Assembly (NCBI GenBank): GCA_945877625.1
Contig: CAMCSF010000004.1
Coordinates: forward strand, 1 to 40,970
DNA length: 40,970 nucleotides
DNA from: Methylomonas koyamae
GTDB lineage: Bacteria; Pseudomonadota; Gammaproteobacteria; Methylococcales; Methylomonadaceae
Direction of reading: 5' to 3'
Each line of letters opens with the position of its first letter. The stretch's first letter is position 1. The notes below the pieces were generated by a model. It saw only the letters and a program-made list of their open reading frames with translations, ran no database searches and was not told where the DNA came from. Positions 1 through 40,970 of this stretch are shown in pieces. The position numbers were made by a program, and so were the translations under genes.

Positions 1-3000
1 TTTTACAAAAACATTAACTCGCTGGAAGGCGAAGGCCGCATCGATTTTGCCCAAGGGCCAATCGCTGAAAGCGGGGTTTTTGCGATCACAGGGCCTAATG
101 GCTCGGGTAAAACCAGTATTTTAGATGTCATCACCTTAGCGCTATACGGGGAAACTTTCCGCTTTAGCAAACCCGCTGAGCATGTGATTACCAAAAACAC
201 TGCGCAAGGTGTCGCCCAAGTCGAATTTGCTTTAGGCGGCGAAACTTACCGTTCTAGCTGGCAAGCCAATCGCGATGACTTACCGAGTATGAATTTGAGT
301 CGAATTAGCGGCGAAGCGGAACAAATTCTCGCCCAAAATCCTAGCCAAGTCCGTCAACAATTGTCAGAAATCACGGGCATGGATTTTCATAAATTCAGCA
401 AATCGATGGTGTTGCCACAAGGCGATTTCGCGGCTTTTTTGAATGCCCTCGACAGCGAACGGATGGATATTTTGGAAAAAATCAGTGGTGCTGATTTGTA
501 TGCCCAGTATCAACGTCAAGCCGAACGCCGACTACCCGAAGCCCAAGCCAAAGTCGCGCAACTCGAACAGGACATTGCCTTAATTCCTTTATTAAGCAAT
601 CCAGAATTAGAAGCCGCAGAACAGGATTTACAAGACTTTCAAGAACAAGCTGAAGCCTTGCTGGCTGAACAACAACAATTCGAGCAGCAAGCACTGACCC
701 TGCAAAATATCCAGCAATTACAACAGCAACGCCAGACACTCGAACAGCAACAACAAACCGTTTCACAAAAGCTGGCAGATAGTGGCTTAGAGCTACAAAC
801 CATTACCAGCCGAATCCCAAGCAGCCAATTAATTGAGCAACTGGCGATACTCGATAACCGCCAAAATCAATACCAACAAGCCAGCGACGAGCTTGCCAGC
901 GCTCGGGGCGAATTAGGTCAACTACAGCAACAATTAGCCATCCATAACGACCGCCCTGCGCCTTATCTAAATGGCAAAAATCTAGTCGATCAAAAACAAG
1001 CGATTGATAACCTGAGATTAAAACTCAGTGATCTCAATCTGCAATTGCCGCAACAAACCCAGCTAGTTCAAGCCATCCAGCAACAGTTACAAGACAAAAC
1101 CGCTACCTTGACGCAAATCGAAGCCGAGTTACAAAGCTTTCAAGGCGATGCGATTTTATCGACTGATTTTCCTGATGTCGTGCAATTGCGGAATCTGCGC
1201 AATGAATTGGCGGAACTGAATCGCCAAGCAAAATCGCAATCTAAATGGACCAAAACCACCACCAGCGCGGTTAAAAAGACCCAAAGCACTTTAAGCGCCA
1301 CCGAAACCCGCATCGAGAGCTTAAAAAATCAGATTAGCGAAAACCAAAACAAACTGGCTGAACTAGCCCCCGCTCAACAACTCGACGACTTAAAAGAATT
1401 ACAAATTGACCAACAAAATCGGGTTAAAGGCTTTGAAGAACTGCTAAAAATCGCTGAAACCAATGCCCGTTTAACCAAAAAAAGCTGGTTCGATTGGTTT
1501 GGCGGCAAACCAGCCATTGAATCTACTGATGAAAGCGAATTACAAAACCAAATTGATGAATTAAAAGCCGAAATTAGCCGCGAAGAAAACATCAGCAAAG
1601 TGCTGGAACGAGCAATTACCAGCGAAAACTTGATTAAAAAAATGACTAATGAACGCAAAAAATTAGTCGATGGTCAGGCCTGCCATTTATGCGGCTCAGT
1701 GCAACATCCCTTTGTGTTGCGGATGCCAGTGTTCAATGACGCCAAACGCGCACTGGTCGATCAACGAACCAAAATTCAGACCTTAAAAGCCCGCTTACAA
1801 ACGTTGTTGAATCAATTAACAGCGATTCAAAAAAGCAGCTCACAGCAAACCGCTAAAGAAAAGTTCCTACAGCAAAAACGCTCTGATTGGACTATTTTGG
1901 CTAACCGCCTGAACGCATTAAGCAGTCATTTGGAAATCGGCAACATCGGTCAACATAAAAAACTATTATCAGAAGAAAACGACGAGCTAAGTAAAATCAA
2001 CAACTTGCTACGCGATTATCTGGAAATCCAACGCAATACCGACAAAGCCAAAGCCGAAATTGAAAACAAACAAACTCAATTAGAAACTTTAGCGGTAACT
2101 CGCCAAGAACTCGACGAAACTTGGAATCAACGCCCGCAAGAATTTATTGATTTAGAGCAGCGGATCAAAAGCTGTAGCGAACAAGAAAAAGCTTTAAGTG
2201 CCAAATTAGAAGCGCAATTAGCGACAATCGGTGAGAAATTACCGAAAAATGGTAAAGAAAACGCCTTGTTCGATAAACTCAACAGCCGCCGCCAAGACCA
2301 ACAAATTCGTGAGTTACGTCAAAAAGGTTTAAGCGAAGAAATTGCTCATTTACAGCAGCAATTACAAACCAGCCAAGCCGATTTAATCCAGTTGCAACAA
2401 GCCTTTAACACCAGCAATCAAGCCTTGGATGACGAACAATGGCTAGGGCTGCATTTGGCGATTTTAGAAAAACAACAATTGATTGCCAGCCAAGAACAAC
2501 AATTAAACTTGCAGCAATTAGAACTGGAAGGTATGCAGAGCGTGGTCGCTGGCAATATTGCCGAAGCCGGTTTTGGTAGCATTAGTCAGTTCCAAGCTTT
2601 GTTGGTGTTAATTGAGCGCCAACCTGAACTTGAGCAAAACTACAAAGCCTACGCCGAGCAATTAAACCAACTCAACGCGCAAATAAACCAATTGAATATT
2701 GCCCTGCAACAAGCCTTGATGGGCTTTGATAGCAGCCTCAGCGCCAGCGATTTACAAAGCTTGCAAGCACAATTGGCGCAACAACTCGACATCTGCAAAC
2801 ACGAAATCCAAACCTTAGAACACAAGCTCGACAAACAACAGCAATACCGCGAAAAACATCAAATTCTGGAAGCAGAATTAATCCAGCAATATCGCCAATT
2901 AGCGCAAGCAAAAGCGGAAATGGATTTGATTCAAGACCAACAAGGCGGCTTACGTCGTCGTGTGCAACAACTGTTAATCGATAAACTGCTGTCAGAAGCC

Positions 3001-3405
3001 AATCGAATTCTGGAAAAAATCAATGGCCGCTATTACCTACGCAACAGCGAGAGCGAACACGGTTTGGCTTTGGAAATTGAAGACACCAAACAAAACAATC
3101 TCCGTCGTTTGCCTAAAACTTTATCCGGTGGCGAAAGTTTCGTGGTCAGTTTGTCTTTGGCGTTAGCCTTAGCCGAACTTGCTAATAACGGCCAATCAAT
3201 TGAGTCTTTATTTTTAGATGAAGGTTTTGGCAATCTCGACGCCGAATCGCTGTATCTGGCAATGGGAGCATTAGAAGGCTTAAGCATTCAAGGCAAAACC
3301 GTTGGCGTGATTTCTCATGTTGAAGGCGTTAAAAAACGGATTAAAACCCAGATTGAACTGGTGAAAAAACCCAATGGTTTGAGTGAATTGCGGCTAGTGG
3401 CTTAG
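1..3405 (+). CDS. sbcC: Exonuclease subunit SbcC (5'-truncated by window edge)
   Basis: ATPase subunit of the SbcCD nuclease, a Rad50-like SMC-type protein that with SbcD opens hairpins and trims DNA ends. The reading frame is open from base 1, so only the start codon and roughly the first ten residues are missing. A Walker A motif (GPNGSGKT) lies at 91-114. A zinc-hook CxxC (CHLC) lies at 1681-1692 between two very long Gln/Glu/Leu-rich coiled-coil arms. The ABC signature LSGGES is at 3121-3138, and a Walker B with FLDEGFGNLD follows near 3210-3240. About 1130 residues are visible, a normal length for the family. The nuclease partner sbcD is not seen and would be expected upstream of the window. 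The gene is convergent with its neighbour and ends just before a short hairpin. Identification is secure. Confidence 0.96.
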   Translation, partial: FYKNINSLEGEGRIDFAQGPIAESGVFAITGPNGSGKTSILDVITLALYGETFRFSKPAEHVITKNTAQGVAQVEFALGGETYRSSWQANRDDLPSMNLSRISGEAEQILAQNPSQVRQQLSEITGMDFHKFSKSMVLPQGDFAAFLNALDSERMDILEKISGADLYAQYQRQAERRLPEAQAKVAQLEQDIALIPLLSNPELEAAEQDLQDFQEQAEALLAEQQQFEQQALTLQNIQQLQQQRQTLEQQQQTVSQKLADSGLELQTITSRIPSSQLIEQLAILDNRQNQYQQASDELASARGELGQLQQQLAIHNDRPAPYLNGKNLVDQKQAIDNLRLKLSDLNLQLPQQTQLVQAIQQQLQDKTATLTQIEAELQSFQGDAILSTDFPDVVQLRNLRNELAELNRQAKSQSKWTKTTTSAVKKTQSTLSATETRIESLKNQISENQNKLAELAPAQQLDDLKELQIDQQNRVKGFEELLKIAETNARLTKKSWFDWFGGKPAIESTDESELQNQIDELKAEISREENISKVLERAITSENLIKKMTNERKKLVDGQACHLCGSVQHPFVLRMPVFNDAKRALVDQRTKIQTLKARLQTLLNQLTAIQKSSSQQTAKEKFLQQKRSDWTILANRLNALSSHLEIGNIGQHKKLLSEENDELSKINNLLRDYLEIQRNTDKAKAEIENKQTQLETLAVTRQELDETWNQRPQEFIDLEQRIKSCSEQEKALSAKLEAQLATIGEKLPKNGKENALFDKLNSRRQDQQIRELRQKGLSEEIAHLQQQLQTSQADLIQLQQAFNTSNQALDDEQWLGLHLAILEKQQLIASQEQQLNLQQLELEGMQSVVAGNIAEAGFGSISQFQALLVLIERQPELEQNYKAYAEQLNQLNAQINQLNIALQQALMGFDSSLSASDLQSLQAQLAQQLDICKHEIQTLEHKLDKQQQYREKHQILEAELIQQYRQLAQAKAEMDLIQDQQGGLRRRVQQLLIDKLLSEANRILEKINGRYYLRNSESEHGLALEIEDTKQNNLRRLPKTLSGGESFVVSLSLALALAELANNGQSIESLFLDEGFGNLDAESLYLAMGALEGLSIQGKTVGVISHVEGVKKRIKTQIELVKKPNGLSELRLVA

Positions 3406-3445
3406 TCAACACCAACCAAACCACTGCTAACCAGTAAAACCATTT

Positions 3446-3472
3446 GCCCAAGCTGATTTCGATGGCTTGGGC
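3446..3472. terminator. Hairpin between convergent genes, possible bidirectional terminator
   Basis: An 8-bp perfect stem (GCCCAAGC / GCTTGGGC) with an 11-nt loop sits between the sbcC stop and the stop codon of the convergent GGDEF/EAL gene, which it directly abuts. There is no strong T-run on either side, so termination would be modest or the hairpin may only protect 3' ends. Confidence 0.4.
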
Positions 3473-6286
3473 TTAATCTTTGCGGCTATTAAGCCAAGCC
3501 TCGACCGGTTTCCAATGGTTTTTCCAAGCAATCAATTCACGCGCCGGCAACGGCTCGGCAATCGCGAAACCTTGGCCAAATTCACAGCCCATATTTAAAA
3601 GCATTTCACCTTGCTCAATGGTTTCGATACCTTCGGCAATCACCTTACGACCAATATTATTGACCAAGCTAATCACGCTTTCGACAATCGCTAAATCTTC
3701 TGGATTACTATCCATATCATGAACAAAGCTACGATCAATTTTAATGGTGTTAATCGGCAATTGGCGCAGATAAGTCAATGATGAATAACCGGTACCAAAA
3801 TCGTCTAAGGCAAATTCAATGCCAATTTGTTTACAAGCCTCAATAATTTGATTGGCGTTTTGACGGTCATGTAAGGCAGTGGTTTCTAAAATTTCAAACT
3901 CTAAACTGCCAGACTGAAATTTAGGGTATTCGGCAATTTCCCGTTCTAGTCTTGAAAAGAAATCGTGTTGATTCAATTGGCGAGCATCGATATTAATGCT
4001 GACCGGAATATTTAAACCTTGCTCTCGCCAAGCGTCGATTTGCGCTAGTGCAGAACGCAAAACCCAGCAGCCAATTTCAACACCGATTGGATGATTTTCC
4101 ACCAAAGGTAAAAATGCTGATGGTGTTAATAAACCTTGGGTCGGGTGTTGCCAGCGAATGAGTGCTTCAACCCCTATCAACGCACCGTTGTGCATATTGA
4201 CCTTGGGTTGGTAATACAACACAAACTGGCCTTCTTCCAACCCAACCTGAATGTCTTTGAGGACTTCGGTTCTAGTATTACTCAAAGTATCGGTCTGGCC
4301 ATCAAAGCGATGAACCCCATTTTTGCCAGCTTGTTTGGCTACATACATGGCCTGATCAGCTTGCCTAATCAGGCCATCAATATCAACGTCATGCTTATCG
4401 AATTGGTAGCGATAAAAACTAATGCCGATACTGGCCGAGACTTTTAAGAGCAAATTATTAAGATGAATAGGCGTTTGGCAAGCTTGTAATAAATGATTGA
4501 CTGGCGTATCGGCCGCTTCTTCGCTGTCCAAATCGGCCAATAAAACAATAAACTCATCACCACCAATTCTGACTAAAGTATCGGTTTCACGTAGTGTCTG
4601 TTTCATCTGCTGACTGATGGCGATAAGAAACTCATCGCCAACATCATGGCCATAACTATCATTGATAGCTTTAAATCCGTCCAAATCAATAAACACAATC
4701 GCCAAACAGCCGCCATTACGTTTAATTCTTGCCATACTTTGTGCCAATCGATCTTTTAATAACAAACGATTAGGCAAACCAGTCAAACTATCGTAATAAG
4801 CCAGTTGCTCTATTTGCCGACGCTTTTCGATGACCGCAGAAATATCACTCGCAATCGCCAAGTAGCGAATTGGATTTTGCATTTCATCGCGCACCGCTGT
4901 GATAGTGCTAACCGCCGAATACAAGGCGCCATCTTTGCATCGATTAGTCACCTCACCACACCAAAAACCTTGCTCAATCACCGCTTTCCACATATCAGCG
5001 TAAAAACTACTATCGTGAAGCCCAGATTTAATCAGGCGAATATGCCGACCAATAACTTGTTCTCGCGTATAGCCCGTCACCCTTAAAAACCGGTCATTCA
5101 CTTCCAAAATGAAGCCATTAAGATCGGTGCTGTAGATAATCTCATGCGAGCTATTGAAAAAATCATTCGCCACTTTGGCGTATTTAGCTTCGGTTATATC
5201 GGTGCCATAACTGATATAACCTTTAAAGGCGCCATTGGCATTAAAGCGCGGCACACCATGACAATCAATCCAACGATATTCGCCACTGTTGGCACGCATA
5301 CGGTACTCAACTCGGAACGGTAGGTGTTGATCAAAATGGGTATGGAAAATATCTAAGCAACGATAATGGTCTTCTGGGTGCATATTGCCTTGCCAACCAT
5401 TACTAATTTCCTGAGTCATGCTATGGCCAGTAAATTTCAACCAAGCATTGTTAAACCAAAATAGTTTTTTATCGACACCGGCCAGCCAAATTAACGAGGG
5501 AGCGGAGTTAGCTAAATCGCGAAAACTTTGCTCCGATAAAATTAACTGCGATTCAAAATGTTTGCGGTCGGTAATATCGCGTTGCATGCCTAAATATTGG
5601 GTTAACTGACCTCGGCTATTAAATATCGGAGTGATAGTCAGCTCATTCCAAAATATCGAACCATCTTTGCGATAGTTTAATAATTCACCGCTAAAAGCTT
5701 GATGGTTTTTCAGCGCCACGCTAAGACGTTGAATCTCTGCTTGATCGGTATCTGAACCTTGTAATAATGAGCAAGATTTACCTAATAATTCGGCCAGCGA
5801 ATAGCCTGTTAGCTTTTCTGTTGCAGGATTGGCATAGGTAATTTTGCGGTTAACATCAGCCAATATAATGCCCTGCACCATTTTATTGAGGATATTCATA
5901 TTCTGGAACTGGGTTTCCTGTAATTGCTGCGGCAAAGACATCATTTCAGGAATAATTTTTAACATCAAAATAGCCGTGATAACCGATAAGCCCGCTGTAA
6001 TCAGTTTAAACAGCCCAGCTATCCAATAAATCGGATACCAAATAGTAATCAATGACATCAAATGAGTCATGCCACAGCTAATAATAAATGCAGCAAATAG
6101 GCCAATTAACCAACGATATTCAAATACTTTCCGCTTGGTAATAAAAAACAGCAGGATTAGCGGAATCGAGAAATAAGCTAAGGTGATTAATAAATCAGAA
6201 AAGACATGCAGTCTTAATAAGAGGGGACTCCAAGATAGGCAATAGCCGTGTGGAATAAAGTTTTGAATCGTAAACAAATTTTCCAT
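3473..6286 (-). CDS. Ethylene-receptor-like membrane sensor with PAS x3, GGDEF and EAL domains
   Basis: Predicted c-di-GMP synthase/phosphodiesterase of the inner membrane. Residues 20-112 form three hydrophobic helices matching the ethylene-binding domain of ETR1-type receptors: D31, Y38, P42, I68, C71 and H75 fall at the same mutual spacings as ETR1 D25, Y32, P36, I62, C65 and H69. In the receptors the Cys/His pair holds copper. Three PAS domains follow (about 130-240, 250-365 and 370-485), the first two each ending in a DIT motif. Then come GGDEF (575-579, intact, so cyclase activity is possible) and EAL (707-709, with a DDFGTGYSS loop, so hydrolysis is possible). The ATG is preceded by AAGG at about 5 nt. 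The gene stands alone, separated by about 190 bases from the chemotaxis cluster. The domain order is clear; the actual ligand is inference. Confidence 0.93.
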   Translation of the reverse strand: MENLFTIQNFIPHGYCLSWSPLLLRLHVFSDLLITLAYFSIPLILLFFITKRKVFEYRWLIGLFAAFIISCGMTHLMSLITIWYPIYWIAGLFKLITAGLSVITAILMLKIIPEMMSLPQQLQETQFQNMNILNKMVQGIILADVNRKITYANPATEKLTGYSLAELLGKSCSLLQGSDTDQAEIQRLSVALKNHQAFSGELLNYRKDGSIFWNELTITPIFNSRGQLTQYLGMQRDITDRKHFESQLILSEQSFRDLANSAPSLIWLAGVDKKLFWFNNAWLKFTGHSMTQEISNGWQGNMHPEDHYRCLDIFHTHFDQHLPFRVEYRMRANSGEYRWIDCHGVPRFNANGAFKGYISYGTDITEAKYAKVANDFFNSSHEIIYSTDLNGFILEVNDRFLRVTGYTREQVIGRHIRLIKSGLHDSSFYADMWKAVIEQGFWCGEVTNRCKDGALYSAVSTITAVRDEMQNPIRYLAIASDISAVIEKRRQIEQLAYYDSLTGLPNRLLLKDRLAQSMARIKRNGGCLAIVFIDLDGFKAINDSYGHDVGDEFLIAISQQMKQTLRETDTLVRIGGDEFIVLLADLDSEEAADTPVNHLLQACQTPIHLNNLLLKVSASIGISFYRYQFDKHDVDIDGLIRQADQAMYVAKQAGKNGVHRFDGQTDTLSNTRTEVLKDIQVGLEEGQFVLYYQPKVNMHNGALIGVEALIRWQHPTQGLLTPSAFLPLVENHPIGVEIGCWVLRSALAQIDAWREQGLNIPVSINIDARQLNQHDFFSRLEREIAEYPKFQSGSLEFEILETTALHDRQNANQIIEACKQIGIEFALDDFGTGYSSLTYLRQLPINTIKIDRSFVHDMDSNPEDLAIVESVISLVNNIGRKVIAEGIETIEQGEMLLNMGCEFGQGFAIAEPLPARELIAWKNHWKPVEAWLNSRKD

Positions 6287-6315
6287 AATTACCTTGGTAA
6301 CACAAATCAGCGTGG

Positions 6316-6350
6316 TTTTCTGGTTTCAAACTAAGGCCAAAACCAGAAAA
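6316..6350. repeat. 11-bp perfect inverted repeat in the gap upstream of the GGDEF/EAL gene
   Basis: TTTTCTGGTTT (6316-6326) is repeated inverted at 6340-6350 with a 13-nt spacer. It lies 30-64 bases upstream of the GGDEF/EAL start and about 125 bases downstream of the preceding gene on the same strand. No T-run follows, so it may be an operator or leader hairpin rather than a classical terminator. Confidence 0.4.
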
Positions 6351-6474
6351 ACTTAAGAGGGATTACCAATAATTTTAGCCTGCTTACCTGACAAGCTTTA
6401 GGGTAATTAAGCAGAACTTATGCCTTCAATTCATCCATTAGAACTATTTAATTTAGGCATTACAGGGCGATAAT

Positions 6475-9400
6475 CTAAGGCGATTTAAGTCCCAATAAAT
6501 GACTAATATCCAATAACAAGCCCACTTCACCACTGGCGAGTAAAGCACAGCCAGTCACGCCTCGAATCGATGCCAAATAGCCTTGTAACGGCCTAATCAA
6601 CACATGCTGTTGACCAATTAGCTCATCAACCACAATCGCTAAGCGCTGTTTATCACCCCGCACAATCACATATAAACCCAACTGGGTTGGATAGCGGAAA
6701 GATTGTTGATCATGCCGCCCTGCTAACAGTTGAATCGGAATCACATCCTCAGTCGATAAACGTAGCATCGGCTGACCACCGTCAGCAGACACCTGCATCA
6801 TGTGCTTAGCATCAGCGCGAATAATGGTTTGAATCCCCTGAATAGGAATTACATATTTGACCGCATCGACTCGCACCACCATACCTTCGACCGCCACCAT
6901 CGCCAACGGTAGCGAGAGTTGAAAACCTGGTGCATTGCTGATGTGCAAATTACCGCCTTGAATTTGTAATTGCTGGCGGATTTCGTTGAGTTGCTGTGCC
7001 ACACCCTGTTGATCGCTGATGTGATTAAGGCCAATGCCATCATCGCTTAAGCTCAGTTTGATGTGATCATCATAGCGAAGCAATTGCACTTTGATTACAG
7101 CGACCTCCGCTTTGCCAACCGCCAAGCGTTGTTCAGGCAATTCAATACTGTGATGAATCAAAATCTGTAACAAGCTACGCAGCGGCGCTTTTAGCTGATC
7201 GACCATACTAAAATCCAGCTCAATCTCATCGCCGCTAGTGATTAAACTCACTTGTCGATTCGATTGTCGCGCCAGACTTTCACAAAACGGCTGCAGCGGT
7301 TTGAGCAATAACGCCGCTGGCCGCACCCGCAAACTAATCGCTTCGTCTTGCAAGCGATTGAGCAAAGCGGTGTGATGGGTTTCCAGTTGAATCAGTTGTT
7401 CTAACTGCCCTTGCCAAGCTTCTAAAGCTTGTTTGACCGGCCCTTTCGCCAGCGGCCATTGCTGACCGGCATCATGGACAATGGCATCGACTGAATACGG
7501 CAAATCGGTTTCAATCAATTGATTCAGCATATGTTGAACCATCGATTGCCCGGTCACCAATTCACCAATAATTTCTAGGATTTCACTGGATAAAATACTT
7601 TGGGTGGTGATGGTTTGAGTGGCATCTTGCTGATGACCTGATTGGGCGTGTTGATGCTGGCTATGGCGATCATGCAATACCGCCTCCAGCCGTAGTTGTT
7701 GGCTTTGCGGATCTAATAAACTCAACGCCTCATAAATCGCTTCTTCACTCAAACGACTGGCGATGAAAAAATCATATAAAGTCTCAGCACCTTCAAACAC
7801 CGTGACATTACTAATCACTTCACCAGCACCGGTGCTAATCCAGTTAATAAACTCGCCAGCCAATTCTTCATCGTGATTCAAATCAGCGCGAATGATGTAG
7901 AAACACCGCCCTTGCTCTAACGCATTGACCACGGTTTTAATACTTTCTGGAGTCAACACTTTATGAAACGATTTTGGCAAACCCAATCGCGCTTCAATTT
8001 GCGCTGATGACAAGGTGCCATTGCTGGCAAACGTAACCTCCGAGGTATCTTGTAACAGCTGTTTCAACTGCGCCATATCGGGCGTCTCACCGAGCTCAGC
8101 TGAATCCAAAACAATCTCAACATCGCTGATGAATGATTTAGTGATGTGCAACAACATCGCATCAACCACCAATTCACCGGTTTCGGCGCGACTGTATAAA
8201 TCCAGCATCGACATGCTTAAATGCGCGGCGGTATCCATGCCGTAATGCAAACAGGCGTGATAAACCTGATGCAGTAACACAATCATCCGCTGGCATTGAA
8301 GCGGCGGATTTTCCTGACGATTGAGCCGCTCCATCACCAAGCGCATATCCAACAAATTGTCGAACAAATGCTCCGCGCACCATTGCCGCAAGCTGTGGCG
8401 GGGATTGATGGCTAATAGCTGAGCATCGTCGGCTAACAAATCGGCAATCGCCGCTAGTTCGCGATACAACTTGAATTCGAAATCGGGGTAATAGGTAGCA
8501 ATTAAGCCATCATCGCGACCGATTTCGACAATCAATTGATCTAGCACCTCAATCAAACGAACAAACCCATGCGGTTCGGCAAGACTGATTATCTGTGAAG
8601 CGGCTGTGACTATCGCGTCTAAATTGTGCGGCTCGCCTAAAGCTTGGCTTAACTGCGATAACTGATTGAAAGGCGCTTGTAATTGAGTGAAGAAGTCTTG
8701 AATCGAATCATCAGCGCTAGACGAATTGGTATGAGTAGCGGTTATCGCTTCGCTTGCTGTTGGGAAATCTTCGCCGTACAAAGCCTGTAAGGCCTCAAGC
8801 AAAATCTGAGCGGTTTCAATATCCGGTTCTATGAAGCCAAGGAAATTGCTCAATAGCGATGACCATGCCTGCATACCCATTTGCTGAGCGGCATAATGCA
8901 GTTGCTCGACTTCTTCACTCAAGGATTTTAAATCTTGTTGATTGGCCAGAATGGTTTGCATATTGCGCAAATTATCCTCGGCTATCTCACGGAAAATTTC
9001 CCGATAAACTGGATCATCGGCTAAAGCGCTGTTATCCAGTGGCTCAAAAATAATCGATTCTTGTAAAACCGCTTGAGGTTGGTCATCAACAGGCAAATCA
9101 GCGACTTTTTCAGTTTTAGCTAAACGACAAGCAGCGATTTTATCGGTCAATCGCTGACACATATCCGTCGCTAAATGTTGTGGTGCATCGTGATGATTAG
9201 CAACCGACAATTCCAACATGCCACGCAAACAATCGGTCGCTTCAAATAACAAATCGATAATCTGATTATCTAAAGCCACCCCATCATCACGCACCAGACC
9301 AATCATATCCTCGGATTGATGCGCAACCGATTCAATCACCGACAAGCCCAGCATTCTGGCATTGCCTTTGTAGGTATGCATGGCGCGAAATAATCGCGCT

Positions 9401-9525
9401 ATCGCATCGGAGTTGTTGGGCGTTTGTTGCAAAATCAATAGGCAAGCCTCTACCTCGTCAAGCGACTGGCCACCTTCTTCTGCATACAAGCCCCAAATTT
9501 CATTAATATCCAAATCATCGGACAT
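6475..9525 (-). CDS. CheA3-like phosphotransfer protein: Hpt and CheW-like ends, degenerate kinase
   Basis: Predicted phospho-acceptor half of a split chemotaxis kinase, 1016 aa. Residues 1-110 are an Hpt (P1) domain with phospho-accepting H50 in an HTYKGNAR context. A second, worn Hpt-like segment without a clear active site lies near 175-235. The middle is helical and unassigned. At about 640-870 a CheA dimerisation/ATPase relic survives: its N-box reads IHHSIEL where active CheAs have RNSxDHG, the DDGxGL box is kept, and the ATP lid with the GRGVGMD box is deleted. The last 140 residues are a good CheW-like P5 domain. The ATG has AGGGGTT upstream. It is the last gene of the operon, 43 bases after the response regulator. 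By homology with R. sphaeroides CheA3 it would be phosphorylated by the P1-less CheA at 15344-16570 and pass phosphate to response regulators; that partnership is inference. Confidence 0.88.
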   Translation of the reverse strand: MSDDLDINEIWGLYAEEGGQSLDEVEACLLILQQTPNNSDAIARLFRAMHTYKGNARMLGLSVIESVAHQSEDMIGLVRDDGVALDNQIIDLLFEATDCLRGMLELSVANHHDAPQHLATDMCQRLTDKIAACRLAKTEKVADLPVDDQPQAVLQESIIFEPLDNSALADDPVYREIFREIAEDNLRNMQTILANQQDLKSLSEEVEQLHYAAQQMGMQAWSSLLSNFLGFIEPDIETAQILLEALQALYGEDFPTASEAITATHTNSSSADDSIQDFFTQLQAPFNQLSQLSQALGEPHNLDAIVTAASQIISLAEPHGFVRLIEVLDQLIVEIGRDDGLIATYYPDFEFKLYRELAAIADLLADDAQLLAINPRHSLRQWCAEHLFDNLLDMRLVMERLNRQENPPLQCQRMIVLLHQVYHACLHYGMDTAAHLSMSMLDLYSRAETGELVVDAMLLHITKSFISDVEIVLDSAELGETPDMAQLKQLLQDTSEVTFASNGTLSSAQIEARLGLPKSFHKVLTPESIKTVVNALEQGRCFYIIRADLNHDEELAGEFINWISTGAGEVISNVTVFEGAETLYDFFIASRLSEEAIYEALSLLDPQSQQLRLEAVLHDRHSQHQHAQSGHQQDATQTITTQSILSSEILEIIGELVTGQSMVQHMLNQLIETDLPYSVDAIVHDAGQQWPLAKGPVKQALEAWQGQLEQLIQLETHHTALLNRLQDEAISLRVRPAALLLKPLQPFCESLARQSNRQVSLITSGDEIELDFSMVDQLKAPLRSLLQILIHHSIELPEQRLAVGKAEVAVIKVQLLRYDDHIKLSLSDDGIGLNHISDQQGVAQQLNEIRQQLQIQGGNLHISNAPGFQLSLPLAMVAVEGMVVRVDAVKYVIPIQGIQTIIRADAKHMMQVSADGGQPMLRLSTEDVIPIQLLAGRHDQQSFRYPTQLGLYVIVRGDKQRLAIVVDELIGQQHVLIRPLQGYLASIRGVTGCALLASGEVGLLLDISHLLGLKSP

Positions 9526-9568
9526 TGCTCAACCCCTGATTTATTAAATGTTTGCGCGTCAAGTTAAC

Positions 9569-9976
9569 TTAGCTAAGACCAACTAAACGACGCATAACCT
9601 CAGTCAATTCCATACCACGGGCATCGACCAAATCCAAAGAAACTGCACCGGATGGTTTAGTCACAATCGCATCAGCACCTAAAGCTCTGGCTTTAGCGGC
9701 ATAAGGTGAACCAGCCAAAGCAACAGAAGACAAAACGATGATTTTGGCTTTGCTTTTTAATTTGGCGTGACGTAAAAACTCCAAGCCATCCATTTCTGGC
9801 ATTTCAATGTCTAATAAAATCAATGACAAATCTTTATGGTTGTTCAATTCTTCCAAAGCTTTTTTGCCATTTTCAGCAAATGCTACTGCTCTAAAATCCG
9901 GCATTTTGGTGACGAATGTGCGAATCACTGAACGCATCATGACCGAGTCATCAACGATTAATACTTTATGTTCCAT
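9569..9976 (-). CDS. Single-domain response regulator, CheB-receiver-like (CheY6 position)
   Basis: Receiver-only response regulator, 135 aa from the chosen start. It has acidic pocket D10/D11 region, phospho-acceptor D56 in LLDIEMP, S83 and K107. After K107 it reads KPSGAVSLD, the type of sequence that leads into the linker of CheB proteins, but the methylesterase domain is absent. The ATG at 9976 is preferred over an upstream start at 10033, because GAGG sits 8 bases before it and the receiver fold begins right away. It lies between the soluble MCP gene and the Hpt protein, the place held by cheY6 in R. sphaeroides cheOp3. It is the likely phosphate receiver of this operon; whether it acts on the flagellar motor or elsewhere cannot be read from sequence. 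Confidence 0.9.
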   Translation of the reverse strand: MEHKVLIVDDSVMMRSVIRTFVTKMPDFRAVAFAENGKKALEELNNHKDLSLILLDIEMPEMDGLEFLRHAKLKSKAKIIVLSSVALAGSPYAAKARALGADAIVTKPSGAVSLDLVDARGMELTEVMRRLVGLS

Positions 9977-10087
9977 CTTTCTTTCCTCAAATTTGTTGTC
10001 AAATACTGATGTAAGGCAGTGCCGTGATAGCAAACCGCCTTAGCTTTAATTTCATCAAGAGCTTGATCGGTAAGCGGTGTAATCGGT

Positions 10088-12175
10088 TTAGAAATCGCCG
10101 AAACCACGCTCATCAGCATCCAGCGGTAAAACCGATTTCGGTGATTTTTTCGGCTTTGATTGCGCTGCTACGACTGGTTTGGCCGCAGGTTCGGCAATAC
10201 TGTGTTGAGCATCAAGCAAGGCTTTTAATTGACGCAAAATCTCCGGCGTTAAACCTTCCAATCCTGGGACTGACACTGAAGCTTGCGGTTCTTCACGCTT
10301 GCGCAATTGGAAGCGATTGACTTCCTGACGCATTTGACCGGTTACATTACTTAATTCATCGGATGATGAGGCCAATTCTTCGGCTTGTTGACTGCCCTCT
10401 TCTGCGGCTTTCGCCACTTGACTCATCGCCACACTAATTTGGGTTAAGCCGCGTGATTGCTCAACACTGGCGGCGGCAATTTCTGCTACCAAATCTTTGA
10501 CTTTAGTCACACCATTAACAATTTGTTCCAATGACTCACGGGTTTGACTAACAATCGTCACACCTTCGTTGACTCGTTTGGATGAATCTTCAATCAAATC
10601 GGCGGTTTCGCGCGCGGCTTTGGCACTGCGTCCTGCTAAATTACGCACTTCTTGCGCCACCACAGCAAACCCACGACCATGCTGACCGGCTCGGGCCGCT
10701 TCAACCGCCGCATTCAAGGCTAACAAATTGGTTTGGAAGGCGATTTCGTCGATAACTTTGATGATTTTGGCGATATTTTGTGAAGCATCATTAATCGAAT
10801 TCATCGATTGAATCATGCTTTCCATTTTTTGCTGACCTTGGTTGGCAGCTAAAGCAGCATCCATCACCAATTGGTTGGCAGCGCTGGCATTGTCGGTATT
10901 GGCTTTGACTTGGCTATCGGTTTCTGCGAGGCTGGCAGAGACTTCTTCAACCGATGATGATTGCTCTTCAGCAGTTGCCGCCATACTTTGTGAGGCTTGT
11001 TTTAATTCTTCAGAGGAATTACCGACTTGTTCAGCCACCGCATTAATTTGATAGAAAGTCTTATTCAGGCCAATAAAGGCTTTCTCAAAGGCTTCCATGA
11101 TGATGCGGAAGTCGCCTTGATATTTTTGTAAATCAGCGCGTTGCGTTAAATCACCATCAACAATAGCCTGTGACAATGAAATGGCATCGCCAATAATTTG
11201 TTTAAAATTATCCCGTAAAATTTCTATCGTATCGTTGATAAAGGCTTTTTTGCCGGGGAATTTTTCTAAAGGCGCATCAAAATTACCTTCACCAAATTCA
11301 GCAACGCAGGTTAACGCTTTCTTCTTAGCCGAAATATGCGCGGCAACCATATCGTTAATGCCATTCGCTAATTCAATATAAGCACCTTGAAATTTGCTGG
11401 CATCAATAAATACATCAATATCGCCTTTATCATGCTCATCAGACATGTGTTTTAAATCAAGCAACAAGGTCTGAATCGTAGTTCTCATTGTGTCAGCGCT
11501 GGATTGCAACATAGCCGCCGAACCCGAACATAACTCCGCACCGATCAAAGGCTTGGTTAAATCGCCATTAGCTACGCCGGACAATACATCGGCAATATTT
11601 TCCATCACCGATACATCACTCCATTCAACCAAAGTACCGCTACGTTTGCCATCAGCATCAAATAAAGGCGCAGCGACTAATTCAAATACCCGATTACCTA
11701 ATCTGATTTTAGCGCTATGTTTACCTTGAATACTGGCAACCATTTGTCGTTGGTGCGAGGGATTTCTATGGAATAAATCCATACTCTGGCCAATTAATTT
11801 TGTTCTATCAAAATGCGGCAAATATTTTTTAATATCTTCCTCTGCTTGAGCGAACATATTATTTAAAGACGCATTCATATAGGTAATAATATTATTTTCA
11901 TCCGCTAACTGAATACAGCTACTGAGATTATCTAATAATGAAGTTTGTGCAGCATTCTGAGTAACGGACATAATGTTCTCCTGTTCAATTTCTATCAATG
12001 ATTGCTGGGGCACTGTGACTTTGGATGAGTCGGGTCGTGCGCTGGCTTTTGTTTTTTTAATCGGTTTTTCGATGGTTTGAGGCGGCGTATCCGGTGGCTC
12101 TATCGGTTTGACCCAATCTAAAGGATCATTCATGACACGGCCTCGACTGGGTTTGCTCGGTTTTTTCACCGTCAT
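10088..12175 (-). CDS. Soluble (cytoplasmic) methyl-accepting chemotaxis protein with PAS domain
   Basis: Chemoreceptor with no transmembrane segment, 695 aa. Residues 1-60 are a Lys/Arg/Pro-rich, probably disordered extension. A PAS domain follows at about 75-190 with FHRNPSHQ in it, then HAMP-like helices, and the MCP signalling hairpin at about 390-620 with the CheA/CheW-contact tip ([20 protein letters not shown]). The tail ends in GFGDF, which resembles but does not match the CheR/CheB tethering pentapeptide. The start overlaps the ParA stop by 4 bases (ATGA), with AAGGAG upstream; an internal ATG at residue 15 is an alternative. It is in the slot of tlpT in R. sphaeroides cheOp3. Such receptors form cytoplasmic arrays; the N-terminal extension may be the ParA contact (inference). 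Confidence 0.93.
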
Positions 12176-12894
12176 TGGCCTTGCTCCTTAGCATTTTGCT
12201 CAAGTGTCAAAATCGCCTTGACTAATGCTGAGTAATCTTCGGCACCGGCACTATTGGGCGCATAGTCAAAAATGCTTTGACCATAACCCGGCGATTCGGC
12301 TAATCGGACATTGTTGCGAATCACTTCAGCTAATAAATGTTGCCCAAAACGCTCGGTCAGCCGCGCTCGCACTTCACGATGTACGATCAATCGGTCGTCA
12401 TATCGGCATAACAACAGTCTTAGTCGTGACCAAGGAATCTGTTCCATTTCCATGCGTTGCATTAAGCGACTGATGCCTTGCATACTTAAAAACTCTGGCT
12501 CCATCGGCGTTAACACCCAATCACACAACTGCATTAAAGCGGCGACTTCCGGTGTCCACATTGGTGGCGCATCAAACACCACATAATCGGTTGTTGGCAT
12601 CACTGGCGTGTTTAAAGGGCGCTGCAGCGGTGGATTGCAATCACCGGCAATCAATTGCAAGCGCTCTGAAATCACTTCGGTTTGAAATGGGCGATTACCG
12701 GCCAGCCAATGGCTAACATTCCAAGGCAAAGTTTCGGCTCGCAAACCCATCGCGGCAGTCAAATGGGTTTGGGGATCAAGATCAACCAAAGTGACGGTTT
12801 TATTGCTAACACCGGCTAAACCAACCCCTAAATTTAGCGCGGTGGTGGTTTTACCGACACCACCTTTTTGATTAAAAATCAGAATTTTCATCAC
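12172..12894 (-). CDS. ParA/MinD-type ATPase for positioning the cytoplasmic chemoreceptor cluster (PpfA/Slp-like)
   Basis: Deviant Walker A ATPase, 240 aa: KGGVGKTT near the N-terminus, LVDLDPQ (Walker A' region) and VVFDAPP (Walker B region). ParA proteins bind DNA non-specifically as ATP dimers and move cargo over the nucleoid. No ParB gene or parS is apparent; the neighbour is a soluble MCP whose gene overlaps this one by 4 bases. This is the arrangement of ppfA/slp and tlpT in R. sphaeroides, where PpfA spaces cytoplasmic receptor clusters before division. The track start is GTG at 12894; an ATG follows immediately at 12891 and may be the true start. The Shine-Dalgarno sequence is weak, so translation may be coupled to cheW, which ends 5 bases upstream. 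Confidence 0.9.
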
Positions 12895-12899
12895 TAAAC

Positions 12900-13442
12900 T
12901 TATTCAGCGATTGGCGCCGATTCCAAAACACTGTGTAATTCGATGGCTTGATTAGACACCAAGCGTTGAATATCGAGAATAATCGCCACTTTGTTTTTTT
13001 GTTTACCAAAACCACGAATCACATTGTTTTCGTTAAAACGGCTCGGCAAATCAATTTGGCTTTCGGGAATTTCAATCACTTCTCTGACATAATCAACCAC
13101 TAAGCCAATCATGACATTATCAATATCCAAGACAATAATCACCGTGCGTGGCGTGTAGGGTTTTGCTACCAAGCCAAACCGCAAACGAATATCCATAATA
13201 GGAATCACTTTACCGCGCAGATTAATCACGCCTTTAATAAAATTCGGCACATCCGGCACTTCCATAATCCGCTGCATACCCACCACTTCGGTCACATAAC
13301 TAATCCCGATTCCGTATTCTTCACCAGAAACCCCGAAGGTTAAATACATATCCTCAATATTGTCTTCGTCATTGAAAACCAAGGTGGTGCTTTCGTATTC
13401 TGAGTCATATTGGGGTGCATCACTGGCTGTCGTATCTGACAT
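12900..13442 (-). CDS. cheW: Chemotaxis coupling protein CheW
   Basis: CheW adaptor, 180 aa from the chosen start, linking receptor tips to the P5 domains of CheA. A 40-residue acidic N-terminal tail precedes the SH3-like double barrel, which carries the hallmark FIKGVINLRGKVIPIMD-type stretch near residues 80-95. The ATG at 13442 is favoured over an upstream in-frame start at 13499: GAGG sits 6 bases ahead, and the longer form would overlap cheB. It lies between cheB and the ParA gene in the cytoplasmic-array operon, so it presumably serves the soluble MCP and the two CheA halves. Confidence 0.94.
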   Translation of the reverse strand: MSDTTASDAPQYDSEYESTTLVFNDEDNIEDMYLTFGVSGEEYGIGISYVTEVVGMQRIMEVPDVPNFIKGVINLRGKVIPIMDIRLRFGLVAKPYTPRTVIIVLDIDNVMIGLVVDYVREVIEIPESQIDLPSRFNENNVIRGFGKQKNKVAIILDIQRLVSNQAIELHSVLESAPIAE

Positions 13443-13452
13443 ATCAACCTCT

Positions 13453-14532
13453 TTAACTATTGCGATTATTGTTAAGCGAAGGACGGCGGATGAAGGCACT
13501 CATTAACATCGCCGGAATTTGTTCTAGCGGCACGATGTTTTGAGCACCGCCCAAACTGTAAGCCACTTGCGGCATACCAAAGACGACTGAACTGGCTTCG
13601 TCTTGGACCACTGTGCTGCCGCCAGCACGAAAAATAGCTAACATACCTTCCGCACCATCTTTGCCCATGCCAGTCAAAATGGCAGCGGCAGTATTAACGC
13701 CAGCAGCTTTAGCCACCGAATGAAACAAAACATCCACTGCTGGTCGGCTGTAATTCACCGGATCACCCTCAATCAAGGCAATCCGATACTGTCCACCGGA
13801 ACGCTCAACTACCATGTGTTGGTTACCGCCCGGTGCTAAAAATACATGTCCCGGCAAAATGCGATCACCGTGCTCGGCTTCTTTAACGTGCATGGCGCAT
13901 AAACTGTTAAGGCGTGCGGCAAAACTGGCGGTGAAGCCACCCGGCATATGCTGAACAATGACGATACCCGGGGCATTGGCGGGAAAAGCCGGCATGATTC
14001 TGGCCAAAGCTTCGACACCACCAGTCGAGGCACCGATGGCAATCACTTTGTCGGTGGTTTCCCCCAAACTGGCAACCGGTTCTATTTCGCGGCGAACGGC
14101 ATTGCGTTTGAAATGACTGACGTTAACTTGCGCGGCCGCTTTAACTCGGCGATTAATGTCGGCCAGTAATTTTGGCAATTCATCGACCAAGCCCAATTGT
14201 GGCTTAGAAATAATATCGACTGCGCCGGATTCTAAGGCTTCGAGGGTAATGCGCTCACCTTCCTGAGTCAGCGAACTAATCATGACGGTTGGAATCGGCA
14301 TCACCGGCATAAAGCGTTTGAGAAAGGTAATTCCATCCATGCGCGGCATTTCGACATCAAGAGTAATCACATCTGGCTCAAGCTCGACCATTAAATCTCT
14401 GGCGATATATGGATTTGCCGCTTCGCCAATCACTTCAATTTCAGGGTCACTACGCATCCCGTCCGACAAAATGCGTCTGACTAAAGCCGAGTCATCGACA
14501 ATCAACACGCGCACTGTTTTTTTGCTGACCAT
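13453..14532 (-). CDS. cheB: Chemotaxis protein-glutamate methylesterase CheB (cytoplasmic-array copy)
   Basis: Phosphorylation-activated methylesterase/deamidase of MCPs. An N-terminal receiver (about 1-125) has D59 as phospho-acceptor. A C-terminal esterase domain carries the catalytic serine in GASTGG, the histidine in QHMPGGFT and the aspartate in GMGKDGAEG. At 359 aa it is full length. The ATG at 14532 overlaps the cheR stop by one base (TGATG); a TTG one codon earlier is possible. Gene order cheR-cheB-cheW follows the P1-less cheA, so the predicted substrate is the soluble MCP encoded downstream. Confidence 0.95.
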   Translation of the reverse strand: MVSKKTVRVLIVDDSALVRRILSDGMRSDPEIEVIGEAANPYIARDLMVELEPDVITLDVEMPRMDGITFLKRFMPVMPIPTVMISSLTQEGERITLEALESGAVDIISKPQLGLVDELPKLLADINRRVKAAAQVNVSHFKRNAVRREIEPVASLGETTDKVIAIGASTGGVEALARIMPAFPANAPGIVIVQHMPGGFTASFAARLNSLCAMHVKEAEHGDRILPGHVFLAPGGNQHMVVERSGGQYRIALIEGDPVNYSRPAVDVLFHSVAKAAGVNTAAAILTGMGKDGAEGMLAIFRAGGSTVVQDEASSVVFGMPQVAYSLGGAQNIVPLEQIPAMLMSAFIRRPSLNNNRNS

Positions 14533-15347
14533 CAAAAAGGCTTCCTGTAAATACCGTTATCAATCATTTGCCAACGCGATTCCAAGCCACGCAAAGACAC
14601 CGTGACACTGGTCAACAACCAACCGCCCGGCTCAGTGACATCATAAATGGCTTCAATGATTTGTTTTTGCTGTGGTTTATCGAAGTAATACAAAACGTTA
14701 CGACAAAACACGACGTGAAAATTGCGTTGAAACGGATAGGGATGGTTTTTTAGATTGAGGCGGCGAAAGGTACAGAGCTGGCGAATTTCGGCTTTAACTT
14801 GGTAGTGCTCATCACCTACATGATCAAAATAATTGGGCAGAATCTGTGCCGGCATTTTATCGATATGCATGGCGCCATAAACCGCTTTTTCGGCTTCAGC
14901 AATCACCACACCGCTAATATCAGTACCTAAAATCGCTAAGCGGTTTTTGGCCCATTTCATACCGCGTTTTTCAGCGGCAATAATCGCCAAGGTATAAGCC
15001 TCGTCACCTGAAGAAGCCGCAGCGCTCCAAATCCTAGCCCCTTCAGCAGGCAGATTGGGCAAGATATGGTCTTGAAAATAATTCAACACCTGCGGTTCAC
15101 GGAAAAAATAAGTGTGGTTGGTCGAAGCAGCGTGAATCACGGCATACAGCAAGTCGCTATCATTGCCCATCACCAAACGTTCAGCCAAGGTATGCAGGTC
15201 AGGGATTTTGTGTCGGTCACAAACGCTTAGCATTCGATTAATCAGCAGCTCACGTTTTTTTTCAGGAAACACCATGCCGCAACGATCTTGCAACCAATTG
15301 CCAATCCGTTGATATTCGGCTTCGTAAACAAAAGGCGCTTGGTTCAT
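14532..15347 (-). CDS. cheR: Chemotaxis protein methyltransferase CheR (cytoplasmic-array copy)
   Basis: SAM-dependent glutamate methyltransferase of chemoreceptors, 271 aa. An N-terminal helical domain (about 1-75) is followed by the Rossmann domain with WSAAASSGDEAYTLA, where the family's usual GEEPY is GDEAY. It also has the conserved FCRNVLYYFD stretch near residues 215-225. The start overlaps the upstream cheA stop by 4 bases (ATGA), with GAAGGG ahead. It is diverged from the second CheR in this window (28042-28911), consistent with each serving a different receptor. Confidence 0.94.
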   Translation of the reverse strand: MNQAPFVYEAEYQRIGNWLQDRCGMVFPEKKRELLINRMLSVCDRHKIPDLHTLAERLVMGNDSDLLYAVIHAASTNHTYFFREPQVLNYFQDHILPNLPAEGARIWSAAASSGDEAYTLAIIAAEKRGMKWAKNRLAILGTDISGVVIAEAEKAVYGAMHIDKMPAQILPNYFDHVGDEHYQVKAEIRQLCTFRRLNLKNHPYPFQRNFHVVFCRNVLYYFDKPQQKQIIEAIYDVTEPGGWLLTSVTVSLRGLESRWQMIDNGIYRKPF

Positions 15348-16570
15348 AGCCCTTCACCGGATTTCAATTCTTCACAATTCAAAACAATAGCCACCTCACC
15401 AGAACCGAGTAAGGCACAACCATGACTGGCGCGGATTTGTTCTAATTGACCTTGTAAGGGTTTCATAACCACTTGTTGTTGATCGTAAATTTCATCAACC
15501 GGCAGACCGATTGAACCAGTTGAAGTTTTAAATACGACAATCACTAACGATTCCAAAGGCGCTAATTGTTGGCAATCTTCGCCGTAAAAACGCTGTAGTC
15601 GACAAATTGGGATTAACTCATCTCGCACGCGAATCATTTCACCGCCGTTGTTGGCAGCGATAGTGCTGATTTGTTTTTGCTCTGGGCGGAACACTTCATT
15701 GACGACATCAATCGGTGTCGCATAGAGCCGACTGCCAATCCGCATCACTAAACTATCTAAAAATGCCAGTGATAACGGTATCGATAATTTGACGTGTGTA
15801 CCTTGGCCGGTTTGACTATCAACACTAATATGACCGCGCAAACTTTTCATGGTGGCGTTCAAAACATCCATGCCTACACCGCGTCCCGATAAATTAGTCA
15901 CGGTTTCGGCGGTTGAAAAACCCGGTTGAAAGATCACTTGCCATAAACGTTGATCGTCGGGTTCTTCGGTCAAGCCAATCAAACCGCGTTCACGAGCGCG
16001 ACTGAGAATTTTGTCACGATGCAGACCTTTGCCATCATCGGCAACGGTAATTTGAATATCACCGCCTAACTGGAGCGCGCTAAGCGTGATGCGACCGGTG
16101 TCTGGTTTGCCCAATGCAAGCCGTTCGGCTGGGGTTTCTAGGCCATGATCAGCGGAATTGCGCAGCACATGAACCAGCGGCTCGTATAATCGGTCGGCAA
16201 CCACTTTATCGATTTCGGTATCTTCGCCTTCCAAAACTAAATCAATTTTTTTATCCGTTTGTCGCTCTAGCTCTCTGACCATCCGCCGCATGCGCCGAAA
16301 CACTTCGCCAATCGGCACTTGCCGTAATTCAGACGCGGCATCTTGCATTTCGCTTAATAGCATTTGTAGCCGATGCGCTGAATTAGAAAATTCAGGTAGT
16401 TCCAAGCCTTTTAAATCAGGACTATGAATCACTTCGGCAACCCCTAAACTCAATTCACCCACCAAGTCCATCAGACGATCGACTTTATCAATTTGAATTC
16501 TCAAAAAGGCGGCTTGAGCATCGGCATTTAACACCTCTGCTGTATTTGAGTTAACGTTTGTAGAACTCAT
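15344..16570 (-). CDS. cheA: CheA4-like histidine kinase lacking the P1/Hpt domain
   Basis: Chemotaxis kinase core of only 408 aa, against about 650-700 for complete CheAs. It starts almost directly with the P3 dimerisation helices (about 20-90). The P4 ATPase follows with an intact N-box (LRNSADHGLE), DDGKGL, FSTAETVTNLSGRGVGMDV, and then a CheW-like P5 domain (about 270-408). No histidine phosphotransfer domain and no P2 exist, so it cannot accept its own phosphate. It heads the operon, overlapping cheR by 4 bases, while the matching Hpt protein is the last gene (6475-9525). R. sphaeroides CheA4/CheA3 work in this divided way. The Shine-Dalgarno before the ATG is weak. The catalytic assignment is well supported; the partner is inference from operon and precedent. 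Confidence 0.93.
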   Translation of the reverse strand: MSSTNVNSNTAEVLNADAQAAFLRIQIDKVDRLMDLVGELSLGVAEVIHSPDLKGLELPEFSNSAHRLQMLLSEMQDAASELRQVPIGEVFRRMRRMVRELERQTDKKIDLVLEGEDTEIDKVVADRLYEPLVHVLRNSADHGLETPAERLALGKPDTGRITLSALQLGGDIQITVADDGKGLHRDKILSRARERGLIGLTEEPDDQRLWQVIFQPGFSTAETVTNLSGRGVGMDVLNATMKSLRGHISVDSQTGQGTHVKLSIPLSLAFLDSLVMRIGSRLYATPIDVVNEVFRPEQKQISTIAANNGGEMIRVRDELIPICRLQRFYGEDCQQLAPLESLVIVVFKTSTGSIGLPVDEIYDQQQVVMKPLQGQLEQIRASHGCALLGSGEVAIVLNCEELKSGEGL

Positions 16571-16814
16571 TCGGTTGTCTTAGCAAAATAAAGCAAACTC
16601 CTTGTCCAAAAATCGTAGCTGAGGAAGACACAGCTAAGCCCTAGCTTGCACTTTAGCACTTGGAAAACAGATTTGATTGGTCGAAGACAGCGGATAAATC
16701 CCTTCTTTTCTATACCCTATTTCTGAGAGATTATTGACGCTTCCGCTTGACAAGCCAAACAACAACACTGGCTAACGAGCGTACCATGGTGTTTTGGCTC
16801 TTTAAAACAGAGGG

Positions 16815-17171
16815 TTAGGATTTAAACCAACGACCGATTAAGCCAGTTTGCTCAATCGCCAGACATTGCAATCGTTTGGCGGCGGCATGTGCGAAGTCTG
16901 ATTCGGGGTGTTTTTCAATGATTTGTTTAAGCAGCGCTTGACTGTCATTACCCAGCAATGCAATTGCCGCTAGACGAACCGAGGGATAATGGGCGTTCAG
17001 CGCCGCTAATTCAGTTAAATAGTCAGTGGCATGGTGCAATTGCTTGAGCATGACTTTTTCTGGGTCTTCGGTGAACAATTCTAAAACCAATTGGCCATCA
17101 TTTTCTTCAGCCCGAATCAGTGCTCTGCGATCGATTCTTTTAGGTTCAGTTTGATCATCACAGCAGCCCAT
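16815..17171 (-). CDS. Small helical-repeat (HEAT-like) protein of unknown function
   Basis: A 118-aa protein I do not recognise as a named family. It begins MGCCDD, then has alternating amphipathic helices; stretches such as VRLAAIALLGN resemble a HEAT repeat, a protein-protein interaction scaffold. AGGA lies 5 bases before the ATG. It follows the full-length cheA by 97 bases on the same strand and is probably the last gene of the flagellar chemotaxis operon, suggesting an accessory role in signalling or motility. There is no signal peptide or membrane segment. The Cys pair at positions 3-4 could bind metal or take part in redox chemistry, but that is guesswork. Confidence 0.75.
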   Translation of the reverse strand: MGCCDDQTEPKRIDRRALIRAEENDGQLVLELFTEDPEKVMLKQLHHATDYLTELAALNAHYPSVRLAAIALLGNDSQALLKQIIEKHPESDFAHAAAKRLQCLAIEQTGLIGRWFKS

Positions 17172-17268
17172 AAAATCCTACCTATAAGCAGTCGAACCAA
17201 AGCAAGCTGACATTAATCGGATAACGATGGAATAAATTGAAATTTTTATACCTAATTAGTTTTATTTA

Positions 17269-19296
17269 TCAAGCACTACGATAAAACTCGGCACTGGTCC
17301 GCGTGTAATTACTGCGCAGTAAATCGGTGACATCAATAATTAACGACACACTACCATCACCCATAATGGTTGCACCAGATATATTAGGTACTTTGCGGTA
17401 ATTAGATTCGATATTTTTGACGACAATTTGTTGTTGTCCAACTAATTCATCAACTAATAGCGCGGCTTTACGATCCTCGGATGCAATAATCACCAAAATG
17501 CCTGACAAAGGATCGGTATGATTGGTTTCGGTATTAAACACACGATGCAGCGGTACGATTGGCAAATATTCACCGCGCACGAAAATCACTGTACCCTGCC
17601 CGCTAATTTCTTTGATATTAGCAGCCGACGGTTGAAAAGACTCAACCACATAATTCAACGGCAAAATATACGTTTCATCACCGACTTTTACCGACATACC
17701 ATCCAAAATCGCCAGCGTTAATGGTAGTGAAACGGTTGTAATAGTACCGACACCGGCCGCCGATTGAACATTCACTGTCCCACCTAAGCTGATAATGTTG
17801 CGTTTTACCACATCCATACCAACCCCACGCCCAGATAAATCCGTAACGGCATCCGCTGTCGAAAAGCCTGGTGCAAAAATTAATTGCCAAACTTCTTCAT
17901 CGGTAATCCCATCGCGGATGGCAATACCCTCTGCACGGGCTTTATTTAAAATTTTGTCACGATTGAGGCCAGCACCATCATCAGTCACTTCAATCAAAAC
18001 ATGACCACCTTGATGAATAGCTGACAAACCTAAGCGACCCACCGCGGGTTTACCTTTTTCCAACCGCGCATCAGAACTTTCAATACCGTGATCAATACTG
18101 TTACGCACCAAATGCGTCAGTGGATCAACGATTTTTTCAATCAAGCCTTTATCCAGTTCAATACTATTACCTTGGGTAACCAGATTAATTTGTTTGCCCA
18201 ATTTGGTTGATAACTCGCGCACCATGCGGGGAAAGCGTGAAAATACGACTTCCATCGGCATCATTCGCATCGACATGGCGGTTTCTTGCAAATCACGGCT
18301 GTTTTGCCCTAGCTGGGTGATACCGTTAAGTAGTTTTTCATGCAAGGCAATGTCCAAACCTTCTGAGCGTTTGGCAATCATGGCGTGAGTAATGACCAAC
18401 TCGCCGACCAGATTGATGAGTTGGTCGACTTTTTCAACACTGACTCGAATCGTTGATGACTCAGCATTGACATGCGCTAACTCAGGCTTGGTCGATGGTT
18501 TTTTAACTACTGGTGCAGGTGGCGGTGGCGGCGCGACTTCAACCGGCTTTTCAATGGTTTCGACTTTGGGCTCGTCAAAAAAACCAAAACCTAAGTCTTC
18601 ATCAGTCGGTAACTCAACTTGCGATTGGGTATTTTGTTCAATAATTTTGACTTGATCAAGATCTAAAACAAATGAACATAAGGCAAGAATTTCATCCTCA
18701 CCTTCATTGGTCGCGAGCTCTAAGACAGTTTTTTGGGCGTCAGCTGACTGACCAATCAAATCACCTAATAAAGATAATTCTTCTATTAAAGCTTCGGTAT
18801 CTTTTGAAGATGTATTCGATAATTCGATATGAAATTGTCTGGTGAAGGCGCTACTAACATTAGATTCTGTAGCAACATCTAAAACCTGTGGTGCGGGAGC
18901 CAGTGCGTTTTTGTCAATCATGGATTCCAAAACCATTTTGACATCAGCCGCCATTTCAGTATCGACTGGCGTATTAAGTCTTAAACCATCTAACTGCATT
19001 TTAAGTACATCGCGCGATTGCAACAAAATTTCCTGATGTTGCAATGTAAACTGCGCTTCGCCATGACGGATTTTATCCAGCATTGACTCTAAAACGTGGG
19101 TAATTTCGATAAGATCGACAAAACCAAAAGTAGCTGCGCCGCCTTTAATAGAATGAGCAATTCGAAATATTGCGTTTATATCTTCTAAATCAGGATTATC
19201 AACATCAACTGTTAGCAGTAGTTTTTCCAAGTCAGCTAAAAGCTCTTCGGTCTCATCAAAAAATATCTCGGAAAACTGACTAATATCGATGGCCAT
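17269..19296 (-). CDS. cheA: Chemotaxis histidine kinase CheA (complete)
   Basis: Full-length CheA, 675 aa. P1/Hpt has phospho-accepting H48 in AHSIKGGAATFGF. A P2-like response-regulator docking domain lies at about 150-230. A proline-rich linker (APPPPPAP, about 250) is followed by P3 helices (about 285-345). P4 has LVRNSIDHGIE, DDGAGL and SGRGVGMDVV, and P5 is CheW-like (about 535-675). All kinase boxes are intact. It is the autophosphorylating kinase of the membrane receptor array, passing phosphate to the two CheYs and CheB encoded just upstream. Good Shine-Dalgarno (GGGAG) about 8 bases before the ATG. The contrast with the two split CheAs in the neighbouring operon is clear. Confidence 0.97.
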   Translation of the reverse strand: MAIDISQFSEIFFDETEELLADLEKLLLTVDVDNPDLEDINAIFRIAHSIKGGAATFGFVDLIEITHVLESMLDKIRHGEAQFTLQHQEILLQSRDVLKMQLDGLRLNTPVDTEMAADVKMVLESMIDKNALAPAPQVLDVATESNVSSAFTRQFHIELSNTSSKDTEALIEELSLLGDLIGQSADAQKTVLELATNEGEDEILALCSFVLDLDQVKIIEQNTQSQVELPTDEDLGFGFFDEPKVETIEKPVEVAPPPPPAPVVKKPSTKPELAHVNAESSTIRVSVEKVDQLINLVGELVITHAMIAKRSEGLDIALHEKLLNGITQLGQNSRDLQETAMSMRMMPMEVVFSRFPRMVRELSTKLGKQINLVTQGNSIELDKGLIEKIVDPLTHLVRNSIDHGIESSDARLEKGKPAVGRLGLSAIHQGGHVLIEVTDDGAGLNRDKILNKARAEGIAIRDGITDEEVWQLIFAPGFSTADAVTDLSGRGVGMDVVKRNIISLGGTVNVQSAAGVGTITTVSLPLTLAILDGMSVKVGDETYILPLNYVVESFQPSAANIKEISGQGTVIFVRGEYLPIVPLHRVFNTETNHTDPLSGILVIIASEDRKAALLVDELVGQQQIVVKNIESNYRKVPNISGATIMGDGSVSLIIDVTDLLRSNYTRTSAEFYRSA

Positions 19297-19319
19297 ATAA
19301 GGGCTCCCTAACGCTATTT

Positions 19320-19679
19320 TTAAATGACTTTATTAACGACTGCAATCAAACGATCTGGATCAAAAGGCTTAACCAACCATCCAGTCGCTCCTGCAGATCT
19401 GCCTTTCGCTTTCATATCATCACCCGATTCAGTAGTTAACATCAAAATAGGGGTTTTTTGATATTCAGGTAAAGCACGTAAATTTTCTATTAACGTTAAA
19501 CCATCCATACGAGGCATATTTTGATCAGTAAGAACCAAATCAAATGCCTGATTCTGAGCTAGTTCTAATGCATCAACCCCATCAACTGCTTCGGTAACCT
19601 GATAACCCGCAGCTTTAAGGCTAAACGTCACCATTTGTCTTAACGACCGCGAATCATCAACAGCAAGTATGGTTTTCAT
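19320..19679 (-). CDS. CheY-like response regulator
   Basis: Single receiver domain, 119 aa: acidic pair D8/D9, phospho-acceptor D52 in LTDQNMPRMDG, and the conserved lysine in LVKPFD. AAGGAG lies 7 bases before the ATG. It is encoded immediately upstream of cheA, 23 bases away. It differs from the E. coli-type CheY at 20198-20596 and is closer to the CheYs that accompany cheA in many proteobacterial operons. It may be a phosphate sink or a second output; the motor-binding role is better assigned to the other CheY. Confidence 0.93.
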   Translation of the reverse strand: MKTILAVDDSRSLRQMVTFSLKAAGYQVTEAVDGVDALELAQNQAFDLVLTDQNMPRMDGLTLIENLRALPEYQKTPILMLTTESGDDMKAKGRSAGATGWLVKPFDPDRLIAVVNKVI

Positions 19680-19712
19680 TAAATGCGCTCCTTGTTGTAG
19701 GTATGTCTATAA

Positions 19713-20192
19713 TCAAAACAATTCAACATCGCCACTTTCCATATGCTGCTGACGTAATGATTGAGTAAATGAATGATGTAAATCATGGCTAAGTTTTAAT
19801 AGATTTTGATCTGCTTGTAATAAGCGTTGAGATAAATCATCAGTATTATCAGATCCCAAACTATTACTACAATCAATAATTGCACGCAAACCATCTAACC
19901 GAGTCACTGCCCGATGTAATAATTGCGTAGTTAGATCGTGAAACTGCAAACCAGTAATCGCTTGATTTAAATGGGGAGCTAGACGATCTAACACCTGACT
20001 ACTCAATTCATCGGGATAGCGCTCTAACTCATCATTGATAGCATAAAAACTGTCATCAAGTTTATTAATAGCTTGATCGAGAATTAAACCAATTTGCTTT
20101 AAATCAGCCGTTACCTCAACGACATGAGAACTCACTAAATATGAAAAACTAACTAATAACCCATCTATTTGTGATTCAACGGCTTTTGACAT
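19713..20192 (-). CDS. CheZ-like CheY-phosphatase candidate with GDVELF tail
   Basis: All-helical protein, 159 aa, with no signal or membrane segment. Residues 83-94 read QFHDLTTQLLHR: D86 and Q90 reproduce the DxxxQ active-site spacing of CheZ (E. coli D143/Q147, in the context QDLTGQ), where the Asp orients and the Gln activates water against CheY-phosphate. The gene lies between two cheY genes, 4 bases after one and 33 bases before the next. Its C-terminus, GDVELF, is nearly repeated at the end of CheD in this window and may be a docking peptide. The normal cheZ is also present (22402-23139), so this would be a second, divergent phosphatase. Function is inferred from motif plus neighbours. 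Confidence 0.72.
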   Translation of the reverse strand: MSKAVESQIDGLLVSFSYLVSSHVVEVTADLKQIGLILDQAINKLDDSFYAINDELERYPDELSSQVLDRLAPHLNQAITGLQFHDLTTQLLHRAVTRLDGLRAIIDCSNSLGSDNTDDLSQRLLQADQNLLKLSHDLHHSFTQSLRQQHMESGDVELF

Positions 20193-20197
20193 ATTAA

Positions 20198-20596
20198 TTA
20201 GCCGGTTTTATTAAGTTTTTCAAGAATCTTAGTAATTTTTTCATCCAGCGTAGCTGCGGTAAACGGTTTAACAATATAACCGCTGGCTCCAGCCTGGGCT
20301 GCAGCGATGATATTCTCTTTTTTTGCTTCTGCCGTCACCATTAATACCGGCAAATGGCTTAAACTGGCATCAGCTCGAATGGATTGCAATAACTGCAAAC
20401 CATCCATTACAGGCATATTCCAATCAGAAACGACAAAATCAAAAGACTCTCGCTTAAGTTTCGACAATCCAACACTACCGTCTTCTGCCTCATCTACATT
20501 GGTATAACCCAGTTCTTTCAACAGATTACGGATAATCCTCCGCATGGTTGAAAAGTCATCTACAACTAAAAATTTCATATTGTTTGAATCTGACAC
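20198..20596 (-). CDS. cheY: Chemotaxis response regulator CheY (motor-switch type)
   Basis: Very similar in pattern to enterobacterial Che[15 protein letters not shown] at the N-terminus, phospho-acceptor D58 in [12 protein letters not shown]88 in [10 protein letters not shown], aromatic Y107 and K110 in [11 protein letters not shown]. 132 aa from a GTG start at 20596, which has GGAG 6 bases upstream; an internal ATG at residue 7 would cut into the first strand. Phosphorylated CheY binds FliM and changes flagellar rotation. It is followed by the CheZ-like gene with a 5-base gap. Confidence 0.96.
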
Positions 20597-20644
20597 AATT
20601 ACTCCAAAAATTTATCCTTAAAATAGGTGGCTCATCGCTAGCAT

Positions 20645-21718
20645 TTAAACACGTAAAGCCCGAGAACCGTGTCTGCCGAAGTGCTCCAACACCAAGCTAG
20701 GCAATTTCGACAACGGTGCCACTTCATGAACTGCGCCAACCTCTATGGCCTCTTTAGGCATGCCAAACACAACACAAGAAGCTTCATCTTGCGCAAAGTT
20801 ATAAGCGCCGGCATTTTTCATTTCCAGCATAGCTACAGCCCCATCTTTACCCATACCAGTCAAAATAACTCCTATGGCATTTTTACCCGCATGCACAGCA
20901 GCGGAGCGAAATAATACATCAACAGAAGGTCTATGACGATTAACTGGCGGCCCTTGATCTAATTGAGTTATGTAATTAGCGCCGCTACGAGCTAACAACA
21001 TATGTGAATGACCTGGAGCAATATAGGCATGACCAGGCAAAACTCGCTCACCATTGACAGCCTCAACCACTTTAATTTTGCATAGATTATCTAAGCGATG
21101 CGCAAACGAAGTGGTAAAGCCTTCTGGCATATGTTGGGTAATTAAAATACCCGGACAATCTGACGGCATTTGCATTAAAAATTCTTTAATGGCTTCAGTC
21201 CCACCGGTTGAAGCCCCTACCATAATCAGCTTTTCACTACTCAAAAACCGATTACCGACAGCAGGTAATACCTCGGTCGACTGAGTGCTAGCGGTTTTAG
21301 CCCGCAAATTCAACTTAAACCTAGCGTGGTAGGCAGTTCTTATTTTATCTGCGAGTAAATCAGCATAATCCAACATCCCTGTTTTGATATTCAACTTGGG
21401 CTTAGTGACATAATCAACAGCACCCAACTCCAAAGCACGAAGAGTAATTTCAGACCCTCGTTCGGCCAACGAAGATACCATAACCACAGGCATAGGTCTA
21501 AGACGCATCAATTTTTCCAGAAAATCCAAACCATCCATACGTGGCATCTCGACATCCAACGTCAATACATCAGGATTAAGCTGTTTAATTAACTCTCTAG
21601 CCACCAAAGGATCTGGAGCAACTCCCACCACTTCCATATCGGACTGGCTTTGGATGATTTCAGTCATAACACTTCGTATTAAGGCTGAATCATCAACAAT
21701 CAAAACTTTAATAGTCAT
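20645..21718 (-). CDS. cheB: Chemotaxis protein-glutamate methylesterase CheB (membrane-array copy)
   Basis: MCP methylesterase/deamidase, 357 aa. The receiver domain has the phospho-acceptor Asp in [12 protein letters not shown]. The catalytic domain carries Ser in GASTGG, His in QHMPEGFT and Asp in [10 protein letters not shown]. It is full length and diverged from the CheB at 13453-14532. The Shine-Dalgarno before the ATG is weak. It is placed between cheW and cheY in the motAB-che operon; the matching methyltransferase is probably the CheR at 28042-28911, since no cheR occurs inside this operon. Confidence 0.95.
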
Positions 21719-21824
21719 ATTGGTACACTGCTAAAAGACGATTCAAGCAACATATGTTCTATTCTCGCTATCATTAAATACAAGGCCATCGACAAACAAT
21801 GCATATGAACTTTCTGAAAGGCGC

Positions 21825-22340
21825 TTAAACCGCTGCCGAATCAATTAACCCCATTTCATCACTCGACATCAATTTATCGATATCAATCAAAATTAACATT
21901 CGTTCGTCAATAGTACCTAGCCCAGTCAAATAATCAGTATTAAACGTCGTGCCCATTTCTGGTGGTGGTTTAATCTGATCTTGATTTAGCATAATCACAT
22001 CAGAAACACCATCAACGACAATCCCCATAATTCGGCCAGTGATATTCAAAATAATTACCACAGTCAAATCATCATAGGTCGGCGTACCTAAGTTAAATTT
22101 AATTCGCATATCTAAAATAGGCACGATAATCCCTCGCAGATTCACCACACCCTTAATGAACTCAGGTGAATTGGCAATCCGAGTTACCGCTTCATAACCG
22201 CGTATTTCCTGAACTTTCAGAATATCAATTCCATATTCTTCCTGCCCTAAGGTAAAGGACAAAAACTCTTGCCCTAAAGAACCGCTATCGCTGACAGCCA
22301 CATTTCGGTAACCTGCTGTTAATGAGGAAGATTCAACCAT
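21825..22340 (-). CDS. cheW: Chemotaxis coupling protein CheW (membrane-array copy)
   Basis: CheW adaptor, 171 aa, with a 25-residue N-terminal tail and the conserved [17 protein letters not shown]-type core around residues 62-78. GGAG precedes the ATG by about 8 bases. It couples the membrane MCP to the complete CheA encoded downstream. It is separated from cheB by 106 bases in which I see no clear gene or strong terminator. Confidence 0.95.
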
Positions 22341-22401
22341 GATATTTTCTCCGTATATTCGAGAAGTTAATTTTTTGGAGGGAATTTAAAGTAAACGCAG
22401 C

Positions 22402-23139
22402 CTAAAAACCTAAATCGGCGAGCATACTATCAACGTCATCCTGCACCAAGGCTAAATCAGGAACAGAAGGCCCGGCCAACAAATCAACAGGTTTCTCACG
22501 CGAAGAAACATTGGCATAGTCATATAAAATTTGTGCCAGTTCTTTTTCCAGTTTCTGCGTCAATGTCACAACTTTTTTAATAATCTGTCCGGTGATGTCT
22601 TGGAAATCCTGTGCCATCATAATTTCCATCAATCGAGCTTTTTCAGCCTCTGAGTTCTTTACCACCATTGCCGCAAAATCACGCGACTCGGCAGCCAAAA
22701 CTTGAATATCTTCATTATTTAATTGACCATCAGCCACAGCCTGCCAACGCACTTCAAACTGCTTAGCTTTTACTAACTGTTCAGCTTCAATAGGCATTGC
22801 TTCATCAACCGCATTTAAAACCTTATTAGCCGCTTGCTCAGTCAATGATGCAATATATTCCAAACGATCTTGAGAATCGGTAATCTCTTTTAAGGTATCG
22901 TCTAAAACTTGCTCATATCCCAGCTCTAGCAAAGCATCGTGCAATTGACGAACCACGTTTCCTAATCGGTCATATAAAACTTGATTACTGCCATCTTGGC
23001 TAACATTCACTAAGGCATCAGCTTGGTGTGCAACCACCTCACCTATCTCAGCATGTGACTGCTGATGAAAGTTCGCCGTTTCCGGATGCGCGACCAACTG
23101 ATCAAACAGCTCATCTATATCTTCAAAATTTTCACTCAT
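22402..23139 (-). CDS. cheZ: Chemotaxis protein phosphatase CheZ
   Basis: CheY-phosphate phosphatase, 245 aa. The long helical hairpin carries D181 and Q185 in QDFQDITGQ, the exact catalytic motif. The C-terminal peptide DDVDSMLADLGF matches the CheY-docking tail of CheZ. A strong TAGGAGAGG lies before the ATG. It follows motB and precedes cheW, an order common in gammaproteobacteria other than the enterics. Identification is secure. Confidence 0.96.
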   Translation of the reverse strand: MSENFEDIDELFDQLVAHPETANFHQQSHAEIGEVVAHQADALVNVSQDGSNQVLYDRLGNVVRQLHDALLELGYEQVLDDTLKEITDSQDRLEYIASLTEQAANKVLNAVDEAMPIEAEQLVKAKQFEVRWQAVADGQLNNEDIQVLAAESRDFAAMVVKNSEAEKARLMEIMMAQDFQDITGQIIKKVVTLTQKLEKELAQILYDYANVSSREKPVDLLAGPSVPDLALVQDDVDSMLADLGF

Positions 23140-23304
23140 GCGTCCTCTCCTAAAAGCATATAACCATGCATTTTAGTTTGATAAAGTTCAATTGAAAGGC
23201 TCAAGGACAGGTCAAAAAGGCCCTGATATTGATGACTCAAAAAACTTATTTTCTGTAATGTGATTGATTTCTGGTCACCGAGCATTATATTTGGGACAAA
23301 ATCT

Positions 23305-24213
23305 CTATGTACCAGGAGGAAGCAAAGAGGCCGCATCTACGGTCTGCTGACTACCTTCGCTAGTAGCCGCCAACTCTGCACGCTTATTTAATACAATGAT
23401 GCTAATGCGTCGATTGATAGGATTAAGCGGATCTTGTTGATCCAATAAGACAGATGATGATAAACCAATCACTCGTATCAAACGTGACTCATCCATTCCG
23501 CCAGCAACCAAAACTCGCCTCGCCTCTAAGGCCCGATCAGAAGACAACTCCCAATTACTATAATTTTTAGTGCCTTCTGGAAAAGGTTTAGCATCTGTAT
23601 GTCCAGAAAGACTAATTTTATTGGGCAAACTATTAAAAGTAGAGGCTAATTTATGCAAAATCATCTTGGCACTGGATTCTAGTTCCGCACTAGATAAAGC
23701 AAACATCGGGCGATTTTTTTCATCAACGATTTGCACTCTGAGACCTTCAGTAGTGATATCAATCAATAATTGTTTTTTATAGGGGCTTAATTTAGGATCA
23801 GTTTCAATTAAATCTTCCAACTTGCGCTTCATCGCTTGCATTTTGTTAGATTCTTCCCGAGCTAAAGCGGCTTTAGCTTTTTTTGAATTAAACTCCTCAA
23901 CCTGCTCAACTTCCTTTTGAGTAGATACTTCACCTGTTTTTCTCAAAAAATCCTTACCACCACCCTTCAATGGAACAACACTATTACCAACAGTGCCACT
24001 TCCAGACAAAGCCACTGATAATGGCGTTTTAAAATATTCAGCAATACCAAGACGAGCTTCAACTTCAATACTAGATAGCAACCACATCAACAAAAAAAAC
24101 GCCATCATTGCCGTCACAAAATCGGCATAGGCTATTTTCCATGCACCGCCATGATGGCCGCCAGCAATTACTTTTTTGCGCTTAACAATAATAGGTTGAA
24201 TTTCTGTAGGCAT
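23305..24213 (-). CDS. motB: Flagellar motor stator protein MotB
   Basis: Stator subunit, 302 aa. One N-terminal membrane helix has the proton-carrying D31 in YADFVTAMMAFFLLMWL. A charged linker/plug region follows, then an OmpA-like peptidoglycan-binding domain (about 150-275) with the SGHTDAKPF and NRRISI signatures. It is translationally close to motA, with a 2-base gap. Together with MotA it forms the proton-driven (not clearly sodium-driven) stator. Confidence 0.96.
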   Translation of the reverse strand: MPTEIQPIIVKRKKVIAGGHHGGAWKIAYADFVTAMMAFFLLMWLLSSIEVEARLGIAEYFKTPLSVALSGSGTVGNSVVPLKGGGKDFLRKTGEVSTQKEVEQVEEFNSKKAKAALAREESNKMQAMKRKLEDLIETDPKLSPYKKQLLIDITTEGLRVQIVDEKNRPMFALSSAELESSAKMILHKLASTFNSLPNKISLSGHTDAKPFPEGTKNYSNWELSSDRALEARRVLVAGGMDESRLIRVIGLSSSVLLDQQDPLNPINRRISIIVLNKRAELAATSEGSQQTVDAASLLPPGT

Positions 24214-24215
24214 AA

Positions 24216-25082
24216 CTATTTATTAGTCGCCTTAGATTTTCTAATTTCGTCATCAACTTCAGAAAAAGAGGGACGTTCTGTAGAAAACAACACTTTGCGA
24301 CCAAATTCAATCGCCAAAGCCGGTGGATAACCATTTAAACTAGCAATCAATGTCACTTTAATGCAATGCAAAGGCTTAGCTGATTCATGCAGTTTTTGCT
24401 CTGCCAAACTCGATAACGGCGCAATAAAACCATAAGCCAACAAAATCCCTAAAAAAGTACCGACTAAAGCATGTGCAATCAACATACCTAATTCTGCTGG
24501 GGGCAACCCTATTGATTCCATGGTATGAACAACACCCATTACCGCGGCAACAATACCAAATGCAGGTAATCCATCACTCATTTTGGATATAGCATGAACA
24601 GGAAGCTCACCTTCCGCATGATGAGTATCAATTTCATTATCCATTAAATTTTCCAACTGGAATGGGTCATTATTACCAGTTAGCATTAATCGTAAATAAT
24701 CAGTCAAAAATTCAACCGCATGCTCATCAGCCATAATCAATGGATATTCGGCAAATAATGGGCTTTGTTCTGGTTCTTCAACATCAGATTCAATCGACAT
24801 CAAACCTTCAGTTCTTATTTTGGTCAGTAATCGGAATAATAATAACAATAACTGAATATAAAGCTCGCGACTATATTTAGAACCTTTAAATAATTTTGGC
24901 AATACTTTCTTGGTAGCTTTAATTACCTTTGTATCATTGGCAACAACAAAAGCTCCCAGCGCGCCACCACCAATCATCAGTAATTCTAATGGCTGAAATA
25001 AAGCACCTAAATGCCCACCAGCCATAACAAAACTACCAAAAATACATCCCAAAACTATTACATATCCAATAATAATTGGCAC
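24216..25082 (-). CDS. motA: Flagellar motor stator protein MotA
   Basis: Four-helix stator protein, 288 aa. It has N-terminal helices with GGHLGALF and GGGALGAF, a cytoplasmic loop with the charged residues that contact FliG (around 85-105), and two C-terminal helices with PAFGIVAAVMGVVHTM and VGTFLGILLAYG containing the conserved proline. The start is GTG at 25082, with AGGGGAA about 8 bases ahead; a nearby ATG is out of frame. First of the motAB-che genes after the CBS protein. Confidence 0.95.
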   Translation of the reverse strand: MPIIIGYVIVLGCIFGSFVMAGGHLGALFQPLELLMIGGGALGAFVVANDTKVIKATKKVLPKLFKGSKYSRELYIQLLLLLFRLLTKIRTEGLMSIESDVEEPEQSPLFAEYPLIMADEHAVEFLTDYLRLMLTGNNDPFQLENLMDNEIDTHHAEGELPVHAISKMSDGLPAFGIVAAVMGVVHTMESIGLPPAELGMLIAHALVGTFLGILLAYGFIAPLSSLAEQKLHESAKPLHCIKVTLIASLNGYPPALAIEFGRKVLFSTERPSFSEVDDEIRKSKATNK

Positions 25083-25093
25083 AAAACATTCCC

Positions 25094-25516
25094 CTATTGA
25101 CTATAAACCGCACAGATTTCGTCAAAATTTTTTAAAATATCGCCTCGAGTGATAATACCGACAGGAACATCCTTATCATCAACGACAGGAATACAACCAA
25201 TACGCTGGGTTTTAAACAAATTTATGGCATCAGAAATCGCAGCATCTTGCCTTAAAAAGATTGGCTTACGTGTCATAGATTGATGAACACGCTTATTGAG
25301 TGTCGCCACATCGCGCGGGGTATAGACATGGGTTTGTAAATGCGGACTAATTGCTCTCAATAAATCACGCTCTGAAATCACTCCGAACAACTTATTTTCT
25401 TCAATCACCAAAATATGACGAATTTTTTTTTGATCAAAAATTTCTTTGACATCTAATAATAAGTCATCCAACAAAACAGTCATTACAGGTTTACTCATAA
25501 TTTCACTAACTTTCAT
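25094..25516 (-). CDS. CBS-domain pair protein
   Basis: A 140-aa protein made of two CBS domains (about 5-60 and 75-135), with the typical VMTVLLDDLLLDV start and GVISERDLL and GIITRGDIL strand endings. CBS pairs bind adenine nucleotides (AMP, ATP, SAM, or c-di-AMP in some) and act as energy or ligand sensors. Strong GGAGG 6 bases before the ATG. It sits between flhC and motA, only 11 bases before motA, so it is probably co-transcribed with the stator. A role in tuning motility to energy state is inference; CBS-only proteins are not part of the standard flagellar set. Confidence 0.88.
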   Translation of the reverse strand: MKVSEIMSKPVMTVLLDDLLLDVKEIFDQKKIRHILVIEENKLFGVISERDLLRAISPHLQTHVYTPRDVATLNKRVHQSMTRKPIFLRQDAAISDAINLFKTQRIGCIPVVDDKDVPVGIITRGDILKNFDEICAVYSQ

Positions 25517-25636
25517 CGTAACCTCCTTGATTTTTGACTGAATAGATTGCTACCAACACAATTAACCGTATGAATTTAATCTATATTAATAAAACTATCG
25601 AGCTTAAATGGTAATTACAAAATAGACAGGCTGATT

Positions 25637-26188
25637 TTATAAATTAAATTCAGACAATGTTAATGGTTTGCGTGATTTTCCAGCTCGATTTGGGACATGA
25701 CACAATCCACAACTAAAACGATTTTGATCATAAGGCTGAACAAGAAAATCGCTACTACAGATTTTGCACTGAGCCACACTTAACATGGAACTATTAACAA
25801 ATCTATTCAGTGTCCATGCTCTAGTTAACGACAACAAAGGCTCCTCCTGATCATCTTCCGGACCCATTTGCTCTAAATACAATTTATAAGCTTTGATGAT
25901 AGCGTCAATCCCCCTAACTGAGGTGTTAGCCAGCAACTGCTTATGAATACAAAAAAACAAAGAAGAGTGAATATTAGGTTGCCAAGTTAAAAACCAATCG
26001 ACGGAGAAAGGCAACATCCCCTTAGGCGGCGATTCACCTCGCAATTCTTTGTAAAGCTTAATTAAGCGATCGCGAGATAAATCAATTTCTGACTCCAATA
26101 ATTGCAAGCGGGCGCCAAACCTAATTAATTCTGCAGCAGTTTGAATTTCTTTCAATTCATCTAAAACATTCTTAGACTTTCTAGCCAT
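25637..26188 (-). CDS. flhC: Flagellar master regulator subunit FlhC
   Basis: DNA-binding subunit of the FlhD4C2 class I activator of flagellar genes, 183 aa. The zinc site is conserved: C141, C144, C160 and C163 (CKIC and CGLC), at nearly the same spacing as the E. coli Cys137/140/157/160. The N-terminal helical domain includes LIRFGARLQLLESE, a hallmark of the family. It follows flhD by 25 bases in one transcription unit. Confidence 0.95.
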   Translation of the reverse strand: MARKSKNVLDELKEIQTAAELIRFGARLQLLESEIDLSRDRLIKLYKELRGESPPKGMLPFSVDWFLTWQPNIHSSLFFCIHKQLLANTSVRGIDAIIKAYKLYLEQMGPEDDQEEPLLSLTRAWTLNRFVNSSMLSVAQCKICSSDFLVQPYDQNRFSCGLCHVPNRAGKSRKPLTLSEFNL

Positions 26189-26213
26189 AACAATACCTCA
26201 ACAATGGCATTTT

Positions 26214-26531
26214 TTATGAAATCTTCTCAACCTCTTGATTTGCAAGAAAAATGGATGCATGAGCATGAGTCATCGATATTGATTTATTATTATGCGTTAA
26301 CATACCTAAAATCAGCGAATCATCAAATCTAAACCTCGTCAACATCGACGGCGTGTTCGCCAATTTCATGATTTGTGCAACACTCAAACTCTCCAATAAT
26401 TCAGCAATCTCTTGACTTATACCCAATCGATAGATAGCCATATCCTTATCATTTCGAATCATGTGCTGCGCCAACATTAAATAATTAAGATTTATATCCT
26501 TAATTTCTTTGATTAGTTCGTGAGTACTCAT
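26214..26531 (-). CDS. flhD: Flagellar master regulator subunit FlhD
   Basis: Partner of FlhC, 105 aa from ATG at 26531 (AGGGGA 6 bases ahead). An upstream in-frame TTG at 26555 is less likely. The family pattern INLNYLMLAQHMIRNDKDMAIYRLGIS is clear at about 15-40, followed by the conserved LANTPSMLTRFRFDD. It sits upstream of flhC, the CBS protein and motAB, as in enterics (flhDC-motAB-che). Confidence 0.94.
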   Translation of the reverse strand: MSTHELIKEIKDINLNYLMLAQHMIRNDKDMAIYRLGISQEIAELLESLSVAQIMKLANTPSMLTRFRFDDSLILGMLTHNNKSISMTHAHASIFLANQEVEKIS

Positions 26532-26589
26532 TTGTTCCCCTATTTCCTCAACCAATTAACAGGCATCATCCGTTAACGATTTTTTACAA

Positions 26590-26614
26590 TTGTGGCAATA
26601 CTACCTTACCACAA
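26590..26614 (-). promoter_or_regulatory. Hairpin in the flhDC leader
   Basis: TTGTGG at 26590-26595 and CCACAA at 26609-26614 form a 6-bp stem in the untranslated leader of flhDC, about 60-85 bases upstream of the flhD ATG. It may be an operator or RNA structure; no regulator can be named. Confidence 0.3.
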
Positions 26615-26626
26615 AAAGAGAGAAAC

Positions 26627-26654
26627 ACTATAAATTATTGCAGACAGAATGCAA
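26627..26654 (-). promoter_or_regulatory. Candidate sigma-70 promoter of flhDC
   Basis: On the minus strand TTGCAT (-35), a 16-nt spacer and TATAGT (-10) lie about 100 bases upstream of the flhD start. It is the only good match in the 200-base gap between the response regulator and flhD. It would leave a leader of about 90 nt. Confidence 0.45.
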
Positions 26655-26733
26655 AGAACATTACAGACAAAGTCTATTTTAAAAAAATAACATTGGTAAT
26701 CATAGAGTTACGCGATAGAAACCCTAGTCATTT

Positions 26734-27372
26734 TCAGATCAATTGATGATCAATTGCATAACGCATCAATTCAGCATTATGCCTAAGACCTAATTTTTCT
26801 AACGTTTTAGAGCGATACATGCTGATTGTTTTGACGGATAAGTTAAGCTTTTCGGCAATATCGCCTACCGACAACCCCGAAGCGATTAATTGCAATGTCT
26901 GCAATTCACGATCTGACAAGGCTTCATGGAGCAAACTTTCGTAGTCGCCTTGAACCCAAGTAGCTAACTGCTGGGCAAGCATAGCGCTAATATATTTATC
27001 GCCAGCCAATAAGCACTCCAAAGCAGGCAATAAATAGTTAGTTGAATTTTGTTTACCAAGATAACCGTCTGCACCCGCTTTGATAGCGCGAATTGCATAC
27101 TTACTTTCATCGTGTGATGAAAAGATCAGTACCTTAATATCTCGAAACTCTTTTTTAATTTGCTTGAGAATACTCAAGCCATCACGATTTTGCAGAGATA
27201 AATCCAATAACAACAAGTCAGGATTATGCTCTCTACATAATTTTAAAACTTGATTACCATCACCTGTTTCAGCGATGACATTCAGATGTTCAACTGCTTG
27301 AATGAGTGCCTTAATCGCATATCTGATAATATCGTAATCATCAGCAATCACAATCTTCTTAACAGATTCCAT
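26734..27372 (-). CDS. LuxR/NarL-family response regulator (GacA/UvrY-like)
   Basis: Two-domain transcription regulator, 212 aa. The receiver (about 5-120) has D11/D12 and phospho-acceptor D57 in LLLLDLSLQNRDG. The C-terminal LuxR helix-turn-helix (about 145-210) has LSDRELQTLQLIASGLSVGDIAEKLNLSVKTISMY. Size and layout match UvrY/GacA/SirA. No cognate sensor kinase is nearby. The Shine-Dalgarno is weak (GGA about 12 bases away). It is upstream of flhDC on the same strand, so control of motility is plausible but unproven. Confidence 0.9.
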   Translation of the reverse strand: MESVKKIVIADDYDIIRYAIKALIQAVEHLNVIAETGDGNQVLKLCREHNPDLLLLDLSLQNRDGLSILKQIKKEFRDIKVLIFSSHDESKYAIRAIKAGADGYLGKQNSTNYLLPALECLLAGDKYISAMLAQQLATWVQGDYESLLHEALSDRELQTLQLIASGLSVGDIAEKLNLSVKTISMYRSKTLEKLGLRHNAELMRYAIDHQLI

Positions 27373-27439
27373 TAATCAACTGTATCCATATAAATACACA
27401 TATTTAACTCGAGGTTTACCATAAATTCTCCGAATATAT

Positions 27440-28042
27440 TTAGGTAAACAATTCGATATCGCCTTCTACTTTAGTCACCTGCAATTTTGAACGGTAACTT
27501 TGCTCGCGGCTAATAATCTCTTCATTATGTAAGTTATACAGTTTCTTAACTAACACTTTACCAGTTTGAGGAAAGAAATAGACTTTACGAGGATAAACAT
27601 CCAGCAAATCTTTTGAAATAACCGGAATCCCTTCGGTTTGTAGATAATCCAAACCAAACTTCGCATTCCGTTCACCCACATTAATACTTTTCATATGCTT
27701 AATTACAGCGCCACCACCAAACAATTTTGCTTCCAAATTAGCGCGCCTTGCCCCTAATTTAAGTAATTGGTTGATTAGCATTTCCATCGCATAAGCACCG
27801 TATCGGGTAGAACTATTACCCCAACCACCATTTTCCTGATTATTTTCTGGCAACATAAAATGATTCATGCCACCAATCCCACTCCGCGAATCGCGAATGC
27901 AAGCAGCAACGCAAGACCCCAACGTGGTGACTATCATCATGTCATTTGAGGTGGCAAAATATTCACCCGGCAACAATCTGGCCGCGTCAATATCAAAGGC
28001 ACGATCAAAATACAATTTAGGACTAACGATATCGACATTCAT
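27440..28042 (-). CDS. cheD: Chemoreceptor glutamine deamidase CheD
   Basis: Deamidates receptor glutamines and modulates adaptation; 200 aa. The catalytic cysteine is C44 in TLGSCVAACI and the histidine is H61 in GGMNHFMLP. EAKLFGGGAV follows, as typical. The start overlaps the cheR stop by one base (TGATG), so the two are translationally coupled. It is longer at the C-terminus than minimal CheDs and ends GDIELFT, almost the same tail as the CheZ-like protein at 19713-20192 (GDVELF). Confidence 0.95.
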   Translation of the reverse strand: MNVDIVSPKLYFDRAFDIDAARLLPGEYFATSNDMMIVTTLGSCVAACIRDSRSGIGGMNHFMLPENNQENGGWGNSSTRYGAYAMEMLINQLLKLGARRANLEAKLFGGGAVIKHMKSINVGERNAKFGLDYLQTEGIPVISKDLLDVYPRKVYFFPQTGKVLVKKLYNLHNEEIISREQSYRSKLQVTKVEGDIELFT

Positions 28043-28911
28043 CAGACGCTGCCTTTACTATTTTGCACGTTGTGGGTCACCGTATAAACCGTCCGACCTC
28101 TTACCGAAAACAAGTCGCCCGAATGATGAAAGTTTTCTGAATGGCCAGCAAACAACAAACCATCCGTGTGCATCACCGGCACAAATTTCTGCAAAATTTT
28201 GCGCTGGGTTGGCTTGTCGAAATAAATCATCACATTTCGACAAAAAATTGCATCAAACGGACCAGGCAATGCCCAACGTTGATCTAATAAATTTAACTGT
28301 TCAAAGCTAATCAGATTGCGCAACTCTTGACGAACCCTAACAAACCCCGATTTATCACCTGTCCCTTTTAAAAAGAAACGTTTTAACAATTCAGGCGGCA
28401 ACTTCTCGACGCGTTCCAAGGGATAAACACCGGCTTGGGCTGTTTTTAATACTTGGGTATCCAAATCGGTCGCAATAATTTGGACAGGCGGATGAAAACT
28501 GCCAAACGCATCAACCGCTGTCATCGCCATCGTGTAAGGCTCCTCACCGGTCGATGCGGCACAACACCACAGCTTAATCGGCCGACGATGTTGAATCTTT
28601 TTTAGATGCTCAGCCAACAACGGAAAATGATGCTGTTCACGAAAAAACGCCGTTAAATTGGTGGTTAAGACATTAACAAAAGCCTCCCACTCCCCTTCAT
28701 CATTGGTCGCCAACAACTGCAAATACTCATCAAAGCGACTCAAACCGGTTGCTCTCAACCGTCTAGCAACCCGACTATAAACCATTGCCTTTTTTGCATC
28801 AGACAAGTTAATGCCTGCATGTTCGTAAATCATTTTACGAATCCGATCAAAATCATGATCCGTAAAATGAAATTCCCGCGTTGGTAGTTCTAAGTCGCTT
28901 AATGGAAACAT
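28042..28911 (-). CDS. cheR: Chemotaxis protein methyltransferase CheR (membrane-array copy)
   Basis: SAM-dependent MCP methyltransferase, 289 aa. An N-terminal domain is followed by the SAM site CAASTGEEPYTMAM and FCRNVMIYFDKPTQ. It is 16 bases after the membrane MCP gene and overlaps cheD by one base, forming an MCP-cheR-cheD unit. The MCP ends in DWEEF, which resembles the NWETF peptide that tethers CheR in enterics, so tethering to this receptor is likely. It probably supplies the methyltransferase missing from the motAB-che operon. Confidence 0.96.
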   Translation of the reverse strand: MFPLSDLELPTREFHFTDHDFDRIRKMIYEHAGINLSDAKKAMVYSRVARRLRATGLSRFDEYLQLLATNDEGEWEAFVNVLTTNLTAFFREQHHFPLLAEHLKKIQHRRPIKLWCCAASTGEEPYTMAMTAVDAFGSFHPPVQIIATDLDTQVLKTAQAGVYPLERVEKLPPELLKRFFLKGTGDKSGFVRVRQELRNLISFEQLNLLDQRWALPGPFDAIFCRNVMIYFDKPTQRKILQKFVPVMHTDGLLFAGHSENFHHSGDLFSVRGRTVYTVTHNVQNSKGSV

Positions 28912-28927
28912 TTTAATCAGCAGTTAA

Positions 28928-31318
28928 TTAAAACTCTTCCCAATCACTATCGCTAGAGGTGGACGTCGGCGTATATTTGCTACGAGAAGCGGCTTTATAG
29001 GTTGATTTACTAGCAGTCTGATTACTGACAGAGGATTTATGGCTCGCCATTAATTCTGCCGACAACTTAAACACGCCCACAGAGGCCATCAATGTTTGCG
29101 CTTGTTCTTCTAATGAAGTCGACGCTGCCGCCGATTCCTCAACCAAAGAAGCATTTTGTTGCGTCACTTCATCCATTTGTGTAATGGCCTGATTAACTTG
29201 GTCAATACCTGCACTCTGCTCAACAGAAGCCGCGCTAATCTCATCCATAATATCGGTCACGCGTTTTACCGAAGTAACGATCTCTTCCATTGTATTACCA
29301 GCCTCGCTGACCAATTTAGAGCCGGTACCGACTTTATTAACCGAGTCAGAAATCAATTGTTTAATTTCTTTCGCGGCTGCCGCACTTTTTTGCGCCAAAG
29401 TACGCACTTCACCAGCAACGACCGCAAAACCACGACCCTGCTCACCGGCTCTGGCCGCTTCAACCGCAGCATTTAACGCCAAGATATTGGTTTGGAAGGC
29501 AATACCGTCAATCACACTAATAATATCGACGATCTTGCTAGACGATTCGTTGATAGAGTTCATGGTTGTCACCACTTCGCTGACAACATCGCCACCTTTA
29601 GCAGCAACACTAGACGCTGCGGCAGCCATTTGATTAGCCTGCTTAGCATTATCAGCATTGGTTTTAACCGTTGAGGCCAACTCTTCCATACTGGAAGCAG
29701 TTTGCTCTAATGACGAGGCTTGTTCTTCGGTACGTTGCGACAGATCAGTGTTACCTTCTGCCATTTCTCTTGACGCCGTATTAATTGAATCGGCCGCAAT
29801 CCGAATCTGTACAATCAAATTCTGTAAGTTATCAACCGCCGCATTGGTATGACGGGCCAAATCGGTAAACGTACCGGCATCACTACCGTCATCATAAATT
29901 TTTTGGGTTAAATCACCGTGCTCAATCCCAGAAAACACACGAGTAATTTCTTTTAACCAAGCGTCAAAAATATCAACAATACTGTTAATGCCCTTACTTG
30001 CTTCTTTATAGAAGCCGACTTTTCCAGAGGTACTAATCCGTTTGGTAAAGTCGCCATTCATAACAGAATTAATCATATCAACCACTTCTCGTTCTGCTAA
30101 TTTAGCTCCTGAACGATCATGCCACTCAGCGATAGTACCAATCCGCTGACCATCTGCACTAATAATGGGAGTTGCAATAATTCGATTAGAAACCCCACCT
30201 AAATTAAATTCACTAGCATGAGAAGTTTTTAAATCGGCTAATAAATTGGCTTGATGTGAAGGTGTGCGATGGAAACCATCGATATTCATGCCAATCAAGT
30301 TATTAACACTAAAACCTGGTAATCGCTGACGAATTGTCGCTTCCATAGGTCGCAAGGTTTCTACAACCGTTTTATTAACATAGGTAATATTACGATTATT
30401 ATCAGCAATCATTATCCCGACAGACACCGCATCCAAGGCAATTTGGATTTGTTTGTTTTCAAACGCTTCCTGTTGGCAATCTTCATGGTCTGTCAGTACT
30501 TTGTTTTGCAAAACTTTTAAAGCTTGCATTAATTCACTCAACGCATCATGACGCTGAACTTCAATCACATTATCCAGTTTGCCATTGGCAATTTTTTGCG
30601 CAATATCAATCGCTTTAGCCAAAGACTTTGATTTTTTAGTTTGAACAACTAACAAAAACAAAACAAGCACAGCAATAATTAAACCTAATATATACAATAA
30701 ACTATTATCACTAGCATCAACCTGAACAACAGAATTTGGCTGATTCGCTAACGATTTGAGATCATTCTGATATACAGTTTGAATAACATTAGATTGGGCT
30801 TTAATTAAAGGCTCTAAATCATCAAATGCAACAACTAATAATTCTATGGACTTATCAGCATAACGTTTAGCATCAGCATGATTATCAACACTTAAAGCAG
30901 TCATTGCCGGCTTTAGCGCATTTAAAAATTTATTACGTGAATTAACAAATTTATCAGCTAACTCGCTAGTTTCTGGCATAACAACATAGCTTTTCCATAA
31001 GCTATCAAGAACTTCAAGATTATCTTCTATTCTACGAATGCTTTTGTTGGCTTCTGACCGACTCAAAACCAAAGTTTTTTTCTTATTAGCGGCCTGCGTA
31101 ACCGACACATCTGACAATGCAATCAACAACTGAGCCTGATTATCGGACATCAAAGTTTTGATTTTCACCAACTTATCAACAGACGACAAAGCATCAGAAA
31201 ATGAGCGACTGACTGACGTATCGACACTTTGCTGACCAAACCCTGAACCTGTGGCCAAAATAAAACCAAAAATCCCCAATATTATCAAACGCTTATAAAA
31301 TTTAAACTGCAACACCAT
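28928..31318 (-). CDS. Membrane methyl-accepting chemotaxis protein with cytoplasmic PAS domain
   Basis: Inner-membrane chemoreceptor, 796 aa. TM1 is at about 9-28, a mostly helical periplasmic region runs to about 205, and TM2 lies at about 207-226. A HAMP-like segment and a PAS domain follow (about 280-400) with FHRTPSHQ. Further HAMP-like helices precede the MCP hairpin, whose tip is [20 protein letters not shown]. The C-terminal DWEEF pentapeptide is suitable for CheR/CheB tethering. The PAS block is clearly related to that of the soluble MCP at 10088-12175. ATG with a loose AGGGG about 10 bases upstream. Confidence 0.95.
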
Positions 31319-31926
31319 TACGTTACACCCCTAAGATTTAAGGAAATGAGACCAGACAATCTGAATCTTGAACTATTACGATTTTACCTGTTAGCCAAAA
31401 AATCATATTCGTGAACAAAGACCATTCTTAGTGCTTAATAGCCGTATTAGGTTAGAAAGCGAAGATTATTTTCACGGTTTTCACGCTGACAACCGATGTT
31501 CAACAGTATTTTTCGGTGCGGTAGAGATGACTTTTAACAGTGCATCGCCTAATCTTTCGGTGAAATCACAAGCGTCATTCAATGAGCACTTACAATTTTG
31601 CTTATCAATGGTTATCGACTTACAATCAGTAGCGATACTCAACATTGAGTTGCATCCCCAATCTAAAAACGCTTCACAACTGATCAGATTGGATCAGACA
31701 GACTCGACCAATGCGACTGTTAGTGGTTTTAACAGCTAAACAGAGCCGAATCGAAACCATCGGTTCACTTCACATCCATTGTGGACATGAATAACTTAAT
31801 GGCTGGTTTATGCAAAACCTATCTAACATAGCCTGTTATTTAAGATTTATGATCAATAAAACTCGGGATATGAATTAACAATCAATTGGAATTTTGTCGT
31901 TACAAAGTAATTTTTAAGGTGTCATC
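31319..31926. other. 608-base intergenic region, one unsupported ORF
   Basis: This divergent gap separates the MCP gene from the zinc-ribbon gene and must hold promoters for both, though I cannot place them with confidence. A 102-codon GTG-start frame (31431-31739, +) has no recognisable domain and no good Shine-Dalgarno sequence. Its last 180 bases show no structure I can name. Confidence 0.4.
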
Positions 31927-32772
31927 TTGAGCGAAAATATTTACCAAATTGTAATCAATGGCTTGAAAATCGATTCAGATATAGATGTTGCATTGGATAA
32001 ACTATCAACTCTATTCAAATGCGATCGTGAAAAACTAAGACCCGCATTAACATCAAGACGCTTTGTAGCTCAAAGTGGCTTAGATTACAAAACAGCTGAA
32101 AGACTTAAAGATATTTTCGAAAGTGCTGGATGCGCGGTTGAAATAGACTCTGAATTATCCCTAGATTTTATACAAGAAGAAGATACTTCAGCATCTACCG
32201 AAGAAAGCGATGCAATAGATTACATTATAATATGTAAAATTTGTGGCTTTAACAATACTTCAAATGATAAGTTTTGCCTAGGTTGCGGGATTTCTCTCAC
32301 AAAAACAGAAGATTTATTAAAAACACAAAATAAATTAGACGATAAAATCACCAACAGCTTAAGCTTAAAAAAACAAGGCATTATTTTTATAATATCGATA
32401 CTAACTTTAATTTACTTCGGCAATCAAATATCAAACAACAATACATCAAATAAAAACGCAAAATATAGAAATAATCCAAAAGAACTGACACATGATAAAT
32501 CGGCATATCGTAACATCACTATAATTTCTGAAACTCAAGATATGTTAAATGATATCCAGCCAACAATAGATACTGAAATGAATGTCGTTTATGTCGATCC
32601 TAAAAACAAAACAGCCGACAAACCGCCTCTCATGCTACTAAGAATAAAAATATTGAATTTACTACGCCAATTAGAAGATTTACTTGCCCCCCCCGAAATG
32701 GAACAAGAACAAAACCAGACATATACGCAAGACTTACAATCAACCAACCCCAAAAAACCAGAAAGTCGTTAA
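31927..32772 (+). CDS. Zinc-ribbon single-pass membrane protein, function unknown
   Basis: 281 aa from a TTG start with AAGGTG about 8 bases upstream. Residues 1-75 form a small alpha/beta domain (INGLKIDSDIDVALDKLSTLF...), of a type that I have seen at the N-terminus of assorted gammaproteobacterial proteins; it has no settled function. A zinc ribbon with two CxxC pairs (CKIC, CLGC) lies at about 102-120. One hydrophobic helix follows at about 150-167, then a low-complexity, Asn/Lys/Gln-rich tail without known domains. The topology puts the zinc ribbon in the cytoplasm. I cannot name the family. Confidence 0.8.
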   Translation: MSENIYQIVINGLKIDSDIDVALDKLSTLFKCDREKLRPALTSRRFVAQSGLDYKTAERLKDIFESAGCAVEIDSELSLDFIQEEDTSASTEESDAIDYIIICKICGFNNTSNDKFCLGCGISLTKTEDLLKTQNKLDDKITNSLSLKKQGIIFIISILTLIYFGNQISNNNTSNKNAKYRNNPKELTHDKSAYRNITIISETQDMLNDIQPTIDTEMNVVYVDPKNKTADKPPLMLLRIKILNLLRQLEDLLAPPEMEQEQNQTYTQDLQSTNPKKPESR

Positions 32773-33222
32773 AAGTTAATAACTTATGCGAATCTAGAAT
32801 TACGGCAATCGGTATCCCTAGTTATGTAAACCGATTTGATAGTGCCAGCGGAATTTAGAGTTCGGCGACTTGACTATTAAAGATGTATTCATTGAGACTC
32901 CAAAGTTTAAAACAACCCATTTTGGTTTCCACCCAACTGCGGACCGCTCCACTTGTTGCAGATAGCCGGCAATTTTCGAGATCGAGATCGACCTGGTTGA
33001 TGAATCTCAGGAACGAACCAAGCCATTTCGTTATCAATCGACAACAACATTGAGCCTCGTTGATTGTAGCTGTGCCTGTTTTTGGTTCGTTTTTCGTTGG
33101 GGGTGGTGGGTACATAGCAATCAGTCAATTTGCTTACATCATGCAAAAAACCAACGAAATAAAGAGTTTTTAGGATAAAATTAGTTTTCTTATCATTTTC
33201 TGACAAAAATTGAGGCAATATA
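32773..33222. other. 450-base region without a recognisable gene
   Basis: Overlapping open frames exist on the minus strand (32855-33115 and 32907-33218), but neither resembles a known protein. The base composition at 32880-33110 is visibly less AT-rich than the flanking genes, so it may be a decayed insert. The last 50 bases carry the leader of the lipoprotein gene. Confidence 0.35.
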
Positions 33223-33558
33223 ATGAAAAAAATTTTTCTAATATGTGGATTGTTATTCTCTTATGGCTGCGCCACACAAAACGCAATGGATGAAGTTGAT
33301 GGAAGATTGACGAACTTGCAAGGCGAATTAGATAAACTATCACTGAAAACTGAAGATCTTTCTACCAAAGTAACTTCAGACAAAGTTTACTTTGAATCAG
33401 AAATTGATTCTATTAAGATTGAATCGAAAAAAGCTGTTAAATCCCAAATTGCAATTTATGATTTAATAGAAAATGTTAATACTAATTTAATTAGAATTAA
33501 TAAAAAGACCGATCAAATCAGCCGTCATCTTTTCCCAAAGAACCCACCAAAAAGATAA
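33223..33558 (+). CDS. Small coiled-coil lipoprotein
   Basis: 111 aa. A lipoprotein signal (MKKIFLICGLLFSYGC) has the modified Cys at about position 16; the lipobox SYGC is slightly non-canonical. The mature part is a heptad-rich coiled coil (about 22-95) like Lpp-type or SlyB-unrelated outer-membrane lipoproteins, ending in a basic PPKR tail. GAGG is 8 bases before the ATG. Neighbours give no functional hint. A structural envelope role is likely. Confidence 0.75.
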   Translation: MKKIFLICGLLFSYGCATQNAMDEVDGRLTNLQGELDKLSLKTEDLSTKVTSDKVYFESEIDSIKIESKKAVKSQIAIYDLIENVNTNLIRINKKTDQISRHLFPKNPPKR

Positions 33559-33616
33559 CAAACTCCCTTTGTTGATATCAAAAATCATCGACATTGATAT
33601 AAGCAAACAAGCAAAC

Positions 33617-33673
33617 ATCCACCGTTGGTTGGTTTTACTCTAAGTTAAAAAGTAAAACCAACCAACGGTGGAT
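33617..33673. terminator. 23-bp perfect inverted repeat, likely bidirectional terminator
   Basis: The arms 33617-33639 and 33651-33673 are exact inverse copies (ATCCACCGTTGG...) around an 11-nt loop. It lies between the convergent lipoprotein and Sel1-repeat genes, with T-rich stretches beyond each arm. The stem is longer than usual for a terminator and could also be a dispersed palindromic element. Confidence 0.65.
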
Positions 33674-33706
33674 TTCTATATAGTTTTTACTTCAAAAATC
33701 AGTTTC

Positions 33707-36103
33707 TCACATACATTTTTTGTAATTAGATGAAAAACAACCTCTAGCCAACTCTTGGGCTTTACTCAATTGCTCCGGTGACATCTTTTTCGTCAACACC
33801 TCCCTAGCTTCACTCGCATGAGGATCACGATTAGAGGCCGATACATTCAACCACATATGTGCAAGAGAATAATCTTGTAGCACCCCAACACCTTTAAAAT
33901 ACATAACGCCAAGATTATATTGCGCTCCCGCATTGCCTTTTTCAGCTGCCAATTTAAACCATTTAGCGGCTTCTTTCGAATTCTGGGCAACCCCCTGCCC
34001 ATTTTCATAGAGAATACCCAGATTATATTGAGCTAAAGGATCATCGGTTGCCGCCAAAAGAAACCACTTAGCCGCTTCTTTATAATCTTGGCCAACGCCT
34101 TCACCCTCATAATACATCGATCCCACATTAGCTTGTGCCAACTTATGTCCCTGCTCACCAGCCAATCGAAACAACTTAATTGCCTCTTGATAATCCTGAG
34201 AAATACCTTCACCTTTATAATACATATTACCTAGATTATATTGGGCAATCGCATTATTTTTATCCGAAGCTAAACGAAACCATTTAACGGCCTCCTGATA
34301 ATCTTTAGCAACCCCCTCCCCTTTATAATACATATTGCCTAAATTGTATTGAGCAATCGCATTACCATGTTCTGCCGCTGTGCGATACCATTTAACAGCC
34401 TCTTTATGGCCTTTCTCACCGCTTTCGCTTTTATAATAGACATTACCAAGACTAATTTCAGCCGATGACTTACCTTGATCTGCTGCTAACTGAAGCCATT
34501 TAACCGATTCATCCTGATTTTTAGCAACTCCCTCGCCTTTATAATACATATTACCAACATTAAACTGAGCTAAAGCATGATTTTGTTCAGCTGCCAAATG
34601 AAACCATTTAAAAGATTCTTGATAATCCCTATCACATCCTTCTCCCTTATAATATATATTTCCCAAGTTAAACTGAGCCAAGACATTGCCTTGTTCAGCC
34701 GCTAACCTAAATAACCTAATAGCCTCTTTATAATCCTTTTCTACACCCTGACCCATATAATACATATTCCCAAGATTATATTGAGCTAAAGCGTTACCTT
34801 GTTCAGCAGCGACTGTGCGAAATCGTTTCATCGCCTCTTGGTAATCCTTTGTCAGCCCAGCGCCATCAGAATCGTTTTGTCTACGTATCGATGATGGCGA
34901 TTGACGGGCTACGCTACTATCTTTTAAGGCATTAACGCGATTGGCATTCGCTTCTCTGGACTTTGATTCATTATCACTATTCGTTGCTATATCATTCTCT
35001 AAAATATTGTCGGAATGCATTTCACCCAGATTTGATGGCGAAACAACATTCTCAACCACTTTAGTTTTCTCACCTACCTCTGTGACTGTCGGCTTTTCTA
35101 CAGAAACAGCCTCAGTCACCACATCAACCGCTACAGGCTTAACTTCTCCATCAACAACGTCGACAGGTTTATCGGCAGGCGCCGCCTCATTCGCACTCTC
35201 AACCACTACGGGTTTAACTTCTTCCTCGACAGCATTAGTCGACTTGTCTGTTGTAGCAAGCTCACTCGCCTTATCAATAACTTCAGACTTAACCTGTACA
35301 TCAACAACCTCGACCGGCTTTTCCACTGACACCGTTTCATTGGCAGCTTGAATCGCCACGGCTTTAACTTGCTCAACAGTAGTCTCCGCAGGTTTATCGG
35401 CTATAACACCCTGATTCACTACCTCAACGGCTATCGGCTTAATGTCTGCTTCAACAACCTGAGTCGGTTTTTCGGCTGGAATAACCTCAGCTACCGTATC
35501 AACCACAACAGGTTTAGATGATTCACTAGCAACAACCTCGACTGGCTTCTCCACTAACACCGCTTCATTCGCGCCTTGAACCGCCACTGTATTAACTTGC
35601 TCAACAGCCGTCTCCACAGGTTTATCGGCTAAAACAACCTGATTCGGCACCTCAACGACCGGCGGCTTAATGTCTGCTTCAACAGCCTGAGTCGATTTTT
35701 CGGCTGGAATAACCTCTCCTACCGGATCAACCACAACAGGTTTAGATAACTCACTAGCAACAACCTCGACTGGCTTTTCCACTGACACCGTTTCATTCGC
35801 ACCTTGAACCGCCACGGTATTAACTTGCTCAACAACAGTCTCTGCAGGTTTATCGGCTAAAACAACCTGATTCGGTACCTCAACAACCGGCGGCTTAATG
35901 TCTTCTTTAACAACCTGAGTCGGTTTTTCGGCTGGAGCAACCCCACCTACCGGATCAACCACAACAGGTTTAGATGACTCATCAGTAACGGCCTTGTCAT
36001 CGCCAACTAACGCAAATTCAAGAAAATCTTCATCGAATAATGAAGAACTAGCTTTTCCCGAGTAAATCGTTAACAAGAGAAAAGGGATTAACAATTTTTT
36101 CAT
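33707..36103 (-). CDS. Exported Sel1-repeat (TPR-like) protein with repetitive Val/Glu/Lys/Pro region
   Basis: 798 aa. An N-terminal signal peptide (about 1-19, MKKLLIPFLLLTIYSGKASS) sends it to the periplasm or outside. Residues 44-345 are a low-complexity stretch built on a roughly 25-aa unit such as ADKPxExVVEQVxxVAV, including three 76-aa near-identical copies. Residues about 425-775 hold nine or more 36-aa Sel1 repeats (AQYNLGNMYYKGEGVAKDYQEA), which make solenoid scaffolds for protein binding. The C-terminus has a Cys pair. It is a stand-alone gene, convergent with the lipoprotein. Role unknown; Sel1 proteins often regulate or assemble envelope complexes. Confidence 0.88.
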   Translation of the reverse strand: MKKLLIPFLLLTIYSGKASSSLFDEDFLEFALVGDDKAVTDESSKPVVVDPVGGVAPAEKPTQVVKEDIKPPVVEVPNQVVLADKPAETVVEQVNTVAVQGANETVSVEKPVEVVASELSKPVVVDPVGEVIPAEKSTQAVEADIKPPVVEVPNQVVLADKPVETAVEQVNTVAVQGANEAVLVEKPVEVVASESSKPVVVDTVAEVIPAEKPTQVVEADIKPIAVEVVNQGVIADKPAETTVEQVKAVAIQAANETVSVEKPVEVVDVQVKSEVIDKASELATTDKSTNAVEEEVKPVVVESANEAAPADKPVDVVDGEVKPVAVDVVTEAVSVEKPTVTEVGEKTKVVENVVSPSNLGEMHSDNILENDIATNSDNESKSREANANRVNALKDSSVARQSPSSIRRQNDSDGAGLTKDYQEAMKRFRTVAAEQGNALAQYNLGNMYYMGQGVEKDYKEAIRLFRLAAEQGNVLAQFNLGNIYYKGEGCDRDYQESFKWFHLAAEQNHALAQFNVGNMYYKGEGVAKNQDESVKWLQLAADQGKSSAEISLGNVYYKSESGEKGHKEAVKWYRTAAEHGNAIAQYNLGNMYYKGEGVAKDYQEAVKWFRLASDKNNAIAQYNLGNMYYKGEGISQDYQEAIKLFRLAGEQGHKLAQANVGSMYYEGEGVGQDYKEAAKWFLLAATDDPLAQYNLGILYENGQGVAQNSKEAAKWFKLAAEKGNAGAQYNLGVMYFKGVGVLQDYSLAHMWLNVSASNRDPHASEAREVLTKKMSPEQLSKAQELARGCFSSNYKKCM
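35291..35974 (-). repeat. Three tandem 228-bp coding repeats
   Basis: Inside the Sel1-repeat gene a 76-codon block starting SKPVVVD and ending EKPVEVVAS is present three times in a row (about residues 44-119, 120-195 and 196-271) with few changes. The third copy is the most diverged, and worn fragments of the same unit continue to about residue 345. Copy number probably varies between strains. Confidence 0.8.
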
Positions 36104-36311
36104 TCAACTTCCCATTAGGACAATAAAAAAGAATGACAAAAGTCATCCAAAACAAGCCCAATTTGTCATGCGTTAGCCACATCACACAGCCCTGATAATT
36201 TTGATGATTTGTTAAAAAAACACAAACAATCTTTTAAAGAATAACACAACTGTATGAATCAAAGGTATGCGGCGCCACGGGATAGCGCCAACCAACAACA
36301 GGGCGCCAAGG

Positions 36312-36633
36312 TCAGCATAGTGGTCGGTGTGCGGAAGATAGTGTTCGCTCAAATGTTTCAAATAACGCCTTTAAGCGTACTCGGATTGCGCACATAGGTT
36401 TTGAGGTTTTGATACGCAGTCTTGCGGCATAGCAACCAGAACAACAACCACACCCCAAGACACGACAACTCTGCTGGACACTCATTGTCTTCTTCACTTG
36501 CCCAATATCAATCAACTCGAGCTTACCGAAGTTCGCAGGCAAAGAAGGCTGACGCCTGTTTTAGCGGTTCATTATCCTATTTTAATTGCCCAATGCGCTG
36601 TTGTTCGGGGGTTAAAGGTTTACCGATACGGAC
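36312..36633 (-). pseudogene. Decayed IS3-family transposase remnant (orfA tail and orfB head)
   Basis: Directly after the dhaK stop and in the same frame the minus strand reads IGKPLTPEQQRIGQLK, stop, DNEPLKQASAFFACEL, which fits the end of an IS3 OrfA (leucine-zipper then KKASAFFAREL type). Overlapping at 36312-36542 a second frame reads MSVQQSCRVLG...YAARL...RLKALFETFERT, like the start of IS3 OrfB, but diverged and ending early. The integrase DDE core is absent. It is a dead fragment. Terminal inverted repeats were not identified. Confidence 0.65.
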
Positions 36634-37620
36634 TCAACACCCCCAACGCAGCGCTGCGGTATTGACAGGCGCATCCCACAAGCTGATTAATTCATCATCC
36701 AAAACCGTGACTGTTAACGAGCAACCGGCCATATCTAAAGAGGTGGTGTAATTGCCAACTAAACTGCGCTCTACGACTACGCCTAACTGCTGCCAGTATT
36801 GCCAAGCTAATTCATAAACCAAATGCAATTCCATTAATGGCGTGGCGCCAAAGCCATTAACATGCAGCAAAATTCGCTGTCCTGCTTGCAAGTTAAGCTC
36901 TTGCTGAATATGTCCGGCCAATTGTTCAACGATATCGGTGGCTGTGGTCAATTTAAGCGTTTCTCGACCTCGTTCACCATGAATGCCGACGCCCATTTCC
37001 ACTTCATCATCGGCGATTGAGAAAGTCGGATGCCCTAGCGCTGGCACTGTGCAACTGGTTAAGGCGGCACCCATTGAAGCGGTGGCGGCGTTGACGCGTT
37101 CAGCCAAGGCTTTACACGTTGCTAAATCGGCGCCCTGCTCTGCTGCTGCGCCAACCATTTTTTCAACAATGGTTGTCCCTGCGACACCACGCCGACCGAT
37201 ACTGTGATCCTTAGGCAAAGACACATCATCATTAATTAGCATCGATGCGGTTGGCATGGCTAAAAATTCGGCGGCCATTTCAAAATTCATCACATCGCCC
37301 GCATAATTTTTGACGATAAATAAAACCCCTGCGCCACTATCAACCTGTTCGGCTGCCGCCATCATTTGGTCTGGGGTGGGCGAGGTAAACACTTGCCCCG
37401 GACAGGCAGCGTCCAGCATGCCATAGCCAACAAAACCGCTATGTAATGGCTCATGGCCAGAACCGCCGCCAGAAATTATCGCCACTTTGCCGACTTTGGC
37501 GTGTTTACGATAAACAAAATGCGGCTGTTGATTGAGTTGCACAATATCGGCATGAGCTTTGGCAAAGCCTTGCAAACTGGTTTCCAACAAGCTATCAACG
37601 CTATCAATTAATTTTTTCAT
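36634..37620 (-). CDS. dhaK: Dihydroxyacetone kinase subunit DhaK
   Basis: Substrate-binding subunit of dihydroxyacetone kinase, 328 aa. H214 (in GVGIHGERG) is the histidine that binds dihydroxyacetone covalently. H56 in GGGSGHEP and D109 in NYAGDVMNFE match the E. coli DhaK active-site residues. The C-terminus WDAPVNTAALRWGC is at the family's end, so the protein is complete. The ATP/ADP-binding DhaL and the PTS subunit DhaM are not adjacent: an IS remnant lies where dhaL would be expected. Weak Shine-Dalgarno. It is probably co-transcribed with the HAD phosphatase 35 bases upstream. Confidence 0.94.
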   Translation of the reverse strand: MKKLIDSVDSLLETSLQGFAKAHADIVQLNQQPHFVYRKHAKVGKVAIISGGGSGHEPLHSGFVGYGMLDAACPGQVFTSPTPDQMMAAAEQVDSGAGVLFIVKNYAGDVMNFEMAAEFLAMPTASMLINDDVSLPKDHSIGRRGVAGTTIVEKMVGAAAEQGADLATCKALAERVNAATASMGAALTSCTVPALGHPTFSIADDEVEMGVGIHGERGRETLKLTTATDIVEQLAGHIQQELNLQAGQRILLHVNGFGATPLMELHLVYELAWQYWQQLGVVVERSLVGNYTTSLDMAGCSLTVTVLDDELISLWDAPVNTAALRWGC

Positions 37621-37655
37621 CGGTTTTCGTCCATTTATTGTTCAGAAATAATTTT

Positions 37656-38468
37656 TTAGTTTTGGCATTGATCACGCAAGGCAGCAGCAACCGCATTAAT
37701 GTCGGCAAAAACCCAAGTGGGTTGATAATCTGATGCTTCAACTTCTTTAAAAGTGGATACGCCGGTTAATACCAAGGCACTCCGGATTCCGGTTCGTACC
37801 GCCCCCAATATGTCAGTGTCCAAACGGTCACCAATCGCGATGGTATGAGCCGGATCAGCCCCCAAAACCGCGAGAGCTTGTTGATAAATAATCGGTTCAG
37901 GCTTACCAATTACTTTAGGCGCAACGCCGGTCACTGCTTGTAATGCCGCTAAAGTCGCACCATTACCGGGCACCAAACCTTGCTCTGTGGGTAATGAGGT
38001 ATCGCCATTGGTGGCAATAAACTCCGCACCGGCTTGAATATTGAAGCTCGCGGTCGCCAATTTATCCCAACTCAATTGCTTGTCTAATCCGCAGACCACC
38101 AAATCGGCTTGTTGTTGATAAAGATCAATCAACTCAAAACCATGATCAATCAAAGGCTGTCTGGCACCGATGCCACCAATCACAAAAATCCGAGTCGAGG
38201 CTGATTCATAGTGCTGCGCTAAATAAAAAGCCGTTGCCATGCCTGACGTCAAAATTTCACCTAAGGTGATTTCAACACCCATATCTGCCAATTTATCAAT
38301 ATATTGATCAGCGGTTAAGCTGGCATTATTGGTCGCCAACACAAATGGCAGCTGTAAATCGCGCAAGGTTTGAAAAAATTCTTGTAACCCAGCCTGAGGA
38401 CGATCACCGTGCCAAAGCACACCATCCATATCAATAATTAGCGCCCGAACATCAACAAAAGTTTGCAT
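37656..38468 (-). CDS. HAD-superfamily phosphatase, NagD/phosphoglycolate-phosphatase type
   Basis: 270-aa HAD hydrolase of subfamily IIA. Motif I is DMDGVLWHG with nucleophile D13 and acid D15; motif II is TNNAS; motif III lysine is in VIGKPEP; motif IV is GDRLDTDI. The C2-type cap lies at about 80-180. Relatives dephosphorylate sugar or glycerol phosphates, phosphoglycolate, nucleotides or p-nitrophenyl phosphate, so the substrate cannot be told from sequence. Its place before dhaK suggests a C3 phosphate. AGG lies about 6 bases before the ATG. Confidence 0.9.
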   Translation of the reverse strand: MQTFVDVRALIIDMDGVLWHGDRPQAGLQEFFQTLRDLQLPFVLATNNASLTADQYIDKLADMGVEITLGEILTSGMATAFYLAQHYESASTRIFVIGGIGARQPLIDHGFELIDLYQQQADLVVCGLDKQLSWDKLATASFNIQAGAEFIATNGDTSLPTEQGLVPGNGATLAALQAVTGVAPKVIGKPEPIIYQQALAVLGADPAHTIAIGDRLDTDILGAVRTGIRSALVLTGVSTFKEVEASDYQPTWVFADINAVAAALRDQCQN

Positions 38469-38497
38469 AAAACCTACATAATTTAATGACTTACAGT

Positions 38498-38518
38498 GTT
38501 TACGATGAAGCCGTAAAC
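38498..38518. repeat. 7-bp inverted repeat upstream of the HAD-dhaK unit
   Basis: GTTTACG and CGTAAAC with a 7-nt loop lie about 30-50 bases upstream of the HAD phosphatase start, followed by a shorter CCCT/AGGG pair. It may be an operator or leader structure; no regulator is evident. Confidence 0.3.
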
Positions 38519-38594
38519 CCTACCCAACAGGGATTTAAGAATTGCATAAAATAAACATCACTGTCTAGCCAAACAAAATTATTAGTTATTTATC

Positions 38595-38623
38595 TTGACT
38601 AAAAGAGCATTCCTTAGTTTAAT
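38595..38623 (+). promoter_or_regulatory. Sigma-70 promoter of the tRNA-Phe genes
   Basis: TTGACT, a 17-nt spacer and TTTAAT, both boxes five of six to consensus, followed by a GC-rich discriminator. The start site would fall about 8 bases before the first tRNA-Phe. Confidence 0.7.
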
Positions 38624-38637
38624 TAGCGGCTCTTGAT

Positions 38638-38713
<76 letters not shown>

Positions 38714-38736
38714 TCAGTTTAAAGTCATAACATATT

Positions 38737-38812
<76 letters not shown>

Positions 38813-38824
38813 TGTTTTTTAAAT

Positions 38825-38850
38825 AACCCCTTTATGGGGTTTTTTATTTT
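38825..38850 (+). terminator. Rho-independent terminator after the tRNA-Phe pair
   Basis: AACCCC/GGGGTT stem with a 5-nt loop, followed by a run of T interrupted by one A. It ends the tRNA transcript. Confidence 0.85.
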
Positions 38851-38887
38851 CTGGGCTTTGGCTTTTGGATTATTGGTTATGTAACGG

Positions 38888-38911
38888 AAGAGCCAGAGGC
38901 TCTTTTTTTTT
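38888..38911 (+). terminator. Second rho-independent terminator before rimP
   Basis: AAGAGCC/GGCTCTT stem with a 3-nt loop and eight or more T in a row, 23 bases before the rimP ATG. Its position right in front of rimP suggests attenuation or complete insulation from the tRNAs. Confidence 0.75.
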
Positions 38912-38933
38912 GGGTTTAAAAAACGAGGCGATA

Positions 38934-39419
38934 ATGAAACAAGCTCCTGAACACTTGGTAGATTTGATTGAACCAATTGTTGAAGGTCTTGGCTATGAGT
39001 GCGTGGGTATCGAGTACAACCCTCACCCCGTTCACGGCATGTTGCGGATCTTCATTGATGGTGAAAACGGCATTTTGCTCGAAGACTGCAGCAAAGTCAG
39101 CCACCAAATCAGTGGTGTCTTAGATGTAGAAGATCCTATTCAAGGCAATTACCACTTAGAAATCTCCTCACCCGGTGAAGACCGACCGTTTTTTAAACTC
39201 AGTCAATTTCAACGATATATCGGTAGCACAGTCACGATTAACTTGTTCAAAGCTATCGACAATCGCCGCAAAATCACTGGTGAAATTACTGGTGTTGAAG
39301 ATGAAGACGTCTTAATCAAAGAAGGCGAACAGATTTACAAAATTCCGTTTCAGGCAATGAGCAAGGCGCGTTTAGTGCCGGAATACTTATTAAATAAAGG
39401 AGGTCGCAGTGGCAAATAA
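38934..39419 (+). CDS. rimP: Ribosome maturation factor RimP
   Basis: Assembly factor of the 30S subunit, 161 aa. An N-terminal alpha/beta domain has LGYECVGIEY and LRIFIDGENGILLEDC. A C-terminal SH3-like domain begins after EISSPGEDRPF (about residue 80). The ATG at 38934 follows GAGG by 7 bases; the frame is open further upstream to 38865, but that part overlaps the terminator. It overlaps nusA by 11 bases, the conserved rimP-nusA-infB order. Confidence 0.97.
   Translation: MKQAPEHLVDLIEPIVEGLGYECVGIEYNPHPVHGMLRIFIDGENGILLEDCSKVSHQISGVLDVEDPIQGNYHLEISSPGEDRPFFKLSQFQRYIGSTVTINLFKAIDNRRKITGEITGVEDEDVLIKEGEQIYKIPFQAMSKARLVPEYLLNKGGRSGK
39396..39404 (+). promoter_or_regulatory. Strong ribosome-binding site fixing the nusA GTG start
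   Basis: AAAGGAGGT, a near-perfect anti-16S match inside the end of rimP, 4 bases before the GTG of nusA at 39409. It decides the non-ATG start. Confidence 0.85.
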
Positions 39420-40920
39420 AGAAATTCTTTTGGTAGCAGACGTTTTTGCTAACGAAAAAGAAATCGACAAAGAAATTATCTTTCAGGCAATTGAGTCTGC
39501 ATTGGAAGCTGCGACCGTTAAGCGTTACGAAAACCCAGTCAAAGCAAGGGTTTCCATCAATCGCCACACCGGTGATTACACCACGTTCCGTCGCTGGCAA
39601 GTGGTTGACGTTAATCATGACATTAACGGCGATGTTGAATTTCCGGGCTGGCAAGTGTTGCTCGAAGCCGCACAAATCGATGAGCCAAATATCGAAATCG
39701 GCGATTTCGTTGAAGAAGAAGTGGAATCCGTCGCTTTCTGCCGCATTGCTGCACAAACTGCCAAACAAGTGATTATCCAAAAAGTCCGTGAAGCAGAACG
39801 TCGTAAAATCGTCGAAGCGTATCAAGACCGAGTGGGTGATTTAGTCACAGGCGTTGTCAAACGTATCGAAAAAGGTAGCGTTTACTTAGATTTAGGTGGT
39901 CACATCGAAGCCTATATCGCTCGCGAAGACATGATTCCTAAAGAACCTGTGCGCATGGGCGACCGCGTGCGTGGTTACCTGAAAGCCGCACGCTTAGAAC
40001 CACGTGGCCCTCAATTGTTTGTTAGCCGCACCGCTCCTGAGTTATTAACCGCCCTATTCCGCCTTGAAGTGCCTGAAGTTAGCGAAGGTTTAATTGAAAT
40101 CATGGGCGCAGCTCGCGATCCAGGCTCAAGAGCCAAAATCGCCGTCAAAGCCAATGACCCACGATTAGACCCTATCGGTGCTTGTGTGGGTATGCGCGGC
40201 TCACGGGTTCAGGCAATTTCCAACGAATTAGCCGGCGAACGCGTTGATATTATTTTGTGGAATCCTAACGAAGCACAATTTGTCATCAATGCCATGGCAC
40301 CGGCTGAAATCCAGTCGATTGTCATCGATGAAGACAAACACAGCATGGACGTTGCTGTCGCCAGCGACAGCTTATCGCAAGCGATTGGTCGTGGCGGCCA
40401 AAACGTTCGGTTAGCAACCGAATTGACTGGCTGGGAATTAAACATTCATGATGCCGCTCAAGTCGATAAAAACCAAGACGCCACCATCGCTAAAGCGAAA
40501 CAAGAATTTATTGATTTACTAGACGTTGATGAAGAAATCGCCTCAATTTTGGTTGAAGTCGGTTTAAGCAATATCGAAGAAATCGCTTATATCCCTGCTG
40601 AAGAAATGATGGAAATCGAAGGCTTCGACAAAGAGTTGGTCGATGCTTTACGTAGTCGCGCGAAAGATGCGCTTTTAATTAAAGCGATTGCTTCAGAAGA
40701 AAAAATTGAAACCTCTGAGCCTAGCGCCGATTTATTAGCACTAGAAGGCGTGGACGAAAAATTAGCTCACGAAATGGCCGCAAAAGGCATTATTACCGTC
40801 GACGATTTGGCCGAACAAGCCATTGACGACATCATCGAATTTACCGGCATGACCGAAGATCGCGCGGGCAAACTTATCATGAAAGCACGCGAGTCGTGGT
40901 TCGCAGACGACCAAGGCTAA
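39409..40920 (+). CDS. nusA: Transcription termination/antitermination factor NusA
   Basis: RNA-polymerase elongation factor, 503 aa (about 495 in E. coli). The N-terminal RNAP-binding domain spans about 1-125. The S1 domain (about 135-200) has GSVYLDLGGHIEAYI. Two KH domains follow (about 205-345), with GACVGMRGSRVQAI and QAIGRGGQNVRLA. Two C-terminal acidic repeats (about 365-500) use helix-hairpin-helix motifs. GTG start. Followed by infB after 14 bases. Confidence 0.97.
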   Translation: MANKEILLVADVFANEKEIDKEIIFQAIESALEAATVKRYENPVKARVSINRHTGDYTTFRRWQVVDVNHDINGDVEFPGWQVLLEAAQIDEPNIEIGDFVEEEVESVAFCRIAAQTAKQVIIQKVREAERRKIVEAYQDRVGDLVTGVVKRIEKGSVYLDLGGHIEAYIAREDMIPKEPVRMGDRVRGYLKAARLEPRGPQLFVSRTAPELLTALFRLEVPEVSEGLIEIMGAARDPGSRAKIAVKANDPRLDPIGACVGMRGSRVQAISNELAGERVDIILWNPNEAQFVINAMAPAEIQSIVIDEDKHSMDVAVASDSLSQAIGRGGQNVRLATELTGWELNIHDAAQVDKNQDATIAKAKQEFIDLLDVDEEIASILVEVGLSNIEEIAYIPAEEMMEIEGFDKELVDALRSRAKDALLIKAIASEEKIETSEPSADLLALEGVDEKLAHEMAAKGIITVDDLAEQAIDDIIEFTGMTEDRAGKLIMKARESWFADDQG

Positions 40921-40934
40921 GGCAGGAGTAAACT

Positions 40935-40970
40935 ATGAGCGATAAAACAGTACAAGAATTAGCAGAAGTT
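40935..40970 (+). CDS. infB: Translation initiation factor IF-2, first 12 codons (3' end outside window)
   Basis: Only MSDKTVQELAEV is visible, a typical IF-2 N-terminus, with AGGAG 7 bases before the ATG. Its place after nusA agrees with the conserved operon. IF-2 is the GTPase that brings initiator tRNA to the ribosome. Confidence 0.9.
   Translation, partial: MSDKTVQELAEV

Follow-up and report, generated by a model that had tools for sequence, protein, structure and literature searches.

On the minus strand of a 40,970-nucleotide stretch of Methylomonas koyamae DNA (the window), open reading frames (ORFs) and Pfam matches define eight chemosensory genes between positions 6475 and 16570. 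They encode a CheA4-like kinase, CheR, CheB, CheW, ParA, a soluble MCP, a CheY6-like receiver and a CheA3-like protein, bearing out the order given in the initial annotation. The first gene (15344–16570; 408 aa) encodes P3–P4–P5 with intact ATP-site boxes and lacks P1 and P2. Its H-kinase_dim, HATPase_c and CheW matches, with no Hpt match in Pfam, confirm that a P1-less CheA heads the operon. It is followed by a CheR3-like methyltransferase (14532–15347; 271 aa; PF01739, 4e-45), a CheB2-like methylesterase (13453–14535; 360 aa; Pfam), a CheW4-like protein (12900–13442; Pfam; ORF from 13499, likely ATG at 13442), a ParA/PpfA-like ATPase (12172–12894; 240 aa; Walker A KGGVGKT; Pfam/NCBIfam), a TlpT-like soluble chemoreceptor (10088–12175; 695 aa; assigned by Pfam, hydropathy and its termini) and a CheY6-like single receiver with a conserved Met finger (9569–9976; ORF from 10033, likely ATG at 9976). 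The last gene (6475–9525) had been read as an Hpt protein. The Hpt domain is present, but the product is a 1,016-residue CheA3 with a degenerate core and a P5 domain, identified by Pfam Hpt and CheW matches, its similarity to PDB 3kyi, an AlphaFold2 model with fold matches, and its kinase boxes. Of the split CheA originally described, the P1-less kinase therefore stands, whereas its partner is a pseudo-CheA rather than an Hpt-only protein. The overlapping start and stop codons that had been reported occur, as four-base overlaps, at three of the seven junctions (cheA4/cheR, cheR/cheB with the first listed start, and parA/MCP); at the other four, with the likely starts, about 5 to 111 bases separate the genes.

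As claimed, the operon lies beside a normal motAB–che region (17269–26555, minus strand), in which Pfam identifies a complete P1–P5 CheA (17269–19296), CheY, CheB, CheW, CheZ, MotB, MotA, FlhC and FlhD. The intergenic region upstream of the operon (16571–16814, minus strand) contains no convincing promoter: one 9/12 sigma-70-like site was found at 16758–16730, with a total below that of shuffled sequences, and sigma-54 signals showed no excess over shuffles. The gammaproteobacterial context is supported by the NusA of the contig, which is 85–97% identical in 14 of 15 other genomes of the genus (in two of these the match is only partial, and the fifteenth has none). Its 97% identity to the closest of these rules out contig contamination; the whole genome is 81% complete with 5.9% contamination. 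Plasmid carriage was also rejected, as tblastn of CheA3 against plasmids hit no more than four records, by a CheA-type match covering 28% of the query.

Kinship with cheOp3 and distribution

The gene order had been likened to cheOp3 of Rhodobacter sphaeroides, and we recovered the same order in L123, a locus anchored to that species by a CheY6 equal to PDB 3kyj over 133/133 aligned residues and a CheA3 P1 equal to 3kyi nearly throughout. All eight genes match in order, at 41–62% identity (CheA4 62, CheR 48, CheB 55, CheW 53, ParA 49, MCP 50, CheY6 58 and CheA3 41%). Compared with the standard Che proteins encoded in the window itself, window CheA4, CheR, CheB, CheW and CheY6 are 39, 30, 48, 37 and 32% identical (CheA4 over the core shared with the complete CheA; the CheR and CheB references lie at 28042–28911 and 20645–21718), and all five are thus nearer to cheOp3 than to their own counterparts.

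The cheOp3 system is not exclusively alphaproteobacterial: cheA4 was found in 14 of 311 Methylococcales genomes, the window genome included, as well as in Hyphomicrobiales and Rhodobacterales, and two carriers of family f1 are contigs titled Methylococcales and Methylococcaceae. The order A4-R-B-W-(ParA)-MCP-Y6-A3 is kept on one strand in 24 of 28 cheA4 loci, which exceeds chance; the exceptions have cheB last (L036), no MCP in between (L038 and L040), or no separate CheR match and a CheA3 in two ORFs (L051). All trees were quick ones, with SH-aLRT as their only support. Rooted on 28 other CheAs, such a tree placed 29/29 cheOp3-type CheA4s in one group (SH-aLRT 100). In an earlier tree with 31 outgroup rows, some of which look badly read (L067, L003 and L076) and were omitted from later trees, the deepest cheOp3 branch was the long L036 row, followed by one clade of Methylococcales, Hyphomicrobiales and L044/L049 and another of Rhodobacterales, so that in this tree Rhodobacterales are not nested within the gammaproteobacteria. 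Methylococcales rows do not form one clade in either rooted CheA4 tree, with two changes needed in the 28-outgroup tree; multi-gene trees group them together. A 2023 survey calls the CheA3/CheA4 arrangement unique and places its origin early in Rhodobacteraceae (PMC10782961), and among the matches listed in a search of open-licence PMC literature we found neither a gammaproteobacterial cheOp3 nor the receptor motif DPLxW described below.

An intact kinase, a degenerate partner and their probable receiver

CheA4 of the window carries the boxes H..N, DDGKGL and GRGVGM and a 35-residue lid; the N-box H..N, DDGxGL, the 35-residue lid and GRGVGM are kept in 38/38 CheA4 sequences compared. In CheA3, an HPt domain (residues 7–135, His50; best PDB match CheA3-P1 3kyi, 1.6e-32) precedes a helical region (~165–500) that includes a pseudo-HPt (~374–502), a weak P2-like segment (~536–620), P3 (~647–733), a pseudo-P4 (735–875) and P5 (876–1011). 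Structural alignment of the AlphaFold2 model gave Z scores of 22.4 for the HPt against 3kyj, about 20 for the pseudo-P4, 17.5 for P5 and 16.7 for residues ~374–502 against CheA P1. For the P2 reading, the joint match to 2lp4 has an rmsd of 12.7, and unrelated ferredoxin-like folds score the same as CheA P2 alone (Z 7.5–8.8); the helical bundles at 165–361 had no specific match among the structures in the comparison list. Because the column of His419, a candidate second phosphosite, is neither invariant nor nearly so in the alignment, we do not claim such a site.

The GxGxG box is kept in 0/49 CheA3 sequences and the N-box Asn is missing from 48 of them, L048 having an N in its shortened segment; judged by these residues, P3/P4 of CheA3 is a non-catalytic, dead kinase domain. 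The N-box segment of the pseudo-P4 spans 22 residues in the window versus 11 in L123, and the lid spans 11 residues in the window, L014 and L015 and 22–29 in most other operons of this type from Methylococcales, Hyphomicrobiales and unclassified proteobacteria (35 in L039, 2–6 in L034 and L022). Gamma-side CheA3 proteins retain pseudo-kinase parts that 29/29 Rhodobacterales-type copies examined lack, which is possibly a new finding and hints at the origin of this odd kinase. The survey cited above proposes a complete CheA as the former state of CheA3 (PMC10782961). The Methylococcales and Hyphomicrobiales copies are less-eroded kinases of the sort it predicts. A sister relation of CheA3 and CheA4 (SH-aLRT 80 in a quick tree, with a CheA3 stem length of 4.4) is compatible with duplication within the operon, and falls short of proof.

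The best PDB match of the receiver is R. sphaeroides CheY6 (3kyj, 1e-43 by phmmer; next family 2e-18). Its Met finger, in the VDDSVMMR column, is present in 51/52 receivers, with Ile in L039, and the CheA3 P1 contacts E-I/V-W-x-L/M and KGN-x-R-x-L/M-G-L are retained in most aligned rows, the exceptions being the broken frames of L018 and L051 and the differing L039. Residues of this P1/CheY6 interface determine phosphotransfer specificity (PMC2817712). At the Met-finger position of CheB, 13/13 gammaproteobacterial sequences have Leu; elsewhere Met occurs in 19 and Leu in 4 (8 not parsed). Given this Leu, transfer from CheA3 to CheB may differ in gammaproteobacteria.

The soluble receptor, ParA and the DPLxW motif

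Pfam assigns HAMP-type and MCP signalling domains to the receptor. A PAS match falls below the Pfam cut-off, and the input may therefore differ from that of TlpT. No stretch resembles a transmembrane (TM) segment: the highest 19-residue Kyte–Doolittle mean is 1.05, versus 3.35 for the MCP at 28928–31318. The N-terminus is basic and contains NDPLDWV at residues 16–22, and the protein ends in GFGDF, a C-terminal pentapeptide found in 47/48 receptors.

The N-terminal DPLxW motif occurs in 15 of 18 operons with parA and in none of the 22 (of 40 loci scored) that lack it, a count that leaves out 11 loci without CheW, loci without an operon receptor and duplicate contigs, and in which the call for L108 was made by eye on a cut frame of 125 aa. 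Two of the exceptions with parA (L125 and L127) have no motif and the third, L130, carries NPLDW instead. The first sample served to define the motif, and its 11 carriers there, out of 945 ORFs 200 aa or longer, are all receptors; the relaxed form admitting NPLDW was chosen after L130 had been seen. In the second sample, three (strict) or four (relaxed) of six operons with parA carry it, and 0/5 without. Fisher values of 2e-8 and 2e-9 ignore relatedness. A tree-aware test yielded six independent pairs, of which 3–4 (strict) or 4–5 (relaxed) ran in the same direction and none in the opposite one, with median p values of 0.125 and 0.0625 that are not significant. The association is possibly new, and its tree-aware support only suggestive. 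Among 16 searched genomes with a parA-less operon, eight had no match to window ParA at 1e-15 and eight had only matches of 30–39% identity (best E 8.5e-30); three alphaproteobacterial genomes with parA gave 48–49% (E 3e-64 to 6e-66). A parA-linked DPLxW makes engagement of TlpT by PpfA addressable by short mutagenesis.

Proposed function and comparison with known systems

We conclude with high confidence that the operon is a gammaproteobacterial orthologue of R. sphaeroides cheOp3 and most likely works alike. By analogy with that system, the soluble receptor, CheW, CheA4 and CheA3 would form a cytoplasmic array in which CheA4, with an ATP site and no HPt, would phosphorylate His50 of the CheA3 HPt. 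From CheA3-P the phosphoryl group would move on to the CheY6-like receiver by way of the conserved P1/Met-finger interface, with the flagellar motor as the expected output, and the CheA3 body would probably aid its removal from the receiver. CheR, probably tethered through the C-terminal xFxxF peptide, and CheB would tune the receptor. The ParA ATPase is proposed to bind the nucleoid and, on the receptor, the basic/DPLDW N-terminus, so that the array would be spaced and inherited.

An orthologous system might still signal elsewhere, for example to surface behaviour or a c-di-GMP enzyme, with the standard CheA/CheY/CheZ alone running the flagella. The complete che/mot/flhDC set next door fits this, as does a PAS-GGDEF-EAL protein directly downstream (3473–6286), a relative of which precedes the clusters of L014 and L015. 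However, the orthologous R. sphaeroides receiver stops the motor (PMC6829392, PMC10924463), motility genes adjoin the window operon, fliE–fliJ follow the cluster in the Methylococcaceae locus L017, and in R. sphaeroides (L123/L131) it lies ~2 kb from fliE–fliI; we consider a non-motor output a minority possibility.

It is less likely, and in our view improbable, that the genome acquired the operon recently, as a passenger that may be inactive. Recent acquisition is possible because this is the only genome of its genus seen with the operon (0 of at least 29 others among those listed). Its genes are nearer to L014/L015 (CheA4 87%, CheY6 96%) than NusA predicts (73%), NusA is 76% identical to a Methylobacter oryzae genome and CheA4 78% to L108 (probably, not certainly, the same species), and its G+C content is 0.459 in surroundings of 0.399–0.429. 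Against this reading, none of the eight genes has an interrupted frame, their catalytic or binding residues are retained, and the order is the same in L014 and L015.

More doubtful still is that the ParA acts like Vibrio ParC, using a CheW-like ParP to place arrays at the pole instead of on the nucleoid like PpfA: ParA homologues are common in che operons (PMC2829493), but this gene adjoins the soluble receptor, its product is 49% identical to that of R. sphaeroides, its presence tracks the receptor motif, and the operon CheW is a single CheW domain in Pfam. Convergent assembly of unrelated che genes has next to no standing, for although cheR–cheB and cheA–cheW blocks are common (PMC2829493), the pairwise identities of five genes and the rooted CheA4 tree in essence rule it out, and both operons have a degenerate CheA3 with a 1000-residue architecture.

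On a bolder reading, about which we are evenly divided, the split CheA3/CheA4 would be an old, class-crossing module rather than a Rhodobacteraceae invention. CheA3 would be a duplicated, stepwise eroded CheA, its intermediate stage preserved in Methylococcales and Hyphomicrobiales. The basic-plus-DPLxW N-terminus would be a docking and activating peptide for PpfA-type ParA, kept with parA and eroded (DPLDLI, DPLAEL) where parA was lost, and in R. sphaeroides the module, found within the locus of the gamma-derived Fla1 flagellum, may have a history in common with it. Cytoplasmic chemosensory arrays, split kinases and ParA-driven partitioning of protein cargo all have cheOp3 as a model, one that is based largely on one species; the Methylococcales and Hyphomicrobiales copies put CheA3/CheA4 outside Rhodobacteraceae, provide a further lineage for comparison, and suggest that an internal signal may guide the swimming of some methane oxidisers.

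Among known systems, E. coli-type CheA, as at 17269–19296, has a common domain ancestry with the split system but holds in one protein what is here divided over two. Vibrio ParC/ParP, compared by description rather than by sequence, likewise couples a ParA-like ATPase to chemosensory arrays, with polar anchoring through ParP (PMC5706961). The cheOp3-type operons of Methylococcales, Hyphomicrobiales and unclassified proteobacteria (L014, L015, L017, L020, L021, L009, L044, L049 and others) have the order and CheA3 type of the window, although several lack parA and the motif; their full-length receptors span 646–1389 aa, and that of L117 has a TM-like segment. Closest is cheOp3 of R. sphaeroides (Cereibacter), CheA4-CheR3-CheB2-CheW4-PpfA-TlpT-CheY6-CheA3, with the same order and eight orthologues, a like HPt/CheY6 interface and dead CheA3 kinase domain, and a ParA gene adjoining a soluble receptor whose N-terminus is basic and carries DPLDW (L123). 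The window differs in its gammaproteobacterial host, its receptor (695 versus 567 aa in L123) and the Leu of its CheB, where R. sphaeroides CheB2 has Met (PMC2817712).

Operon content and match to cheOp3

Open reading frames and Pfam matches place eight adjacent genes on the minus strand (6475–16570), encoding a P1-less CheA, CheR, CheB, CheW, a ParA-type ATPase, a methyl-accepting protein, a single receiver and an Hpt/CheW protein, the order given in the initial annotation. The adjoining motAB–che set described there was also recovered by Pfam: the region preceding this gammaproteobacterial operon encodes a complete CheA, CheY (20198–20596), CheB, CheW, CheZ, MotAB and FlhDC. The start/stop overlaps claimed earlier were found at three of the seven junctions, each of four bases (cheR/cheB counted by its first listed start), but short gaps separate the genes at the other four.

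An open reading frame of 118 aa (16815–17171, no significant Pfam match) separates the operon from the standard cheA; another, of 159 aa (19713–20192, no Pfam match), lies inside the standard che operon, which also encodes a regular CheZ at 22402–23139. Directly after cheA3, 3473–6286 encodes a PAS–GGDEF–EAL protein whose N-terminal domain is ethylene-receptor-like (PF25487, 1e-33); upstream of clusters L014 and L015 there is a relative (51–54%) that the contig end truncates. Elsewhere in the genome, a third CheA-type kinase match (G000:C3 37925–39097, locus L003) lies in a 943-aa open frame.

The reference locus L123 is anchored to Rhodobacter sphaeroides by its CheY6, which equals 3kyj across all 133 aligned residues, and by its CheA3 P1, which equals 3kyi almost throughout; its receptor, at 567 residues, is as long as TlpT is stated to be in PMC3964821. 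Synteny comparison showed identical gene order in the window and L123, bearing out the proposed likeness to cheOp3. Identities to L123 are 62% (CheA4), 48% (CheR), 55% (CheB), 53% (CheW), 49% (ParA), 50% (MCP), 58% (CheY6) and 41% (CheA3), and those of CheA4, CheR, CheB, CheW and CheY6 to the window's own standard paralogues are 39, 30, 48, 37 and 32%. A tree comparison with cheOp3, named as a check in that annotation, put all 29 cheOp3-type CheA4s in one group (SH-aLRT 100), in a tree that was rooted on 28 other CheAs and drew a warning about one long outgroup row. Among 142 other genomes sampled from the class, the next CheAs are at most 41% identical.

CheA3 as a degenerate kinase

The last gene had been called an Hpt protein; an HPt domain is present, but the product is larger, at 1016 residues, with CheA P3–P5 matches in its C-terminal third. 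In a PDB search, its best HPt match was R. sphaeroides CheA3-P1 (1.6e-32), and the C-terminal third matched CheA P3–P5 chains. An AlphaFold2 model built from 31 sequences had a mean pLDDT of 80 and a low overall pTM (0.35), making it usable for domain folds and not for domain arrangement. Structural alignment of this model matched residues 7–135 to 3kyj (Z 22.4), 735–874 to CheA P4 (Z 20.7) and 876–1011 to P5 (Z 17.5). In a separate model of residues 160–640 (pLDDT 84), about 374–502 matches CheA P1 (Z 16.7); the P2-like fold at about 536–620 is a weaker match, because unrelated ferredoxin-like folds score alike. From these PDB, model and fold matches, the protein looks like an HPt domain followed by helical bundles and a degenerate CheA. 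With a degenerate CheA behind an HPt, it resembles R. sphaeroides CheA3, for which two further Hpt domains and P2, dimerization and kinase domains were reported in 2023, as described in PMC10782961.

ATP-site boxes are intact in 38 of 38 CheA4 sequences, whereas GxGxG is kept in none of 49 CheA3 sequences and the N-box Asn is missing from 48, L048 being ambiguous. The N-box-to-GK segment spans 22 residues in 18 CheA3s (the window, Methylococcales, L009, L034, L041, L044 and L049), 21 in L039, 17 in L022 and 10–11 in the other 29, which come from Rhodobacterales or alphaproteobacterial MAGs of that clade. Most gamma-side copies have a lid of 22–29 residues; it is 35 residues long in L039, 11 in the window, L014 and L015, 6 in L022 and 2 in L034, and the 29 Rhodobacterales-clade copies have none. 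This graded series fits duplication of a working CheA and later decay of one copy, a scenario proposed in PMC10782961; the CheA3/CheA4 tree is compatible with it, short of proof. At two loci, CheA3 is broken or split into two open reading frames (L018 5024–8261, 478 + 661 aa; L035 9977–13665, 1113 + 116 aa).

According to PMC2817712, a Met finger in CheY6 decides its recognition by CheA3. This position is Met in 51 of 52 CheY6 receivers, and most sequences retain the contact residues of CheA3 P1. At the same position, CheB has Leu in all 13 gamma sequences and elsewhere Met in 19 and Leu in 4, with 8 not parsed.

A receptor motif that accompanies parA

The R. sphaeroides TlpT N terminus is described as engaging PpfA (PMC3964821, PMC5706961) and as rich in positive residues, as in other ParA activators (PMC7993993). 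In our first sample, the motif DPLxW occurred in the N-terminal part of the receptor in every one of 12 parA-containing operons and in none of 17 parA-less ones; basic residues precede it in most of these receptors, and it occurs in no other open reading frame among 945 examined. Further operons had it in three of six with parA (four counting NPLDW of L130; in L125 and L127 parA is present but the motif is missing) and in none of five without, giving pooled counts of 15 of 18 (16 relaxed) versus 0 of 22. A tree-aware test yielded six independent pairs, none opposite (median p 0.06–0.125). In nine parA-less Rhodobacterales loci, DPL is retained and the Trp is lost (L026, L027, L028, L030, L031, L032, L037, L051 and L124). 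No ParA near the parA-operon level was found in the 16 parA-less genomes searched, which cover 16 of the 22 parA-less rows. Judged from these sequences, DPLxW is likely to be a parA-linked docking element.

The window receptor has a PAS-like region, below the Pfam cut-off, and no transmembrane segments, which suggests an internal ligand or redox signal as input. The C terminus fits the aromatic pentapeptide pattern used for finding CheR tethers (PMC7390727), here additionally permitting His; of 48 receptors counted, 47 end in this way. A ~230-aa open reading frame with repeated coiled-coil-like units is inserted after parA in L017 (6217–6897, between parA and receptor) and L111 (11076–11771). 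The parA-less operon L117, in a single-contig genome, encodes a 1389-aa receptor (13538–17707) with a transmembrane-like part at residue 194, where the 19-residue mean is 2.39.

Distribution and history

Scanning genomes for two CheA3 peptide patterns, which restrict the loci detectable, gave 41 loci. They come from Methylococcales (among them Candidatus Methylobacter oryzae KRF1 and a Methylovulum MAG), Rhodobacterales, Hyphomicrobiales and unclassified proteobacteria; locus L054, from Gemmatimonadetes, contained no A3-type best match. L119 is rearranged, with receiver and CheA3 ahead of CheA4–CheR–CheB. L023, on the Rhodobacteraceae QY30 chromosome, reads CheW–ParA–MCP–CheY6–CheA3, with no CheA4, CheR or CheB match within 6 kb upstream. 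CheA4 searches, counting own or centre genomes, found cheA4 within the window's order in 14 of 311 genomes (7 of 50 genera, including the single-contig genome G813), within the family to which the Cereibacter azotoformans genome G649 belongs in 10 of 394, and in 2 of 398 phylum genomes; in the class sample, orthologue-level CheA4 occurred only in the window's genome. CheA3 searches matched only the window's own genome among 101 relatives, 2 of 398 phylum genomes and 2 of 149 genomes from the family that includes G287. At least 29 same-genus genomes lack the operon. NusA, a host-lineage marker, is 85–97% identical between the window contig and same-genus genomes, 69–76% to nine Methylococcales carriers (assigned by record title or family code), 56% to L039 and 45% to L044 and L049.

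Five- and six-gene trees united the Methylococcales copies in one clade (98–100), next to Hyphomicrobiales with L044 and L049 and opposite Rhodobacterales; CheA4-only trees failed to resolve this clade. The window CheA4 is 68% identical to that of L044 (NusA 45%) and 67% to that of L020 from its own family (NusA 70%). Its closest CheA4s are those of L014 and L015 (87%; NusA 73%), although NusA is closer to that of Methylobacter oryzae. This pattern hints at transfer of the operon.

PMC7277832 places R. sphaeroides cheOp3 within the fla1 locus, whose flagellum is thought to be gammaproteobacterial in origin. In loci L123 and L131, fliE–fliI lie about 2 kb from cheOp3, and in the Methylococcaceae locus L017, fliE–fliJ directly follow the operon; fli genes followed it in no other gamma locus read. 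A common origin of flagellum and cheOp3-type operon is possible.

R. sphaeroides and other members of its family are already known to carry the cheOp3-type system. Members outside that family, none of which our open-literature search found described, are new as far as open papers go. The operon is a further instance of a known system, of unusual evolutionary value.
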